Part shown: positions 1 through 64,000 of the stretch, piece by piece
Layout of the letters: the number at the start of each line of letters is the position of its first letter
How positions within the stretch are numbered: the stretch's first letter is position 1
Assembly: GCA_938007935.1 (NCBI GenBank)
Contig: CALLMD010000006.1
Span: 1 to 64,000, forward strand
DNA length: 64,000 bases
DNA from: an uncultured Hellea sp.
Lineage (GTDB): Bacteria; Pseudomonadota; Alphaproteobacteria; Caulobacterales; Maricaulaceae
Reading direction: 5' to 3'
Position numbers and translations under genes: made by a program
The notes under the pieces: generated by a model
What the model was told of the DNA's origin: nothing
The model's input: the letters and a program-made list of their open reading frames with translations, nothing else
Databases searched by the model: none

Positions 1-1
1 T

Positions 2-67
2 ACCGCCCAGAACCTTCGGAAAATGGCCAAACTCTACATCAATGGCCGCAAAATGAGCACCGCGTAG
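2..67 (+). pseudogene. C-terminal end of an IS1182-like transposase, cut by the window edge
   Basis: Frame 2 reads TAQNLRKMAKLYINGRKMSTA*; TAQNLRK(M/L)AKL resembles IS1182-family transposase C-termini. Confidence 0.55.
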
Positions 68-214
68 GAAACGGGAACGCTCGGCCAAAATCCTGGGGCG
101 ACATAAACAAAGTTCCGCAGGGAGTTTTTCAACACTATCCCTCCTAAGCTGAAATACTGAGCGGCTTATTTTGGGTGTTTATTGCCGCTGAACAATACCC
201 TCAAGCACCCCACC

Positions 215-760
215 CTACCCCGGAAACATGCGCCTCAACACCCCATCTTTATTGATGAATTGATGTTTGAGCGCCGCGCCGATGTGAAGGGCGATGAGGG
301 CTATGGTGAGTTTTCCAATATTGTGATGTAGCATTTTAAATGTGTCTGCGAGGGCTTCACTGCGCGCGATGCCGGGCATATCAGGCCAAGGGAGTGTATC
401 AAAAATGCGGGTGGGAATTGCAATGGGCGAGGCCGAGACCATGGCCCAGCCCAAAAGCGGCATGCCAATCATAATAACGTAAAACGCAATATGCGTGAAT
501 TTTGCGGCAGCGATTTCCCACGGCTTCATCCCATCTGGGAGCGCGGGCGGTTTATGGGTGAGCCGCCAGATCAACCGCAAAATAGAGAGCAGCAACACCA
601 AAATTCCAAAGGATTTATGAAGTTGATAGAGCGCGAAACGATTAGGCGTATCGGGATTGGTCATTAGGATACCAAAGACAATCAACCCTATAATCATGAG
701 CGCGATGAGCCAATGCAGACCCATCGCGACTTTTGAATAGCGCGTCTTACTCGCGGCCAT
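215..760 (-). CDS. cytochrome b561 family protein
   Basis: Four-TM protein with conserved His (GLHWLIALMII, LYQLHKSFG, HHNIGKLTIALIALHIGAALKHQFI). Confidence 0.88.
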   Translation of the reverse strand: MAASKTRYSKVAMGLHWLIALMIIGLIVFGILMTNPDTPNRFALYQLHKSFGILVLLLSILRLIWRLTHKPPALPDGMKPWEIAAAKFTHIAFYVIMIGMPLLGWAMVSASPIAIPTRIFDTLPWPDMPGIARSEALADTFKMLHHNIGKLTIALIALHIGAALKHQFINKDGVLRRMFPG

Positions 761-762
761 AA

Positions 763-1503
763 TTAGCCCGCTTTTTGGAACTCGACTTCAATCATAATAT
801 CGATGTCATCTGCCATAGGGCCATATTTATCGACGCCAAAATCAGAGCGCTTCAAATTACCCGTCGCCGAAATACCAAACATATCCACGCCTGAGCGGAA
901 ATGTTTGCCTATTTTATTCAGCTTTACATTAAGGGTCACAGGCTTTGTTGTACCTTTAATGGTGAGGTCCCCTGTCACGCGGCCAGTGCCGGTAACAATT
1001 TGCTCCATATTGGTGCTATTGAATGTGATTGTCGGATGGTTATCCGCGTCAAAGAAATCAGCGCTGACGAGATGTTTATCAAAGGCCTCAACGCCGCTAT
1101 CGATGGAGCTGACAGGGATTGTGACTTTCAGCGTTGAGTTTTCCGGATTGGCGCTATCAAGATTAAGGGATGCGTCCATCTTGCCCCAGCGTAATATCGG
1201 CTTTGAATAGCCTTGGTGGCTATAGGTAAAGGCGACATAGGCATGGCCCTGTTCCGAATTATAGACACCCGACGGAGCCTCCCCAATATCAACACCTGGC
1301 CGCGTCATTTTCTTCGCGCCCTGCATGGTGGCTTTTGCTGTCTTGCCCACGGTCTCGGTAACGGTTTCAGTGGCGTTTTGAGCCGTTTTCTGGACGGTTT
1401 CTGTTGTTTTGGCGGCCGCTTTTTCGGCGGCATTTTCCGCTTGAGCGCATCCCCATAAAAGGCTTGCGGCAAGTATTGAGGTTGTTAGATGTGATAATTT
1501 CAT
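763..1503 (-). CDS. YceI family periplasmic lipid-binding-like protein with an Ala/Thr-rich N-terminal extension
   Basis: YceI motifs (HAYVAFTYSHQGYSKPILRW, HPTITFNSTNM, GDLTIKGTTKPVTLNV); lipobox-like LLWGC. Confidence 0.88.
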   Translation of the reverse strand: MKLSHLTTSILAASLLWGCAQAENAAEKAAAKTTETVQKTAQNATETVTETVGKTAKATMQGAKKMTRPGVDIGEAPSGVYNSEQGHAYVAFTYSHQGYSKPILRWGKMDASLNLDSANPENSTLKVTIPVSSIDSGVEAFDKHLVSADFFDADNHPTITFNSTNMEQIVTGTGRVTGDLTIKGTTKPVTLNVKLNKIGKHFRSGVDMFGISATGNLKRSDFGVDKYGPMADDIDIMIEVEFQKAG

Positions 1504-1526
1504 AGGTCTCTCCTGATCGTCTATAA

Positions 1527-2866
1527 CTAGATAGGCTTAAAACTTGCGAGTTTCGTCTCGAACATAGACCAATCATCAGCCTCGTCAATTGGCTTCCACA
1601 AAGCGCCAATCTCTTCGTAAATCAAACTTGCGGATGTTTCGACATCGGGCGGCGGCCCCGCAGGCTCATAGGCTCCCAGAGCGGTGAGCCAATCTGCGAA
1701 TTCCTCGCCCGTATAAAAGTCGGCATTGGCTGATTTTTTCGCGCGCATTAATTGCCCCGCCCCGCCCTGCCAATCATGCCAGAATTGCGGCCAAGAACAT
1801 TGGCTATTTTCCAAATATCGAAAGGTTTGCAGCACAAAATCTATGTCCGCATCCGTCTCTTTCGGCTCAATAGATAGACGCCTGAAAATATGTTTACGAA
1901 GCGCCTTGCGGTATGCGGGGGCGTAGCTTTCCAAAGCCGGTATCAATGTCTCATCATCACAAATCAAAGACAGGCTTTGGGCGAGCTGCCCTAAATTCCA
2001 ATACATAATTTCTGGCTGCTTTGCGAAAGCATAGAGCTTGTTATAATCAAAATAAGCCGCCGTGTGATCAGACCTCAGTGTGGGGAGAAAACGATAGGGC
2101 CCATAATCAAAGCTCTCCCCAGTGATATTCATATTATCCGTATTCATAACGCCGTGAACAAAGCCCGCCGCCATCCAAGACGCCACCATATCGGCAGAGG
2201 CCGCCGCGCAGCCTTCAAGCAGGCCTGCCGCGCCCTCAGCCTCTGGATAAAAATGGCGCAGACAATAATCGACGAGGCTTTCAAGATTATCTGTGGCCTG
2301 AAAAAATGCCTGACGCTGAAATGTGCCAAAGCGGATATGGGAATGGGAGAGGCGCGTCAGCACAGCAGAACGCGTGGGCGAAGGTTCGTCATTGCGCTGC
2401 AAAGCCTCGCCCGTTTCAATTAAGCAAAAACTCTGGGATGTGTTAACGCCAAGCGACGCGAGATAGCGCGTGGCCAGCACTTCACGAACGCCGCCCAGTA
2501 GCGTCAACCGTCCGTCCCCGCGCCGTGAATACGGCGTCTGCCCTGAGCCTTTTGTGCCAAGGTCCATCAAACGGTTTTTATCATCGCGTAATTGAGCGAA
2601 GAGAAAACCGCGCCCATCGCCAATATCGGGATTATAATTTTGAAATTGATGCCCGTGATAGCGCAGCGCTAAAGGCTCTTTCAGATTATCCTGCAAAGGT
2701 ACAAAACGGCCAAGATGCTTGACCCACGCGGCATCTTCAAATGAAAGGCCAAGGCTCTGCGCTGCAAGATCGTCCTTATAGCGCAGAATGGTTTTTGGAA
2801 AATCTGCGGCTTTGACAGGATCGTAAAAATCCTCACCCAGCTCGTAGATCGCAGCCTGAGGGGAAT
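1527..2866 (-). CDS. selO: protein adenylyltransferase SelO (YdiU/UPF0061); ORF track starts at the internal Met at 2696
   Basis: RYHGHQFQNYNPDIGDGRGFLFAQL, GTKGSGQTPYSRRGDGRLTLLGGVREVL. In-frame upstream translation YSPQAAIYELGEDFYDPVKAADFPKTILRYKDDLAAQSLGL matches a SelO N-terminus; exact start unclear. Confidence 0.85.
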
Positions 2867-2869
2867 AAA

Positions 2870-3505
2870 TTATATCCCCATCTCCGCGCCAAAATGACTA
2901 TGGATATTTGTATAAAAGGTTTCGCTTCGCCGCGCCGCGAGCCAAGCTGTCAATTTGGGATAAGGTGATAAGTCTAAGCGCGCAGTCTTTTCAGGTTCTA
3001 ACGCCGCAACCAATGCAATATCGGCTAAGGTCATTTTATCGCCGCAGAGAAAATTATGTGCCGATAAACGGTCTTCAATGATGGGTAAGTTATTCTCTAA
3101 AAACCCAAGCCCCGTTGTCACAGACGCTTTATCAACATCCGCGCCAAGCATGGGCGCGACGAAACGATTAAATTGCACACGTGCTACGGCGCTGCGAATA
3201 TGGTGATTTACAAAATCCGTCCATTGGTCAATTTCGCCCTGCGCCTGAATATCATCGGGATAAAATTCTGAGCCTGACTTGCGCGCCATATAACGCATTA
3301 TCGACGCGCTTTCCGCCATCGTATAATCGCCGTCCTGCATGGCGGGAACTTTCCCATAAGGATTTATCACAAGATATTCAGGCGAGCGCTGCTGCCCAGC
3401 TTGCAAATCAACAACCTCTTTCTCGTAATCAAGGCCCATAGCTTCAGCCGCGAAAACGGGACTGAGTGATGGGAAAGATATCGGGTGGTAATAAAGTTTA
3501 ATCAT
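2870..3505 (-). CDS. glutathione S-transferase family protein
   Basis: MIKLYYHPISFPSLSPVFAAEAMGLDYEKEVVDLQAGQQRSPEYLVINPYGKVPAMQDG; start chosen at the Met beginning the GST fold. Confidence 0.85.
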   Translation of the reverse strand: MIKLYYHPISFPSLSPVFAAEAMGLDYEKEVVDLQAGQQRSPEYLVINPYGKVPAMQDGDYTMAESASIMRYMARKSGSEFYPDDIQAQGEIDQWTDFVNHHIRSAVARVQFNRFVAPMLGADVDKASVTTGLGFLENNLPIIEDRLSAHNFLCGDKMTLADIALVAALEPEKTARLDLSPYPKLTAWLAARRSETFYTNIHSHFGAEMGI

Positions 3506-3509
3506 CGGT

Positions 3510-4484
3510 CTAAGACTCCATATGTTTACGCAGGAAATCTGCGGCATCGAGCGGTATTTTACGCCCTTTGGGGAAGGCTTTAGCAAAGTTTAAAAAACCA
3601 TGTGGCAGCATCTTCTCATGTTCATATACCACAGGCACGCCGTGGGCTTTCATATTATCTGCGTATAGCTTGCCTTCATCTCTTAAGGGGTCGAGTCCGC
3701 AGGTCAGGACATAGGCTGGCGGTAAGTCCTTCAGGTCTTTCTCAAAGAGTGGCGATAGGCGGGTCTCTTGGGGATCTGAATCGGCCACATAATGTTCATC
3801 AATAAATTTGAGCGCCATCAGCCCGAGTTGCAACCAATCCTGTGGCCCGGGCTTGGGCGGTTTAAAGTCAACTAATTGCATAAGCGGATAAAACAGAATT
3901 TGCGCTTTAAGATCATTACGATATTTTTGCGCCAAGTATGCCGTCATATTTCCGCCAGCGCTATCACCGCCAAGTGAGAGGTTGTTACGGTCAATCCCGT
4001 ATTCGTCTTGCCCGTAGCCCTCTAAAGCCCAGTTTAAAACATATTCACAATCATCAGGCCCAGCCGGATAAGCATATTGCGGCGCGAGGCGGTAATCGAC
4101 GGAGAGAACCCGAAACCCCGTACCCGAAGCGACGCGCCGCGTAATCCCGTCATGGGAATCTATCGAGCCCGTCACAAAGCCTCCGCCGTGCAGGTAGATG
4201 AAACACGGACCCGGTTCTTCGCTCGCATTATAGGGAATGTAAAGGCGCACCGGAATAGGGTCTTCATCATGCTCGATATTGAAGTCCAATATCTGTTTCA
4301 TCTCTGGCCCAGGAATATCAAACTGATTAGTCATGCGCCGAATATTATTGTGTATGTCAGCAATTTGATTGGGCTCAAATCTGAGTTTTTCAAGCTGCGC
4401 CTTCATTTTTGCTGTCACTTCATCAGCAAATTCTTTCGGGTTTTTCTTTGGTTTTCTATGCGGCTTTAGGATTGAATTTTTCAT
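3510..4484 (-). CDS. alpha/beta hydrolase, HSL-like (HGGG / GDSAGG)
   Basis: YLHGGGFVTGS and LGGDSAGGNM motifs; Met at 4484 taken as likely start. Confidence 0.87.
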   Translation of the reverse strand: MKNSILKPHRKPKKNPKEFADEVTAKMKAQLEKLRFEPNQIADIHNNIRRMTNQFDIPGPEMKQILDFNIEHDEDPIPVRLYIPYNASEEPGPCFIYLHGGGFVTGSIDSHDGITRRVASGTGFRVLSVDYRLAPQYAYPAGPDDCEYVLNWALEGYGQDEYGIDRNNLSLGGDSAGGNMTAYLAQKYRNDLKAQILFYPLMQLVDFKPPKPGPQDWLQLGLMALKFIDEHYVADSDPQETRLSPLFEKDLKDLPPAYVLTCGLDPLRDEGKLYADNMKAHGVPVVYEHEKMLPHGFLNFAKAFPKGRKIPLDAADFLRKHMES

Positions 4485-4636
4485 ACATGTCCAAATTTTA
4501 CAGGCGTAGTTCCTGTATTTATGTGGGGGCAAATGAGTGCTGCGTCAACCGCCTGTTAGGCATATCATGGTTAAGCCATATTAGCACTGTCTTCACCCAA
4601 TTTTCAGACTTTTTTGATATTCAGCTCGCATAATAA

Positions 4637-5884
4637 ATGGTGGATATAATGGAATTTACAGCAAGAGATCGCTTAAAACTTTTAGGCGGCGCGTCGGCTT
4701 TTTTACTCTCTGCTTGCGGCGGTGGTAGCGACAATAGTTCGAGCACCTCTGGTATAGGGGCAGGACCATCAACACCTGTAACGCCGACCACCCCCACGAC
4801 TACGACACCGCCCCCGACGTCTCCGCCGCCAAGCGGCGATGTGAGCATTGTCGATGGTCTTCTTCGCGATACATTTACGAATAACTTCAAAATGGGCACG
4901 GCGATGACGGATAATCGCGTCAGAGCTAACGATTTATCCGCTGAAATCGCACTGGCTCAATTTAATAGCATCACACCGGAATATGAGCTCAAGCCCGATC
5001 AAATCGCGCCAACAGAAGGCGTCTTTAATTTTGTAGAAGCTGACCGCATCGTGGACTGGGCCCTTGCCAATAATATGGAAGTCAGAGGCCACGCACTCGT
5101 CTGGCATGAAGCGACGCCTGATTATTTCTTACAAGGCTCACCCGCGCAAATTCGAGCGCGGTTGGAGAACTACGTCACAACGGTGGTTGATCACTTTAGA
5201 GGCCGGATTACGATTTGGGATGTTGCCAATGAAGTGACCTCTGTGGATCTTTATAATGGTACAAACGGCGTGGGTCCTGACCGCGATACAGCTTGGTTTC
5301 AGGCCGTTGGAAATGCCGATTATATTGATTGGGCGTTTTTAGCCGCTCGCGCAGCTGATCCTAATGCACAATTATTCCTCAGCGATTATGAAACTGAAAA
5401 CCCAATGAAACGCGGCTGGCTTATTGACATTGTTCGCCGTCTTCGCGCGCGCGGCGTACCAATCGACGGTGTTGGTCATCAATTTCATCTACAGCTCAAT
5501 ACAGATCCCGACCAAGCTTTGGCTGCTATTGACGCTGTGACCAATGAATTTGCGGGGCTGATAAATCATGTGACAGAATTAGATGTGAGTTTTTACACGG
5601 ATCCCGGATCATGTTGGGAAAGCGAGACTAATTGTCAGCCAGATGTTGGCAATCCTGCGCCTGCTGACATGTTGGCCTCTCAAGCCACATTGCTCAGAAC
5701 ATTATTTAACGGGCTAATGCTCAGATCAAGCGTAGAAACAGTTTCATTCTGGGGCGTCAGAGACGGCGATAGCTGGCTCAATGAAAGCCCGACAGTGCGC
5801 TCAAACCACCCGCTACTTTTCGATAGAGACGGTAATCCTAAACCTGCCCTATTAGCTATAACCGACCCCAATTACGTTATCTAA
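4637..5884 (+). CDS. GH10 endo-1,4-beta-xylanase, predicted lipoprotein with Thr/Pro-rich linker
   Basis: Lipobox LSAC; ITPEYELKPDQ, GHALVWHEATPDYF, IWDVANEV, FLSDYETEN, ITELDVS-like HVTELDVSFY. Confidence 0.9.
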   Translation: MVDIMEFTARDRLKLLGGASAFLLSACGGGSDNSSSTSGIGAGPSTPVTPTTPTTTTPPPTSPPPSGDVSIVDGLLRDTFTNNFKMGTAMTDNRVRANDLSAEIALAQFNSITPEYELKPDQIAPTEGVFNFVEADRIVDWALANNMEVRGHALVWHEATPDYFLQGSPAQIRARLENYVTTVVDHFRGRITIWDVANEVTSVDLYNGTNGVGPDRDTAWFQAVGNADYIDWAFLAARAADPNAQLFLSDYETENPMKRGWLIDIVRRLRARGVPIDGVGHQFHLQLNTDPDQALAAIDAVTNEFAGLINHVTELDVSFYTDPGSCWESETNCQPDVGNPAPADMLASQATLLRTLFNGLMLRSSVETVSFWGVRDGDSWLNESPTVRSNHPLLFDRDGNPKPALLAITDPNYVI

Positions 5885-6492
5885 ACATCCGCTGTATATG
5901 GCGGCGCGGGGTCATATTGCATGCCGCGCTGAACAAGGCGCGCAAAGGCGGGGCTAAACATTTGCCCCGTGAGCCATAGCGCCATATCTATACCCGCAGA
6001 CACGCCCGCCGATGTCACGACATTACCATCGCGCACATAACGAAGTTTGGAGACTAGCTTTCCCTCAAGGCCGAGCGATGTAAACTCTTCAAACGCGCCC
6101 CAATATGTGGAAATGCGTTTCCCCTTGGTCAGGTCGGCCTTTGCCAAAATAAAAGAACCCGTGCAAACTGAGGTTACCCACTCACAGCTTGGCGCAATTG
6201 ATTGCACCCAATTGATAACGGCCTCATTTTCTAATTGTGCCCGAGCGCCCTGCCCGCCCGGCAGTAATATAACATCCAATTTCGATATTTCTGTCATGGC
6301 TGCATGGGCTCCAACGCGCATACCCTTTTTACCCGTTATATCTTGTCCGTCCTCAGAGATTAGAATAACCTGCACTTCATCAGCTTTGCTTTGATAATTC
6401 AAAACCTCATTAATCATCGTAAAAACTTCATAGGGCCCAACGAAGTCTAGTTCCTCGGCGTCATTGAAGATAAAAATACCTATGGTTTTCAT
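5881..6492 (-). CDS. DJ-1/PfpI family protein (GATase-like)
   Basis: IFIFNDAEELDFVGPYEVF, VILLPGGQGAR, WVTSVCTGSFILAKA nucleophile elbow. Confidence 0.87.
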   Translation of the reverse strand: MKTIGIFIFNDAEELDFVGPYEVFTMINEVLNYQSKADEVQVILISEDGQDITGKKGMRVGAHAAMTEISKLDVILLPGGQGARAQLENEAVINWVQSIAPSCEWVTSVCTGSFILAKADLTKGKRISTYWGAFEEFTSLGLEGKLVSKLRYVRDGNVVTSAGVSAGIDMALWLTGQMFSPAFARLVQRGMQYDPAPPYTADV

Positions 6493-7020
6493 GGGCTATA
6501 GCCCCCATTTTTAAGGAACCGAATTTCCTCTTCTGTGCTGATGCGCCCAAGAAATTCATTGCGATGCGGAAACCTCCCAAATCGCTCAATCAATTTGCGG
6601 TGTTCTTTGGCGTGATGCAGCGTATTCTCATCATTAAGACGGCTATCGACTAAGCGAACGCACTCATTCTGATCTTCTAAATTTTCAGCATGCATATAGG
6701 GCATATATATAAATGCGCGTTGGTCTTGATTCGTTTTTAAATCCCAGCCTTTCCCAACCGCGCGCTTGGCGCTCGCTAAGGCTTTGGAGTCCCAAGCAAA
6801 AGCCGCGGGAGTGCCGCGATACATATTACGCGGAAATTGATCCAAGGCGATAATAAGGGCAAGGTGATGCTCAGGCGCATCTTCCCAATCAACCCCGTCA
6901 ACCGCTAAGGTCACAGCCGTGTCTTCAAAGTTTTGTCTGATCTGCGCATCAAAGGCGTCGGACTTCATATACCATTTTTTCGACCCTGCCTCGTCGAACC
7001 AAAACTTAAGGATATCGCTG
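6489..7020 (-). CDS. DUF924 family protein; start upstream of the ORF-track Met
   Basis: HHLALIIALDQFPRNMYRGTPAAFA; upstream in-frame SPSDILKFWFDEAGSKKWYMKSDAFD extends the family N-terminus. Confidence 0.82.
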
Positions 7021-7027
7021 GGTGATT

Positions 7028-8815
7028 TTATAACCGCACCTCGCCAGAGCAGATACGATCATATGTCGCCGCATCTATTTTTTCATAGGCGCCGCTAGTC
7101 GGGTCTGCATAGTAGAGCGGCTCTGAAATATTAGCGGGGTCAAATCCAGCTTTCACGAGATTTGTTTTTTTGAATTTGAAAGTACTCGTCGTTTCCGCCT
7201 CTTGCGATAAACGCAAAAATACTGGCCTTGCATAATGGGGTAAGCTCGCCTCAACATGCGCTTTCAATGCCGTCATATCAGGCTGCCCTTCTGCAATCAC
7301 TGCGGCCATGCCCGCGCGCCCATCATAACCGGGTACGCGCACACCATAAACATTAGCCTGTGTCACGCCTTTAAACTTTGAGAGCGCAGCAGCCACTTCG
7401 CCTGTAGCAACATTCTCGGCCTTCCAGCGATAAGTATCGCCAACACGGTCCATAAAGTAGAAATAGCCAAGCTTATCCCGCTTAAGCAAATCACCCGTTC
7501 TAAAATATGCATCACCTTTTTTGAAAACGTCTCGCAGAATTTTCTTTTGGGTCGCCTCTTTCGTTTGATAACCTTCAAATCGAAAACGTGCATCATCATT
7601 GCGAATTTCGGCGATAAGCTCACCAGTTTCATCGTGATCTGCCATGATACAAAACCCGTCCGAGCCACGTGGGTTCGTATTCGTATCAACATCATACCGA
7701 ATAATTTCGAGATTGAATTTAAATTTCAAATAATTTGGAACGCGCCCAACAGCACCTACCGGACCATCCAGATTTATCAGGCTCGCATTCCCCTCAGTCG
7801 CACCATAAAACTCAATAACATGTGGAATATTAAACCGTCCCACAAACCCTTCCCAAACATCAGGACGAAGGCCATTCCCAATCATCCAGCGAATTTTATG
7901 CTCACGCTCTAGGGCATGAGGCGGGGTCGAGAGTAAAAAGCGGCATAGCTCTCCAACATAGGTAAACATCGTCGCTTTATATTTGACGGCATCATCCCAA
8001 AATTTTGTCGCCGAGAATTTAGGCAACACAATCACCGCGCCGCCATTTGATATGACCGCGCCCATGCCGACAAGCCCGCCCGTCGCATGATACATTGGCA
8101 AGACCATCAACATCCGATCTTTGGGCGTTGCTTTAGCGCCGGCACCCATGCCGCGCATGTAATTTTGTGCGCGCACATGTGTAACTTTCGCAGCCTTTGG
8201 CAAACCTGTGGTGCCAGAGGTAAACATCTTCATGCATTGATCGCCCGCTTTAATACCTTTGCGCAGTGATTTGGCAGGACGGTTTGGAACTTGATCTAAG
8301 ATTGCGGCATCAAAACTTTCATAGCCGTCCACCTCACCAAATGCAGCAAAAACAGCAAGATCAAGTTTTATGTCAACCTTAGCGGCTTCAAATTGCGGCG
8401 CCATTTCATGGTCAACAATCAGCACTTTAGCCTCAGATATATTTATACAATGCGCGAGCGCAGGCCCCGTAAGTTGGTAATTTAAAAGAGCTGGAATAAC
8501 GCCAACTTTCGTTAGCCCTAGCCATAAGGGGACATATTGTGCGCGGTTACGCACAAAAACGGCAACTGTATCCCCAGCGCCGCAGCCCTGAGCTTGAATC
8601 CATGAGGCCACTTTATTGGCATAGACTTCCATATCATCATAAGTTAGCTCTACATCGCCTTCGATGAAGGCAAGGTTAGGACCAAATGCATCAATGCGCT
8701 TTTCAAGCTCATCCGCAATGAGGCGATCACTTTCCGCGTCAACATCTTTGACAGCCCGCAACATGCGGAGCAGTCCCGAGACAAATTTAAATTCGCGTTT
8801 GATAGCCGTTAGCAT
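7028..8815 (-). CDS. long-chain acyl-CoA synthetase (AMP-binding, FATP/FadD6-like)
   Basis: MFTSGTTGLPKAAKVTH, EFYGATEGN, FRTGDLLKRD. Confidence 0.9.
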   Translation of the reverse strand: MLTAIKREFKFVSGLLRMLRAVKDVDAESDRLIADELEKRIDAFGPNLAFIEGDVELTYDDMEVYANKVASWIQAQGCGAGDTVAVFVRNRAQYVPLWLGLTKVGVIPALLNYQLTGPALAHCINISEAKVLIVDHEMAPQFEAAKVDIKLDLAVFAAFGEVDGYESFDAAILDQVPNRPAKSLRKGIKAGDQCMKMFTSGTTGLPKAAKVTHVRAQNYMRGMGAGAKATPKDRMLMVLPMYHATGGLVGMGAVISNGGAVIVLPKFSATKFWDDAVKYKATMFTYVGELCRFLLSTPPHALEREHKIRWMIGNGLRPDVWEGFVGRFNIPHVIEFYGATEGNASLINLDGPVGAVGRVPNYLKFKFNLEIIRYDVDTNTNPRGSDGFCIMADHDETGELIAEIRNDDARFRFEGYQTKEATQKKILRDVFKKGDAYFRTGDLLKRDKLGYFYFMDRVGDTYRWKAENVATGEVAAALSKFKGVTQANVYGVRVPGYDGRAGMAAVIAEGQPDMTALKAHVEASLPHYARPVFLRLSQEAETTSTFKFKKTNLVKAGFDPANISEPLYYADPTSGAYEKIDAATYDRICSGEVRL

Positions 8816-8880
8816 GAATAGAGTCCCAGTTTTTGAACGAACATACTGCCCTACCCTGCGGGGTCAATAAGGCGTCAAAG

Positions 8881-8909
8881 AAAAACCCCGCCGTGGGAGC
8901 AGCGGGGTT
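8881..8909 (-). terminator. rho-independent terminator downstream of the 9124-10686 gene
   Basis: Minus strand AACCCCGC-TGCTCCCACG-GCGGGGTT followed by TTTCTTTG; 8-bp stem plus T tract. Confidence 0.8.
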
Positions 8910-9123
8910 ATAGGTTTGACTAACAATAATACGGCAAAGGATGAACCGTAACGTGGAATACGTACATTTTTGTAAAAACAAAAGATGTACTCTGCATTCG
9001 AATTAAGTGTTGCAACCCCCATGCCAAGAATATGATGCTCTTTTTAGGCGAAAAGACTTATTTCTGTCCCGTCTCGAACGAAAATCAGGCCTGACAGATC
9101 AAAACTGTTCCAAATTGAAACGT

Positions 9124-10686
9124 TTAACGTGTTGGGTAACCCAAAGAACTTCCGGAACTCCCGTTTGTGAGGCAGGTTCCATCAGTTTGCGGTGTTGTTC
9201 CGCTCGGACATGGCGCTGTTTGCGGCGCTGAATACCCTGGTACAGAGTATGTGGGCGGCGTATATGTCGGGCTGGAAGGTACATAGCTGGGACGCGTAAC
9301 TTGCGACGCTGCTGAGGCCTGCCGAAACCCTTCTATATAATTAGGCGGAATAAAGACGGGCAGCTCTTGACCAGAGCGATCCAAAACCAAGACGGTCAAA
9401 CCCTCAAACCGCGCGGCATCTAATCGCGCCTGTGGAATATGTAGGCTGAGCTTCTCTTCCCGCGCACATTGCGAGGCGAGTTGACGGCCACCGCGGCCAA
9501 AAAACGAGGCCATAGGCGACAAAGCCATAATACGCTTCCCGCCTAATCGGGGGGAATTACGAGATTTGATTTCCCGAGAAGATCTAACTTCATTTCTAAT
9601 TCTCGCGCGATTAGGGCGATCAGCACGCGGGCTAGAGCGCCGCGGCGTCGACTGACGTTCAGTTGTTTGTCGGCCAGTTGTTTGTCTTGGTGTGGCCCGT
9701 TGTCTTGGTGTGGCCTGAGGCAGAGCAGCCCGCGTGGGAGCTGGCGCTTGTGGGGCTGGAGCTTGCGGTGCAGCTTCTGTCCGAATACGGGGCTGAGATG
9801 TTGCCCTTTGAGGCCGCCTAGGCTCTGCGTTTTCAAGGCGGCGATTCATACGAGACCCTACGCGCGGTGACATCCCGACATTACGTGCATTTTGACCACG
9901 TCGGCGCGCCCGATCTCCATCTGTTCGGCGGCCCAGCGCTAGGCCGCGCTGTCTTTCCGGTATACGTCTGCGAGTCTCTTCATTTCTTGCGAGGTCATTA
10001 CTGCCCTGATTATCGGCCCTTGTCCTATCCTCATTATCGCGTTGCCGATCCGATCTGCGGCCCCCAAAAATGCGGCGGCCTAAACGATCACCTGCATAAT
10101 ACCCCCCAGAATAAGCATAGGGTGAATAGCCGCCATAGCCCCGCCGGCCAAAACTGTTAAAGCCGCTATAGTGACGATACGGTCTAAATAGATTTAAGTG
10201 AAAAGACGGCGCGTAATAATCTTCGTGATAATAAACCACATCGCGAATTTCTTCAGAGCATTCCAAAACATTTGCCTCGCGGCGAGTCACAGGCGCATAT
10301 TCACCTGACAGGTATACAGCCTCTTCATAGCCCCGGTTATCATAGGGATCAGCAGAGCCGGAATTATAATAAAATGAGAGATCAAGCATCGCCCCGCCGT
10401 GAACCGTTTGACCATTAATACTCACAGCCTGTCCCACAGAACGTAGCTGCGCAGTTCCTGCCAATTCACGGTCATCTTCAAAAGGGTCAAAGCTTGGAGC
10501 AATAAATTCGCGCTGACCCGTTTGCGGATTATAAGACATCTTCACATCGCTTGCGATTTGGCGCGGCGAAAGCTCAGGAAGCGCCGCGCTAAATGCAGGC
10601 GCAGCCAAAGCCGTTGTTAAAAGAAGCGCCGCGCTAAAAAGGCTGGCCCGAATGGAGGATATTTTTTTCATAATCCTCAATATCAT
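9124..10686 (-). CDS. exported Arg/Pro/Ala/Tyr-rich low-complexity protein of unknown function
   Basis: Signal peptide (ASLFSAALLLTTALAAPAFSA), repetitive RQTTGRQTTERQ-type segment, C-terminal CPSGTTPQTDGTC. Confidence 0.7.
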   Translation of the reverse strand: MILRIMKKISSIRASLFSAALLLTTALAAPAFSAALPELSPRQIASDVKMSYNPQTGQREFIAPSFDPFEDDRELAGTAQLRSVGQAVSINGQTVHGGAMLDLSFYYNSGSADPYDNRGYEEAVYLSGEYAPVTRREANVLECSEEIRDVVYYHEDYYAPSFHLNLFRPYRHYSGFNSFGRRGYGGYSPYAYSGGYYAGDRLGRRIFGGRRSDRQRDNEDRTRADNQGSNDLARNEETRRRIPERQRGLALGRRTDGDRARRRGQNARNVGMSPRVGSRMNRRLENAEPRRPQRATSQPRIRTEAAPQAPAPQAPAPTRAALPQATPRQRATPRQTTGRQTTERQSTPRRSSPRADRPNRARIRNEVRSSREIKSRNSPRLGGKRIMALSPMASFFGRGGRQLASQCAREEKLSLHIPQARLDAARFEGLTVLVLDRSGQELPVFIPPNYIEGFRQASAASQVTRPSYVPSSPTYTPPTYSVPGYSAPQTAPCPSGTTPQTDGTCLTNGSSGSSLGYPTR

Positions 10687-10846
10687 AGCAAAACTGAGAC
10701 CATACTGAAAGCGGCGTTAACACTAGGTTCATCTTTGTAATGACGCAGCAAGGTTTGACGCGTTAGCGGCTTTTAAGATTAGCGAGCCTCACTCTCAAAG
10801 CAGTGCAAAGCTTGACTCTTACTTCAATCCATGATTTCATGGAATA

Positions 10847-11161
10847 ATGAAACAAATAAATGCTATAAAGGCGCTTAGCGCCATCGCTCATGATGGGCGC
10901 CTGTCTCTTATGCGCCGTCTTATACAAGCGGGGCCACTGGGCATGGCGTCAGGTGAGTTAGCGCAAGCTGAAAACATCAATGCAACCACAGCTTCTGCAC
11001 AGTTGCTTGTTCTATCAAATTCTGGATTGGTCAGCTCCACGCGTAACGGAAAAAGCATAGTATACACGGCCCGATATGAAACCTTTCAAAAACTTATAAG
11101 CTTCTTGATGGAAGATTGCTGTGCAGGCTCATGCTTCTCTAAGCCTGAGACGATACCATAA
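10847..11161 (+). CDS. ArsR-family winged-helix regulator
   Basis: Short wHTH: ALSAIAHDGRLSLMRRLIQAGPLGMASGELAQAENINATTASAQLLVLSNSGLVSSTRNGKSIVYTA. Confidence 0.82.
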   Translation: MKQINAIKALSAIAHDGRLSLMRRLIQAGPLGMASGELAQAENINATTASAQLLVLSNSGLVSSTRNGKSIVYTARYETFQKLISFLMEDCCAGSCFSKPETIP

Positions 11162-12399
11162 TGTTGATTGATGACATTGCCCTGACCCAAAATAGTGATT
11201 GCTATTGTTGGCCCATTGAACGTGCCAAAATTATCGACAAAATAAATGCGCAGGGTGCAGCCTATAATATGGACGAGATGCTTAAGGCACGCCCCCATTA
11301 CTTTGCCAGCACAGCCGTCTTTCTATCACCCGCTATTCGCGAAGCTATGATTAGGCAAATTCGCGCTATCGAGGAGGTCATAAAACTCCCCAAATTCGTC
11401 AAAGACATTCAAAACCGAAATCCCAGCTTCTCATATATCCCTGACACCAAAGGCGTCTTTATGGGATATGATTTTCACATCACAGATAACGGCCCGCGCC
11501 TGATCGAGATAAATTCAAATGCAGGCGGGGCTTTTATCGTCGATATGCTGGAACAAAGCGTTGGAACATCCTCTGGAAACTTTTCTGCACGTATAACGCA
11601 GATGTTTAAAGCCGAGCTTGACAGCTCAAGCCCTTCGCGCCCGCTAAATTCAATTGCCATCGTTGATGAGGCCCCAGAAGGTCAATATCATTATCCCGAT
11701 ATGTGCCTCGCAAAATCATTACTCGAAGCACAGGGTCTTTATGTGGTGATTGTAGCTCCCCAAGCCCTCACATTAAAAGACGGCGCGCTTTATTACGGCG
11801 AGGTTCAAATTGATCTGGTCTATAATCGTCTTACTGATTTTGATCTGACCGAACCGCAAAACGCCGTAATAAAACAGGCCTATGAAACGGAGGCCGCCGT
11901 GATAACACCTGCCCCGCATCACCATGCCCTTTTTGCTGATAAGCGCAATTTGACCTTACTTAGTGACCAAGAAAAACTTGCCGATTACGGAGCCTCCGCC
12001 GCCCTTCGTAAAACCTTAGAGGCTATTCCCAAGACGGTTATAGTGACCCCAGAAAACGCCGACGAGATGTGGGAGCAAAGACGTCAGCTTTTCTTAAAAC
12101 CAAAGTCTGGCTTTGGTAGTCGCGGGGCATTTCGCGGGGCAAAACTCACAAAGAAAGTATGGCTGCAAATTCTAGAAGGCGGATATATCGCGCAGGATTT
12201 AATCACACCACCCCTACGCGCTGTGACGGTGAATGGTCAAAAAATTTCGCTCAAATTTGATGTCAGAGTTTACACCTATGACGGTAAGCCGCTTTTATTT
12301 GCAGCGCGGGTCTATCAAGGACAGACCACAAACCTGCGAACAGCCGGAGGCGGCCTCGCCCCCGTTATTCATATTTCAGCTGCTATGAGGTGCGGATAA
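11161..12399 (+). CDS. ATP-grasp-like protein of uncharacterised family
   Basis: RLIEINSNAGGAFIVD, QRRQLFLKPKSGFGSRGAFRGAKL, FDVRVYTYDGKPLLFAARVYQGQTTN; start codon overlaps the arsR stop (TAATG). Confidence 0.6.
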   Translation: MLIDDIALTQNSDCYCWPIERAKIIDKINAQGAAYNMDEMLKARPHYFASTAVFLSPAIREAMIRQIRAIEEVIKLPKFVKDIQNRNPSFSYIPDTKGVFMGYDFHITDNGPRLIEINSNAGGAFIVDMLEQSVGTSSGNFSARITQMFKAELDSSSPSRPLNSIAIVDEAPEGQYHYPDMCLAKSLLEAQGLYVVIVAPQALTLKDGALYYGEVQIDLVYNRLTDFDLTEPQNAVIKQAYETEAAVITPAPHHHALFADKRNLTLLSDQEKLADYGASAALRKTLEAIPKTVIVTPENADEMWEQRRQLFLKPKSGFGSRGAFRGAKLTKKVWLQILEGGYIAQDLITPPLRAVTVNGQKISLKFDVRVYTYDGKPLLFAARVYQGQTTNLRTAGGGLAPVIHISAAMRCG

Positions 12400-12413
12400 C
12401 CGCACCAGTAGTT

Positions 12414-13250
12414 TTACTCAGCCTCAGCGAAGCCGCATTGGCGTTTTTCCATGGCGATTTGCTTGGTCAGGCGAACCGCGTTTTGGGCATAGGCCTCTGT
12501 CACGGAGCCACTATTGACGACCTTACCGCGCAGCGTACTGACATCTTCGCAAAGATGGAAAACAAGTTTTGAAGCTGACTTTTTAGCGCCGTCTTTGGGC
12601 GCAATCCAGTAAACAACGTCTTGACCATTTGTCGCCTCAGCTACGGCTTCTGTATCTTTGGCAATATCTTGCGCTTGGGCCGCGACTTCTGGTGAGCAAG
12701 CCGTGGTCGGCTGCTTGGCTTTGATTTGCGCGGCGCAAGCATTCATATCTTCAGTATATTGTTCAGTCGATGGCGGATTAAAATCAACCCCGACAACCGT
12801 AGCCAAAGCGGCCAAAGCAACGCCGACACCACCCGCGATTTTCTTATTCTTGGGGTCCATATCTTTATCAAGAAAGATCAAGGCCAATAGCGGAAGGAAG
12901 GCAATCACCGTGATAATGGCGCCCAGTTGGTTTTGAACGAAAAACTTGAACGGCTCGGCTTTTGTCGCAGGGTCATGCTTATTGGCCGCTTTCCACATCA
13001 AGCTACCCGCAATCGCGAAGACAGCGATAGCGATTAGGATACCAATTAAAAGCGGGAGGTTACCGTCATCAAACTTATTCTTCAGGAGCATCATAACCCC
13101 GAAAATCTCTGCGCCTATGGCGACGATCCAAGAAAGAGAGGCAAAAATACGAAGCTTTTTGGCTTTACCTTTTTGGTCCTGTGTGGCGGCCCAAGCTTTG
13201 GTAATATCTGTTTCGCCAGCTGTTTCTGCGGCTTGTTTTTCATCAGACAT
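12414..13250 (-). CDS. membrane protein of unknown function
   Basis: Several hydrophobic segments, Cys-containing C-terminal region. Confidence 0.65.
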   Translation of the reverse strand: MSDEKQAAETAGETDITKAWAATQDQKGKAKKLRIFASLSWIVAIGAEIFGVMMLLKNKFDDGNLPLLIGILIAIAVFAIAGSLMWKAANKHDPATKAEPFKFFVQNQLGAIITVIAFLPLLALIFLDKDMDPKNKKIAGGVGVALAALATVVGVDFNPPSTEQYTEDMNACAAQIKAKQPTTACSPEVAAQAQDIAKDTEAVAEATNGQDVVYWIAPKDGAKKSASKLVFHLCEDVSTLRGKVVNSGSVTEAYAQNAVRLTKQIAMEKRQCGFAEAE

Positions 13251-13352
13251 GTAAAGTCCCCCTTATGTCATAGACTCATTTAGAGGCGTTTTAGCAGAAA
13301 AGACAAAAAATGCGAGGGCAATTTCAGCTGCCCATGACCTATCAAAATCCGC

Positions 13353-14345
13353 CTAACCAAAGAGCTTAGACACGCTCTCATCATTGGCAATACGGCGGAT
13401 AGCTTCGCCCATAAGGGTTGCGACCGACACTTCGCGAATTTTTTCGCAATCTTTGACCTTTTGCGGCTGCGCAATCGAGTCAGAAATCACGACTTCTGTC
13501 AGCTGTGAATTCGTGATGCTCTCAACAGCCGGGTCAGAAAGGACGCCGTGGGTAATATAGGCTGACACGCTATTTGCGCCTTGATCTTTAAGAGCCTTGG
13601 CCGCTTTACAGATTGTGCCGCCACTATCAATAATATCATCATAGAGAATACAGCTACGGCCTGCGACATCACCAATAATATTCATGACTTCGCTCTCGCC
13701 CGCTTTGGGACGGCGCTTATCCACAATAGCAATATCGGCATCAAATTGTTTGGCGATAGAGCGCGTACGCACAACCCCGCCCGTATCGGGGGAGACAAAT
13801 AAAAGGCTATCACGGTCTTTTTTCGAAAATCTGTCTTTAATATCGTCAACAAAGACGGGCTGTCCAAAAAGATTATCCGTCGGGATATCAAAGAAGCCTT
13901 GTATCTGTCCCGCGTGTAGATCAGCCGTTAAAACACGGTGCGCGCCAGCTTTTGAAATAAGGTTTGCCACAAGCTTGGCTGAGATTGGCGTGCGCCCGCC
14001 CGTCTTACGGTCCTGACGCGCATAGCCAAAATAAGGGATAACGGCTGTTATACGCTGCGCCGAAGCACGGACCAAAGCATCAATCAGGATAAGCAATTCC
14101 ATAAGGTGGTCATTGGCGGGAGCCGATGTCGGCTGAATAAGGAAAATATCCTCCCCGCGGACATTCTCATTAATCTTGGCGAAAATTTCTTGATCACGGA
14201 AACGCTCAATATCAACAGAGGTCAGAGGTACATCTAAAAAATCGGCAATGCCGCGCGCCAAGGGTTCATTGGCGGTTCCGCTGATCAGTTTCATGTGCTC
14301 ATTCACCTTTGGAGCTATATTTATTGGGGCTTCCTTAAGACCCAA
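13353..14345 (-). CDS. prs: ribose-phosphate pyrophosphokinase
   Basis: [60 protein letters not shown]. Confidence 0.95.
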
Positions 14346-14360
14346 AGACAGCGATGTAAA

Positions 14361-15146
14361 TCACTCAGTGAGGATTATTGCGGATATATTGCGGCCATAC
14401 CCTTTAACGTCCTGATGCGTATTATAACGATAGCTAAAATAGTCATCTGGCTGGCCATAAGTACAGTCCGGCAAAGCGTCGATTCGGGTGAGGCCTTCAT
14501 CATGGAGCCTTGCGAGTATAAAGCGCTTTAAGTCAAAATGAGGCTTATCGCTTTCAGTATTTAATCTGAAAAAACGATCATATGTTTCGTCTTCGGCGAC
14601 GAAGCTATCACGAAACTCATGACCCACTTCGTAATTGGGCTGGCTTATGCAAGGCCCGAGCACAGCGCGGATATTCTCGCGCGAGGCCCCAATTGTTTCC
14701 ATAGCCCGTATCGTCTCTGTCGTGACGCCAGACAATGCGCCTTTCCAGCCCGCATGACAGGCACCTATAACTTTGGCTTCTGGATCAGAAAATAGCACAG
14801 GCCCACAATCTGCGGATAAAGCCGAGATGGCCAAGCCCGTGGTCTTAGTTACAAATCCATCGGCCTGTGGCAAAGCCCCAGAGATTGGGTCCGTAAATGG
14901 CGCGTCAATAATAAGAACATCAGCGCTATGAATTTGTGACAGGCTCATCAGGCAGCCTACTGACGTGCCTAATGCGCCCGCTACTAAGGCCCGGTTAGCT
15001 TGTATATTGTCAGAAGCATCATCAGACCCGGCCCCGACATTTAAACTCTCATATTGGTTTTGGGAGACACCGCCTTGGCGGCCAAAAAACCCATGGGCAA
15101 CGCCATCATGGGATAAATACTCATGCGTTTTGAACGACACACTCAT
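14361..15146 (-). CDS. YfiH/LACC1-family polyphenol oxidase (purine nucleoside phosphorylase-like)
   Basis: SQIHSADVLIID, CHAGWKGALSGV, GPCISQPNYEVG. Confidence 0.9.
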   Translation of the reverse strand: MSVSFKTHEYLSHDGVAHGFFGRQGGVSQNQYESLNVGAGSDDASDNIQANRALVAGALGTSVGCLMSLSQIHSADVLIIDAPFTDPISGALPQADGFVTKTTGLAISALSADCGPVLFSDPEAKVIGACHAGWKGALSGVTTETIRAMETIGASRENIRAVLGPCISQPNYEVGHEFRDSFVAEDETYDRFFRLNTESDKPHFDLKRFILARLHDEGLTRIDALPDCTYGQPDDYFSYRYNTHQDVKGYGRNISAIILTE

Positions 15147-16252
15147 AAAATGTCTCTAAAGCCAAGCGGCACCATCAGGCCGTCGGATTGAAAACAAATC
15201 GCTTTGAATAACTCGCCCATTTCATCGGCTGCTGTGAGGCGGTGTAACTGCCGCCCTATTTTGTCTTTGGACTCAGGTTTCGCGCGCGACAGACTGACGG
15301 CGCGTAATTCGAGGCCAAGCTTAGATAAGAACTCTCGCTGATAGACAGGCGGCGTCACGGCCAGCTGGATTTTATGTGCAAGCTCAACAAGCGCCCCAAA
15401 ATCAACGCGCGCGGTTAAATCCGTATTGCCTGGATCAGAAAATACGCCGACTTTTTCATGACGTTTTAGGGCCTGTAAGGTATCGCCAAATTCCGTAGCT
15501 TCTGGTCCATAATCAATAAATAGGGCGCGGCCCAAATTATCTTCGAACCTTGCTTTGAGCTGATCTAATATCTGAGCATTTGCGGGACATATCTCAAGCA
15601 GCTCATCCGTCTTGGCTTCGCTCTGCGCCGCAGGTAATATCTGCTGCACGGTTTCAGATATAACAACCGGCGAGACGGCAAAGCGTAACTGCCTTTCCTC
15701 ATAAGTGACCATACGTTCTTGCCAGCCCCCTGCCCCTGCAAAAGGGTCTTTTTGAATGAACTGACGGATAGGCAAGCAATCCAAAAACTCATTGCCTATG
15801 ATAAGGGTTACGCCGGGCTCAACGCTGGCAATATCGGAGGCCCAGCTAACAGGACAAGGCGCATCAGCCAGAGTTTTAGCCTGAACAGCCTCTAACGCAG
15901 ATGATGCCTCGATGAGGGTCACGCGTACGGCGTTGAGGAAATCTGGGGCAAGTTTTGCGGCGCGAAGAATATCGCTCATCATTATCCCGCGGCCCGGGCC
16001 ATATTCAACGAGCTGCAACGTTTCAGGCCGTCCCATATCTTGCCAGCTTTGAATGCACCAAAGCCCTAACACTTCGCCAAACATCTGGCTTATTTCTGGC
16101 GCGGTTATAAAATCGCCATCACTGCCCAGCGGGTCCCGGGTCGGGTAATACCCATCAACAGGGTCCAGCAAGCAGAGCGTCATATATTCAGCGACAGAAA
16201 TCGGGCCTTCGGCCTCAATCTTTGCTATTAAGCGCTCTCTTAGACGGCTCAT
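15143..16252 (-). CDS. class I SAM-dependent methyltransferase, NDUFAF7/MidA family
   Basis: GDFITAPEISQMFGEVLGLW, LVEYGPGRGIMMSDILRA, IIGNEFLDCLPIRQF. Confidence 0.9.
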   Translation of the reverse strand: MSRLRERLIAKIEAEGPISVAEYMTLCLLDPVDGYYPTRDPLGSDGDFITAPEISQMFGEVLGLWCIQSWQDMGRPETLQLVEYGPGRGIMMSDILRAAKLAPDFLNAVRVTLIEASSALEAVQAKTLADAPCPVSWASDIASVEPGVTLIIGNEFLDCLPIRQFIQKDPFAGAGGWQERMVTYEERQLRFAVSPVVISETVQQILPAAQSEAKTDELLEICPANAQILDQLKARFEDNLGRALFIDYGPEATEFGDTLQALKRHEKVGVFSDPGNTDLTARVDFGALVELAHKIQLAVTPPVYQREFLSKLGLELRAVSLSRAKPESKDKIGRQLHRLTAADEMGELFKAICFQSDGLMVPLGFRDIL

Positions 16253-17142
16253 TAAGCCGCTTCTGGGGCTTGCGCTTCATCATTGACGCGCTTTGGCGAG
16301 ACGGGTGAGCGGCGAACAGCCCAAATAACTACGGCCAGTCCGATAACAATCATAGGCAGTGAATATGTCATACCACGAGTTAGCGCTCCAAATTGCGTTG
16401 CATCAGGCTCTCTGAAAAACTCGATGAAAAATCTAAACACGCCATAGAGAAAGACAAACATACCCGCACACAGGCCCGGTTTGGTCAGCGCTTTAAATTT
16501 CAGGCATAAAATTCGAAGAACAAGGAAAATCACGATACCTTCTAAAAAAGCTTCATAAAGCTGACTTGGATGGCGCGGCTGGCTATCAGGGGCCGTCGCA
16601 AAAATGAACGCCCAAGGCACATCGGTCACGCGCCCATAAAGCTCTTGATTAAAAAAGTTTCCAAAGAACCGAACAGCGAGAAGACCTAAGGGCGCGCCGA
16701 CAGCGGCCATATCAGCAATGCGAGCTAGGCCTAATTTCTTACGCCAATGGGCGTAGATGACGGCGGCGCAGACACCCAGAAACCCGCCATGAAAGGCCAT
16801 ACCGCCCTGCCAGACTTTAAAGACATCAAGCGGGGCCTCAATAAACATTGAAGGACTATAAAGCGCGACATAACCAAGGCGGCCGCCGACAATAATCCCA
16901 ATCAAGCAATAAAACATCAGGTCTTGAAGCATGATTTTTGTCGGGACTAATTCAGGCTGGCGCGTTGCCCCGCTCGCAATCCAAATATCTCGTTTTTTGA
17001 CAAGGCTGGCGGCATAAAAATAGGCGCCATATAGCCCTGCAATATAGGCTAGACCGTACCATTTAATTCCAAAATTTCCGATAGAAATCACATCTGGGCT
17101 AATCCAGTCAGGAAAGGGTATGGCGTTTATAAGGTCAATCAT
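16252..17142 (-). CDS. lgt: prolipoprotein diacylglyceryl transferase
   Basis: GGMAFHGGFLGV, RFFGNFFNQELYGRVTDVPWAFIFATAPDSQPRHPSQLYEA. Confidence 0.95.
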   Translation of the reverse strand: MIDLINAIPFPDWISPDVISIGNFGIKWYGLAYIAGLYGAYFYAASLVKKRDIWIASGATRQPELVPTKIMLQDLMFYCLIGIIVGGRLGYVALYSPSMFIEAPLDVFKVWQGGMAFHGGFLGVCAAVIYAHWRKKLGLARIADMAAVGAPLGLLAVRFFGNFFNQELYGRVTDVPWAFIFATAPDSQPRHPSQLYEAFLEGIVIFLVLRILCLKFKALTKPGLCAGMFVFLYGVFRFFIEFFREPDATQFGALTRGMTYSLPMIVIGLAVVIWAVRRSPVSPKRVNDEAQAPEAA

Positions 17143-17243
17143 GGATGAGTCTTTAATCTGCCCGCGTCAGTTTGTTCTGATTCACTACTAGAAATTCTGA
17201 TAGCGCGCACCTATCTTGAAAGAAAGGTAAAACGGAGACGATC

Positions 17244-17498
17244 ATGCAAAGCAAATCTCGCCCTCTAGATAATTTAACGAACTTAATGACCAATGCTGTT
17301 GGCGCGGTTAAAGGCGTAGGTGATGAAGTCAAAGCGATTGGCCGCTCTCAAGCTGAGCGCATGATTGCCGATCTCGACCTCGTTGGGCGCGATGAGTTTG
17401 AAGTTTTAAAGACAATGTTTGAAAAATCACAGACCGAGGTCGAAGCCCTGCGCAAAGAGGTGAAATCCCTAAAAGCCGCCCTTAAGAAAAAAGCCTAA
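17244..17498 (+). CDS. ubiK: UbiK/BMFP family accessory factor
   Basis: DLVGRDEFEVLKTMFEKSQTEVEALRKEVKSLKAAL coiled coil typical of the family. Confidence 0.85.
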   Translation: MQSKSRPLDNLTNLMTNAVGAVKGVGDEVKAIGRSQAERMIADLDLVGRDEFEVLKTMFEKSQTEVEALRKEVKSLKAALKKKA

Positions 17499-17509
17499 CT
17501 GGGCTGGAG

Positions 17510-18169
17510 TTATAATCCGATGACGGTCTGCGCGATACGTGGCAGGACTCTCTTCATCTTTATACGTTCTTGGGTCATCGCCAAGCAAATGCAATTTTCA
17601 TCGTCAGAAACTTGTAAACGATGGGTTTCATCATCGCTTACAATATGAAGATCACCTTTGCGGTAAACTTGGCCATTTGCAGTATAGCTCCCTTTCAAAA
17701 CAAGCACCCACTCTTCACCGTGATGAGAATGCTCGGGAACCGTTAACCCTGCTTTGGCATTAAAGAGATAAAGTCTATCATGTCCATCAAAACGGCGATC
17801 ACCGATAATATCATGTACAGCAACGCCGGGAATAAATCCGCGCCATTTTATATTCGTGAGAGCGTTATCTAAAATCAATTCAGGGTCATTATCATTCACG
17901 GATATTGCCGTCTTGGAGCTCGGGCGGTCTTGTTGTGGTAAAGCCGATATAACGCTGGAAAGAAAAGACGGTGATAAAGGGACATTCGATGTCTCCGTCA
18001 GATCTGACCCCACAGAGCTTTCTTCTAAGGCGATTAGGCACGCGACATCCTTAGACATCTTTTTTTGACAAGAAATCATCAGATGTTTTGCAAGACTAAG
18101 CTTACCTGCCACATAATCCGAGAGCGCATTATCAGAGATGAGAACTTTATTTGACTGCACGGGTGTCAC
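17510..18169 (-). CDS. chrR: ChrR-like anti-sigma factor with C-terminal cupin
   Basis: LSDYVAGKLS.. LIALEE N-terminus, cupin HSHHGEEWVLVLKGSYT; overlaps the ECF sigma gene. Confidence 0.82.
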   Translation of the reverse strand: MTPVQSNKVLISDNALSDYVAGKLSLAKHLMISCQKKMSKDVACLIALEESSVGSDLTETSNVPLSPSFLSSVISALPQQDRPSSKTAISVNDNDPELILDNALTNIKWRGFIPGVAVHDIIGDRRFDGHDRLYLFNAKAGLTVPEHSHHGEEWVLVLKGSYTANGQVYRKGDLHIVSDDETHRLQVSDDENCICLAMTQERIKMKRVLPRIAQTVIGL

Positions 18170-18834
18170 TAGAACCCGCCTTTCGACATATTACGCCTTA
18201 AGGCCTGAATGGCGCTTCGAACGCGGGTTTTTATTGTTCCGATTGGAATGCCAAGTTCCTCTGAAATTTCTTTATGGGTTTTAAATTCCATAAAGGCCAT
18301 TTTAATCACGACTTGCTGATTGTTATTTAGCCGACTAATTTCATTTTTTAAATTGTCTGAATTTTCACTCGCCATGAAATTGACTTCAGCCGATGGCACC
18401 TCATCATCAGCAATTATTTTCATCAGCTCAGGATCTCTGACATCCATACGGCCATGTTTGCGTTTGTGATCTATCCATCTATTGCGGGTCATACGGTAAA
18501 CCCAAGTCGCAAATGAAGCCTTTTCAGGATCAAAGGAACTGCCTCTTGTCCAAACTTTGATCATGACATCTTGCACGATATCTTCGGCCGTCCCAGATCC
18601 GACGCCGCGCGCCATCAACCATCCTTTGAGCTTAGGACCATAAACTTCGAAAAGGCTTGAAAGCGCTTGCGCATCTTGATGATTTGAAATCTGGTACAGC
18701 CAATTCGCATCACGCTTTGCAGCGCTTATCGATTTTGGTGATGCTTGTCTCTTATTAGACATGCTGGACGTCTCCTGCCAGCAATTAACTTGCTGCCTCT
18801 CTAGGAGTGTAATCGCGTTAGAGCCCAATGTCAT
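18169..18834 (-). CDS. ECF RNA polymerase sigma factor (RpoE/ChrR-associated type)
   Basis: AEDIVQDVMIKVWTRGSSFDPEKASFATWVYRMTRNRWIDHKRK; sigma4 EISEELGIPIGTIKTRVRSAIQALRR. Confidence 0.9.
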   Translation of the reverse strand: MTLGSNAITLLERQQVNCWQETSSMSNKRQASPKSISAAKRDANWLYQISNHQDAQALSSLFEVYGPKLKGWLMARGVGSGTAEDIVQDVMIKVWTRGSSFDPEKASFATWVYRMTRNRWIDHKRKHGRMDVRDPELMKIIADDEVPSAEVNFMASENSDNLKNEISRLNNNQQVVIKMAFMEFKTHKEISEELGIPIGTIKTRVRSAIQALRRNMSKGGF

Positions 18835-18895
18835 GAATATTCCAAAAAAATTATGTCGATTGTGAGTTAATTACGACGACATCAAGCAATTGGTT

Positions 18896-19702
18896 TTATT
18901 TGAAGATTTGCAAAGCCTCTAGGACAATCTTGCGACCACCTAAATACCAAAGATTTGTATGCTGCCCGCCTTCTATAATATGGGCAGATTTAGGCCCTTT
19001 ATAACCATCATATAATTTTTGCCCTTGAGAAAGAGGCACAACTTTATCGTCAGTGCCATGCATCCAAATCAGCGGGATATTCAGCCCGCTAAGGGCCTGA
19101 TCAGACAGATATTTATCCTTCATAAGAAGCTTGACTGGCAAGAACGGCATTTGCCGGCGCCCCATATCAAGGATGGAATTAAACGGTGCATCCAATATCA
19201 GTAATGCAGGCGGGTGTTGCTGTGCCAGTTGAGACGCGACGCCTGAACCTAGAGAGGTCCCGAAATAAACATGCCTTTCAGGATTAATCCCCTGATTAAT
19301 GATAAAGTCACGCTGCAAGGCAGCGGCGATTTCTATGTCCTTTTGAGAGGGGCGGCCATCACTGCCAGGATAACCTGGATAGCCAACGCCAAGAACGCCA
19401 ATGCCATTGGCCGCTAAGTCACGGTAGATGTCGTGATTACTATATACCGCCGAGCCATTACCGTGGAAAAACATAACCACCTTATGCTCATCAGTGGCAG
19501 GAGGCGCCCAAAACGCGGTTAGCTCTATATTGTCCGCCCCCTCAATCTTAACCTGCTCAAACCCCGTAAGCCCGACCGCCTCTGGCGTGAGGTAAATTTG
19601 AGGCGGAAAATAAAGAAAATTACGTTGCAGCGTATAAACAAGCGCAACCAAAGCAAGATAAAAACTGAATACGGCTAAAACAATTCGCTTTAGCCATTTC
19701 AT
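18896..19702 (-). CDS. membrane-anchored alpha/beta hydrolase
   Basis: VMFFHGNGSAVYSN, YFGTSLGSGVASQLA, GTDDKVVPLSQGQKLYDGY. Confidence 0.88.
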   Translation of the reverse strand: MKWLKRIVLAVFSFYLALVALVYTLQRNFLYFPPQIYLTPEAVGLTGFEQVKIEGADNIELTAFWAPPATDEHKVVMFFHGNGSAVYSNHDIYRDLAANGIGVLGVGYPGYPGSDGRPSQKDIEIAAALQRDFIINQGINPERHVYFGTSLGSGVASQLAQQHPPALLILDAPFNSILDMGRRQMPFLPVKLLMKDKYLSDQALSGLNIPLIWMHGTDDKVVPLSQGQKLYDGYKGPKSAHIIEGGQHTNLWYLGGRKIVLEALQIFK

Positions 19703-19705
19703 AAA

Positions 19706-21115
19706 TTATAGCGCCTTGATGACTTCTTCGACCAGCTTCTTTGCATCAGATAAAAGCATCATGGTGCGGTCTTCATAGAAGAGGTCATTATCGATACCTG
19801 CATAGCCCGGCGAGAGCGAGCGCTTGACGAAGAGAACCGTCGCCGCTTTATCGACGTCCAATATTGGCATGCCCGCAATCGGGCTTTGTGGGTCTATTTT
19901 GGCCGCTGGGTTGGTCACGTCATTCGCGCCAATCACAAAAGCCACATCGGCATTTGCAAATTCTGAGTTAATGTCTTCAAGTTCAAACACTTCGTCATAA
20001 GGCACATTGGCTTCGGCAAGTAGCACATTCATGTGGCCCGGCATCCGCCCCGCAACGGGGTGGATAGCATAGACGACATCAACACCTTCTTCTTTAAGCT
20101 TATCCGCCATTTCGCGCACAGCATGTTGCGCTTGCGCCACGGCAAGGCCGTAACCCGGCACGATAATGACCTTAGAGGCGTTCTTCATAATAAAGGCCGC
20201 ATCTTCTGCAGAGCCGCGCTTCACAGGGCGCTGTTCTTTATCGCCCGCTGCTGTCGCTGCGCCGTCTGCGCCAAAGCCGCCAAGGATAACCGAAATAAAG
20301 CTACGGTTCATCGCCTTACACATAATATAAGACAGGATAGCGCCGGAAGACCCCACCAGAGCACCTGTTACGATGAGGGCGAGATTGCCAAGCGTAAAGC
20401 CAAGCGCTGCGGCCGCCCAGCCTGAATAGGAGTTCAACATAGAGACAACGACAGGCATATCCGCTCCGCCGATAGGAATAATCAGTAAGAAACCAATCAC
20501 AAAGGTCAGGCCGAGCAATATCCAGAGCAGCATTGGATCCGCCCCGCCAGATTGCATTAACATTGCAATGACCACAGCAATGGCGATGGCCAAGACGATA
20601 TTAATCAGGTGACGTGCCGGCAGCATAATCGGCGCGCCCGACATATTCCCGTTCAGCTTGGCAAAGGCGATTACCGAGCCTGAAAATGTAATCGCGCCAA
20701 TACCTGCGCCGAGGGCAAGTTCAAGCAAGCTAAAGGGTTTAATCCCGTTGGCTGTCATAATACCGAAACTATCAGGGCTAAAGAAGGCAGCGACCGCGAC
20801 GAGCACCGCCGCCAAACCCACAAGGGAGTGAAAGGCCGCAACCAATTGCGGCATATCTGTCATCGGAATTCTCTTAGCAATTAGAGCGCCCAGGGCACCG
20901 CCAAGCGCGAGACCACCCGCTGCTAATAAAAAACCAGTTCCGCTTAATCCTGCGACCAAAACCGTGGTCACTATCGCAATGGCAATACCAACCATGCCAA
21001 ACATATTGCCGCGCCGTGAAGACTCAGGAGAGGACAAGCCACGAAGGGCTAGGATAAAGAGAACCGCTGAGACTGTATAAAGGACCGCGGCGAGATTAGC
21101 TGAAAGCTGCGGCAT
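19706..21115 (-). CDS. pntB: NAD(P)(+) transhydrogenase beta subunit
   Basis: VIIVPGYGLAVAQAQHAVREMADKLKEEGVDVVYAIHPVAGRMPGHMNVLLAEANVPYD. Confidence 0.95.
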   Translation of the reverse strand: MPQLSANLAAVLYTVSAVLFILALRGLSSPESSRRGNMFGMVGIAIAIVTTVLVAGLSGTGFLLAAGGLALGGALGALIAKRIPMTDMPQLVAAFHSLVGLAAVLVAVAAFFSPDSFGIMTANGIKPFSLLELALGAGIGAITFSGSVIAFAKLNGNMSGAPIMLPARHLINIVLAIAIAVVIAMLMQSGGADPMLLWILLGLTFVIGFLLIIPIGGADMPVVVSMLNSYSGWAAAALGFTLGNLALIVTGALVGSSGAILSYIMCKAMNRSFISVILGGFGADGAATAAGDKEQRPVKRGSAEDAAFIMKNASKVIIVPGYGLAVAQAQHAVREMADKLKEEGVDVVYAIHPVAGRMPGHMNVLLAEANVPYDEVFELEDINSEFANADVAFVIGANDVTNPAAKIDPQSPIAGMPILDVDKAATVLFVKRSLSPGYAGIDNDLFYEDRTMMLLSDAKKLVEEVIKAL

Positions 21116-21469
21116 TTACTTAGCCTCCACTTTCGCTGGTTTTTCTTTTTTCTTATACATAGCGAGCATGCGCTGCGTGACGAGGAAGCCGCCAAAGATA
21201 TTCACCGCGCAGAGCGCTACGGCAAGAACGCCTGTCCATGTGGAAAGTGATGAACCGCCCTGTGTACCTGCGGCCACAGCGATAAGCGCGCCCACAATAA
21301 TCACAGAAGAAATCGCATTGGTCACAGCCATAAGCGGCGTGTGAAGCGCGGGCGTGACTGACCACACAACATAATAACCCACGAAAATGGCAAGTACGAA
21401 GATTGTGAATTGGAAGATGAAAGGAGAGACAGCCCCGCCTCCCGCGAGTATTAATGCAGCTATCATCAT
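21116..21469 (-). CDS. pntA2: NAD(P) transhydrogenase alpha subunit, membrane part (PntAB-type)
   Basis: IFVGYYVVWSVTPALHTPLMAVTNAISSVIIVGAL; between pntB and the soluble alpha part. Confidence 0.92.
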   Translation of the reverse strand: MMIAALILAGGGAVSPFIFQFTIFVLAIFVGYYVVWSVTPALHTPLMAVTNAISSVIIVGALIAVAAGTQGGSSLSTWTGVLAVALCAVNIFGGFLVTQRMLAMYKKKEKPAKVEAK

Positions 21470-21470
21470 C

Positions 21471-22616
21471 TTAGCCCTTTAATCTTTCATGGACAACGGC
21501 CCCGTCCCGCGTGAGCGCGCAGCCTTGGATAATATCATCCTCCCAATCTGGCGCATATGAGCCATCTTCGGCGGTGACGAGCGGAAGGAAATTTTTGAGA
21601 TTACGCGCAAACATATTAGACGCATCAGAGGCCATACGGCTCGGCCAGTTTAGCAAGCCCACAATATGCACATCATTTTTCGTTGTTACAATTTTACCCG
21701 CCACGCAGCCTTCGACATTACCGCCGCGCTCGGCCGCGAGGTCAACAAGGACAGAGCCCGGACGCATGGTATCGAGCATCTTTTTCGTAACAAGAACAGG
21801 CGCGGCCCGCCCCGGGATAAGCGCCGTCGTAATAACGATATCTTGTTTCGCGATGTGAGAGGCCGTCAGTTCCGCTTGGAGCTTTTGGTACTCCGCGCTC
21901 ATTTGTTTGGCATAACCGCCCGCAGTTTCGGCTTCTTTAAATTCTTCATTTTCTACGGCGATGAATTTTGCGCCGAGTGAGGCGACTTGTTCTTTCGTTG
22001 CAGGACGCACATCAGTCGCGGTTGTCACAGCGCCGAGACGGCGCGCGGTTGCAATCGCTTGAAGCCCCGCAACACCTACGCCCATAATAAAGCATTTGGC
22101 CGGGGCAACCGTGCCCGCAGCCGTCATCATCATCGGCATGGCCCGACCATAAATGCCTGCGCCTTCAACTACCGAACGGTAACCCGAGAGATTAGATTGC
22201 GAGGAGAGCACATCCATGCTCTGCGCGCGCGAGATACGCGGTATCCATTCTAGGGCAAATGCCGTCACGCCCGCTTTGGCGCAAGCTTTAGCATATTTTG
22301 GATTATCTGTAGGGTTCATCAGCCCCGTAATACCTGCGCCTTTTTTAAGGCCAGACACGAATTTGGCATCGCGACCCGTAATCGACATGACCAAATCCGC
22401 TGTTTTGGCGGCCGCGGCATTAGATGCTACGATTTTGGCTCCTGCGTCTTTATAATCGGTATCAGAAAAATTGGCGGCTTCGCCTGCGCCTTTCACCACG
22501 CTAACCTCGTGGCCAGAGGCGACATAGCCTTTAACTGTATCTGGGGCTGCACTCACGCGAGCTTCGGCGTTATCACCAATCTTACTATCCGCATCTTTTA
22601 AAACTGCTATTTTCAA
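21471..22616 (-). CDS. pntA1: NAD(P) transhydrogenase alpha subunit, soluble part (PntAA-type)
   Basis: FIMGVGVAGLQAIATARRLGAVTTATDVRPATKEQVASLGAKF; ALIPGRAAPVLVTKKML. Confidence 0.94.
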   Translation of the reverse strand: MKIAVLKDADSKIGDNAEARVSAAPDTVKGYVASGHEVSVVKGAGEAANFSDTDYKDAGAKIVASNAAAAKTADLVMSITGRDAKFVSGLKKGAGITGLMNPTDNPKYAKACAKAGVTAFALEWIPRISRAQSMDVLSSQSNLSGYRSVVEGAGIYGRAMPMMMTAAGTVAPAKCFIMGVGVAGLQAIATARRLGAVTTATDVRPATKEQVASLGAKFIAVENEEFKEAETAGGYAKQMSAEYQKLQAELTASHIAKQDIVITTALIPGRAAPVLVTKKMLDTMRPGSVLVDLAAERGGNVEGCVAGKIVTTKNDVHIVGLLNWPSRMASDASNMFARNLKNFLPLVTAEDGSYAPDWEDDIIQGCALTRDGAVVHERLKG

Positions 22617-22640
22617 ATGACTGCCCCTTAAGGTAAGTGA

Positions 22641-22672
22641 GTGAAACCATTATAAAGTGAAACCATTATAAA
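22641..22672 (-). promoter_or_regulatory. tandem 16-bp duplication carrying two TATAAT boxes upstream of pntA1
   Basis: gtgaaaccattataaa repeated twice head to tail; minus strand reads TTTATAATGGTTTCAC x2, just upstream of the pntA1 start at 22616. Confidence 0.5.
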
Positions 22673-22709
22673 TGGAATACAAAGCCTGCTTAGACGTGAA
22701 AATGAATAT

Positions 22710-23018
22710 CTAGGTACTTGTATGCCATAGGGCCAAAAGAAAGCTGGTAATGGCTATTGGAATTGCGCCTGCAATCATACCCACATACCAACCGCCTTTA
22801 AGTTTGAGAGCAACTCCTAAAATAAAACCTATGACCAATGTCGTGATAAGTGAGGCAAACCAGCCTAAAGGTGTTCCGAAAACAAGTGTTGGATAGATTA
22901 CCAAAAGCGCAATCGCTGCGCCGCCATATACGGTAAAACCCATGAAACCGCCAAAAGTTTTTTTGTGTCCCGTGACACCCATTGTTCCTTTAACGTAATC
23001 AGAATGATCAGCTGCCAT
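22710..23018 (-). CDS. aa3-type cytochrome c oxidase subunit IV-like N-terminus on a small membrane protein
   Basis: MAADHSDYVKGTMGVTGHKKTFGGFMGFTVYGG resembles bacterial COX IV; then additional TM helices. Confidence 0.65.
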   Translation of the reverse strand: MAADHSDYVKGTMGVTGHKKTFGGFMGFTVYGGAAIALLVIYPTLVFGTPLGWFASLITTLVIGFILGVALKLKGGWYVGMIAGAIPIAITSFLLALWHTST

Positions 23019-23204
23019 TTTAAGTCCCTCTAGACATTTCTATTCAAAGGCTCGTTATCATGCAGCGCTAAGCACCTCAATGGCAAAGACGTCGCATAGG
23101 ACAATATTAGAAATGAAATATTAACCCTACATCCTAACCAGAACTTCACCTTTTTGTCTCATATTGCAACGCACAAGAGCTGAGACCACTCAGCCGGTAT
23201 TAGG

Positions 23205-24662
23205 ATGAATAGTATGGGTAAAACGGTCCTCATCGTTGATGATGACCCGACTCAAAGACGCTTGTTACAAGCCGTCGTTGAGAAAAGCGGGTTTTCGACA
23301 TTACAAGCCGATAATGGCGACACAGCGCTAGATATGGCGCTGGGTCCAGACGGCAACAACATCCATGTTATGTTGCTAGATCTGATTATGCCTGGCCGTA
23401 ATGGTATGGAAACGCTCGAAGAGTTAGCCTCTAAACGCGCCGATCTTCCCGTAATTGTCCTAACTGGCAAAGGTTCTATAGATACCGTCGTTAAGGCGAT
23501 GCAAATGGGTGCACGCGATTTTGTCGTTAAACCTGCAGCGCCCGAGCGAATTATAGTGTCTATACGCAATGCCCTCGCTATGAAAACATTGGTGGGCGAA
23601 GTTAAACGGTTGAAAAAGACAACTGTTGGCGGCCTTCAATTCTCAGACTTAATCGGAAATGCCAGCACGATGCGCACAGTCGTTGCTATGGGCGAACGCG
23701 GGGCAAAGGCCAATATCCCCATGCTCATCACGGGTGAAAGCGGTGTCGGCAAGGAAGTTATAGCCAGAGCGATACAAGGCGCGTCAGAGCGTTCGGATAA
23801 GCCCTTTGTAACTGTTAATTGCGGGGCCATCGCTGAAAACTTGGTTGAATCTATCTTATTTGGTCACGAAAAAGGGTCATTCACAGGCGCAAACGCAAAA
23901 CATTTAGGTAAATTTCAAGAGGCCCATACAGGCACGCTCTTTTTGGACGAAGTCGGTGAGCTTCCCTTGGACATGCAAGTCAAGCTCCTACGCGTTTTGC
24001 AAGAAGGCGAAGTCGATCCTATAGGGTCTAAACGCACTGTACCTGTTGATGTCCGGATTATATCGGCAACCAACCGCGATCTGGCTGAGGCCGTCAAGAA
24101 CGGTACGTTTAGGGAAGATCTTTATTATCGTCTGAATGTATTCCCAATCGCTGTGCCCCCACTTCGTGAGCGCGCAGAAGACATCCCTGCTCTGACAGAG
24201 CATTTCATCAAGCGCTTTAACGTACAGGAAAAAATGAACGTTGTGGGCGCGGATTACGAAACAATCGAGCTTCTAAAATCATATGAGTGGAGGGGCAATG
24301 TTCGCCAACTTGAAAACACAATTTTCAGAGCCATGATTTTATCAGACGGGCACAAGTTAAAGCCGCAAGATTTTCCACAAATCACAGGCTTAATGCCAAC
24401 AATGTCAGCTAAGGCAGATGATCCCTTATCATCACTTGTGGCAAATGTGTCTGATGACAATGATCCATCCGTGACCTTCGTCGACAGAGAGGGCCACTTA
24501 AGAACTTTAGAAGATATCGAACGCGACTTAATTCAATTCGCAATCGAAAATTACTCGGGACATATGAGCGAAATCGCGCGGCGTCTCGGGATCGGGCGCT
24601 CAACACTGTATCGCAAAGTCCGCGAACACGAACTCGACGTTGAAAACGTCAAATCAGCATAG
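23205..24662 (+). CDS. sigma-54-dependent response regulator (NtrC family: REC-AAA+-Fis HTH)
   Basis: LIVDDDPTQRRL, MLLDLIMPGRNG, GESGVGKEVIARAIQ, GSFTGA, FLDEVGELPLDMQVKLLRVLQEGE, C-terminal HTH IARRLGIGRSTLYRKVRE. Confidence 0.95.
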   Translation: MNSMGKTVLIVDDDPTQRRLLQAVVEKSGFSTLQADNGDTALDMALGPDGNNIHVMLLDLIMPGRNGMETLEELASKRADLPVIVLTGKGSIDTVVKAMQMGARDFVVKPAAPERIIVSIRNALAMKTLVGEVKRLKKTTVGGLQFSDLIGNASTMRTVVAMGERGAKANIPMLITGESGVGKEVIARAIQGASERSDKPFVTVNCGAIAENLVESILFGHEKGSFTGANAKHLGKFQEAHTGTLFLDEVGELPLDMQVKLLRVLQEGEVDPIGSKRTVPVDVRIISATNRDLAEAVKNGTFREDLYYRLNVFPIAVPPLRERAEDIPALTEHFIKRFNVQEKMNVVGADYETIELLKSYEWRGNVRQLENTIFRAMILSDGHKLKPQDFPQITGLMPTMSAKADDPLSSLVANVSDDNDPSVTFVDREGHLRTLEDIERDLIQFAIENYSGHMSEIARRLGIGRSTLYRKVREHELDVENVKSA

Positions 24663-24678
24663 TTTCAGGGGAAATATC

Positions 24679-26400
24679 ATGAAAACTGCACTAAAATTTA
24701 CACTACTTGCGGGCGCGGCTGCTGCGGCTATCGCAATACCCGTATCAGCCAACCATCAAATGGCTGGTCTGCGCGGTATGTTTAAACCACAAGCGCCAAT
24801 AGGTGAATTTGAAGGTCGGTTCGTCCAGCCACAGAGCCACGCGATGTCTTGGCAAGAAAACCGCCTACAAGCGCAATCTCAGCCGACATATTATACATCA
24901 AATTATGCGCCAAGCTCATATGCTCAAGCGCCACAAGGTCAGACAGAAAATGTTCGCTATTATAATGCTGAGGATTACTATGCTCAAAATGGCTATGTTG
25001 CGACACAGCAAGGCTTGCAACTTCGTGGCTTCGCAAATCCCGGTCAGGTTCATTATAGCCAAAGCGCAGCAAATGCTTTCCATGCTGATGCTGGACGAGC
25101 CTTTGATGTTGGCGGCGTAACAGTTCGGACAAACTCAAATCATTCGCGTGATATGCTAGATTGGCAGGAAAATACGACAGGTAAAACGCTTACTCTTTTG
25201 GCTAACCGGGCCAATGGGCAGCTCAAAGACAACTCGCTTTATATCGGCGCAGGGTTCCAAGGCGGCCTAAAATATCAAAAAACCTCTGAAGATGGATTAT
25301 TCCCGATCCTGTCGCGCTTCCCCTTCTTCTCAGACAGAACAGATGATGAATCAGGTGTGTTTGCTATTGATCACGCGGCCCTGTCTTTCACTTCGACTTT
25401 TGGCGATTGGACAACTGTTTATATGCAGCCTGAATATTCAGAGACTGAATATGGACGCAATCAGGACGAGTTCCAGCTCCGCAAAGCCTTTGTTGTCTTT
25501 GGTAATCTTGAAAAAACACCTTTCTACGCAGCCTTTGGCCGCAAAACTATCGATTTTGGTAACTTTGATAGCTACAACGCCTTTACCCATAATGAAGGCG
25601 CGCATTACTTCTGGGCAGTTTCAGATCAGCCCGTTGCTGAAGTCGGATATTATAAGAATGGTTTGAAGCTGACAGCCTCAGCCTTCTCTGGAGGACGTCA
25701 ACTACGCGTTGGTCTTGCGGGTGAAGAAAACAATATTGCCAATTACGCCTTTAATGCAGAAAAGGAATTCCGCATTGGCAATAAAGGCGCCTTTACAGTT
25801 GGCGGTGGTTATCTACACGACTCCATTTACCGTGATAACTGGACGGCCCATACGTTCCAAGAACGTGATAACGGAACGCCGCCTGCAAACTTTATCGAAT
25901 ATCGCAATAGTATTGTTAACGGCTTTGCTGAGTATAATAGCGATTTCTTTGATGCGATGATTGAATACACAACAACGCTTAGACCTTGGGCCGCGGCTAT
26001 TCCGCAAGCTCCAAATGGCACACCTCTTCCGCAATATCTGGTGGATCCAACAGGTTCGACAACTGAGTTTAGCAATATCAATTTTGATGAAAATCTAAGC
26101 ACAATTGTTGCTCAGGCGCGGATTAAGCCAATGCTCCCTAACGGAAAACGCGTCGCCATCGCAGCAACTGGGTCTTGGGGCAATATTAGTGATGATTTCG
26201 GAAATCCGTTTACCAGAACGACCTTCCAGAAAAACCAGCAACATGCAGCCTCTATTGAGTATCCCATCAATGACTTCCTCGAAGTGGGGGCGGAATATGT
26301 TTACAATAAAGGCTTTATTCCATTCGTAGCACCGCAACTGGTCTCCAACGACCAAGTTGACGCTCATGCCATCAATATCGGCTTCAAAGCCCGCTTCTAG
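24679..26400 (+). CDS. outer-membrane porin, LbtU-like
   Basis: Signal peptide; beta-barrel alternation; FAAFGRKTIDFGNFDSYNAFTHNEGAHYFWAVSDQPVAEVGYYKNGLKLTASAFSGG; C-terminal GFKARF. Confidence 0.7.
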   Translation: MKTALKFTLLAGAAAAAIAIPVSANHQMAGLRGMFKPQAPIGEFEGRFVQPQSHAMSWQENRLQAQSQPTYYTSNYAPSSYAQAPQGQTENVRYYNAEDYYAQNGYVATQQGLQLRGFANPGQVHYSQSAANAFHADAGRAFDVGGVTVRTNSNHSRDMLDWQENTTGKTLTLLANRANGQLKDNSLYIGAGFQGGLKYQKTSEDGLFPILSRFPFFSDRTDDESGVFAIDHAALSFTSTFGDWTTVYMQPEYSETEYGRNQDEFQLRKAFVVFGNLEKTPFYAAFGRKTIDFGNFDSYNAFTHNEGAHYFWAVSDQPVAEVGYYKNGLKLTASAFSGGRQLRVGLAGEENNIANYAFNAEKEFRIGNKGAFTVGGGYLHDSIYRDNWTAHTFQERDNGTPPANFIEYRNSIVNGFAEYNSDFFDAMIEYTTTLRPWAAAIPQAPNGTPLPQYLVDPTGSTTEFSNINFDENLSTIVAQARIKPMLPNGKRVAIAATGSWGNISDDFGNPFTRTTFQKNQQHAASIEYPINDFLEVGAEYVYNKGFIPFVAPQLVSNDQVDAHAINIGFKARF

Positions 26401-26439
26401 TCATATCCACATCAAATAGATCGAAAGATTGAGGACAAA

Positions 26440-27408
26440 ATGAATACACTATTAAAAATTGCACTCTTAGTCGGCAGCTCTGGGTCTGTTATAGCTCTAC
26501 CTGTTTCCGCAGGAAATCACGTTGCTGAACTGCGCGGGATGTCCAACCCTTATGCAGCTATCGCCGAGTTTGAAGGTGGTCATGGCGCTCAGCTTAGTCA
26601 TAATATGATGTGGCAACATAATCAGTTGCCTCAGACAATGGCTCAACCAAGATACGCCTCGTCAAGATTTGCACCGTCGTCTTCGTCAAGCTCACATGGT
26701 ATGACAGTACCGCGTTACAGCGCGCCGCAGACATACGCTATACCGAGTGCAAAAATGCGCTCACGTAAATTTGGTTACGGTGATGTTTATGACTATGAAA
26801 GCGGTCATTGTGGTCAGGCTTGTGCCGCCCCAATGCCCCGGCCTATGCCTCAATATAGAACATATATGGCTCCAGTGCAGCCCGTTCAAACCTATCGTCA
26901 GATAACTCAATATAAATGCTGGGACGGCGAAATTGTCAGCACGAGCGATGGCTGTAAACGTCAAACCATTACACAAACGATCCCGCAATTTAAATGCTGG
27001 GATGGCGAGATTGTAACCGATGAAAATGGATGCAAACGTCAAATGATTACGCGTGAAGTTATGTCAACGCGTAGCAGCGGCAGTTTCTCATCGCCTGTAA
27101 ATTGTCCGTCAGGTACAACAGCGCAATCAGATGGGACATGCCTGGAATCAAGCTCAATGCCTGTCACGAGCTATGATAGCGGTTTCTCAAGCTATAACAG
27201 CCAGCCAAGCTTTAGCAGCACGCCGACAAATTGCCCGGCAGGTACAACGGCGCAATCAGACGGAACCTGTATGGAAGGTGGATCATCTGACTACACGAGT
27301 CCTTATGCTGGTGCCTCCATTGATCTTTTCAGAGGCTATAGCTCAGGCGATAGCTATGGGTCTGGCAACAGCTACGACTCAAGCAGCTATCTACCTATCC
27401 GTAAATAA
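26440..27408 (+). CDS. exported Cys-repeat protein of unknown function
   Basis: Signal peptide similar to the upstream porin; tandem (Y/F)KCWDGEIV..GCKRQ units and two CPxGTTAQSDGTC units. Confidence 0.72.
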   Translation: MNTLLKIALLVGSSGSVIALPVSAGNHVAELRGMSNPYAAIAEFEGGHGAQLSHNMMWQHNQLPQTMAQPRYASSRFAPSSSSSSHGMTVPRYSAPQTYAIPSAKMRSRKFGYGDVYDYESGHCGQACAAPMPRPMPQYRTYMAPVQPVQTYRQITQYKCWDGEIVSTSDGCKRQTITQTIPQFKCWDGEIVTDENGCKRQMITREVMSTRSSGSFSSPVNCPSGTTAQSDGTCLESSSMPVTSYDSGFSSYNSQPSFSSTPTNCPAGTTAQSDGTCMEGGSSDYTSPYAGASIDLFRGYSSGDSYGSGNSYDSSSYLPIRK

Positions 27409-27444
27409 TCCCACATCTCTTTACTAGCGTAAGCTAGGAGAAAG

Positions 27445-27484
27445 ATGAGCCTGAACACGCTGGGCGCGGCGTGTTCAGGCTCAT
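27445..27484. terminator. bidirectional hairpin terminator between convergent genes
   Basis: Perfect 16-bp stem ATGAGCCTGAACACGC / GCGTGTTCAGGCTCAT with 8-nt loop. Confidence 0.75.
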
Positions 27485-27506
27485 TACATTTAGCCCTTTG
27501 AAACCC

Positions 27507-28085
27507 TTATTTTATGACACGTAAAAACGGTTTTTTAGGTGGGACATATTCTGGAATATATGGCTCTTCTTTTTTAGGCGGCCAATTATTGTCGGGCATA
27601 TCATCCTCGATATGACGCACGCGCGGCTGATATCCAGATTTTGATTTAAAACCCTTTTGTTTAAAACTGGATTTGGGCTTATTTTTCCATCTATCCGCCG
27701 TGCGCTCATAATCGGCATCCAGGCCCTCGCCTTGAATACTAGCCTCGCTTGGCTTCTTTTTGAGGTCTTTGACTTTCTTATTCATCGCCGCGAGTACGCG
27801 TTTTTGCGCGAAACTTAGCGCGTCCCCTGGCCGCCCTTTTTCTCGGTCATGAAAAGCCGAACCAAATTTATCAAGGCGCTCGACAACGCTCTCACCAAAT
27901 TCATTTTCAAACTCTGAAATTTCGCCTTGTTCGGTCAGCGTGCGATGAAGGCGTTTAAGTTTACGTCTTGCATTACGCGCAGAGCGCTCGCGCGTTTTAG
28001 CATATTTTTCGCGCTGCTTTTCTAGCGCGTCATCACGCGCCGCCTGCTGGGCTTGCCATTCTTGTTTGTCATAATCTGCCGACAT
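27507..28085 (-). CDS. basic/charged coiled-coil protein of unknown function
   Basis: Long ORF with Shine-Dalgarno-compatible context, highly charged. Confidence 0.65.
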   Translation of the reverse strand: MSADYDKQEWQAQQAARDDALEKQREKYAKTRERSARNARRKLKRLHRTLTEQGEISEFENEFGESVVERLDKFGSAFHDREKGRPGDALSFAQKRVLAAMNKKVKDLKKKPSEASIQGEGLDADYERTADRWKNKPKSSFKQKGFKSKSGYQPRVRHIEDDMPDNNWPPKKEEPYIPEYVPPKKPFLRVIK

Positions 28086-28133
28086 ATGTGCTGATTATCA
28101 CAAACAGAACAAAAGTCGAACATTATTTATAAC

Positions 28134-28400
28134 CTATAGGTCTGCAACAACATCCATATAAATATCCAGCAAAGCTTCTTGCTCAGCCCGCTCTGCAGCA
28201 TCTTGCTTACGCAATGACACAACTTTGCGAATAACTTTTGTATCGAGACCAAAAGTTTTCACCTCGGCGTAAACCTCACGAATATCAGCCGCTAGCTCGG
28301 TTTTTTCGGCTTCCAGCCGTTCAATACGCGCAATGAATTGCTTGAGTTTTTCACGAGTTGCTTGCCCTAATTGGTCAGCACGATCAGCATCAGAAAGCAT
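28134..28400 (-). CDS. gapR: DUF2312 / GapR-family nucleoid-associated protein
   Basis: REKLKQFIARIERLEAEKTELAADIREVYAEVKTFGLDTKVIRKVVSLRKQD is diagnostic of DUF2312. Confidence 0.92.
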   Translation of the reverse strand: MLSDADRADQLGQATREKLKQFIARIERLEAEKTELAADIREVYAEVKTFGLDTKVIRKVVSLRKQDAAERAEQEALLDIYMDVVADL

Positions 28401-28523
28401 GAAATATCCTTTTATAGAACCTTCCCGTCTCTTAAATCACTCCGACAAATTCTCCAGTCAATCCATGGTCTTTGTTGTGGATGGAATGTGAGGAGAGCGC
28501 AACGATATGTTTTTAAAAAGAAA

Positions 28524-28570
28524 AATGGTAGTGAGAGTGAGACTTGAACTCACGACCTCAGGATTATGAG
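28524..28570. repeat. att site copy 1: left end of element A (displaced tRNA 3' half)
   Basis: aatggtagtgagagtgagacttgaactcacgacctcaggattatgag, identical over 47 bp to 51120-51166 and 60231-60277. Confidence 0.93.
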
Positions 28571-28854
28571 CGCAGGAATCGCCATTTTTCTAAGATTCAG
28601 AAAAATTTTTAACAATCATATCAAAGGCTTAGAATTTTTGAAAATCATGAAAATTCATGAAATTCACACGTCACAGCTATTTTTGTGTGAAAACCGTGTG
28701 ATTTTACGCACGCAGGATAATACTCACACGCAAGTTTCAACTTGCCAATCTGCATCAAAATGGATTAACCCCTTTTTTTAAGATATTTGACTTTGAAAGT
28801 AATTCAATTACCTTCTAGAAGATAAAAGCAGAATTAATTGATTTCGATAATGCA

Positions 28855-29094
28855 TTGGAGCAAAAAAACTTCGTATTCAATGTATCACAAATTGACAAAG
28901 AAATTGACTTTAACGATTTAAGGGACGAATTGATAAAGCATGTCTGCAAAGTAAGACTTTCTGTAAAAAACGCATGCCACGGCAAAGTTAACTTAAATGG
29001 AAATAGATACCAATGGTTTTTTGGGTATCACGAAGATTACTTCCGTAAAAATAGAACCAAAAACATCCATGAGTTAATCTTAGTTTTAGAATAA
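28855..29094 (+). CDS. small hypothetical protein
   Basis: 79-aa ORF with non-repetitive composition, convergent with 29086-29622. Confidence 0.4.
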   Translation: MEQKNFVFNVSQIDKEIDFNDLRDELIKHVCKVRLSVKNACHGKVNLNGNRYQWFFGYHEDYFRKNRTKNIHELILVLE

Positions 29095-29622
29095 ATAATG
29101 GTTGAATATAGAATATGTAACACTAATTACACGTATAGTCGCTGATATAATAATTAGCAAAGCCCCCACTAATACTAGAGCGCGAACAGCATTTTTCCAT
29201 TTTAATTTTGATATCTCCTCTTTCACCCAATAGTCCCTTATCAAACCTTCACGGGTGCGTTCAATTTGGCTATCAGGAATGTATTCTGGAGCTATTTCAC
29301 CAAGTTTTCTTCCACTTAATAACAGGTCCTCAACTGTACCATACACTTTGATAATTTTAGGAGCGAATAGAGAAAAAATGAGTACTGAAAAAGACAAAAG
29401 TAATAGTCCATAGTACATTAATATCGGCTCTATAGAAACGCTATTATCTAACAACCTAGTATATGAAACCGGACTATTATCGGTTGGTTCTTTAGAAAGT
29501 CTAAAAATTATAAATTGCCCTAATAATGGATAAATAAAGCCTGACCATTTCACAGCAGGATGCCATAATACTGATGCTAAAAAGCTCCAAGAAAGTTTAT
29601 CCCAAGAAGTTTTCAATAGCAT
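29086..29622 (-). CDS. small multi-TM protein of unknown function
   Basis: Hydrophobic segments (WSGFIYPLLGQFIIF, LMYYGLLLLSFSVLIFSLF, ALVLVGALLIIISATIRVI); overlaps the upstream ATPase gene by 26 bp. Confidence 0.65.
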   Translation of the reverse strand: MLLKTSWDKLSWSFLASVLWHPAVKWSGFIYPLLGQFIIFRLSKEPTDNSPVSYTRLLDNSVSIEPILMYYGLLLLSFSVLIFSLFAPKIIKVYGTVEDLLLSGRKLGEIAPEYIPDSQIERTREGLIRDYWVKEEISKLKWKNAVRALVLVGALLIIISATIRVISVTYSIFNHYLF

Positions 29623-32350
29623 TTATATTTCCCCTATTTTTATTTTTATATTTAGCGGCCACTTTGTACTCATAAGATTGTATTAAGCTGTACGTACTTT
29701 GCATATCATTTCGCAAATCATTATATCTGTCTGCCTCTCCTGTAGCTTCTGACATTGAGACAATCCTTGAGATAGCTCCTCCTAATCTTAAAAATACATC
29801 TGAAATTGGAGAGCCACATCGAAAACTCGCTTCATTTAACTTGCCGCGTTGTAAATTCCTTAACATAGACTCCTCAGCAGGTAACAAAATACTTATGCTT
29901 CTGATAATTGAACTAAAAATATCTGGTAGAGGCAAAGGAATTATATTTTCTTCTTTATCAAGAAGAGCATAGTAAGTTCTAAAATATTCTCGTTTTGACA
30001 TCCCACTCAGATAAATTAATGCATCAATTGATGAAAACGCCCATTGAGTATAACATGTTGTACCCAACAATGTATTTAAGTATCCATGTCCCGCCCATGA
30101 AAGAAGAAAGTCTCTCTGCAAACTTACTTTACCATGCACTTTAAGTTGGTGATAGTCATCGACTGAACTGAAAATAAGCCTACGGTCTGGCCTAGTTAGA
30201 GTCATCAGCAAATCTACAGTATCATTTCTGTTGATACCAACTCTCGAAGCAGTTCTAATTATCCTCTTAAAGTTCATGCCTTTTTGGTTACTCCAAAGCC
30301 GCTCTCTAATGTGATATAATAGCCAAATAGGAAAAACGCTTATTTCATCTCCATTGATAGTAAACAAATTAACAGGAGAAAAGTCTTGTTCTTCTGCTCC
30401 TTTTCTCATTTCTGACTGCAAAAGTAGAACGCTAGAAAGATGAAACCTCGACTGTCTTGAGGGTTTTGACAAAGCTTGATAAATCTCTTCATCAATATCG
30501 TTGGGGTGTTTTTTTTGACCCTCCACTAGTTTTCTTGCCACTTCCGTTTTGCCCTTCAAATCACTTATAGATTTGAGAAGGGCAAAGTGATAAGTGCGCA
30601 TGTCTGATATGACCATAGTATCAGGTTCAGCATTATCAATTATTTTATCGATTTCATATTGCAAGTCCGCTAGCCAGGACGAGTCCACATCAAGCTTTCG
30701 CAATTCCTTGAAGTTCCTTAAGACAATTACTTTAATCGAATTATCAGAAGGGATTTTTTGCAATGAATTTTTAGCATTAATTTGAACGATCCTACTAACC
30801 CGAAATCCATGTGATACGGGAATATCCTCATATGCGGCGGAGGTTTCTCTAAGCTCATTCAAACAAAATGACTCTACTTGGCTAGCAACATCAATGTGTG
30901 TTAGTCCTTGTACTATGCCACTCTTGATAATATCGAATATACACCCAACATAGTTCTCAGCGTAATTATTTGCTAGTATCCTTGCTAGAGCATTCCTCGA
31001 ACTTATAACTTCTGCTGAAGTGTTTATTCTTGGATTTAAAGCTTCCGATGTTAACCAGTCATATGTTAATTTAAATGCCAACCTAATATTACTACCCGCA
31101 ATCGAAAATAGTAAGTTTGAAAAATCACATTTATGATCTGTGATCACGCAGATTAATTCAAACAGTCTTGATAAATATAAAGTCTGATCTTTATCGTACA
31201 AGTTAACATCAAATTTCTCAGAAAATATTTCATCAAACACTCTATCTAAAATTATATCGACTGGTTCGGCGCTACCAAAATAATCTGGGTCACCATCTAT
31301 TTGCGTGCCCATAAGTTCGGAATAACTAGAAAGGCGTAAAGGGAGTATAATACGTAAATTGGAAAATACTTTTCCACGTTTTCTTTGAAATGTTTTCAGG
31401 TCATCATAAAGCGCTCTCAAATCTACTTCTATGAATTGATCTGCATTATCAATAAAAATACAAAGTGGATAATTTTCAAACAGGTTATTATCATGGTTGA
31501 TTGTCAAATTTGAACTCAAACTTACCGTCGCTTCATCAGAAATTTCTGGATGTTTAATTTTCGTAGAATTACCTTTTATCTCCGAGACCAAGCCAATTAT
31601 TGTCAACAAATCAGAAACTGAAACATTAGTGTCATATTCTAGTTCTTGCCAAAAAAGATCTGAAAAATCATAGATGTCTTCTCTAATGTACTTGTTGAAA
31701 ATTAATCTAATTTTTCGAGATGTACGTTTCCCTATTTTCTTATTTTCATTATTCTTTGAAAAATGAGTTTTTAAAAACTCGATCTGCTCAGTATCATTCT
31801 GAAATAGGCTTTCAATTTCTGCAATGATTTGAGACTTAACAAATTTGGTATATTTAGAAACAGCATCTGGATATTCGTAGATACCTGTAATTTCCACTTC
31901 GTCACGATTATTTGGCCTTTCTGGGTCTGTTGTTGAGGCTTCTTTTGGATTAACATTTACATATATCGCACGAGGCCTAACATAACCTTCATCAATGCCT
32001 GCAGAACAAACATTGATGTAGTTAGTTAAACTCTTACAAAAAGATGATTTGCCTGAACCTGAACCTGAACGAAAAGTATGAAGTGTTGTAGAAGATACTT
32101 TAAGATTTCGAATGAATGTTTTTTCATAATGCCCAATCTCATTGTACCCAATTCTTATATTGCTATTTTGAGCCCTTGAAGGGATTGGTTTTTGCCCATT
32201 TTTAACCTTCAATGGAGGAAAAAGCCTTTTACGAGGAACCCAGCTAGATTTATACTCTAAATGCGGATCAGCAGCCGCATCATTAAAAAGAGATTGGGTA
32301 TTAGTTAATAAGTACTGATTTTGCACTTTGCCATCTAATCTTGTTGACAC
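29597..32350 (-). CDS. 917-aa P-loop ATPase of unrecognised family
   Basis: Walker A FRSGSGSGKSSFCKSL, Walker B PLCIFIDNADQFIEVD. Confidence 0.75.
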   Translation of the reverse strand: MSTRLDGKVQNQYLLTNTQSLFNDAAADPHLEYKSSWVPRKRLFPPLKVKNGQKPIPSRAQNSNIRIGYNEIGHYEKTFIRNLKVSSTTLHTFRSGSGSGKSSFCKSLTNYINVCSAGIDEGYVRPRAIYVNVNPKEASTTDPERPNNRDEVEITGIYEYPDAVSKYTKFVKSQIIAEIESLFQNDTEQIEFLKTHFSKNNENKKIGKRTSRKIRLIFNKYIREDIYDFSDLFWQELEYDTNVSVSDLLTIIGLVSEIKGNSTKIKHPEISDEATVSLSSNLTINHDNNLFENYPLCIFIDNADQFIEVDLRALYDDLKTFQRKRGKVFSNLRIILPLRLSSYSELMGTQIDGDPDYFGSAEPVDIILDRVFDEIFSEKFDVNLYDKDQTLYLSRLFELICVITDHKCDFSNLLFSIAGSNIRLAFKLTYDWLTSEALNPRINTSAEVISSRNALARILANNYAENYVGCIFDIIKSGIVQGLTHIDVASQVESFCLNELRETSAAYEDIPVSHGFRVSRIVQINAKNSLQKIPSDNSIKVIVLRNFKELRKLDVDSSWLADLQYEIDKIIDNAEPDTMVISDMRTYHFALLKSISDLKGKTEVARKLVEGQKKHPNDIDEEIYQALSKPSRQSRFHLSSVLLLQSEMRKGAEEQDFSPVNLFTINGDEISVFPIWLLYHIRERLWSNQKGMNFKRIIRTASRVGINRNDTVDLLMTLTRPDRRLIFSSVDDYHQLKVHGKVSLQRDFLLSWAGHGYLNTLLGTTCYTQWAFSSIDALIYLSGMSKREYFRTYYALLDKEENIIPLPLPDIFSSIIRSISILLPAEESMLRNLQRGKLNEASFRCGSPISDVFLRLGGAISRIVSMSEATGEADRYNDLRNDMQSTYSLIQSYEYKVAAKYKNKNRGNINAIENFLG

Positions 32351-32427
32351 TTTGCCTCCCTAATATTTGAAAAAGAGTATCAAAGGCTGAAAATAAAAAT
32401 GCAACCTCTTATTTGTAATTCGTAAAC

Positions 32428-33291
32428 TTAAGACTCAAGTCCGTAATCAAACAAAAATGGATTTGCACTTTTGGAGTCTGTAAACACCCAACCTCGAGAT
32501 AAATCCTTACCTAATTGTTCAAAAGTATTGAAGAGAAAAGCCTTTTTAAAATCATGAAAATTATCTGTTTGGATAAAAGCTATTTTTACACCTTTAAGAA
32601 CATTTTCTTTCATGTGTACCGAACAAATAAGCGGGGAAATTTCTAGCTTATATTTTATAGCAACAGCTCCAGTTTCCAAAACTTCGATGTAGCGCTTAAG
32701 TTGCTTGGTAACGGCCTTAGTCTCTGTGGTTCGGTGAATTTCTAAGATATAGATTCTTGGTTGCCCATTGATCGCTACCCCAAAGATACCGTCTGGCACA
32801 ATGGGAGTTGAGTCGTTTGGCAATCTGATTTCCGTTTTGGGTGTAAAATTGCCCTGCCGTCGTGAGCCAATAATATCGAAGTCCATATCCGTGAAAAGAA
32901 TATCTACATCGGGGCGACTGTTCGCCCATTGCCGAAATCCAATATGGAAATCAACTTGAACGATACGATGCTTTGCAAACATCGCTCCGAACTGGACTTG
33001 GCCTTTGGGATAAGGAAAATTTTCAATCGGTTGTTTGTAAACTTCAGCAAGGTGCTTTGCGCCATGTTCCGTAAGGTAGTGTACTTCGGGCAGAAAATTA
33101 CCAAGTTTACGTTTCTTGGCGAGAGGCTTTCTCGAACGGTGTAGCTTGGGTAATATGTTTTTACGAACGGACGCGTCACTGGCTCCGATGCCAAGTTTTA
33201 CAAATTGAGATACAGTAAGAAACCGATAGATCGATAAAGCGTGTAGAGCTTCAAGAGGTTTAGCCGAAAGTGATTGAACAACTTTACTCAT
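32428..33291 (-). CDS. replication-relaxation family (Replic_Relax)-like protein
   Basis: N-terminal wHTH (ALHALSIYRFLTVSQFVKLGI), HYLTEHGAKHLAE, HRIVQVDFHIGFRQW, PDGIFGVAINGQPRIYILEIHR; ATGA overlap with the upstream ATPase gene. Confidence 0.65.
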   Translation of the reverse strand: MSKVVQSLSAKPLEALHALSIYRFLTVSQFVKLGIGASDASVRKNILPKLHRSRKPLAKKRKLGNFLPEVHYLTEHGAKHLAEVYKQPIENFPYPKGQVQFGAMFAKHRIVQVDFHIGFRQWANSRPDVDILFTDMDFDIIGSRRQGNFTPKTEIRLPNDSTPIVPDGIFGVAINGQPRIYILEIHRTTETKAVTKQLKRYIEVLETGAVAIKYKLEISPLICSVHMKENVLKGVKIAFIQTDNFHDFKKAFLFNTFEQLGKDLSRGWVFTDSKSANPFLFDYGLES

Positions 33292-35045
33292 TGGGCAGAG
33301 ACATCAGGAATTGGGAACTTGGGCTTTCGCAGTGGTTCTGCGTGTTTTGGATTAGGTTTATTTGTAACCTCTTTATCATCTCGATAGTAAGTTTGGCATT
33401 GAGTGGCTTTTAGGTTTTCCCACTTAGCTTTAGCTAATGCGTGTTTGTTTCCGACAATACTGATCTTGGTTTTGATAGCTTGGCGTTCAGATTGAATTTG
33501 AAAGAACTCTAACTTTTTAAGCTCCCGAATATCATCGGCACTGATGGGGTGTTCCTCGGCCATCTTCTTAGCGGTTTTATTTTTATTGCGGCCAATCAGG
33601 TAACAACCAACATTGCCAAAGATTGCGTCTAGTAAAGCACTACCAACTTGTTCTTTGCGTTGAGTGGCAAGGGTAAGGTACAATCCAAACTTTCGGCTCT
33701 CGCCTAGAATTTCTTCAATCTTGGAACTTACAAAATATTGGCATTCATCGGCAAAGAGATGAATGGGTCGGCGTTTCGTTTTCGGGCGGCTCATTGCATA
33801 GTTGGTGATAAAGGCGTTTATTAATTGCCCCGTTGTCCGAATGGCCTCTTGCGTGTGATAATCTGGGTTGAAATGAAAGACGATGAGCTTTCCCGCCTCT
33901 AAACACTCGGCTAGATTAAATGTACTCGGATTACACAAGAACTCTCTTACGGTTGGGTCGCGTATGATTTCTCCAAATCGATAACGTAGCGCCTCTTTGG
34001 TACTTTCAAAATTTCGAGAGTAAAACTGGTGTTGGAAAAAGTCTTTGTCCTGTGCATTGGGTAAATAGTTTTGCCCATACTGAACAAGGTCGCGATTACG
34101 CTTATCATCCATAAAACGGACAAGCTCTGTGAAGTTTGAATGTTTCCTATGTAATAAAACGCCGATACAGGGCGTCAGGAGTGCCCTCTGTGGTCTGGTG
34201 AGTTTTTCACCGATAATTTGCTCTAATGCCCCTAAGAATTGAACCTGAGCGCGATTAAGCGATATTTCATCCGTTCTTTGTATGTCGAATGGATTGAAAC
34301 TGATGTGTTTGCCTATGAAGTGACTAGGCGAGACATAAACGAGACGGTCATTGGTAGCATTCTCTTTAAAGCGAGCTACATCAAGTGCCAGATCGCCATG
34401 CGGATCGAGCACGACCAATGCAGGCTTTGTATTTTTCGTCAGGTAATGACGAATGAGCGTTTTGATAGCTTCTGATTTTCCTGCACCAGTTCCCCCTGTG
34501 ATAAAGGTATGACTTTTACGGGCTTTCTCACTGATATAAAAAGTCTTAGGCGTAAAAAAAAAGTTCTGCGTAAAGTCCGACCAATTATCTTGAAGGGTAG
34601 ACATAATAAAATCCAAATACCCTCCAACATCAAATTTACCAGCCGCGCGGATAGTGCGTATCTGTAAGAGTAGTTTCTGGTAGCTTTTGTGTTTTTCTTC
34701 ATATTGGGCGTAGGCTTTTTGGTATCTATAAATGCGAGCAACTTTTCGGTCTGAGGCGCTATCATATTTTATTTTTACAGGATCAAAGGCTTCATCTTCT
34801 AACTGAGGCTCAATTGGCACTTCGGGAGTAGTGCTCTGTAACCTCAGATATTCTGTGAAAGTCCAAAATGCGCCCGTACGCTCTGCTACAATATCGCAAA
34901 GGTGTTGAGTTAGGTTGGGGTTATAAATGAGCCTGTAGTGACCACAGAGCAACTGGGCATCATCAATATCATTCTCAGAGTCAGAAAAAGAAACCCCAAA
35001 CTCTTTGAGAGCCAGCTTAAACTCATGTTCAAAATCAGGAATCAT
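33288..35045 (-). CDS. VirD4/TraG-like (TraM-recognition/DUF87-type) DNA-translocation ATPase
   Basis: Walker A FITGGTGAGKSEAIKT, VVLDPHGDLA, LFADECQYF, TLATQRKEQVGSALLDAIFGNVG; Met at 35045 taken as likely start. Confidence 0.75.
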   Translation of the reverse strand: MIPDFEHEFKLALKEFGVSFSDSENDIDDAQLLCGHYRLIYNPNLTQHLCDIVAERTGAFWTFTEYLRLQSTTPEVPIEPQLEDEAFDPVKIKYDSASDRKVARIYRYQKAYAQYEEKHKSYQKLLLQIRTIRAAGKFDVGGYLDFIMSTLQDNWSDFTQNFFFTPKTFYISEKARKSHTFITGGTGAGKSEAIKTLIRHYLTKNTKPALVVLDPHGDLALDVARFKENATNDRLVYVSPSHFIGKHISFNPFDIQRTDEISLNRAQVQFLGALEQIIGEKLTRPQRALLTPCIGVLLHRKHSNFTELVRFMDDKRNRDLVQYGQNYLPNAQDKDFFQHQFYSRNFESTKEALRYRFGEIIRDPTVREFLCNPSTFNLAECLEAGKLIVFHFNPDYHTQEAIRTTGQLINAFITNYAMSRPKTKRRPIHLFADECQYFVSSKIEEILGESRKFGLYLTLATQRKEQVGSALLDAIFGNVGCYLIGRNKNKTAKKMAEEHPISADDIRELKKLEFFQIQSERQAIKTKISIVGNKHALAKAKWENLKATQCQTYYRDDKEVTNKPNPKHAEPLRKPKFPIPDVSAQ

Positions 35046-35306
35046 GAAGCCAATTTCAAGGTGTTTTGAAAGGTTGTTTTCAACATGACACCGTGATCTC
35101 ACTAAGGGTATGAATTATATAGAGAAAACAGAGAGTTTCAAATTAAACTCTCCTATCAATACATTGTATTGAGCTAGTGTTTTCTTCTCGCGTTTCATCC
35201 TCGTCATTCGCTCTGCTCTTTCCTCGTCTTCAACTTAATCAGTCAACCCTAATCAATCCAAACATATTGCCAGTCGGCGGCTGGGTGGGCCGCCCCATTG
35301 TCTGCC

Positions 35307-35867
35307 CTACTTTGGAAGCTGTCCCTTTTTAAACAGCTCACTCAAATGCTTGGATATTGTCTCCACTTCAATATTCTCGGCAAAGGCTTTCATCTTTGCC
35401 GAATATTTTTCCTTAAAAGCGAAAACATCTTTTTCTAGCTTTGACTGATGCGTGGCAAAATCTTTACTTTGTTGATGCTCTTGCTTTGAGAGATTCAACT
35501 CTTGCTTGGCTTTGATTTGATTTTCATAAATTCTTAGTTCCAATCCCAAAATCTGCTCGTCCATTGACCAATGGTGACGGATAAAATCATCTCGCCTTCT
35601 CATGATTAATTCTAAAGCTTCACGTTCAAGTTCTCTGGCGTCTTCTGCCATATTAAACTGGTGATCGAGCAGCCTATTGTCTTTGTTAAGCTCGTGCTGG
35701 AGTTCCATTAGCTCTTTGGCATTTGCGCCCTCGATTAAAACGGATTGTGTTTTTTGCCGTTCTTTTCGAGCATCATTGGCTTCTTGACGTTGACGCGTTA
35801 GCTCAGCGCTTTTCTCTAGGCGAATAATGGCATCTTGCTGACGTTTCTCTGCGGCTTGCCAATCCAT
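35307..35867 (-). CDS. coiled-coil protein of unknown function
   Basis: ORF in a tightly overlapping cluster; Gln/Glu/Lys-rich heptads. Confidence 0.6.
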   Translation of the reverse strand: MDWQAAEKRQQDAIIRLEKSAELTRQRQEANDARKERQKTQSVLIEGANAKELMELQHELNKDNRLLDHQFNMAEDARELEREALELIMRRRDDFIRHHWSMDEQILGLELRIYENQIKAKQELNLSKQEHQQSKDFATHQSKLEKDVFAFKEKYSAKMKAFAENIEVETISKHLSELFKKGQLPK

Positions 35868-36277
35868 TAATTGCTGCCGCTTGCTATTTCGGATAGCTGA
35901 TTTAATCGCTGTTGTTGATTATCATTAAGCTGCTGAACAAGCTTCATATCACTATCTGCAACAGCACTAATTTTGCGATGCACGTCATTAAGGTCGTTGG
36001 TAAGGTTTTCCATTTTTTCAATCAAAATAGCTTTCACCTCTTCTACGCCTAGCATTTGCGTCTTAAGAGTTTCCGTTAGGGTCTCATGAAGTGTTTCATT
36101 TTCCTTACGAAGCTCTGAAACGGCTTTATTAAGCTCCGCAACTTCAGCTTTATAATCTCTGATTTGAGGCTCTAATTCCTTTAAGGCTAGCCGAGCCTCG
36201 TAATCCTCTTCTTGCTCATGTTCGTACTGTTTTGCTTTATCACGTGCTTTTTCTGCTTTTGATCGGAAATCAACCAT
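35867..36277 (-). CDS. coiled-coil protein of unknown function
   Basis: Overlaps the downstream gene by 1 bp; long heptad-rich sequence. Confidence 0.6.
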   Translation of the reverse strand: MVDFRSKAEKARDKAKQYEHEQEEDYEARLALKELEPQIRDYKAEVAELNKAVSELRKENETLHETLTETLKTQMLGVEEVKAILIEKMENLTNDLNDVHRKISAVADSDMKLVQQLNDNQQQRLNQLSEIASGSN

Positions 36278-36280
36278 TGT

Positions 36281-36736
36281 TTACTCCACTCCAGCTTCGG
36301 TTAATGTCTCAAAAGCATGACGACCAGTAACGGCAGCTTCCTCATTATCAAGCCCCCCACACTCTGCCATCAAACTTAAAATTGTCGTGATAGAGCGTTT
36401 ATGGTCTCCTGAAATTTTATGGGCGTCCAATGATTCAATCAATAACGCTCGTGAAGCTCTGGCCTGTTTAAAATCATGATAGAGAGATTTACTTTCAGAA
36501 CTTTGTAATATCGAACGCTTGGTGAAAGAGAGGAAGGGATTTACGCCCCCTTCTTTTTTCGCAGCGACCTTTTTAGCATTGTGTTTTTTCAACTCCACAA
36601 AATGCTCCGTTGAAAAAGATTGCGACAGATGTTCAAAATGAATGATCAATGCCTTCATACATTTCATAACATCAGCAACTTGAATGCTGGTCAGGTCAAA
36701 TTTATCCTGAATTTTTTGACTAAGTTCTTCGCCCAC
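36281..36736 (-). CDS. hypothetical protein, first gene of the minus-strand cluster
   Basis: 3-bp spacing to the next gene; coherent globular composition. Confidence 0.6.
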   Translation of the reverse strand: MGEELSQKIQDKFDLTSIQVADVMKCMKALIIHFEHLSQSFSTEHFVELKKHNAKKVAAKKEGGVNPFLSFTKRSILQSSESKSLYHDFKQARASRALLIESLDAHKISGDHKRSITTILSLMAECGGLDNEEAAVTGRHAFETLTEAGVE

Positions 36737-36977
36737 TTTTTCGCCCCAAATTGCACCCTAATGTTGTTTAAGAGGAGTTCTCGAAATAATCAATAAAATT
36801 TTAAAATGCTACATATGCGGGTGTATGTTCAAATGAAGATGTTTGCGAATAATGAAACTGAACTGTAAAAATAATTTCCAACTAAATTCAATTACAGTTT
36901 CATTAAGCCTCTAATTTTAGCCTGTCACATCTTAGATTGGGTGCGCGTAGTGGGAGTTAAATTAATCCATAAAATAA

Positions 36978-38006
36978 ATGTCAAATCCAACATTACAGCA
37001 TGCGAAAGAACAAATTCGAAATAAATACCCGCACCTCATTTCATTATTATCGCCTGATGAAATAAAACTTTATGAGCAAGAAATAGGAAATCAAGAAACA
37101 CCGATCTGGCGATATTGGGAAGACTATGTTTTTAAAACCCTCATTCTAGGGAAAAGCCCTATTACCATAAAATCAGTTCGAGATGGTCTAAATACAATCA
37201 TGCGCCACACGGGCATTCTGACCATTGAACAAGCCAATTCACTAGGTGTGTTGGATCAAGCCACATTAGAGCTACAAATAAAACGAAACCAAAAACCAAG
37301 CACGCGCAATACCTATCTCAAAAATTTCAACACCTATTTTATCTGGCTCTATAAAAATAACTTGATCCAACAAAACAATATTGCTCGCATCGAGAAAGGC
37401 CGCGAAGCACCGCCAGATGTAAAACCGCTAAGTTTAGACCAAATTGAGAAGACAGTTCTACATTTTGGGCGAAGACATCATTCAACGGCACTTGAACGCG
37501 CTCGAAATATTTTAATGGTAGACGTGTTCCGATTTTCTGGTGTTCGCCCCTGCGAATTACTCAGCATGAACAATGATGATATTTTTCAAGAAAACGGAGA
37601 GTGGAGAATGGTGATTAATGGCCGCAAACAAAAAGGGCGTTTACGATATTACGAATTGCCTAGTTTTGTTGTTCATTCCTATCAAAATTATATGAGGTTA
37701 CGTTTCGATAAAGACCGATACGAGAAACCATTATTTATCTCTATGTCTTCACGTGAGGGATGGAAAACAAGCGGTCTACAGCAACTATTTAAGACTGTTT
37801 CAAAAGAGCTTGGGTTTCGAATTACCGCCTATGGTTTTCGGCGTTTTATCGCCACTCAAATGAGCCGAAACGGTATCGCCCGCGATGATCTATCCCGTTA
37901 TTTGGGGCATAATCGATTTACGACTACAGATAGGTATATCGCTAGAGAGTGTCATCTAACACGGAATGGCACCGATATGATGAAGCAAATGTACGATGAT
38001 ATCTGA
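36978..38006 (+). CDS. tyrosine recombinase/integrase 1
   Basis: FRFSGVRPCELLSMNNDDI, ITAYGFRRFIATQM, LSRYLGHNRFTTTDRYIA. Confidence 0.9.
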   Translation: MSNPTLQHAKEQIRNKYPHLISLLSPDEIKLYEQEIGNQETPIWRYWEDYVFKTLILGKSPITIKSVRDGLNTIMRHTGILTIEQANSLGVLDQATLELQIKRNQKPSTRNTYLKNFNTYFIWLYKNNLIQQNNIARIEKGREAPPDVKPLSLDQIEKTVLHFGRRHHSTALERARNILMVDVFRFSGVRPCELLSMNNDDIFQENGEWRMVINGRKQKGRLRYYELPSFVVHSYQNYMRLRFDKDRYEKPLFISMSSREGWKTSGLQQLFKTVSKELGFRITAYGFRRFIATQMSRNGIARDDLSRYLGHNRFTTTDRYIARECHLTRNGTDMMKQMYDDI

Positions 38007-38043
38007 ACCTTTAAAAATGAATATTCGATATTACATATAAATT

Positions 38044-38424
38044 ATGAAATCAGATACTCGCCAAAAGATAAACCCAGAAAAAATTTCTACTGCGGTAGCT
38101 CATTACATGGTTCCAACTGGCTTTTGTGGACTAGGGTTGTTCGGGCTAAATTTTGTAATTAAGAAAGACATCCCGCTTTTAGAAAATGCCACTATGTTTT
38201 TTTGGTATTTAGCAATGGGTATTTTCTTTTTCGGCGGCTTAATTTTTATGTTTTGGTTGCTGACCTATCACATAAAACAAGTAGAGAATTGGTTAGAAAA
38301 GAAACATGTTGGAAAAGGAAAAGCCGCGAAAGCAGTCATACTAATCAAGTTATTTGCTTTCATTATGTTAGTTTGTTTTTTAGGGCTTTTTGCCTTGATA
38401 GCAGGTCTGATTAAAATGGGTTAA
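38044..38424 (+). CDS. small membrane protein
   Basis: Three predicted TM segments. Confidence 0.55.
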   Translation: MKSDTRQKINPEKISTAVAHYMVPTGFCGLGLFGLNFVIKKDIPLLENATMFFWYLAMGIFFFGGLIFMFWLLTYHIKQVENWLEKKHVGKGKAAKAVILIKLFAFIMLVCFLGLFALIAGLIKMG

Positions 38425-38434
38425 AGCACTTTAT

Positions 38435-39337
38435 TCATTCCATGTTATTCATCAAATGTCTTTCGACACTTTCACGTTTATCATCCAATGAAAGATGCGC
38501 GTAAACTTGGGTGGTCTTTATACTCGAATGACCCAATAAACCAGATACGGCGTAAATATCACGAGACCCGCGATAAGTATGTGTAGCGAAAGTGTGCCGC
38601 AGAACTTGCGGAGAAAAATCTATACCTGACCTTTCTTTAAGCTTACGGCACATCACCTGAATTGCGCGAGGGCTTAATGGTGTATCTTGATTGACACATG
38701 TAAAGAAACTTATTTGCTTGGTCTTTTTCGATCTCCGTTCAACGTATTCCAACAAAAAATAAAGCAGTCGAGAAGAAATAGGCACTTGTCGATCTTTGTT
38801 CCATTTTCCTTGTCTTACGAAAATGACGCCATTTTCTAAGTCTACGTCCAACCGTTTTAGGTTGGATATTTCAGAAAGCCTTAGACCCGCAAAAATCATA
38901 ATCCCAATAATAGCTCTGTTTCTGATACCCTCCAGTTTATATGTGTAAGGAAGATGGTAAGCCGTTTCCAGTAACTGTTCACAGACATCTGGCATAAGAT
39001 ATTTGGGCAATCTTTTTTCTAGTGGTGGCTTATCGATGTCATCAGTATAATTGTGGGGTAGGTATTTCTTCTTTACGCACCAGTTACAAAGTGCCCGCAA
39101 ATGTTTCAAATAAGATCGGAATGTCACAACCGACCAATTCCTTTTTGTACGTCCATCAAGAAGAAACTTTTCAATGATTTCTGGCGATAGATCACTCAGT
39201 GTTTCTACATTGGAGGCTTTAGCAAAAAAGCTAAATGTACTTCGATAGCTTTTGATCGTCGCGGGTTGGAAGTTCTTAAATATTTTTCCGTGTTGTAAAT
39301 ACAGATCACAGATAAGGTTGAAGTCGTCGGATTTCAT
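38435..39337 (-). CDS. tyrosine recombinase/integrase 2 (XerC/D-like)
   Basis: FAGLRLSEISNLKRLDVD, QVLRHTFATHTY, VSGLLGHSSIKTTQVYAHLS. Confidence 0.93.
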   Translation of the reverse strand: MKSDDFNLICDLYLQHGKIFKNFQPATIKSYRSTFSFFAKASNVETLSDLSPEIIEKFLLDGRTKRNWSVVTFRSYLKHLRALCNWCVKKKYLPHNYTDDIDKPPLEKRLPKYLMPDVCEQLLETAYHLPYTYKLEGIRNRAIIGIMIFAGLRLSEISNLKRLDVDLENGVIFVRQGKWNKDRQVPISSRLLYFLLEYVERRSKKTKQISFFTCVNQDTPLSPRAIQVMCRKLKERSGIDFSPQVLRHTFATHTYRGSRDIYAVSGLLGHSSIKTTQVYAHLSLDDKRESVERHLMNNME

Positions 39338-39467
39338 AGCACAAGAAAGAGAAAATAATGAGGCTGTCTCGCTATTTTCAAAACTTTTGAGGCGGTTCGT
39401 CCCCCTTTCGGGGGAGTGTCACCAGAAGCTATATTTCCTTGAGTATCAATTGCCGTCTAGTCAGTCA

Positions 39468-39525
39468 TGGCGGAGAAGGAGGGATTCGAACCCTCGGTAC
39501 CCGTGAGGGTACACACCCTTAGCAG
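39468..39525 (-). pseudogene. 3' half of tRNA-Ser(GCT) (anticodon loop to CCA), 5' half missing; probable attachment-site remnant
   Basis: Minus strand CTGCTAA-GGGTG-TGTACCCTCACGGGTACC-GAGGGTTCGAATCCCTC-...-GCCA; sequence 5' of the loop (CATAG) cannot pair with GGGTG. Confidence 0.82.
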
Positions 39526-39702
39526 CTATGAAGACTTCTTACTAAAAGCACTTAGGTCAGTTATAGAGCGGAAAATGTAGCTTCTGAGGTTATAAATTCT
39601 CCAAGATCGGAGAGCCTCATTATTTTGAGAAGAGCAAAATGATTTTACTTGCAATTCAGTATTCTGCAAACTCAAATATAGTTAGAATCAGGACAATCGC
39701 GT

Positions 39703-40008
39703 ATGACAAATCGAAATGAGATAATAAAATCAAAAGGTAGTGAGATTGAACCTCAACTGGAAGCTTCGATTCCAATAATGGATTTACTTAAAGATCCTGA
39801 TGCTATGAACGCTCTCGACAATCTTATAGGTTCAATAATGGATCGAAGTAGAAAGAATGCTACTGGTGAAAGAGTCTTACAAGGTTTGGGAGTTGTCTTG
39901 CTTGTATCTGCAGTTTCAATTCTTTCTTATTTAGAAAAAATGACGCCAAGTGCTGGGGTTATTTTTGGAGCACTAGCAGGTTACATATTCGGAAAAGGCC
40001 TTGAATAG
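39703..40008 (+). CDS. small protein with C-terminal TM hairpin
   Basis: GERVLQGLGVVLLVSAVSILSYLEKMTPSAGVIFGALAGYIFGKGLE; 65 bp upstream of the STAND gene. Confidence 0.6.
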   Translation: MTNRNEIIKSKGSEIEPQLEASIPIMDLLKDPDAMNALDNLIGSIMDRSRKNATGERVLQGLGVVLLVSAVSILSYLEKMTPSAGVIFGALAGYIFGKGLE

Positions 40009-40072
40009 TTTGATGCTACAAACACTCACTTGGAGAACTATTCAATCAGGAAAATTCAGGTAAGCTATTCAT

Positions 40073-43000
40073 ATGTTAAAGGGAGGATTCGCTGATAAAC
40101 TAGGAAATCGCTATGAAGCCAAATGGACTATCAGTAGGCTTCTATTGGTGCTCGCTGGTGACTATGAACATCTTACTTATGAGGGCATCAACGAGGACTT
40201 TAAGGGTTTTGAATTTAGATTAAGCGACTCACAAATTACACAGTGGCACCAAACTAAGATAAACGCCCCTAAAGGTAACTGGACTATTGGAGCACTTCAG
40301 AGAGAAAATTTGCTAAAAGCATTTAAGGATCGGCTAGATGCTGATCAAAATGCACAATGTCATTTCATTTCCCAAGACAATGCTAAAAGCCTCAGAGAAC
40401 TCGCGAATGATGCCCGTCTAGCAAATTCACCTGAGGAGTTTGTGTCGGCTCTAGCTGATGGTCGAATCTCAGATTTTGAAAAACTTAAATATACTTGGGA
40501 TTGTGATAGCAATCATGCATGGCAATTGTTGCAGGGTATCTACGTCAAAGTAATTGTCGAAAGTGAAATCGATACGAACATTACGGCTCTAAGTAGGTTA
40601 CTGCTCAATGTCGATGGCGACACTTACGCGATTTTGCGAAAACATGTCGAAGAAAATTTGAATAAGAGGGTCAATAGAGAGACTCTAAAAAATTGGATCA
40701 ACTCAGAAGATGGTGTTGAATTCAAAGCATGGGCAAGTCCCAAATCCAATATTGAGAGAATACAAGCTGCAAATGAGAGGTATTTATCTACCTATATCCC
40801 ATTCGGAATAGGCGGCAAAACAATCACTAGGAATCAGACTGAAGTTATATGCTCCGACATTATCGACTCTGAAGGCTCAAAAATTGTAATTCTTGCAGGC
40901 GTTGCAGGAAGCGGAAAATCAGGCGCCGCTAGACAAATCATCGATACCTTTAATGAGGCAGGTATTCCTACTTTAGCATTTAGAGTAGATCACTATTTAG
41001 ATTGCCGGCACCCTTCTGAAATAGGCAAAGCCGTTTTAGATATAAATGATTCACCTGTAGCACTACTGAAAGCTCTTTCACCCAGAGAAACTTCCGTGCT
41101 GATCATTGATCAGTTGGACGCTGTTAGTGAAGTGTCAGGTCGAAATGGCGTTGTGAAATCGGGTCTGTTTGAACTTCTTGATGAAGCTTCTCAATACGGA
41201 ACTGTGAAAGTTATTATTATTTGTCGAAGTTATGATCTCGAAAATGATGATCGCTTTAGGAAGCTCTCGAATGGATATAAAACTACCAAAGTTGATCTCC
41301 CCTTACTTAACTGGAATGAAGAAATAGTGCCTGTCTTAGAGGCACTAGACTATGATTGCTCGCAGTTTTCTGAACGACAAAAACGGCTGCTATCTGTTCC
41401 CGTTAACTTAGCTGTCTTTATCGAAACTGGCGATAAATACTTTTCATTTAAAAACCGTGCTGATCTTTTTGGTAAATTAATCAGAAAGAAAGAAAAAGTC
41501 TTTGTAAAACTCGGCTTCTCTTGGTCACTCATGACGCCTTTACAAAAGGTGGCAAAATGGATGAGCGATAGACAGGAGCTATCTGCTCCCGAAAGCATCT
41601 TAGATGAATTTTCAGGTTCTGGTGACTTCTTAAGCTCAGAAAACCTGATTGTCATTTCAAATAGAAAGATCAACTTCTTTCACGAAAGCTTTTTCGATTA
41701 CATTTACGCCCGTTCCTTCATTTCTGGAGAACAATCCGTTCTGGAGATGGTTTTATCAGGAGAACAACATCTCTTCCGAAGAACCCAAGTCCGTCAGATT
41801 TTTGCGCTTATGCGAGAAGCCGATCACTCAAATTACATTCAACAACTGAAGGGCTTACTAATTAGTCAGTTTGTACGTTACCACTTAAAGCTATCAATCG
41901 CACAATGGCTCGCCTCATTAGATGATCCTAGCGCCGATGAGCTAGGTGTCGTCCTTGGATTAGGAAACAGTGAATTAAATAGCCTCCAAATAGTAGTTCT
42001 ATTCTCAAACGCAAATTGGTTCTCTCTACTTCATGAGCAAAAAATCATCGAAAAAACCCTACATGGAAGTTCTGAAAAGAATTCGCGTATAACGCTAAAC
42101 TGGTTATCACAAATAGCAGGACGGCATCCGTCTGAAATAGCCAAGTTAATAGAGAATTGGTGGGCTAAAGATGAAACAAAAGCAGAGCAGCTTGTAGACT
42201 GGTTTGGGTTTCTCAGACGTAATAAGCCAGATGATGAGCTGTTAGAATTATGCGGGCAGGTAATAAAATTTCGTCCCAAGAATCTTTTCAAAGATGAAGG
42301 TCGTGACCGTATAATGATGCTATTGCATACTTGGGTTGATCATGAACCTGAAAAATGTGGAGCTTTAGTAAAAGAACTGTTCGATGCGTGGTTTGAAATG
42401 CATCCCGATGCCAATCTACTTGACCGCGACGATTTTAAGCTCTTGGACAATCATTCGTTAAGCGAGCTTGCGAAAAAGTCATCCCGAGCATTTGTAGAGG
42501 GAACAAGAGATGCGATATTGAGGACTGTAAGAGAAACAGTCGAACAAGGAGAAGAAGGCCGTAGATGGTATTCTCTCATGTCGTCCATGAGATCAGATTA
42601 CCTACATGGTTTCGACGGCCTGTTTCAACTTTTTGAAAAATCACTCTGTGAGCTAAGTAGAACCGAGCCTGATTTCACTAGAGAAACTCTCGCCCGCCTG
42701 CCAGCAAGCCTTCATCCGCGATTTATGGGGTTACATCTGGGAATAATTGGTACAAGCTCCGACACATTCGGAGACATGCTTAGTTCACTCCTTGACGATG
42801 ACAATGCCCTAAAAGCTGGAGTCGATGGGGCTGAATGGAAACCGTTCGCTATAGCTTGTAAAGCCATGTTGGGAGTATCTAACGATTTACGAGATATAAT
42901 CGAAGCTAAGATTTTTTCTATTGATCACGAAATTCAAAGAGCAAAGAGGCTTTGGGACCTATTAAAAAGAGGAGAGGCCAATGAGTGGGTTGATAAAAAC

Positions 43001-44644
43001 TCGGTTCTGAGAAGCTTAAATTTTTCAGGTTGCAGAGAGTGGAATATTCTACACTTCATCGGCATCGAAAACTTATCTGAGAAAGGGAGGAGGCGTTATC
43101 AGCAACTGAGTCACAAGTTTAATACCGAACATATTGATGAAGAAAACTCAGTTCGTATGATTGGAGTTCACTCGCCTATCGGTGCTGAGCAAGCACAACG
43201 AATGAATGATGAGCAGATAATTTCTGCTATGCTAAAATATGATACTGACGAGGGAAAAGATTGGAGGCGCGGAGGTGCATATGAGCTATCTTCTGTAATC
43301 ACAGATCAAGCAAAGAATGACCCAAACCGATACTTAGCTTTACTTTTAAAGTTGCCTCTAAATATCAATCATCTATACCATTCAGGAGTTTTGAGAGGTA
43401 TACGCGATGCGGAAGCCTTCGATAATGAGGTGGCAAGAACGGCTATTCTTCATATCCATGAACATTTTAAATCCAAGCTATCAGACGAAATTTTAAGCGT
43501 GATAGAGACTCATTCATCACTCATTTTATCCGATAAAATAAAAGAACTAGTCTTCGATTATGCCGTTAATGGAGACAGCCCTAGCAGAGAAGACCTTCGT
43601 GAATACAGCGACGATGACTCTAATAATTCTAAAAACAAACTACTCACCGTTGATGATCTTGTTCGATCAGGTGGTGGTGGCATTATGATACAATCCGTTC
43701 ATGGAGGGCGTGCAAAAGCTTGGGACACGCTCAAACGAATTGGCTGGGATCATTCCTCAATACACCAAGAAATTTGGGATTTAGTAGAAACACAAGCTAT
43801 CGATGAAAAGTCGGTAAGCATCAGGGCTAGAATATTTGATGCAATGACGCCACTCTTTAATGACGATAAAAAACGTTATGAAAATGCCTGCCACACACTC
43901 TTCGACCAGAAGACCATAGGAAACAGATCAATCGATCCAATAGCAATATTAGCGACACTTCATGGCGTAAATATGCAAAAATATATCGATTTCAATATGC
44001 CTAAATTCGCTTCAAAATGCATCCACAGGATGACCACAAATGACAATAAAAATGTTCAAGCCGTTGGGACATGGTGGTTGTTTTGTGAGCATTTTCGACA
44101 TGGACGCTCAGGTATACCGCTCAAAGCCGTCGATGAAATGAGCGATCAAGAAAAAATCCTTTATGCTGATATCTTGTCACATGCGTTTCATTGGGACGAA
44201 GTGGAAAAGTCTGCGGAAACTGATTTAATCAGAATGTTCAATGACCCCAATATCAAAATAGGCGAACAAGCCTCTGAAGTTTTCAGGAATTGTAAGCCCG
44301 AAGATTTTCATCGTTGTTTAAAGTTGGCGGAAGCATATATCCGAACAGATGCATACTTAGAAGCATCAACTTACATACTATACGCATTAGATAGCGCAGA
44401 ATGTGATGTCATGGAACTTGTAGTGTTCGGTGCAGAACGATTAATCGCAAGTATTATTGATAAAGGTGATCAACATGGTAGCCGAGGAACAGGCCTTTAT
44501 AAATTACAGGAGCTATTAGCGCGAGAATATGCTGCTTCGGAAAAACGACAAGATATCAGAAAGAGAATATTAGATTTGATCGACCTTATGCTTGAAAATG
44601 ATATTTACGGCACTGAAAAAATTACCTTGGCAAATGATAGATAA
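40073..44644 (+). CDS. Avs-like STAND NTPase with putative N-terminal PD-(D/E)XK (DUF4297/Cap4-like) nuclease and long C-terminal repeat/sensor region; candidate antiphage protein
   Basis: N-term GNRYEAKWTISRLLLVLAGDYEHLTYEGINEDFKGFEF...QWHQTK; Walker A ILAGVAGSGKSGAAR; Walker B SVLIIDQLDAVSE; about 1000-aa helical C-terminus. Confidence 0.68.
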   Translation: MLKGGFADKLGNRYEAKWTISRLLLVLAGDYEHLTYEGINEDFKGFEFRLSDSQITQWHQTKINAPKGNWTIGALQRENLLKAFKDRLDADQNAQCHFISQDNAKSLRELANDARLANSPEEFVSALADGRISDFEKLKYTWDCDSNHAWQLLQGIYVKVIVESEIDTNITALSRLLLNVDGDTYAILRKHVEENLNKRVNRETLKNWINSEDGVEFKAWASPKSNIERIQAANERYLSTYIPFGIGGKTITRNQTEVICSDIIDSEGSKIVILAGVAGSGKSGAARQIIDTFNEAGIPTLAFRVDHYLDCRHPSEIGKAVLDINDSPVALLKALSPRETSVLIIDQLDAVSEVSGRNGVVKSGLFELLDEASQYGTVKVIIICRSYDLENDDRFRKLSNGYKTTKVDLPLLNWNEEIVPVLEALDYDCSQFSERQKRLLSVPVNLAVFIETGDKYFSFKNRADLFGKLIRKKEKVFVKLGFSWSLMTPLQKVAKWMSDRQELSAPESILDEFSGSGDFLSSENLIVISNRKINFFHESFFDYIYARSFISGEQSVLEMVLSGEQHLFRRTQVRQIFALMREADHSNYIQQLKGLLISQFVRYHLKLSIAQWLASLDDPSADELGVVLGLGNSELNSLQIVVLFSNANWFSLLHEQKIIEKTLHGSSEKNSRITLNWLSQIAGRHPSEIAKLIENWWAKDETKAEQLVDWFGFLRRNKPDDELLELCGQVIKFRPKNLFKDEGRDRIMMLLHTWVDHEPEKCGALVKELFDAWFEMHPDANLLDRDDFKLLDNHSLSELAKKSSRAFVEGTRDAILRTVRETVEQGEEGRRWYSLMSSMRSDYLHGFDGLFQLFEKSLCELSRTEPDFTRETLARLPASLHPRFMGLHLGIIGTSSDTFGDMLSSLLDDDNALKAGVDGAEWKPFAIACKAMLGVSNDLRDIIEAKIFSIDHEIQRAKRLWDLLKRGEANEWVDKNSVLRSLNFSGCREWNILHFIGIENLSEKGRRRYQQLSHKFNTEHIDEENSVRMIGVHSPIGAEQAQRMNDEQIISAMLKYDTDEGKDWRRGGAYELSSVITDQAKNDPNRYLALLLKLPLNINHLYHSGVLRGIRDAEAFDNEVARTAILHIHEHFKSKLSDEILSVIETHSSLILSDKIKELVFDYAVNGDSPSREDLREYSDDDSNNSKNKLLTVDDLVRSGGGGIMIQSVHGGRAKAWDTLKRIGWDHSSIHQEIWDLVETQAIDEKSVSIRARIFDAMTPLFNDDKKRYENACHTLFDQKTIGNRSIDPIAILATLHGVNMQKYIDFNMPKFASKCIHRMTTNDNKNVQAVGTWWLFCEHFRHGRSGIPLKAVDEMSDQEKILYADILSHAFHWDEVEKSAETDLIRMFNDPNIKIGEQASEVFRNCKPEDFHRCLKLAEAYIRTDAYLEASTYILYALDSAECDVMELVVFGAERLIASIIDKGDQHGSRGTGLYKLQELLAREYAASEKRQDIRKRILDLIDLMLENDIYGTEKITLANDR

Positions 44645-44650
44645 CTTTAA

Positions 44651-44986
44651 CTAATACTCATCCGCCCGCATGATCGTCATTACGCGTGTTGTTTTCTCTG
44701 GGTCGCTCGGGTCTTCTGATCCGTATCTTAAGCTTGGGTCGTAGTAGTCGATTTTGAAGAAAAATTGATCTCCGTTTATTTCGACAGCCCCAAAGTCATG
44801 CTCATTATAAGGATCATTCCCCTCCTCAAATTTATTGTACACTCGTATTGCTTCAACAACCTTGCCACGTGTTTCGTGGCCTAAATTTTGAACGCCGAGT
44901 GTTGCGACTACTCGCCCGCCAATACCTTGTGTGCGGAGGAGGTCATTAAGTCTTGAGATCGAAGCCGTTTGAGGTGTTTCTTGCAT
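44651..44986 (-). CDS. DUF3768 family protein
   Basis: GGRVVATLGVQNLG, NDPYNEHDFGAVEINGDQFFFKIDYYDPSLRYGSEDPSDPEKTTRVMTIMRADEY. Confidence 0.9.
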   Translation of the reverse strand: MQETPQTASISRLNDLLRTQGIGGRVVATLGVQNLGHETRGKVVEAIRVYNKFEEGNDPYNEHDFGAVEINGDQFFFKIDYYDPSLRYGSEDPSDPEKTTRVMTIMRADEY

Positions 44987-45160
44987 AGGACAAAAATTCT
45001 ACGCCCTCTCGGTGTATGCATTCAAATATCATAGATAGATTTGACTTGAGCGAAAATAAAAACTGTTATGCTTTATAACTTTGACGATATTACAGCAAAA
45101 TCTTTTAAATTTGTAATCTACGGGTAACTTTATAGTTGCTTTAACAATTTGAGATAGACA

Positions 45161-45769
45161 ATGGTGAATATACAACGAATCATTAACTCTAAAAGTACTT
45201 TAACCTTGATGCCAAGTTCACTTCTGAGAAAACCCTCTGATGGCTCTGAAATTGCATCAGAAAGCCTGAAGCGAGATCATTCAAATGAAACTCAGGCCTA
45301 TTTACGCCTAATTTCTGCCGATAACTCGTTTTCTGAACGCAAAAAAGCGATTGGAGAATGGCTAGTGTACTATAATGAAACAGAGTCGAGACAAGACCCA
45401 TCTACGGCCATAAAACAGCTAAACACAATGGTAGATTTTCTTTTCCCCAAAACAGATGACCTCGGGAAATCATGGAATGCTCTGCTTAAAAAGCGAATAC
45501 CAAACGCAGCTACCTCAGAAAGTGTTACAAAATATGGTAATTTAATAAAACTGTGCTACGGTAACTATGCCAATAATCATACATCTATGGAAAAATTTGA
45601 TTTTCATTCTGCCAAATCTCGTATTGAAGCACTCGTTCCAGAGGTCATTAAAGAGCTTGATGAAAGAGAAGCCGAACTAGACCTTCAAATCAAAGAGTCC
45701 CGTGAAAGACAAGCTGAATACAAGATAGCTTTAGTAAATTCCCAGCGTCTGATTGAGGCGATAAGTTAA
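45161..45769 (+). CDS. hypothetical protein with C-terminal coiled coil
   Basis: 202-aa ORF, 1-bp gap to the next ORF. Confidence 0.6.
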   Translation: MVNIQRIINSKSTLTLMPSSLLRKPSDGSEIASESLKRDHSNETQAYLRLISADNSFSERKKAIGEWLVYYNETESRQDPSTAIKQLNTMVDFLFPKTDDLGKSWNALLKKRIPNAATSESVTKYGNLIKLCYGNYANNHTSMEKFDFHSAKSRIEALVPEVIKELDEREAELDLQIKESRERQAEYKIALVNSQRLIEAIS

Positions 45770-45770
45770 A

Positions 45771-46121
45771 ATGAATGCCGAACTTAAAATTCTCAAGCTC
45801 GCCGCCGAGATACTTAAGGCGGTTGCAGGTGGATCTGATAGTATCAAGAAAATGCTTGAGAGTTTTTCGAGTAAAGAGAAAAAAGAAAAGCAACATAAAT
45901 TAGAATTAGACAAAGAAAGAAAAGCTAAAGCGGCTTTGGTCGAAACAAACGCAATGCTGTACAAACTTCTATCTGAAGCCCATGCAAAACAGAAAGAGAT
46001 AAATATTGAAGTAGTTGAATTAAAGGCGAAAAATGTTGATCTGAAAATTCAAAATGACCAATTTTCAATTTGGAAGGCGGGGTGTGTTTGTGAAACTACT
46101 AAAGACATAACTATCAACTAG
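45771..46121 (+). CDS. hypothetical coiled-coil protein
   Basis: Immediately follows 45161-45769; Lys/Glu heptads. Confidence 0.55.
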   Translation: MNAELKILKLAAEILKAVAGGSDSIKKMLESFSSKEKKEKQHKLELDKERKAKAALVETNAMLYKLLSEAHAKQKEINIEVVELKAKNVDLKIQNDQFSIWKAGCVCETTKDITIN

Positions 46122-46123
46122 CA

Positions 46124-47005
46124 CTATTTACTACGATTTATTCGCCCCTGCTTCCGCTTCCTTTTCTTCAATTTATCCCGATAAGCTTTTGGCACTGATT
46201 TCTGATTGCTAACTGACTTCGGTTTTGAAGCGTGAATGTCGAGATGATCTCTCAAGGCAAAATAATCAGGTTCACGAGTTTTGTCCGACCAGATAAAATT
46301 ACTGACTTTGCGAGCTATGGTTTGATTAATCTGACCATCCGAATTGATAATACCAAGCTCTCTCAAGTTGAGATTCCAGTAAAGGTTTTCTTGCTTTAAC
46401 TCACCTGTTCCATCAGGGCGGCGGCACCAACTCAGCGCGTATTCAATATCATCTTTGTTCGCCGATTGGCTCGTATTATCGAGATTGGGATCAATAAATA
46501 TCTGCATGAAGCATTTGTCGATATCAGGGATATTACCGTTACATCGGTCATAAAAAGCCAACAATTCCGACATATATTCCAATGATAAGTCTTGGCGGAT
46601 CATCTCTACGATCAAACCTATTTGCGGGGTTTTATTCCAATAAGGCGCTACCAACTGGGCAAGCGCCGCTAAACGGGCATAATCCACTTCTCCGTTAGCT
46701 GTTTTAAGCTTGAGATCATTTAGATCAAAAGTAGGTGGCTTAAAGGAAACGCCTTCACCTGTTTTTCTAGCCGCTTCTAATGCGGGACGGATTTTATTAT
46801 AGGCTTGGTTCCATCGTTTAGCACTACACAGCCAGATATAGAGCTGATTGATATAATCGGACAATGGCGCGTCCGCAAAACCATCACCGAGCATTTCAGG
46901 CGGTAAAATATTATCTAAGGGTATGCCCGTATCGCCTTTGCGTATGTTAAAATAGATTATCCCTGCGTCGTTCTTAAACAGCCCAACCGTTCCATTTTCT
47001 TCCAT
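46124..47005 (-). CDS. hypothetical protein
   Basis: 293-aa ORF, codon usage consistent with neighbours. Confidence 0.6.
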   Translation of the reverse strand: MEENGTVGLFKNDAGIIYFNIRKGDTGIPLDNILPPEMLGDGFADAPLSDYINQLYIWLCSAKRWNQAYNKIRPALEAARKTGEGVSFKPPTFDLNDLKLKTANGEVDYARLAALAQLVAPYWNKTPQIGLIVEMIRQDLSLEYMSELLAFYDRCNGNIPDIDKCFMQIFIDPNLDNTSQSANKDDIEYALSWCRRPDGTGELKQENLYWNLNLRELGIINSDGQINQTIARKVSNFIWSDKTREPDYFALRDHLDIHASKPKSVSNQKSVPKAYRDKLKKRKRKQGRINRSK

Positions 47006-47023
47006 GTATTATCAGTGTACGGA

Positions 47024-48421
47024 TTATGCTTCGCCTGAAAAATCCAAGTTCTGATTTTCTCGCTCCGCTTCAGAAACAGGATCAACAAATTGCGGATATA
47101 ATCGGTGTAGATAATCCACTAGCCCTAACTGATCGGAATGCCCTGAAGCATAGTTTTCCTGCGTGTAATCCCCGAATGCCGCGATGACCTCTAAGTTTGG
47201 ATGTCCGTCTGCATTTTCCAATCCCAATCGTTTCAAGACTTTGGTTGTTCCAGCTTGGTTATTTTCCCAGCCAAAGGTGGTTTGGGTTTCAGAGAATAAG
47301 CGACTTTGATTTTGGATAAGGGTTTGTTGGTGTTCAAAGTTTTCAATGTCACCATCATACCCTGCAAAACCACCAGTCATGTGACTAATCACTTGTCGAA
47401 ACCGATTAACGGTCAAAGGATCAAAAGCTCCGCCGCTATCCAATACTGAGAAATCAATTTTGTAGATATTCTCAACAAAGCCCGTGGTTCCAAAGCTTTC
47501 AGTCGTATGCCAGTAATGCATGACTTCGACCATTAGGCCAATGTCCTCGCCTGACCAACCCGTAACGTCTTTGGTGACGATATGATCGCCTGATCGAGCT
47601 TCGATAATCTGTCGGCCTGACGGTTCGGCATAGCCGCTCACGCCCGATCTAAATTCACGCTTATTGTCTTCGGTATTGCTAAAGACCCCATCAGCATTTT
47701 TCTCCGAGAGAACGTCCTGCACATCTGAGCCTGTGACAACATCTCGAAGACGTGTTTTAGTTTCTGCCGAGAATGCTTCTGATTTATCTATCTCAGCTAA
47801 TACAGGCGAGAACATGGTGTTGAGATCATTCGCGCCTAAGTCAATCGGTACAGATGCCAACATAGCTTCAAAGGCGGCTTGCTCTTGTGGGTCTTCAATA
47901 ACGCTCCGTAAATCGGCAAGTGTCTTTCTAAACTGGGTTATTTGTTTCAGGGCTATTTCAGCTTTGTCAAATTTCGACACCTGCGCTTCAATCCGTTCTA
48001 ATTTGGTATCAATACTGCCACCCTTTTCAAATTCTTCCCGCGCTACTTCATTTAATTTTGTTAGCACTTCAGTCGTTGTGTCAATCTTCTCTAGCTCTTC
48101 TGTTTTCGCGGCGATTTCAGTGTTTTCAATACAGGTATCAAGTTCAAATTCAGCGAAATCAGGATCATCTAATATAGCTGGATCAGTGATAAGTAATTTG
48201 GCCGCTTCATGTGCCGCCATTGATAAATGTAGTGAAGAGTTACATTTATCTCGTAGGTAATCTTGAGCGTGTTCTGGCAAGCTTAATAGGGAGGTATCAA
48301 CGCTATCGCTTAAAGATACTCGTTCTTGAGTGGATGCCTCTAAAGCGTCTGATTTCTCCTGCAAATAATCTGCGTTTGACTCAGGTGATCTCTCGCCGCC
48401 AGCCAACTCATAAGAGTTCAT
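47024..48421 (-). CDS. hypothetical protein with N-terminal coiled coil
   Basis: 465-aa ORF; contains a segment paralogous to the adjacent lipoprotein. Confidence 0.6.
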   Translation of the reverse strand: MNSYELAGGERSPESNADYLQEKSDALEASTQERVSLSDSVDTSLLSLPEHAQDYLRDKCNSSLHLSMAAHEAAKLLITDPAILDDPDFAEFELDTCIENTEIAAKTEELEKIDTTTEVLTKLNEVAREEFEKGGSIDTKLERIEAQVSKFDKAEIALKQITQFRKTLADLRSVIEDPQEQAAFEAMLASVPIDLGANDLNTMFSPVLAEIDKSEAFSAETKTRLRDVVTGSDVQDVLSEKNADGVFSNTEDNKREFRSGVSGYAEPSGRQIIEARSGDHIVTKDVTGWSGEDIGLMVEVMHYWHTTESFGTTGFVENIYKIDFSVLDSGGAFDPLTVNRFRQVISHMTGGFAGYDGDIENFEHQQTLIQNQSRLFSETQTTFGWENNQAGTTKVLKRLGLENADGHPNLEVIAAFGDYTQENYASGHSDQLGLVDYLHRLYPQFVDPVSEAERENQNLDFSGEA

Positions 48422-48453
48422 CCACTAATTATAGCAGATATACGCTCAAATTC

Positions 48454-48810
48454 CTAATTTTGCGGACGTGCGCCCTTTTCAAATTCTTCCCGCGCCATCT
48501 GTTGAAACTCTTTACTTAACACTTCATTGGTTGTGTTGCCTTCTTCGATTTTGGTATCTAACGCGGCGATTTCAGCTTGTCTGGCCGCTTTTGCTTCTCG
48601 CATACAGGTTAGTTTTTCAGCTTTCGTAGCACCGACCAAGGCTCTACATTCTGCTTGTGTTCGTACTTTCACTTCTACCACTGCCGCCATTGACGTAAGC
48701 TCGGCTGTGGTTGTCTGAGGCGCGTTCTTATCCTCTGCTCCAGCATCAGCACATCCTGCTAACGCCAAGCCACCTGCCGCCGTTGCCAAGAGAGTTCTAA
48801 GTTTTCCCAT
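48454..48810 (-). CDS. small predicted lipoprotein
   Basis: MGKLRTLLATAAGGLALAGC lipobox; shares NTTNEVL..AREEFEKG with 47024-48421. Confidence 0.6.
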   Translation of the reverse strand: MGKLRTLLATAAGGLALAGCADAGAEDKNAPQTTTAELTSMAAVVEVKVRTQAECRALVGATKAEKLTCMREAKAARQAEIAALDTKIEEGNTTNEVLSKEFQQMAREEFEKGARPQN

Positions 48811-48840
48811 GAAAGGTATATTAAGTACCATAAAGGCTAC

Positions 48841-49554
48841 CTATTCTCCATTTTTTGTCAAATATTCGTCGAGCTTAGGAGCCAGTAATTCCCATAATTG
48901 ATCGGCCAAACCCGCCTGATTTTCTTGGACAGGCATTGGGTCAAATATGTTGTGAGTGAGCGCGGCTTCTCGCGCCTGAGCTTCATCTATGCCGAGATAA
49001 CGGATGGTTGACACAGATGATCTATGGCCGAGTAAACGACCAATAAGCTCCACTGTAACACCTTGCTGATAAAGGTAGATCGCCTTTGAACGTCGTAGAG
49101 AGTGTGCACTAATATTCTGCGAAGGAATACCAACCGCTTTAACCCATGACTTAATCAGTGTTCGATAAAAGCCAATCGTTATCGGTTGACCATGTGGGTC
49201 TTTAGTTCGCGTGAAAATATAATCGTGTTCTCGTTTCTGACTTGCGATCACCCAGCTCTTAAGAGCCTTACGCGTATCAAGGGTAAGTACAGGAAAAACA
49301 GATTGAGATGTTTTCTTCTGCCGTAACGGAAAGCTTTGATGAACTGCCCCATCTGAAAGCATTACATCTCGGGTTTTCAGGTTCAACAAATCCGAGGCTC
49401 GGAGCATCGTATCTATGGCCACCATAAACAGGCAGTAGTCATGTGAATGGTTTTTTAATTGCGATCTGATCTGCGCAATTTCAGGCACGGATAAGGCTCG
49501 CCGTGCACCGACACTGCGGCCTTTGTTCCACGGCTGGCCGTAATTTCTCGTCAT
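48841..49554 (-). CDS. short tyrosine recombinase 3 (catalytic domain only)
   Basis: DTMLRASDLLNLKTRDV, ISAHSLRRSKAIYLYQQ, IGRLLGHRSSVSTIRYLGI; lacks the SAM-like N-terminal domain. Confidence 0.88.
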   Translation of the reverse strand: MTRNYGQPWNKGRSVGARRALSVPEIAQIRSQLKNHSHDYCLFMVAIDTMLRASDLLNLKTRDVMLSDGAVHQSFPLRQKKTSQSVFPVLTLDTRKALKSWVIASQKREHDYIFTRTKDPHGQPITIGFYRTLIKSWVKAVGIPSQNISAHSLRRSKAIYLYQQGVTVELIGRLLGHRSSVSTIRYLGIDEAQAREAALTHNIFDPMPVQENQAGLADQLWELLAPKLDEYLTKNGE

Positions 49555-49746
49555 GAAAAAGGAGGTGACGCTATTTATAAAAGCAATGCTATTTTACAGA
49601 AATAGTGTCGATAACAAGGGAATTTTGTGGAAAATGGATTTAGCTTTCTCAAATTCCAACGACCATAAAACCCTTATGAGTCAAGGCGGATTGAGTGACG
49701 CTTTTATAAAAAGCAAGTATGATACTGCTGTCTTAATCAAAACACG

Positions 49747-50136
49747 ATGTCAGTTGAAATATCTGAACTTCATATTGCGATAGCGCAGGCTAAAGGATTC
49801 CAAGTCTACGAGACTTATAGCGAACCAAAGGCCGCACAGATTTTAGGCCTTAGCCTCTCTACCCTGAGTCGATTACGGCATAGCGGGTCTATTGGCTTTA
49901 TCCAAAAAAGCGAACGCCGTGTGGGGTATTTCGGGTTTCACCTCATCGACTATTTATTAGCGCGACAATCATGCCCAAATACAGAACAACGAAAAGATAC
50001 CAAGTCGGTGATTACTGGCTCTCTAAGCAAAGCCGTAGCCCCGCATGGTGCCGTACATGGTACTGCAAACGTACCAAGCAAACCCGCCGTACTTCACTCC
50101 TCACGACAGATTTTAACGAGGCCAAGGATCGCTTAA
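49747..50136 (+). CDS. HTH excisionase-like DNA-binding protein
   Basis: YSEPKAAQILGLSLSTLSRLRHSGSIGFIQKSERRVGYFGFHLIDYL (MerR/excisionase-type HTH); overlaps the following integrase ORF. Confidence 0.65.
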   Translation: MSVEISELHIAIAQAKGFQVYETYSEPKAAQILGLSLSTLSRLRHSGSIGFIQKSERRVGYFGFHLIDYLLARQSCPNTEQRKDTKSVITGSLSKAVAPHGAVHGTANVPSKPAVLHSSRQILTRPRIA

Positions 50137-51143
50137 ATCAGTGGTTTATTTTGGAATGCCAAAAGAAAAATCAACCAAGTGATCATGTGACTATCGCTTC
50201 AATCTTTGCGCGGTATTATGAAAAGCATGGTCGGCATTTAAGCTCATATGATAGCGTTAAACGGAACCTCGAACACTGGTTGGATTTCCACGGTGAAGCA
50301 ACGCTCGAAGAAGCGGCTGATCTACGCCAACAAGAAATCTTTAGAGACTGGCTTCAGACAGAACGCAAACTCGGTTTAAACTCGGTGCGTAAGGTTATTA
50401 CTATCGGAAAGGCTGCTTTTAACTGGTCGTACAAACGCGGTGAAATTGAAAACGTCCCCTACTTTGAAACGGTCAAAGTACCAACACCTGAACCGCTCGG
50501 ACGACATCTTGAAATCTCAGAAATTGCCGCCCTCTTTCGAGCCGCTGATAAACCACATATCAAAATGTTTATGATCATGCTCATAGCGACAGCGGCGCGG
50601 CCAAAGGCTGTCTTAGATTTACAGTTCGATCAGATCGGCTTCAAACGTGACATCATTGATCTGAACCCGAAAGGCAGAACGCAAACGACTAAAACGCGGC
50701 CAATAGTCAAAATACCAAAATCTATAAAGCCGCTTCTAAATTTAGAACAAAGCATGAACTTAAATTCTTACCTAATCCATTACAAAGACGCACCGATTAA
50801 GAGCACTCGATCCGCTTGGCAAAACTTACGGGATGCCGCTGGATTAGATAAAAAAGTCATGCCCTATTCTATACGCCGCACAATTGCACGGTTCATGAGA
50901 CAGCAAGGGGTTCCTGCTTGGGAAGTAGCGGAACAACTGGGACATAAGTCCACTGGCTACCGCATTACAGAGCTATATACGGCTCATAGTCCTGACTATT
51001 TAGAAAAAGCTGTAGAGGCGATTGATGTATTCTTTGACCAATTAACGTGTGAATTACGTGTGAGTCGTCTTGAAGACATTTTTCATGGCTCTGAAAAACC
51101 GTTAAAAATCAAGGAGAAGAATGGTAGTGAGAGTGAGACTTGA
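49971..51143 (+). CDS. tyrosine recombinase/integrase 4, likely cognate integrase of element A
   Basis: LIATAARPKAVLDLQFDQI, MPYSIRRTIARFMRQQ, VAEQLGHKSTGYRITELYTAH; last codons lie in the att core. Confidence 0.92.
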   Translation: MPKYRTTKRYQVGDYWLSKQSRSPAWCRTWYCKRTKQTRRTSLLTTDFNEAKDRLNQWFILECQKKNQPSDHVTIASIFARYYEKHGRHLSSYDSVKRNLEHWLDFHGEATLEEAADLRQQEIFRDWLQTERKLGLNSVRKVITIGKAAFNWSYKRGEIENVPYFETVKVPTPEPLGRHLEISEIAALFRAADKPHIKMFMIMLIATAARPKAVLDLQFDQIGFKRDIIDLNPKGRTQTTKTRPIVKIPKSIKPLLNLEQSMNLNSYLIHYKDAPIKSTRSAWQNLRDAAGLDKKVMPYSIRRTIARFMRQQGVPAWEVAEQLGHKSTGYRITELYTAHSPDYLEKAVEAIDVFFDQLTCELRVSRLEDIFHGSEKPLKIKEKNGSESET

Positions 51144-51166
51144 ACTCACGACCTCAGGATTATGAG
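51120..51166. repeat. att site copy 2: junction of elements A and B
   Basis: 47 bp identical to copies 1 and 3 (48 bp with copy 3). Confidence 0.93.
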
Positions 51167-51346
51167 TTCTGTGGAAAAGATTATTACAACGAACATTTGC
51201 GATGTTGAAAGACTGAGTAATGTTATAAAAGATAATATTATCAATGACTTAAAAGCTTTATAGTTCCCCAAATGTGAGGAGCGATTGGGAAAAGATTAAA
51301 AAAATCAAACCCAATTCAAACCGCGGTAAAACTTGAGAGCAAAGAT

Positions 51347-52642
51347 ATGACAAAAATAAAACTAAAAGCCAGAGCAATCGATAAGTTGCCAATTACTGGC
51401 AAACGCTATGATGTACGTTTCTTAGACCAATCCGCTAGAGGACTAATTTTACGTGTAGGTAAGAACGGCAGCAAAACTTGGAGCTTCTGGCAAAAAATAC
51501 CAAATTCATCTGAAATATTTTCAAATACCTTTGGTAAAGTTGACTTAGATGCCCATGACAAAATCAAACCAATCAATATTGATGAAGCAACCGAATGGGC
51601 AGCATCACAAAGAGTTGCAGTTAAGAATGGAAAAAACAAGAAACGCTCAAAAAGACTGGCCGAAGGCCCGCTAACTTTTGAAAAATTATATCAAGAGTAT
51701 GTGCAAGACCATGCAAAAATTCGAAATTGTCTCTCATCACAAGAGAATAATGAGAGACTTTGGCGATTACACATAAAACCAGAATTTGAAAATCTAGTTG
51801 TTAAATCTATTCAGCATGAGGACATTGATTTTTTTATAAGCAAGAAGTTTTCTGAACTACGTTCACATGGTGGCTCTGGAGGACGTGCGAACAATATTCT
51901 ATCGCTTATGTCATCAATAATGAATTTTGCTCTGCGGCGCAGATATATTACATCCAACCCATGTTTCGGAATAAAAAAAATTAAAACCAAACATGAATGG
52001 CCCGAAATTACGAATGAACAACGAACCCTTTTGAGGACAACTGCTGCAGAAGAAAGCCCTATGATGGGTCTTATTGTAGATATTGCTCTGATAACTGGAG
52101 CCAGAAAACAGGAAATTCTAAAGGCGCGATGGGAAGAACTTGACGGTAATCTTTGGACTATTCCATCACGCAGAAAGAAAGGCGGCAAAGAACATGTGCT
52201 TACTTTGCCTCCACGATTATGCGCCCATATAAACTCTTGGCGTCAAAGACCTAGCATTATCAATGATAACGGAGATACAGCAACGATGGTTAGAAATGCT
52301 GGGTATATTTTTCCCTCTACAGCATCGAAATACAAGGGCAATCGGCGGAAAGGGATAAAGTTCACGCCTGAGAATGAAAGACCGCCTTTACAAGATATCA
52401 AATCTCCATGGACACGTATTAAGAAGGCTTCAAATCTTGAGTATTTGCGTTTTCATGATTTAAGGCATGACTTCGGCACCCAATCTGCAAGAGCTGGTAT
52501 GAGTCTCTTCGATTTAATGGATGCAATGGGACATCAAAACGTCAGCACAACAATGCTATATATCAATAAAGCAGGTCTGAATGGTCAACAGAAAGTTTTA
52601 GCTATGAGGGAAGAAATGTTAGAGAAAGCCCGAAAACTGTAG
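51347..52642 (+). CDS. P4-type tyrosine integrase (DUF4102 arm-binding domain), integrase 5, likely cognate of element B
   Basis: YDVRFLDQSARGLILRVGKNGSKTWSFWQKIP; ITGARKQEILKARWEEL, RFHDLRHDFGTQSA, MDAMGHQNVSTTMLYINKA. Confidence 0.94.
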   Translation: MTKIKLKARAIDKLPITGKRYDVRFLDQSARGLILRVGKNGSKTWSFWQKIPNSSEIFSNTFGKVDLDAHDKIKPINIDEATEWAASQRVAVKNGKNKKRSKRLAEGPLTFEKLYQEYVQDHAKIRNCLSSQENNERLWRLHIKPEFENLVVKSIQHEDIDFFISKKFSELRSHGGSGGRANNILSLMSSIMNFALRRRYITSNPCFGIKKIKTKHEWPEITNEQRTLLRTTAAEESPMMGLIVDIALITGARKQEILKARWEELDGNLWTIPSRRKKGGKEHVLTLPPRLCAHINSWRQRPSIINDNGDTATMVRNAGYIFPSTASKYKGNRRKGIKFTPENERPPLQDIKSPWTRIKKASNLEYLRFHDLRHDFGTQSARAGMSLFDLMDAMGHQNVSTTMLYINKAGLNGQQKVLAMREEMLEKARKL

Positions 52643-52644
52643 CC

Positions 52645-52683
52645 GAGAGAGAAAGAGAGAGAGAGAGAGAGTGTGTGTGTGTG
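52645..52683. repeat. GA/GT dinucleotide microsatellite
   Basis: gagagagaaagagagagagagagagagtgtgtgtgtgtg directly after the integrase stop codon. Confidence 0.9.
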
Positions 52684-52699
52684 GCTCGCTTTAGAGGTT

Positions 52700-54955
52700 T
52701 TAATTTCTCTCTATGCCCTCTTTCACATCATTTAGGCAGTTATGGCCATCAGAAATATATAAATCATAAAGAAGTCCCTTCTCTTCGGCATCTTGACAAG
52801 CAAATTTAATACCTTCTTCTAAGCTATTTTTTTCGAACTTTGAATTTATATGAATTACGAATTTAGTTTCGAATGTTTCCATAATTTTTTTTCGGTTTAA
52901 CTTAGATTGTTCAGACCCATAAAAGTAGGGACAAAGTAAAACTCTTTGAGAAGGAACTAACTCATCTCCGAATAGTGCAAGCATACACCCTAATCCACTA
53001 TTGCTTATAAAGCCTTTAACTGGATAACTATCTCTTACTGGTTTAAGAACCTCCGCATTTAATATCTTTAATATTTCTAAAGTTTCAGGATGTCGAACTT
53101 CATCTGACAGCTCTGTACACTTATTTCTCTCGCTGATATCGTCAATTTTAGGGAGATAACAACTGCTGCCAATTCTATAGGCATCGAACAACGCCGTAAA
53201 ATCTGAAGGGTTATTTTTTTTTGATGCGAAAGGGCTCTTTGAATGCGAAGGAAAAGAATTGTATAACATTCTCGGACGTTCGCCTTCACTTAATAAAGTA
53301 AAATTAGGGTATTGAACACTTCCGTTTAATTCAGAAAGTTTTTTGGCTTCTTCAAAGGGATCAGGATTTTTCTGATAAATATAAGGAAAATTGCTCTCTA
53401 CTCTAGTACCAAACTTATTATGTTTACTTCGCACATATATTTTTTTTTCAATATTAGGCACACTCCTTTCATCAAAAATCTTAAGGAGAGACTCTTCTTT
53501 AGCGTCCCATTGGTATCTAATTTTTAAATACCTAAAATCATTCAAAATTAATTTGGCACCATAAAAGTTAGAAAAACTCATATTAGCGTTAGAGAATTGA
53601 TTCCCAACAAGTAATGAAGAGGCAAAACTAGCCGCAGAAAAATCCCTATGAGCTAGTGAACTATTCTCAATGAATGAATAAGAAAAATCACTTCCTACCG
53701 AAGAAAACCAACCACTTGTACCTTGAATCACCGTATATGAAAAATCGCAATAACTACAACTCGCCATAAGAATATCCGAACTAATAAACTTCGAATTTTC
53801 AAAAATAGACCCGTCGAAATTGCTAATAGCAATATATGTATTCTGAAATGAAGAGTCAGAAAAAATAGACCCAAATGCCTTAACATCGTTAAATGATGCG
53901 GCATTAAAATTCGTTCCATTAAAATTTAATCCTGACATCTCAGTATTTTTAATGTCAGAAAATGCGAGTTGCGAAGTCAGAATTTTAGAAATTGGCATAT
54001 GTTGCCTTCGGTATACTTCCCACGCACCTCTTGTTGCATCAACTGTTTGCAATTTTGAAACAAGGTCAATTGGAAGTACATCTTTTATCAACGGTATTTC
54101 TTCTGACAGGTTTTTGCCTTTTAAGGCTAAATAGCGAATTCTTGGTATACCAAATAAAGTCTTGTGAGCCCGCTCTAAACCGGGTTTATCATCGCCATGA
54201 GCGAAGACAAAATCGTTCCAATAGAATGAAATAATCCCTTTGTTTAGCGCTTTTGATTTAAGGTCTGGAAGCGGTCGTGCGATAAGCAACGAGAATAAAG
54301 CTATTACACCTCCCATAACTATGGATACCAGTATTAAGTAGGAGGTTAAGTTTTTTAAATTTAATGAATTTAGTAACGGCCTTAGAACTAAAAAAGAAAA
54401 AGTAAAAACGGTAATAATAACAAAATCTAATATCGTTATAAAAACAGTATTTAAAACAGGTAAGAACCAAGTTTTTAGTAATGCAAGTACACTAATTGGC
54501 AATACTGCAAACGTAGTTATAAAAAATGCTATCCGTATGTTTCGTTCATAATAGCCATATGGGATAGAGTTTTCCATATATAAGAAGTTAAAATCACTAA
54601 ATTTCGAAACCAGAGATTTTCTATAATCTAGTGGTTTCAAGCTTCCTGAGTCGTATTGAGTCAATTTCCGTATTTCTCTTAACAATGAAAAAAGACGAAG
54701 ACAAAGCCCTCCATAAAGAGTCACCATAATTATCGACGAGCCAGCGACAAAAAATGGGATATCAACCTCAATATTGACCAATGGAAGTTGAACAGCAGAT
54801 TGTTTAGCTTTGTCTAAATGCGATGAGCTTACGATTAAAGAAGCAATAGTGAATGCAATCAGTAGGAAGGAAAAGTAATTTGTTCGGGCACTCCGAATAC
54901 TTGCATTTATGTTATCGTATGAATCAGATTGCTCTATTGTGTCTTTCATGCGCAT
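52700..54955 (-). CDS. membrane-anchored pentapeptide-repeat protein with extra C-terminal domain
   Basis: N-terminal TM helices, central F/L-centred repeats (LNFNGTNFNAASFNDVKAFGSIFSDSSFQNTY...), about 270-aa unassigned C-terminus. Confidence 0.78.
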   Translation of the reverse strand: MRMKDTIEQSDSYDNINASIRSARTNYFSFLLIAFTIASLIVSSSHLDKAKQSAVQLPLVNIEVDIPFFVAGSSIIMVTLYGGLCLRLFSLLREIRKLTQYDSGSLKPLDYRKSLVSKFSDFNFLYMENSIPYGYYERNIRIAFFITTFAVLPISVLALLKTWFLPVLNTVFITILDFVIITVFTFSFLVLRPLLNSLNLKNLTSYLILVSIVMGGVIALFSLLIARPLPDLKSKALNKGIISFYWNDFVFAHGDDKPGLERAHKTLFGIPRIRYLALKGKNLSEEIPLIKDVLPIDLVSKLQTVDATRGAWEVYRRQHMPISKILTSQLAFSDIKNTEMSGLNFNGTNFNAASFNDVKAFGSIFSDSSFQNTYIAISNFDGSIFENSKFISSDILMASCSYCDFSYTVIQGTSGWFSSVGSDFSYSFIENSSLAHRDFSAASFASSLLVGNQFSNANMSFSNFYGAKLILNDFRYLKIRYQWDAKEESLLKIFDERSVPNIEKKIYVRSKHNKFGTRVESNFPYIYQKNPDPFEEAKKLSELNGSVQYPNFTLLSEGERPRMLYNSFPSHSKSPFASKKNNPSDFTALFDAYRIGSSCYLPKIDDISERNKCTELSDEVRHPETLEILKILNAEVLKPVRDSYPVKGFISNSGLGCMLALFGDELVPSQRVLLCPYFYGSEQSKLNRKKIMETFETKFVIHINSKFEKNSLEEGIKFACQDAEEKGLLYDLYISDGHNCLNDVKEGIERN

Positions 54956-55292
54956 TACGCTTACAGTAGATTAAGATTAAAAAAGAGCAACTCGTTTTTA
55001 AGAACAGCATTGCAGATATCCAATTATTTGTTCTCTGTAGAAACGCACTTTTCCATTGTTTCTTGTGTCACTTGCGCGATTTTCACAATTCTCTATTAGC
55101 CACCTCGAAAACAACAATGAGGTAGAAAATGGATTAATTTCTTCACCCTGCTAATTAGGGGTTAGACAAACAGCGGATGTGAAAGTGACGATTTTCTTTC
55201 TGAACAGGTAAAGCATATATTATTTCGCTCATACCGAAAGCAAATTCGTTCCTTATCTAAAATAAACTTTAAAACCCCGTGACGGGTTAACA

Positions 55293-55562
55293 GTGGAGCT
55301 TTGCCTAATGGTAAGTGAAATAGAAATAATAGAAAAAAAGAGTAGGTACTGGCAGCTGCCTGACGACACATTAGTGAATACGAAAACTGCCGCGTGTCTA
55401 ATAAACAAATCGCCCAGTACGCTAAAGTTTTGGCGCACCTCAGAGCAAATGCGGGGGCCTAACTGGGTAATAGGACGTCCAGTTAGTTACACTATAGGCA
55501 GTCTGAAAGCATATATCAGGCAGCAACAGTCCAATACATATGATGGGGGTTCTAATGGCTAA
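55293..55562 (+). CDS. AlpA/excisionase-like HTH protein
   Basis: LVNTKTAACLINKSPSTLKFWRTSEQMRGPNWVIGRPVSYTIGSLKAYI. Confidence 0.75.
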   Translation: MELCLMVSEIEIIEKKSRYWQLPDDTLVNTKTAACLINKSPSTLKFWRTSEQMRGPNWVIGRPVSYTIGSLKAYIRQQQSNTYDGGSNG

Positions 55563-55998
55563 ACATGACGCCAAAGGCAGAAGTAAGAATACAAGATTCA
55601 TCAAAATCGATTATTGGATGGTGCAATCAGATGCTTGGAGGTCTCTAAATCCAAGGGAAATAGCGATATTTCTCCTATTGCTGGAACGATACAACGGTTC
55701 AAATAACGGACGCATTAGCCTCTCCATTAGGGAGTCGTCTAAATTAGGACATATGTCACAGAATACGGCCTCAGAAGCTTTTAAGACGCTCACTGAGAGG
55801 GGTTTTATCAAAATACGATATAAGGGCTCGTTCTCTCAAAAAGTTAAGCTTGCGAGCGAATATGAGCTTACGCATTTAAAGTATAAAGACCGACTGCCAA
55901 CTAAAGAATTTGCAAGTTGGAAAAAACAAATTCCGGTATTAAATCAGATGCGGAACGGTATTGATTTAGGTGCGATTAGCAACAATGATGTTTTATAA
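55555..55998 (+). CDS. winged-helix replication/regulatory-type protein
   Basis: IKIDYWMVQSDAWRSLNPREIAIFLLLLERYNGSNNGRISLSIRESSKLGHMSQNTASEAFKTLTERGFIKI. Confidence 0.7.
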   Translation: MAKHDAKGRSKNTRFIKIDYWMVQSDAWRSLNPREIAIFLLLLERYNGSNNGRISLSIRESSKLGHMSQNTASEAFKTLTERGFIKIRYKGSFSQKVKLASEYELTHLKYKDRLPTKEFASWKKQIPVLNQMRNGIDLGAISNNDVL

Positions 55999-56226
55999 GG
56001 CCAAATTTGCACTTAGCTTAATACCCAAGTCATATAATTTTGACCTTAGACGGTATCATTTTAACTTACACATATAATAGCCATATACTATGGTGTATTG
56101 TTCTGCAGATTAACCTAAAGAAGATTAAGTAACTAAAAGACAAACTTGCTGGGACGCAGAGTGTTTTCACATAATTATTGCTGTATAATTATAATATTAT
56201 TTTTTTGGTACTTCTAGGAGATTAAT

Positions 56227-57693
56227 GTGAGAGTTATTTTATTAGTTGTATTAGCTTTTACTTTCCTCAATCCAGCTTTCGCCTATGCCCAGATTAAACA
56301 AATTGAAGACAGTGAAGGATATGGGGATATTTTTGATAATCTAAACAATAAAAAATCTTCAATATCAAATACTCAGAAATTTAATGGAATAAAGCCTTAT
56401 TTAAACACCTCTGGTATTTCCTCATGTTTGCTTGAAAGGGCTGGCAGAAACACTTCTCAATCCGCCATAACCTGCAAGTCTATTTGTCAGCCTTTAAGCG
56501 AATTAATATCAGAGGATTATTATCCTGCTGTTAGCTTTGCATTGAATGACTCTCTAAAGTCCATGGGTTCAAGTGTTGTTAGCACCTGCAACTTTATGCC
56601 TTATGGCATTATAGATGGCAGTCACCTTGCAAACTCTGCCTCGAGGATTCCTCAAGTAAAAAACAATAAATACGATACATACAATTTAGCGTTATTTGCT
56701 CAGAACGGGAAAAGGCAAAATGAGGCAAGGGCCTTTCTTTTGATGTCCGCAAATCTTGGTTATGATAAAGCTGAGTTTGAACACGGGAAAATTTTACTTA
56801 AAACTGGAAGTGAAAAAGAAGCTTTTATTTATTTGAATAAAGCAGCTGCACAAGGAAATATACAGGCCATACAGACACTGAAGCAAGAGTTTGATTATGA
56901 TGTTAAGCCTAATGCCATCTTGAGCTCTCAGGCCGCTTCTGATCCTATTACGACAGGCAGTAATGTGCCTAGCAATGTTTCGCAAAGTATTCCTTCTGTT
57001 CCTTCAGTTATGGCTAAAGATTATTGGGTGAAATCAAGCAGTGCGAACATATATGACAATACTGGAAATGTTATAGGGAAACTAGGTTTCGCCGCACCTG
57101 TAACCACATATGGGGAAAAGGACGGCAAGGGTAAGATTGACCTTTCTTCAGAAAATTGGATAAATTTATCTGAGTTATCAAATATACTGCCAGCGCAAGC
57201 CGAGTTGTTAAAAGAAACAGTTTCTGCTCCGAAGCAAGTAGATAACCTTAATCTAACTAAATACACTACTGCTGACCCCCTAAATTACAGAGATGCACCA
57301 AACGGAAATAAACTAGGCAGTTTGTCGTACGGTTCATTAGTTAAAGTCTATGAAGAACGGGATAACTGGGTAAGAATATCGAAATCAAATGAAACCCCAA
57401 ATTGGGTGCACAAAGATTACGTTTCCAAGTCAAAGCCTCGACCCAAAAAGACGGTAACTCGCACTCAATCAAAAAGAGGCTTTAAGGAAATTGGCGATGG
57501 CGGAAGGTATGGCATCAGTCGTTCGCTAAAAACACTTAAGAGCAAATGCAGCTACCGACAAATGGCACAATTTAGTGTAGGTGAGTATGTTTCAGGCGGT
57601 TGTCATTATGTCGTTCAAATCCTTAAAAAAGAACCTAACCACCCATATTCTACAAACTTGACGCGGTATATGAACAGTTCACTTTGGCCATAA
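56227..57693 (+). CDS. exported protein with Sel1-like repeat and two SH3b-like domains
   Basis: Signal peptide; ARAFLLMSANLGYDKAEFEHGKILL..EAFIYLNKAAAQGN; ANIYDNTGNVIGKLGFAAPVTTYGEKDG and LNYRDAPNGNKLGSLSYGSLVKVYEERDNWVRIS. Confidence 0.72.
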   Translation: MRVILLVVLAFTFLNPAFAYAQIKQIEDSEGYGDIFDNLNNKKSSISNTQKFNGIKPYLNTSGISSCLLERAGRNTSQSAITCKSICQPLSELISEDYYPAVSFALNDSLKSMGSSVVSTCNFMPYGIIDGSHLANSASRIPQVKNNKYDTYNLALFAQNGKRQNEARAFLLMSANLGYDKAEFEHGKILLKTGSEKEAFIYLNKAAAQGNIQAIQTLKQEFDYDVKPNAILSSQAASDPITTGSNVPSNVSQSIPSVPSVMAKDYWVKSSSANIYDNTGNVIGKLGFAAPVTTYGEKDGKGKIDLSSENWINLSELSNILPAQAELLKETVSAPKQVDNLNLTKYTTADPLNYRDAPNGNKLGSLSYGSLVKVYEERDNWVRISKSNETPNWVHKDYVSKSKPRPKKTVTRTQSKRGFKEIGDGGRYGISRSLKTLKSKCSYRQMAQFSVGEYVSGGCHYVVQILKKEPNHPYSTNLTRYMNSSLWP

Positions 57694-58062
57694 TATTTCT
57701 GTCCTAGGTGATATTTTCTAACCCACATGACCCATCCGTCATTAACTAACCTTGGCATCCAGAGTTTTCACCTATTGGTCATCTGAAAATTGAAAAAAAA
57801 TTTCGCATCTTGGTATTGATAGCTCTAATTTTTTCCAAGAAAGACAGCCTCCCAGATCATTCAAAACTATGTATTAATTACTAGTCTGTCTTAGACTATT
57901 TTAAGAAACAGCTAAGAGGGCAAACGAAATATTTGACGTTCATTTAAAACGATTGATTCAGTATAATATACGCGGTTTTGTACTTCAGTTTTCAAAGCTT
58001 ATTTGTTTAGAATTATTCCATCAAGGGTTGTTTTAAACTAAGCCTAATGTCAGTTTGGCAAA

Positions 58063-59901
58063 ATGATTATTCACTTCACTAGTAAATATAAATGCATTCC
58101 CCGTGGAGGGACTGTGGAACTTCCAAAATTTGTTGTATTAACAGGTAAAAACGGAAGTGGTAAAACTCAATTATTTGAAGGTATTCATAATAAAAGGTTT
58201 AAGCTAAAAGATAGTGAAGGCGAATTTATTACCAGAATAACATATATTGAATCTGGTAAGTTGTCCGTCGACGACAATTCCTTTTCTGAGCCTACAGAAA
58301 CTAAAGCTCTTTTGGCTTATTACTACAACCAAATTATTTTAAACATCAACGGTAATCGCGGTGGGAATTTTGACTCATATGATAGAGACCCAAACGGTAG
58401 ATTTTTAGGGGTCGCACGGCAATTAGCTCAAGAGTTAAAAAGAAATAAGATAACTGAAATAAGTTATGATGAAATGGTTGAAAAATTCGATGAATATATA
58501 AATAGCATGAAGCCTAAAACAATTTTTTCTGATCAGCTTAGTGAAACCTTCACGAATTATTTTGGACAAAAGTGGGATAATGACAATAATCAGTTTTTAG
58601 CTGAGATAAAAAATAGAGATGTAAAATTTTTAACTGATGAAGAATTTTTAGATTTGCAAGGTCCACCTCCTTGGGAGTTAATTAATGAAGTTCTAAAGAA
58701 TGCTAAAATACCATATACAGTTACCCAGCCAGAAGATGAAAAGAAGCCTTTTAAGGCTCAATTAAAAAGTGTTACTGACCCCCAAAACATAATTGAATTT
58801 TCAGATTTATCTTCTGGTGAGAGAACTTTATGCAAACTGGCTATCGCAATATATCAAACAAAAACTGCGCCTGAATTTCCTGATTTACTTTTACTTGATG
58901 AACCAGATGCTCACCTGCATCCTTGTATGTCAAAACAGATGATAGACACTTTAGTAGTTAGTTTTTTGCCATACATCAAACATGGAATAATTATTACGAC
59001 ACATTCGCCTTCGACATGCGCATTGGCACCTGATGGCTCTCTTTTCTACATGCAAACTGATACAAGAAGGCCAATGTCAATTCAAATTGACGATGCCCTA
59101 GAGGAATTATGTGTAGGTATTCCAACCTTATCCATTCGCAAAGAAAATGAACGTCAAATAATCGTTGAAAGCAACATTGATGCTGAACTTTATACATCAA
59201 TTTGGCAAAGGGTTAGAAAGGTATTAGAATTACAAAATGTTCCAAACTTAAACTTTATCTCATCTGGCAAAGCATGGAGAAAAGGCAACTGTGAACAAGC
59301 ACAACATATGTGTGCGAGCTTAAGAAAAGGCGGGTCAACAACTTGTTTCGCGATAATTGATTACGATGGCAAAAATAAATCTAATGATCATATATTCGTG
59401 CTAGGTGAAGGGGAAAGGTATTCAATCGAAAACTTCATTCTAAATCCATTATCAATAGCTGCTCTTCTGGTACACCATCATGGTAGTGCAGCTCCATATG
59501 AATTTTTAAAAGGCATATCAATTATAGATATCAAAGACCTACCCCCAGAACAGTATCAGATAATTTCAGATGGTATCTGCAATAGGATTGAAACCAGTTT
59601 GGAAGAATTTCGAACGAGTAAAAGTCTTGAAAATAAATTTCCAGGGGTTGAATTGAGTGATGAGAGAATTGAAGTATCCACGATTACTGGTTTAGAGCTA
59701 AAACTTCCTGTTTGGTATAGCGTTACGAATGGGCATGTACTTGAAAAACTAATACTCGCGGTTTTCCCTAAACTTTTACATTATGGAAGAGACAATGAAG
59801 CGGGAAAATTAATGACTTCTGTATGCACTCATATTTTAGCTCCAATTCCCGAATTTATTCCTCTAAGTCTTTCTGAAACTTTAGTTAAACTAACAGAATA
59901 A
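58063..59901 (+). CDS. OLD-like/ABC-type AAA ATPase with TOPRIM/DUF4435-like C-terminus; candidate defence protein
   Basis: Walker A LTGKNGSGKTQLF, signature LSSGERTLCKLA, Walker B DLLLLDEPDAHLHP, ITTHSPST; C-term IIVESNIDAELY...CFAIIDYDGKN...ERYSIENFILNP. Confidence 0.75.
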   Translation: MIIHFTSKYKCIPRGGTVELPKFVVLTGKNGSGKTQLFEGIHNKRFKLKDSEGEFITRITYIESGKLSVDDNSFSEPTETKALLAYYYNQIILNINGNRGGNFDSYDRDPNGRFLGVARQLAQELKRNKITEISYDEMVEKFDEYINSMKPKTIFSDQLSETFTNYFGQKWDNDNNQFLAEIKNRDVKFLTDEEFLDLQGPPPWELINEVLKNAKIPYTVTQPEDEKKPFKAQLKSVTDPQNIIEFSDLSSGERTLCKLAIAIYQTKTAPEFPDLLLLDEPDAHLHPCMSKQMIDTLVVSFLPYIKHGIIITTHSPSTCALAPDGSLFYMQTDTRRPMSIQIDDALEELCVGIPTLSIRKENERQIIVESNIDAELYTSIWQRVRKVLELQNVPNLNFISSGKAWRKGNCEQAQHMCASLRKGGSTTCFAIIDYDGKNKSNDHIFVLGEGERYSIENFILNPLSIAALLVHHHGSAAPYEFLKGISIIDIKDLPPEQYQIISDGICNRIETSLEEFRTSKSLENKFPGVELSDERIEVSTITGLELKLPVWYSVTNGHVLEKLILAVFPKLLHYGRDNEAGKLMTSVCTHILAPIPEFIPLSLSETLVKLTE

Positions 59902-60230
59902 TGTACTCTCTCAGTCTAAGATGCGTCTTTAAAGATTATTGACCAAAATCTTGGTTCATTCCCGAAATATTACTTAAGCAGTAACCCAAAGTGCTACAGA
60001 CCTAATATGGGAACATGGGTCAAAAATAGCCTTAAATAGATAGATTTTGAAGACCGAGAGAATCTTTATTGAGATAAAAATTTGGGGAAAATCAAACCCG
60101 ATTCAAACCGCCCATATTTTTAAAAATAAGCAGGATGACTAGCTTAACGACGCATTAAGCTAGGTCTGAGAGACTAAGACATTGAAATAAAACAATATTT
60201 ACGTTACAAATGTCGAAACTTTTAAGAAAA

Positions 60231-60277
60231 AATGGTAGTGAGAGTGAGACTTGAACTCACGACCTCAGGATTATGAG
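60231..60277. repeat. att site copy 3, within the intact tRNA
   Basis: Third identical 47-bp copy. Confidence 0.93.
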
Positions 60278-60309
60278 TCCTGCGCTCTAACCAGCTGAGC
60301 TACCCCACC
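60233..60309 (-). tRNA. tRNA-Met(CAT) (elongator; tRNA-Ile2 with CAT anticodon not excluded)
   Basis: Minus strand GGTGGGGTAGCTCAGCTGGTTAGAGCGCAGGACTCATAATCCTGAGGTCGTGAGTTCAAGTCTCACTCTCACTACCA; 77 nt, cloverleaf folds by hand, CCA encoded. Confidence 0.92.
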
Positions 60310-60376
60310 ACGAGGCGTCCTTATGAACAGGCGCGGGGAATAAGCGAATTTAGCCTCTATGACAAGCACAAACCTA

Positions 60377-61579
60377 TCATAAAAACATCATTGTTGGGTC
60401 TTCGAGTAAAGCTTTCATCTCTTGCATCATTTTCGCTGCGTCATAACCGTCTATCACGCGGTGATCACAAGAGACGCTGTAATTCATGACAAGACGTTCG
60501 ATAGGCTGCCCGTCTTCTAGGACCAGTTTTTTACGGATTTTATTGGGGCCAAAAATGGCAACTTCGGGCCGGTTGATAACTGGCGTAGTCACGAGCCCGC
60601 CAAGTGGTCCAAGCGATGTGAGAGTGGTCGTTGCCCCGCTAAGCTCTTCGGGGCTGAGCTTATTGGTGCGCGCACCTTCGGCCAGCCGCGTTATTTCTGA
60701 AGCCAAGTCCCAAATGGAGCGTGTTTGCGCGCGGCGCAGCACGGGGACGATCAGGCCATTATCGGTTTGCGTCGCGATGCCCAGATGCAAATCAGAAAAT
60801 TGGGAAACATAGCCGCCCTTCCCACTCGCCATATTCTCATCAATGAAACGCGCGTTAAATTGCGGCCAGTCTTCAAGCGTGCACGCAAGCGCGCGTATTA
60901 TGAAAGGCAGAACCGTAAGCTTTGGCTGGTCTTCAGATTTTTTTTCATTGGCGCGCTTACGCAGAGCTTCAAGTTCCGTGACGTCAATTTCTTCAACATA
61001 GGTGAAGTGCGGGATATGGCGCTTAGCTTCTTGCATGCGCTGGGAAATTACACGGCGCAGGCCAATGACTTTTATGCGGGTTTCGCCCTCTTCCGGGGTG
61101 AAAGTTTTTTCCAGCAAATCAAGGTCAGCTTGGGTGACTTGCCCGTTCTTACCCGTCGCAGTGACTTGGGAGAGCTCTACGCCTAGCGCCTTAGCCCGCT
61201 TGCGCACAGCCGGCGCGGCCAAAGCTTTATCTGTTGACTCCGCTTCTTTTTTGGAAACTGGCTTAGTCGGTGGTTTTTTGGGGGCCTTGTCCTTAGCTGC
61301 TTCTTTTGTCGGTTCATTTATTGGCTCAGACGTATCACCTTCAACCTCAAAAATAACAAGATCAGCCCCAACTGCGAGTATATCGCCCTCTTCACAGGCC
61401 ACCATGCTGATTATGCCGTCAACGGGTGCTGTCAGTTCAATCGTCGCCTTATCCGTCATAGCATCGGCTATGGGATCGTCTTCGGACACCTTATCCCCCA
61501 GCGCGACATGCCAAGCGGTAATTTCCGCCTCAACAACACCTTCGCCGATGTCGGGCAGTTTAAAATGATACTCACCCAT
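60377..61579 (-). CDS. 2-oxo acid dehydrogenase E2 (lipoamide acyltransferase, BCKDH-like)
   Basis: MGEYHFKLPDIGEGVVEAEITAWHV, E3-binding AAPAVRKRAKALGVELSQV, catalytic SCDHRVIDGYDAAKM. Confidence 0.92.
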   Translation of the reverse strand: MGEYHFKLPDIGEGVVEAEITAWHVALGDKVSEDDPIADAMTDKATIELTAPVDGIISMVACEEGDILAVGADLVIFEVEGDTSEPINEPTKEAAKDKAPKKPPTKPVSKKEAESTDKALAAPAVRKRAKALGVELSQVTATGKNGQVTQADLDLLEKTFTPEEGETRIKVIGLRRVISQRMQEAKRHIPHFTYVEEIDVTELEALRKRANEKKSEDQPKLTVLPFIIRALACTLEDWPQFNARFIDENMASGKGGYVSQFSDLHLGIATQTDNGLIVPVLRRAQTRSIWDLASEITRLAEGARTNKLSPEELSGATTTLTSLGPLGGLVTTPVINRPEVAIFGPNKIRKKLVLEDGQPIERLVMNYSVSCDHRVIDGYDAAKMMQEMKALLEDPTMMFL

Positions 61580-62607
61580 TATCCAGCATCCATCACTTTG
61601 CGTATGCCGTTTATGACACGCTTTGGCCCGGGGAAGAAGGCCCATTCCTGTGCATGGGGGTACGGCGTATCCCACCCCGTGACCCGCACGATGGGCGCTT
61701 CGAGAGAAAAGAAGCAATGCTCTGCGACTTGAGCGGAGAGCTCTGCGCCAAAGCCAGAGGTTCGTGTGGCTTCATGTAGGATAAGGCAGCGCCCTGTTTT
61801 TTTGACCGATGCCGATATGGCGTCAATATCAAGCGGCAAGAGCGAGCGAATATCGAGAATATCAGCATTTACGCCTGCTTCACGAGCGGCATTTTCAGCC
61901 ACCCAAACCATTGTGCCATAAGCCAATATGGTGAGATCATCACCTTCGCTGAATTGACGCACGGTCTCAAATGGAACTGTGTAATGGCCTTCAGGTACTT
62001 GGCCCAGCTCATGCTTGGCCCAGCTCACAGCGGGTTTATGCGGATCACCATCAAAGGGACCATTATAAAGCCGCTTTGGTTCTAAAAAGAGAACAGGATC
62101 ATTATCTTCGATAGCCTGTATCAGAAGCCCCTTGGCATCATAAGGGTTAGAGGGGATAATCGTTTTAAGGCCCGATATATGCGTAAATAGCGCTTCCGGG
62201 CTTTGGCTGTGGGTTGTGCCGCCAAATATGCCGCCGCCAACGGGCGTACGAATTGTCAGCGGCGCTGTGAAATCCCCATTGGAACGGTAACGCAGGCGCG
62301 CGGCCTCTGAGGCAATCTGATCATAACCGGGATAGATATAATCTGCGAACTGGATTTCAGCGACAGGGCGCAGGCCATTGGCGGCCATGCCGACAGCAAT
62401 GCCGACAATGCCGCCTTCTGAAATTGGCGTATCAAAACAGCGGTGAAGCCCGTGTTTTTCCTGAAGGCCCGCCGTGCAGCGAAAGACGCCGCCAAAATAA
62501 CCAACATCTTCACCGAAGACCAAGACATCAGGGTCTTGGCTCATCTTGACATCAAGCGCATCGCGAATGGCTTCGATCATATTCATTTGTCGGGTAGGAG
62601 CACTCAC
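61579..62607 (-). CDS. 2-oxo acid dehydrogenase E1 beta subunit
   Basis: DPDVLVFGEDVGYFGGVFRCTAGLQEKHG, FDTPISEGGIVGIAVGMA, EIQFADYIYPGYDQI. Confidence 0.93.
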   Translation of the reverse strand: MSAPTRQMNMIEAIRDALDVKMSQDPDVLVFGEDVGYFGGVFRCTAGLQEKHGLHRCFDTPISEGGIVGIAVGMAANGLRPVAEIQFADYIYPGYDQIASEAARLRYRSNGDFTAPLTIRTPVGGGIFGGTTHSQSPEALFTHISGLKTIIPSNPYDAKGLLIQAIEDNDPVLFLEPKRLYNGPFDGDPHKPAVSWAKHELGQVPEGHYTVPFETVRQFSEGDDLTILAYGTMVWVAENAAREAGVNADILDIRSLLPLDIDAISASVKKTGRCLILHEATRTSGFGAELSAQVAEHCFFSLEAPIVRVTGWDTPYPHAQEWAFFPGPKRVINGIRKVMDAG

Positions 62608-62609
62608 AG

Positions 62610-63851
62610 TTAAAGCTCCTCATCAAAGAGGTCACGTTGATCACGCAAATGACGGGGCAGTTCCTCATAAACTTGCTCAAACATTGTGTAATGGTCGACC
62701 TTGGTATCGCCGGATAGACTGCCTAAAGCCTCGGCTGATTTATAAATATCTCGAATTTCTTTTTTACAGCTCTCTTCAAGCGCGGCGTGCTGATCTTCAT
62801 CCCACTCACCAATTGCAATCAGGTGCATTTTAAGACGTTCAATAGGATCGCCAAAAGGCCAAATATCAGGCTCGCTCTCTGGTCTATATTTTGTCGGATC
62901 ATCCGATGTCGAATGCCCCGAACTGCGATAGGTGAAATGTTCGATAAGTGTCGCGCCGCCGCCTTTGCGGGCACGTTCCGCGGCCCATTTCGTTGCCGCA
63001 TAAACGGCGAGCAAATCATTTCCATCTACACGCAGCGTTGCCAAGCCAAATCCGGTGCCGCGAGCCGCAAAGGTTTCACCTTCACCTGCGGCAATGCCTT
63101 GGAAGCTAGAAATCGCCCATTGATTATTCACCACATTGATAATGCAAGGCGCGCGGTAAGTTGACGCAAAGTTGAGCGCATAATGAAAATCGCCCTCTGC
63201 GGTTGCGCCCTCACCCGTGAATACCGACGCAATATCATCAAGGTTCTTATAGGCATTGGCCATCGCCCAGCCTACGCCTTGAATAAGCTGTGTTCCAAGA
63301 TTACCTGAAATAGAAAAGAAACCATGCTTTTTAAAAGAGTAAAGAACAGGAATGGATTTACCGTCCAGAGGATCGCCAGAATTAGACAGACATTGACACA
63401 TCATCTCTTTGATAGAAGCCCCGCGGTTAATCAGGATGCCTTGCTGACGATAAGTCGGAAACACCATATCAGAATTTTTAAGCGCCATAGCGTGGCCAAC
63501 TGAAACCGCCTCCTCGCCTCTGGACTTCATATAAAAGCTCATCTTCCCTTGGCGTTGCATGTTAAACATGCGGTCATCCATCGCGCGTGTCATCATCATG
63601 TCTTTTAGACCTTTATGCATAAGGTCGAGGGGCATTTGCGGGTTCCAGTCACCCACAGCCTCGCCATTAAACCGCAGAACACGGATTAAGCCCAGCGCAT
63701 GCTCCATAGTATCATAATCATCACATAAGGGATCAGGACGCGGAGGCGTATGCGCTGTAGGGACAGAGATATAGGAATAGTCAGGTGTATCACCTGGGCG
63801 GAAGGGCGGCTCAGGAATATGAAGGCGGGATTGATTGGAGGTTTTTGACAT
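62610..63851 (-). CDS. 2-oxo acid dehydrogenase E1 alpha subunit (BCKDH-like)
   Basis: FYMKSRGEEAVSVGHAMAL, SVFTGEGATAEGDFHYALNFAS, FTYRSSGHSTSDDPTKYR. Confidence 0.93.
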   Translation of the reverse strand: MSKTSNQSRLHIPEPPFRPGDTPDYSYISVPTAHTPPRPDPLCDDYDTMEHALGLIRVLRFNGEAVGDWNPQMPLDLMHKGLKDMMMTRAMDDRMFNMQRQGKMSFYMKSRGEEAVSVGHAMALKNSDMVFPTYRQQGILINRGASIKEMMCQCLSNSGDPLDGKSIPVLYSFKKHGFFSISGNLGTQLIQGVGWAMANAYKNLDDIASVFTGEGATAEGDFHYALNFASTYRAPCIINVVNNQWAISSFQGIAAGEGETFAARGTGFGLATLRVDGNDLLAVYAATKWAAERARKGGGATLIEHFTYRSSGHSTSDDPTKYRPESEPDIWPFGDPIERLKMHLIAIGEWDEDQHAALEESCKKEIRDIYKSAEALGSLSGDTKVDHYTMFEQVYEELPRHLRDQRDLFDEEL

Positions 63852-64000
63852 TTTTCCTCATATTTCAAAATAGTTGCTAAATTTAGCCCTCTATAACCGT
63901 ATTATTATAATTTTTCGTGTTGATATTCAATAAAATGCAGAATATTTGTCCTAAAATATATTAATAGGAGGCTAAAAATGCCCGAACAAATAGATGGCAT

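Follow-up and report, generated by a model that had tools for sequence, protein, structure and literature searches.

A large P-loop ATPase gene and an overlapping membrane-protein gene, found near one end of a genomic island in an uncultured Hellea sp., form an independent cassette that stands outside the island's transfer operon and here follows the transfer genes. We conclude that the pair is a separate unit because its relative lies without genes for a VirD4-like ATPase and a replication-relaxation protein, while plasmids that carry these two genes lack the pair. Of the functions weighed below for what appears to be an autonomous, horizontally moved NTPase and membrane-protein cassette, an anti-phage module of the abortive-infection type is the most likely, and we put it forward tentatively. 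The window analyzed here is a stretch of 64,000 nucleotides, and all positions refer to it unless another locus is named.

The NTPase and its membrane partner

The ATPase gene (29597..32350, minus strand) starts with GTG and encodes a protein of 917 aa. As the original prediction held, this protein carries a Walker A motif, GSGSGKSS (aa 96-103; 32042..32065, minus strand), and a Walker B-like motif, IFIDNADQ (aa 298-305; 31436..31459, minus strand). Alignment with the relative described below, in which the two motifs read GTGSGKSS and IFLDNADQ, shows that G[ST]GSGKSS and IF[IL]DNADQ are kept in both homologues, as expected of a P-loop NTPase. A further stretch, GSNIRLAF (aa 419-426; 31073..31096, minus strand), is invariant in both copies and, judged from the alignment, could contain the lid or sensor-2 arginine. 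Hydropathy analysis found no TM or other hydrophobic segment within the 917-aa protein. Two AF2 runs gave low-confidence models (pLDDT 32.8 and 31.5).

The second gene (29086..29622, minus strand, ATG start) encodes 178 aa and shares 26 bp (29597-29622) with the 3' end of the ATPase gene, the overlap that had been described previously. Its product had been called multi-TM, and this description holds: there are about three TM segments, at approximately residues 22-40, 62-91 and 148-166 (KD maxima of 1.11, 2.25 and 2.59, the first stretch being the weaker), and the same hydropathy pattern is seen again in the relative's membrane protein (KD maxima of 1.28, 2.02 and 2.42). Given these three stretches and a charged loop of ~60 residues between the second and the third, the protein would be expected to adopt an N-inside/C-outside topology. 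A Shine-Dalgarno-like sequence precedes each gene of the pair (TAGGGAGGcaaaGTG; AGGGGAaatataaATG), so the second gene has its own ribosome site besides the overlap; translation of the two genes may be coupled.

Judging from sequence similarity, a small ORF of 79 aa that converges with the pair (28855..29094, plus strand, TTG start, frame open from 28819) is a probable third member of the cassette. It resembles the C-terminal part of a 90-aa ORF found beside the relative's pair, with a local alignment score of 58 against a mean of 25 (sd 4.6, maximum 45) in 1000 shuffles, and a BLASTP comparison of the two ORFs matched 11/34 positions with an E value of 3e-6. An antisense echo of the membrane gene was considered as the source of this similarity and was rejected, since the matched part lies outside that gene except for the last codons.

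A single relative in Robiginitomaculum

The original prediction could not assign the ATPase to a known family, and profile searches with each protein led to the same view: neither the ATPase nor the membrane protein had a convincing match in Pfam, NCBIfam, PADLOC, PHROG or PDB sequences. In PADLOC, the window pair had no match at E<=1, and the relative gave only short matches (E 0.03). NACHT, nSTAND and AAA profiles likewise yielded 0 families for the window ATPase at E<=1, and Pfam PF07693 (KAP) matched neither the window ATPase at E<=1 nor the three pieces of the relative's ATPase at E<=10.

A survey of 137 genomes from the same family turned up one relative, in the MAG Robiginitomaculum sp. 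OFTM234 (referred to below as G1017), which belongs to a genus different from that of the window and is placed by NCBI in Robiginitomaculaceae, Maricaulales. No others came to light when 303 genomes from the order were searched by profile, nor did tblastn against plasmids, phages, 386 genomes of the class and 399 of the phylum, or a profile search of 200 phylum genomes, yield any. The sub-threshold matches in the phylum tblastn were short and chance-like, except for a KAP-like protein (L016) that was retained as a lead. Exact-word scans with the single ATPase protein retrieved nothing from 85k genomes or from viral contigs. When the true two-sequence alignment was used, the 85k-genome scan returned the same Robiginitomaculum MAG only and the viral contigs gave no match; each scan rested on two short patterns, and the rarity of the family is thus unproven. 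Three further alignments (A1-A3), in which the extra rows were randomized decoys rather than homologues, added only to loosen the scan patterns, also found nothing, and they support no claim.

The two ATPases are ~43% identical overall (40-46%), with both Walker motifs kept. Identity reaches 62% in aa 291-470, from Walker B to the lid, 51% around the P-loop and 46% in aa 626-860; the proteins are least alike, at ~30%, in aa 161-290 and 471-625. The membrane protein of the relative has the same length of 178 aa, is 34% identical to that of the window, and is encoded directly after the ATPase, whose end it overlaps; this match is unique within the G1017 genome. The convergent 90-aa ORF comes next in the row. 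Such a relative, at 40-46% identity with conserved motifs and with a 34% identical membrane partner, confirms at the sequence level that the ATPase and the membrane protein are real and more than chance ORFs. Failure of the two genes to co-occur had been named as evidence against the original prediction, and they are in fact kept together in the sole relative found.

In G1017, the ATPase gene is broken twice. One contig ends with the part for aa 1-202, a different contig carries aa 203-917, and the ends of the two share 139 bp inside an IS3-type element; the other interruption is a frameshift at eight consecutive A. Despite the damage to its neighbor, the membrane gene is still open. Upstream of the G1017 ATPase lie genes for a TM/DnaJ-domain protein, a protein of 132 aa and, next to a tRNA-Ala, an integrase 51% identical to the 390-aa integrase of the window. 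The TM and DnaJ-domain gene (L023:11643-12338) is directly upstream of the ATPase on the same strand and is missing from the window.

Island setting and a possible role in defense

The island measures 31.7 kb, is located at a tRNA-Met, and is bounded by a 50-bp exact direct repeat, of which attL (28521..28570) reproduces the 3' end of the tRNA-Met gene exactly and attR (60228..60277) lies inside or next to the tRNA-Met (60233-60309). The ATPase/membrane pair occupies the left end, ~0.5 kb from attL. Its GC content is 0.348, compared with 0.416 for the transfer genes, 0.389 for the whole island, and 0.486 and 0.500 for the flanks. An RNA-family scan of positions 28300-37200 detected no RNA families.

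Several other genes of the island deserve mention. A protein of 1523 aa (40073-44644) has a NACHT/STAND-like P-loop, with a Pfam NACHT match just under the cut-off (E 4e-5) and no match in PADLOC; it is possibly an uncatalogued defense sensor. Adjoining the tRNA-Met end is a gene for a 612-aa AAA_21 ATPase (58063-59901) similar to the AriA/AriAB and ATPase-Toprim defense models (PADLOC E 7e-21). A 751-aa membrane protein (52700-54955) combines about five TM segments with pentapeptide repeats and has no PADLOC match. Five tyrosine recombinase-like genes, at 36978, 38435, 48841, 49971 and 51347 (region 36978-52642), suggest that the island is composite or has undergone repeated insertions.

Since the island also carries the NACHT-like and AAA_21/AriA-like proteins, a defense function for the pair is plausible, and to this extent the original prediction of abortive-infection-type defense, which would entail anti-phage activity and toxicity, is partly supported. 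A statistical argument from guilt by association would need more than the two occurrences at hand. In such a model, the NTPase would hold nucleotide and sense an invader-related signal, with the poorly conserved middle (aa 471-625), the conserved C-terminal part (626-860) or both acting as the sensing part. Once triggered, it would change state or oligomerize and would then activate or release its partner, whose three TM segments would sit in the inner membrane; this partner would alter membrane integrity or potential, halting growth or phage production, while the small convergent ORF might modulate the system. We infer NTP hydrolysis, sensing, physical interaction, the membrane effect and the defense role itself, and the words "sensor" and "effector" are suggested by the gene layout. 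Against the model stand the number of known occurrences, only two, and the lack of a PADLOC match for either protein. The G1017 copy constrains it further: because its membrane gene is open beside a broken ATPase, a self-sufficient or constitutively toxic membrane protein is disfavored, and this one MAG suggests that the membrane protein does no harm on its own and that the ATPase would be an activator rather than an antitoxin. The defense model can accommodate this state only where activation requires the ATPase or transcription has been lost. A more specific proposal, an undescribed three-gene, membrane-acting defense system composed of an NTPase of a new P-loop family (seen so far in just two genera of one taxonomic family, Robiginitomaculum and that of the window), a three-TM effector and a small convergent regulator, is in our estimation somewhat unlikely.

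Alternative functions and independence from the transfer genes

Among characterized systems, the KAP NTPases (PF07693) are the nearest idea; they include Tmn, described as a phage-inhibiting NTPase of the KAP family whose two TM domains are unusual (PMC11846954). Like them, the pair has a large P-loop protein, a Walker B of the D-N-x-D type and a membrane link, and its function might be that of a KAP-like membrane NTPase split in two, in which the NTPase is tethered by its membrane partner and both work as one signaling or exclusion machine with no separate killer, much like KAP systems that consist of a single protein, Tmn among them. The sole suggestive outside similarity points this way: hhalign matched the Walker B stretch of the ATPase to the KAP-like protein L016 over 48 columns at 35% identity, D-N-x-D is present in both, and in L016 the region separating the Walker A and Walker B motifs contains hydrophobic segments. 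However, the hhalign probability of 12.8 is no detection, the membrane part here is a separate protein, and the ATPase lacks two defining KAP features, a match to PF07693 and a TM segment. We therefore regard a split KAP function as somewhat unlikely and, going by sequence, file the 917-aa ATPase in no family. It shares with STAND/NACHT proteins (Avs-type sensors) a Walker B of the form hhhhD-x-x-D-[EQ], large size, a variable region between conserved ones and a defense-like island, but differs from them in having no NACHT/nSTAND match at E<=1 and no recognized fused effector or repeat domain. With HerA/VirD4-type ATPases of transfer and defense operons it has in common a P-loop ATPase in one gene row, but the TrwB, HerA and mad8 models match the upstream gene and none matches the 917-aa protein.

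A cassette with a selfish or housekeeping function and no connection to phage, either an addiction-type module with a membrane toxin and the convergent ORF as regulator or a function in envelope stress, would agree with the position of the pair next to attL, the conservation of the small convergent third ORF and the toxin-like size of the membrane protein. We consider this unlikely: a toxin that the ATPase keeps in check could not have its gene open where the ATPase is disrupted, as in G1017, and modules of this type do not usually include a partner as large as 917 aa.

Two genes outside the cassette precede it on the minus strand, one for a replication-relaxation protein (32428..33291; PF13814, E 4.4e-6, above the cut-off), which is missing at the relative's locus, and one for a VirD4/TrwB-like ATPase (33288..35102; Pfam TrwB_AAD_bind, E 8.6e-12). 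The VirD4-like protein (within 32428-35102) also matches the mad8 defense model (E 1e-17), and its pairing with the replication-relaxation protein is conserved on plasmids of Alphaproteobacteria, close to a tyrosine recombinase. The cassette shares their strand and is separated from the relaxation gene upstream by a gap of 77 bp with no clear promoter, and yet a role as an accessory of the island's DNA-transfer/mobilization operon, helping these two proteins to move the island, is improbable, as the G1017 pair has no adjoining VirD4 or relaxation gene, three plasmids with relatives of these genes are without the pair, and its GC3 values (0.28/0.26, versus 0.35/0.41 for the transfer genes) suggest a separate history.

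On Agrobacterium pAtCFBP6624 and Sinorhizobium pSfHH103a2, the row of VirD4 and relaxation relatives stops at the relaxation gene, and the third plasmid, pM02_c5, is also without the pair; a search with VirD4 as bait for more copies recovered just distant relatives, again without it. By the G1017 pair, no transfer or partition genes were found in the sequenced flanks, where the IS element and the contig ends narrow the view. The original prediction had named a conjugation/partition cluster as the setting that would speak against it, and the pair in this one relative is untied to such genes. The two copies lie on different islands, with unrelated genes upstream.

If this independent cassette is anti-phage, as we tentatively favor, it would add to bacterial immunity a new NTPase family with a membrane effector in trans, in a host lineage in which few defense systems have been characterized. 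Even if it is not defensive, it represents an orphan pair that is carried by different tRNA islands with its sequence and order conserved and that escapes current profile libraries entirely.

Follow-up and report, generated by a model that had tools for sequence, protein, structure and literature searches.

A tRNA-Ser(GCT) 3′ half inside an integrated element of an uncultured Hellea sp. is probably the tRNA part of a second, unrecombined attP

RESULTS

Genes and features of the locus

The window, by which we mean the whole stretch of 64,000 nucleotides analyzed here, contains two tandem elements at tRNA-Met(CAT), element A (28511-51171) and element B (51117-60282), whose 3′-half repeats are 95-96% identical. 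The features of element A and its target are collected in Table 1. Besides int2 and int3, tyrosine recombinases are encoded in the tandem elements at 48841-49554, 49971-51143, and 51347-52642. The putative internal attP adjoins a gene for a 1523-aa protein with a weak NACHT/AAA match (40073-44644), possibly a defense cargo gene, and element B carries a 612-aa AAA/Toprim-like ATPase (58063-59901), for which the best PADLOC models are ATPase-Toprim, Mad3, AriA, and PtuA.

Table 1. Positions in the window of the features discussed in the text
Feature	Position	Strand	Remark
tRNA-Ser(GCT) 3′ half	39468..39525	-	anticodon loop to CCA; probable tRNA part of internal attP
Anticodon loop CTGCTAA	39519..39525	-	putative crossover (overlap) region, placed where tRNA identity stops; CTGATAA in relative
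CATAGCTG	39523..39530	-	conserved left core half-site, identical in Hellea relative
ATAACTGACCTAA	39552..39564	-	conserved P-arm motif, 34 bp spacing to CATAGCTG in both loci; P-arm local alignment, 0/1000 shuffles
Inner inverted-repeat arm, P side	39573..39586	+	partner 39423-39436
Inner inverted-repeat arm, P′ side	39423..39436	+	partner 39573-39586
Outer inverted-repeat arm, P side	39610..39626	+	contains AGCCTCATTATTTT
Outer arm, P′ side, AGCCTCATTATTTT	39352..39368	-	28 bp before int2 ATG, as in relative; possible operator/arm site
Whole putative internal attP region	39340..39640	-	about 300 bp: P arm, core, tRNA half, P′ arm
Integrase 2 (int2)	38435..39337	-	XerA/XerC-like tyrosine recombinase, 300 aa; presumed to act on internal attP
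Integrase 3 (int3)	36978..38006	+	second tyrosine recombinase, convergent with int2
Three small genes (186, 136, 151 aa)	35307..36736	-	common to window and Hellea
Replication-relaxation-like protein and VirD4/TrwB-like coupling protein	32428..35102	-	shared backbone
Distal tRNA-Met 3′-half att repeat	28511..28570	-	element A
tRNA-Met att repeat	51117..51171	-	between elements A and B
Intact tRNA-Met(CAT)	60233..60309	-	target actually used
Integrase 1 (int1)	49971..51143	+	3′ end overlaps tRNA-Met att repeat; likely integrase of site in use
Terminal module with tyrosine recombinase (48841-49554)	46124..49554	-	related to genes beside Hellea tRNA-Val

The int2 protein matches PF00589 (6.1e-35), and alignment identifies its active-site residues as R153, K178, R247, H270, and Y279. 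The His of the HxxR motif is Gln in the int2 of the window and His in the int2 of a Hellea relative described below, while int3 has Tyr at this position in both loci. No recognizable arm-binding domain was found in int2. Both genes are intact open frames in both loci, and their divergence between the window and Hellea reaches 0.58-0.62 at third codon positions compared with 0.18-0.19 at second positions. This concentration at third positions indicates, as far as codon comparison allows, that int2 and int3 were under purifying selection for most of their divergence.

The tRNA-Ser(GCT) half and its origin

The tRNA-Ser(GCT) 3′ half consists of 58 bases, reading CTGCTAAGGG...GTTCGAATCCCTCCTTCTCCGCCA on the minus strand, and comprises the anticodon loop CTGCTAA (GCT), the anticodon 3′ strand GGGTG, a variable arm of 6 bp and a T arm of 5 bp in which all pairs are kept, the acceptor strand CTTCTCC, G, and CCA. 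Its tRNA identity begins exactly at the first base of the anticodon loop; the tRNA-Met(CAT) half repeats likewise start at the anticodon loop. In a whole-genome search, the half matched the intact host tRNA-Ser(GCT) (G000:C22:65321-65379) at 85% with an E value of 4.5e-11, and the tRNA-Ser(GCT) genes of relatives matched at up to 88% across all 58 bases. Judged from these alignments, the match to tRNA-Ser(GCT) is far beyond chance. Rfam matches to plastid psbL-rps4 and tmRNA fell below gathering scores and were set aside as cross-hits.

An earlier note on this DNA had described a tRNA-Ser(GCT) 3′ half cut in the anticodon loop near integrase 2, and it was right in place, nature, and extent; the gap from the CCA end (39468) to the int2 start codon (39337) is 130 bp, compared with the 131 bp claimed. 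Its statement that the window holds no second copy was also borne out, and the rest of the host genome holds none besides the one intact tRNA-Ser(GCT) and a 15-16-bp repeat belonging to another island.

The fragment does not appear to be a displaced half of the host tRNA-Ser(GCT), and we rejected this origin: the host gene is unbroken and differs from the fragment (85% identity), in which the internal stems are fully paired. The complete tRNA-Ser(GCT) genes read from the best-matching relatives all have GGGAG where the Ser half has GGGTG, and no donor was found among 135 family genomes, in which the best match was 88%. Because the Ser half is 85% identical to the host gene, carries GGGTG instead of GGGAG, and would mispair in a hybrid with the host gene, it is, on these comparisons, from another lineage or drifted, and not a recent capture from the present host.

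The host tRNA-Ser(GCT) locus

The earlier note had proposed looking at whether the host tRNA-Ser(GCT) is occupied, and it proved to have a neighbor. The gene lies on another contig (G000:C22:65321), intact and with its anticodon loop unsplit, and its CCA end is adjoined by an unrelated island of about 5.5 kb (L009, G000:C22:59850-65321). This island encodes a P4-type integrase with an arm-binding domain (C22:60018-61205) and has at C22:59850-59868 a second copy of the final 15-16 bases of the tRNA gene. No parts of element A were seen at the host tRNA-Ser(GCT).

The 10 bases CTGCTAAGGG are identical in the Ser half and the host tRNA-Ser gene, which makes the proposed ability of an attP to target tRNA-Ser plausible in principle. 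However, in a hybrid of the host tRNA-Ser(GCT) and the Ser half, the acceptor stem and the anticodon stem would each contain one mismatch. Because of these mismatches, the present host is probably not the cognate host of the Ser half.

A relative of the module in a Hellea MAG

Relatives were sought by scanning about 85,000 species genomes for patterns and by profile and protein searches in family, order, class, and phylum samples. The collections searched yielded a single close relative of int2, located in a Hellea MAG (L003, on contig G032:C86), with 63% identity and a convergent int3 neighbor that is 65% identical. Further relatives of int2, int3, and the 186-aa gene were sought in IMG/VR, plasmids, phages, and the order, class, and phylum genome samples, which yielded the Hellea locus and weak or partial matches only, namely a degenerate distant match (L014), an int3 remnant (L017), and remote phage integrases. 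The remnant (G019:C1:189672-189983), from the same genus, spans about 100 aa at 65% identity, with no int2 or tRNA nearby.

Upstream of the Hellea int2, in the same place as the Ser half of the window, lies the 3′ half of a tRNA-Ile(GAT), which is 85% identical over 41 bases to the tRNA-Ile of E. coli, used as a yardstick. The likeness between the Ser half and the Ile half is no greater than chance, whereas the sequences around them are conserved. ATAACTGACCTAA precedes CATAGCTG by exactly 34 bp in both loci, the core reads CATAGCTG-N-TAAGG in both (N = C/A), and AGCCTCATTATT stands exactly 28 bp before the int2 ATG in the window and in Hellea alike. The score of the local alignment between the two P arms was reached by 0/1000 dinucleotide shuffles, and that between the P′ arms by 1/1000. 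Neither the window nor the Hellea locus contains a reconstituted tRNA at the internal site.

The inverted arms listed in Table 1 fit P and P′ binding sites for int2 regulation or for an excisionase, and we regard them as candidate sites. The internal attP region folds with z scores of -4.4 on the plus strand and -2.5 on the other strand; the Hellea locus gives a weaker z score of -2.1, and its paired sequences differ from those of the window. A single-stranded folded site of the integron or CTX type was rejected on account of this weaker fold and the differing pairs, and the repeats were read as arm or operator sites instead.

Backbone genes and terminal integration sites

Outside the integrase module, the window and Hellea elements share the replication-relaxation-like protein (36% identity), the VirD4/TrwB-like coupling protein (41%), the three small genes (58, 46, and 41%), and a DUF3768 gene (57%). 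Known here from these shared backbone genes, both look like ICE/IME-type elements. The three small genes, whose annotation gives no function, stand in the same order in the window and in L003 (4210-5607); the first, of 186 aa, was found in these two alone out of 398 genomes of the order. Relative to the three small genes, the int2-int3-attP block has opposite orientations in the two loci. Inversion by flanking sites was considered and not retained, as there is no clear shared inverted repeat at the far end of the block.

On the Hellea contig C86, a tRNA-Val(GAC) 3′ half lies beside a 71-aa gene, next in order after the three small genes that the elements share. An intact tRNA-Val(GAC), followed by the same 3′ flank at 97% identity over 64 bp, lies on contig C22 of the same MAG. 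Beside this intact tRNA-Val are relatives of the window genes at 46124-49554, including the tyrosine recombinase. We infer that C22 and C86, which are unjoined contigs, hold the two ends of one element, most likely integrated at tRNA-Val. Roughly 90 bp away from the clean tRNA-Val 3′ end stands a second, degenerate copy (G032:C86, about 29000-29180), which perhaps records an earlier integration. The same MAG has about 13 closely packed tRNA genes (G032:C44:26246-27525) in a cluster reminiscent of the tRNA arrays of phages or islands.

The terminal halves are identical to their own host genes (Met 45/45, Val 45/45), whereas the internal Ser half is 85% identical to its counterpart; therefore, the terminal sites are the ones in use. 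It thus appears that a terminal module, separate from the internal one, placed each element in a tRNA other than that of its internal half. Judged by position, int1, and not the recombinase at 48841-49554, probably used tRNA-Met; integrase genes that extend across attP are known (PMC4383910).

DISCUSSION

After weighing these data, we consider it probable that the int2 (probably int2/int3) module of element A includes a complete, unrecombined attP whose tRNA portion is the Ser half; this would be a second, possibly retargetable site that is idle here. This estimate concerns the attP nature of the site and covers a working spare and a relic alike. In the window, the core and the tRNA 3′ half run without interruption into the P and P′ arms. 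Because both flanks of the half are element sequence, the site reads as a complete, unrecombined attP and not as an attL or attR, and because the flanks are conserved around the Ser and Ile halves, the 5′ flank is element sequence and not a lost tRNA 5′ half. Three of the features expected of an anticodon-class attP were found here, namely a 3′ half running from the loop to the 3′ end, an adjacent tyrosine recombinase, and element arms on both sides (n = 2). Conservation of the attP in n = 2 loci suggests such a site and does not make a rule.

The claim of the earlier note that a second, non-matching attachment site lies beside integrase 2 thus gains from the conserved element arms that flank the half and from the same arrangement in the Hellea relative. 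Two observations had been named in advance as counting against that claim. The first, a clear difference between the fragment and the host tRNA-Ser(GCT) half, was indeed found (85% identity); as to the second, a lack of the fragment in homologous elements, the sole homologous element has another tRNA half in the same place.

If the site works as its layout suggests, int2 would act on the circular form of element A and exchange strands within the tRNA anticodon loop CTGNTAA, with the loop serving as a 7-bp overlap, and the element-borne 3′ half would replace the displaced host half. In the present host, the internal attP is unused because element A entered tRNA-Met via another integrase, probably int1. 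No int2 recombination product (attL/attR) was found in any genome. The tRNA-Ser(GCT) and tRNA-Ile(GAT) share the loop CTGNTAA with one base different, which may be the reason why the target could change. Extending this idea, int2 and int3 could form a two-recombinase, retargetable module in which the P-arm half-site (CATAG) stays fixed and the tRNA 3′ half can be exchanged, so that any tRNA with the loop CTGNTAA (Ser-GCT, Ile-GAT, and, as predicted, Asn-GTT and Thr-GGT) would be a target and a swap of the half would switch a second route. We offer this full version as speculation and would think it rather unlikely.

The strongest competitor to a working spare site is that int2 and its attP are left over from an older integration system, which the terminal module has since replaced, and are now drifting; the site would then be an attP by origin but dead. 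The Gln that stands for the HxxR His in the int2 of the window, the mispairs between the Ser half and the host gene, and the integration of both elements via other sites all speak for such decay. However, in both loci int2 and int3 still have undisrupted open frames and a divergence pattern like that left by selection, the Ser half retains all of its variable-arm and T-arm pairs, and the arms retain their exact spacing, although selection acting earlier, before the replacement, could also explain each of these features. We regard a dead attP as possible, on the doubtful side.

Several integrases and several attP sites on one element are the known layout of ICE3 (PMC5882170), and element A might similarly be a multi-site element in which the second attP splits the element over two chromosomal sites, with reassembly before transfer. 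This is unlikely, since both elements have their attP intact and are unsplit there, and the host tRNA-Ser(GCT) has no element part beside it. A small int2 element could instead have entered element A and brought its att site with it, and the inversion of the int2-int3-attP module relative to its three neighbor genes, which implies that it moved or flipped as a block, would agree with such an event. However, no second tRNA-Ser half bounds the module, which adjoins the same genes in both elements, and we consider this origin still less likely. The nested element that the earlier note had entertained was rejected, with no second tRNA-Ser half, no attL/attR pair, and a site that is unrecombined. 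Finally, the half folds into tRNA-like hairpins, as would suit an RNA role (decoy or regulator) in place of one in DNA attachment. Such a role is very improbable, given that the half adjoins integrase genes and changes tRNA identity between relatives (Ser versus Ile) while the DNA flanks are conserved.

Integrated islands normally display recombined sites only. If the Ser half belongs to a spare attP, as we favor, a spare site with a swapped half would give a natural case of an integrase module changing its tRNA target, and it would bear on why an element would keep two integration routes, a question that is directly testable. The two loci suggest that islands of this kind keep a spare, retargetable means of integration. 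A further caution is that part of a tRNA gene found within an island does not by itself show that an island ends there.

That attP sites are made of tRNA halves is textbook knowledge (PMC4383910), and the Islander survey counted 2083 of 3919 islands as anticodon-centered, with attP segments of about 250 bp containing the tDNA fragment (PMC4383910). The internal site of element A resembles the class A tRNA attP with its anticodon-loop crossover (Williams 2002; Islander, PMC4383910) in having a tRNA 3′ half beside an integrase, a length of about 250-300 bp, and arm motifs. In contrast to that class, it is internal and unrecombined in an element that sits in another tRNA, and its half differs between relatives while the arms are conserved. 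The tripartite ICE of Mesorhizobium (ICE3; IntS, IntG, and IntM; PMC5882170) also has several tyrosine recombinases, each with its own attachment site, and element A likewise has more than one integrase with its own att (tRNA-Met att/int1 and attP(Ser)/int2, paired by position). However, all sites of ICE3 are used and the element lies over three places (PMC5882170), whereas element A is not split over several chromosomal sites, its attP(Ser) is contiguous in the window, and the second site is idle. Composite islands such as CGI48 with GI21 similarly contain more than one integration module per island, but the inner GI21 has both attL and attR (PMC8978831), whereas the inner site here lacks such a pair and is an apparently intact attP. 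In the tRNA-dependent lysogeny of actinobacteriophages, a tRNA gene is also the target and its fate is at stake; there, the sequence common to attP and the target is limited to about 10 bp and complementation comes from a whole phage tRNA (PMC10865867), whereas a full tRNA 3′ half is carried here. Set beside these systems, the comparison suggests that the present case is unusual in that two diverged elements have each retained an intact spare site, in which conserved arms surround a tRNA half that has been exchanged.

Follow-up and report, generated by a model that had tools for sequence, protein, structure and literature searches.

The window, by which is meant the whole stretch of 64,000 nucleotides that was analysed, contains a large open reading frame (ORF) encoding 1523 aa and, 64 bp upstream on the same strand, a small ORF encoding 101 aa. 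Both ORF calls fall where an earlier note on this DNA had placed them, and the motifs it had quoted, EDFKGFEF (residues 41-48) and QWHQTK (residues 57-62), were both located in the 1523-aa sequence, as were Walker A and Walker B motifs. The large ORF is not a chance frame, because it has full-length homologs at 34-38% identity and approximately 75 loci share the same layout. Its start codon matches that of the homologs, whose N-termini read M-x-x-GG-x-ADK-x-GN. The features of the locus are listed in Table 1.

Table 1. Features of the locus, with positions in the window
Feature	Coordinates	Strand	Basis
GC-poor composite integrative island holding the gene	28521..60282		tRNA-Met 3' repeats, GC content, five tyrosine recombinases
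tRNA-Ser 3' fragment, likely attachment-site remnant	39468..39525	-	85% over 58 bp to tRNA-Ser(GCT), contig C22
101-aa two-TM ORF, probably not part of the system	39703..40008	+	ORF call; absent from family loci examined
Single-gene STAND nuclease (predicted), 1523 aa	40073..44644	+	ORF call; full-length homologs
N-terminal PD-(D/E)xK nuclease domain (predicted), Cap4/DUF4297 type (residues ~4-217)	40082..40723	+	Model, VIA-align, LmuA profiles in relatives
Predicted catalytic segment, acid E47 and Q60-x-K62	40211..40258	+	Conservation in 69 members
STAND/NACHT NTPase and winged-helix module (predicted; residues ~241-600)	40793..41872	+	NACHT/AAA/nSTAND matches; fold
Walker A, GVAGSGKS (residues 276-283)	40898..40921	+	G279, G281, and K282 in 69/69 members
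Walker B, LIIDQLDA (residues 343-350)	41099..41122	+	D346, Q347, and D349 in 69/69 members
FFHESFFDY motif (residues 535-543), end of winged-helix module	41675..41701	+	F535 and H537 in 69/69 members; position in model
C-terminal HEAT/ARM-type alpha-solenoid, presumed sensor (residues 600-1523)	41870..44641	+	Model; fold and profile matches

In Pfam, residues 269-394 of the large protein match the AAA family just above threshold, and NACHT and nSTAND are matched below threshold (NACHT, 23.8 vs. 26.7 bits). NCBIfam gave nothing relevant and PHROGs no match for the 1523-aa protein, while PADLOC returned for the full protein a weak RecD_like match across the P-loop and nothing else.

With regard to the small ORF, its product carries a hydrophobic hairpin at the C-terminus that would form two transmembrane (TM) segments, and it had been put forward in the earlier note as a membrane partner of the large protein. 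A two-gene system, with the 101-aa protein as effector or regulator, would be in line with the common strand and the 64-bp spacing, which make co-transcription possible, but it is a very improbable arrangement, since homologs of the 101-aa protein are absent from 60 related genomes, plasmids, and viral contigs, and small TM-like ORFs lie within 500 bp upstream in just 3 of 76 family loci, all unrelated to it. The lone weak relative found among 385 genomes of the class (37% over 54 aa) is encoded between leuD and leuB, far from the STAND gene of the same genome. The small protein is missing from every family locus examined and was dropped as a system partner. A small two-TM protein encoded between leuD and leuB at L115 (1465-1815) is similar to the 101-aa protein (LQGLG..VLL...AGYIFG), and this sequence likeness points to a general family of small membrane proteins.

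According to the AlphaFold model of residues 2-690 (pLDDT 90), the head of the 1523-aa protein is a PD-(D/E)xK nuclease of the Cap4/DUF4297 type, for which DNA cutting is predicted. The modelled head has a helix at 12-26 and strands at 32-35, 47-50, 55-61, and 93-99 (model numbering, i.e., protein numbering minus 1), and it combines the alpha/beta core, the acid, and the (Q/E)-x-K motif by which this type of nuclease is recognized. Residues ~6-217 align with Cap4 (7yia; Z 14.3 over 201 residues, 3.3 A), HamA of Hachiman (8zue; Z 14.2), and HerA-associated DUF4297 (9c1m; Z 13.8) in VIA-align comparisons. In addition, the heads of several relatives match LmuA (Lamassu) profiles (best E 6.6e-6), including one with a DUF4297 annotation, and the link to Cap4/DUF4297 nucleases is supported by the fold together with these weak matches in relatives.

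The residues expected of such an enzyme are well conserved among the 69 family members. Position 47 is acidic in all of them (50 Glu, 19 Asp), W70 is invariant, and E37 is kept in 68; K62 is kept in 68 and Q60 in 64 (Ser in the other five), conservation that is partly selected because the peptides ADK[LF]GN[RI]Y and WHQTK were used in the family scan. The Walker motifs lie outside these peptides, as do positions 37, 47, and 70, and conservation at these sites is unselected. The nuclease head, at which the earlier note had guessed, is supported as PD-(D/E)xK-type by the fold match of the model, residue conservation, and the LmuA matches of relatives. Bacterial STAND proteins include transcription regulators, and Pfam sees no nuclease head in the 1523-aa protein, two points that could favor a MalT-like regulator or else a copy that has decayed and lost its activity, in either case devoid of nuclease function. 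Such an interpretation is rated highly unlikely, given that the frame is intact, the catalytic-type residues are conserved, and the head has the fold of a nuclease and not that of a DNA-binding regulator domain.

The middle of the protein is, as modelled, a STAND/NACHT switch. It possesses the hallmarks of the superfamily, namely, Walker A, Walker B with D-x-x-D, and a NACHT-like fold with a winged helix, and R385 and D388 are invariant in 69/69 members along with the residues listed in Table 1. The Walker A/B NTPase core described in the earlier note can accordingly be specified as STAND/NACHT by fold, with key Walker residues invariant. When the model of residues 2-690 was searched with Foldseek, the best match was Avs4 with portal (8dgf, E 4.7e-13) and the second was Avs3 with terminase (8dgc, E 5.7e-13), followed by NLRP9 and NLRP3. 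Avs4 aligns with residues 218-689 over 432 residues (VIA-align, Z 16.5), at an rmsd of 15.9 A that implies shifted domains and no rigid match. NLRP3, NLRP9, and NOD2 align with the middle domain at Z 13-14 by the same means.

The remaining ~920 C-terminal residues are helical throughout in the model of residues 600-1523 (pLDDT 87), in agreement with the long helical C-terminus claimed previously. Fold matches of this tail include PP2A-A, importins, SF3B, and CAND1, the highest Z being 14.3, close to what helical repeats reach through common arrangement, and the family profile of the tail matches alphaRep and PP2A-A sequences at E values of 4e-6 to 3e-3. Fold and profile matches both support HEAT-type repeats, and an alpha-solenoid of the HEAT/ARM type is the supported reading of the model; that this solenoid is the sensor is presumed. 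The tails of Avs3 and Avs4 do not appear among the fold matches listed for it, which is not proof of a difference. TPR-like repeats have been reported for the sensor tails of Avs proteins, and a tail built of HEAT repeats would set the protein apart from these and hint at a ligand of another kind.

The three-part architecture is established, at the level of prediction, by the model, the fold search, and the conservation. By analogy with Avs3 and Avs4, the 1523-aa protein is quite probably a single-protein anti-invader receptor that works as they do and aborts infection. At rest, the STAND module would presumably be ADP-bound, with the N-terminal nucleases held apart. The HEAT-type solenoid would then bind a component of the invader, probably a conserved phage protein, whereupon ATP binding may drive oligomerisation via the NACHT-like module. 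Oligomerisation would gather the DUF4297/Cap4-type heads, and these could cut both phage and host DNA, so that infection is aborted. The scheme draws by inference on Avs, Cap4, and HerA-DUF4297 for its ligand, for the activity of the nuclease, for oligomerisation, and for protection against phage. Avs1-4 are known to sense phage packaging proteins and to cut phage and host DNA with their nuclease heads, which leads to killing (PMC12931631).

The gene resides in an island whose GC content is 35-44% across about 28.1-60.2 kb vs. 45-53% outside. It is bounded by 55-bp repeats from a tRNA-Met 3' end, which are found at 28521-28575, 51117-51171, and 60228-60282, and among its genes are five for tyrosine recombinases and others of mobilisation type. 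The internal repeat copy (51117-51171) overlaps the end of an integrase gene. The tRNA-Ser fragment, ~180 bp upstream of the 101-aa ORF, adjoins a tyrosine recombinase (38435-39337) and is a likely second attachment site. At 32428-35102, a Replic_Relax (replication-relaxation) protein adjoins a TrwB/HerA-type coupling ATPase that is mad8-like at 1e-17 in PADLOC, the pair suggesting a mobilisable element. The same gene run includes a 917-aa protein (29597-32350) that matches nothing in Pfam, PADLOC, or NCBIfam. This setting, together with relatives that reside on plasmids and in some cases adjoin recombinases, would also suit the same machine directed at a plasmid or a competing integrative element, by which the niche of the island would be protected. 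Such a target appears unlikely, in that Avs3 and Avs4, the closest characterised architectures, both sense phage proteins, and anti-phage genes too are usually carried on mobile islands.

The 1523-aa protein belongs to a widespread family. Full-length relatives at ~35% identity occur on rhizobial plasmids and in other alphaproteobacteria. Genome and viral contigs scanned with single sequences yielded no relatives. When five members were aligned and used for the search, 80 loci emerged from GTDB species genomes and none from viral contigs; phage records likewise contained no relatives of the 1523-aa protein. The gene is present in approximately 75 of the 80 loci, mostly as one intact frame of ~1480-1590 aa and in a few cases as two or three frames. 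The latter were noted at L019, L020, L042, L055, L081, and L082, as sequencing errors or decayed copies. Members come from Actinomycetota, Planctomycetota, Bacillota, Cyanobacteriota, Thermodesulfobacteriota, Myxococcota, and other phyla, and across this range the ~75 loci keep a single-gene layout of ~1500 aa with no conserved neighbour. The large gene is missing from the 60 related genomes and rare in the class and phylum samples. In a quick tree, the protein of the window falls into a fully supported ten-row clade in which alphaproteobacteria are mixed with Desulfobacterales, Aminicenantes, and Myxococcota bins, a mixture that fits horizontal spread and is not proof of it.

Defence-type genes, such as GajA, AriA, AbiLi, pAgo, and Old, were detected near family loci. 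At a threshold of 1e-10, 193 PADLOC models have matches among genes lying no more than 1.5 kb from a family member, vs. 77 among genes beyond 5 kb, a contrast that serves as a hint and not as a tested enrichment, with related models counted repeatedly. Next to a plasmid-borne member, at L002 (8866-10887), lie genes for multiubiquitin, ThiF, and DUF6527, which together form a set for ubiquitin-like conjugation. The family is widespread, is unnamed in both Pfam and NCBIfam, and stands outside the named PADLOC families; a literature search found no experiment on any of its members. Bacterial STAND receptors thereby gain a widespread, uncurated single-gene family in which the residues of the catalytic site and of the switch are conserved over many phyla. 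Tentatively, and with the odds somewhat against it, the family may form a further, separate Avs-like class, found as a single gene in many phyla, in which the HEAT solenoid recognizes something other than terminase or portal, from a phage or from a mobile element.

Among candidate systems, the nearest model is PDC-M54A of PADLOC, which matches 57 of 62 family members (best E 7.5e-23); the protein of the window matches it at 1.8e-10, only over profile positions 249-444 of 1621, around the NTPase. By its name, PDC-M54A is a multi-gene candidate, whereas the family described here has no fixed neighbour. A distant full-length homolog with a solved structure, an 'AAA family ATPase' of 1523 aa, was found in PDB entries 9n00, 9n01, and 9yix. 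Profile matches to this set reach E 2.2e-51 for residues 2-690, 1.1e-18 for the tail, and 2.5e-7 for the head alone, and the single-sequence match is distant (E 5e-12). The 9n00 protein shares homology in head, NTPase, and tail, with the acid and Q-x-K kept, and is absent among the matches listed from the April 2026 fold library. No paper on 9n00/9n01 or on PDC-M54 was found in the literature.

With regard to the Avs systems, the earlier note had claimed an Avs-like sensor, and as far as architecture is concerned this holds, Avs4 and Avs3 being the top fold matches. Like them (8dgf, 8dgc), the large protein joins a PD-(D/E)xK head, a central STAND NTPase, and a long repeat tail, and so follows the AVAST layout of N-terminal effector, central STAND, and C-terminal repeat sensor in one protein. 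A named Avs type could not be assigned, as none of the Avs1-5 profiles covers the protein. No Avs model matches the full 1523-aa protein at E <= 1; the Avs2 model PDLC02164 scores 18.9 bits over positions 332-462 of 1504 (NTPase), and Avs2 models weakly match 11 of 62 family members. Because these profile matches are weak and the nearest model is PDC-M54A, the protein was not filed under Avs1-5, and it is most likely an Avs-like receptor for abortive infection that carries a HEAT tail and lies outside those types, with anti-phage function and ligand proposed by analogy. It differs from Avs4 and Avs3 in lacking Avs profile coverage and probably in its tail, which matches HEAT/ARM solenoids. With the Cap4/DUF4297 nucleases (CBASS Cap4, HerA-DUF4297, LmuA, and HamA), it shares the head fold and the D/E...QxK residues, but these systems rely on a SAVED domain or a HerA, SMC, or helicase partner, whereas the head here is fused to a STAND switch. 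Finally, bacterial NACHT proteins and animal NLRs have a similar NACHT-type NTPase with a winged-helix module, and the protein of the window is set apart from them by its predicted nuclease head and HEAT tail.
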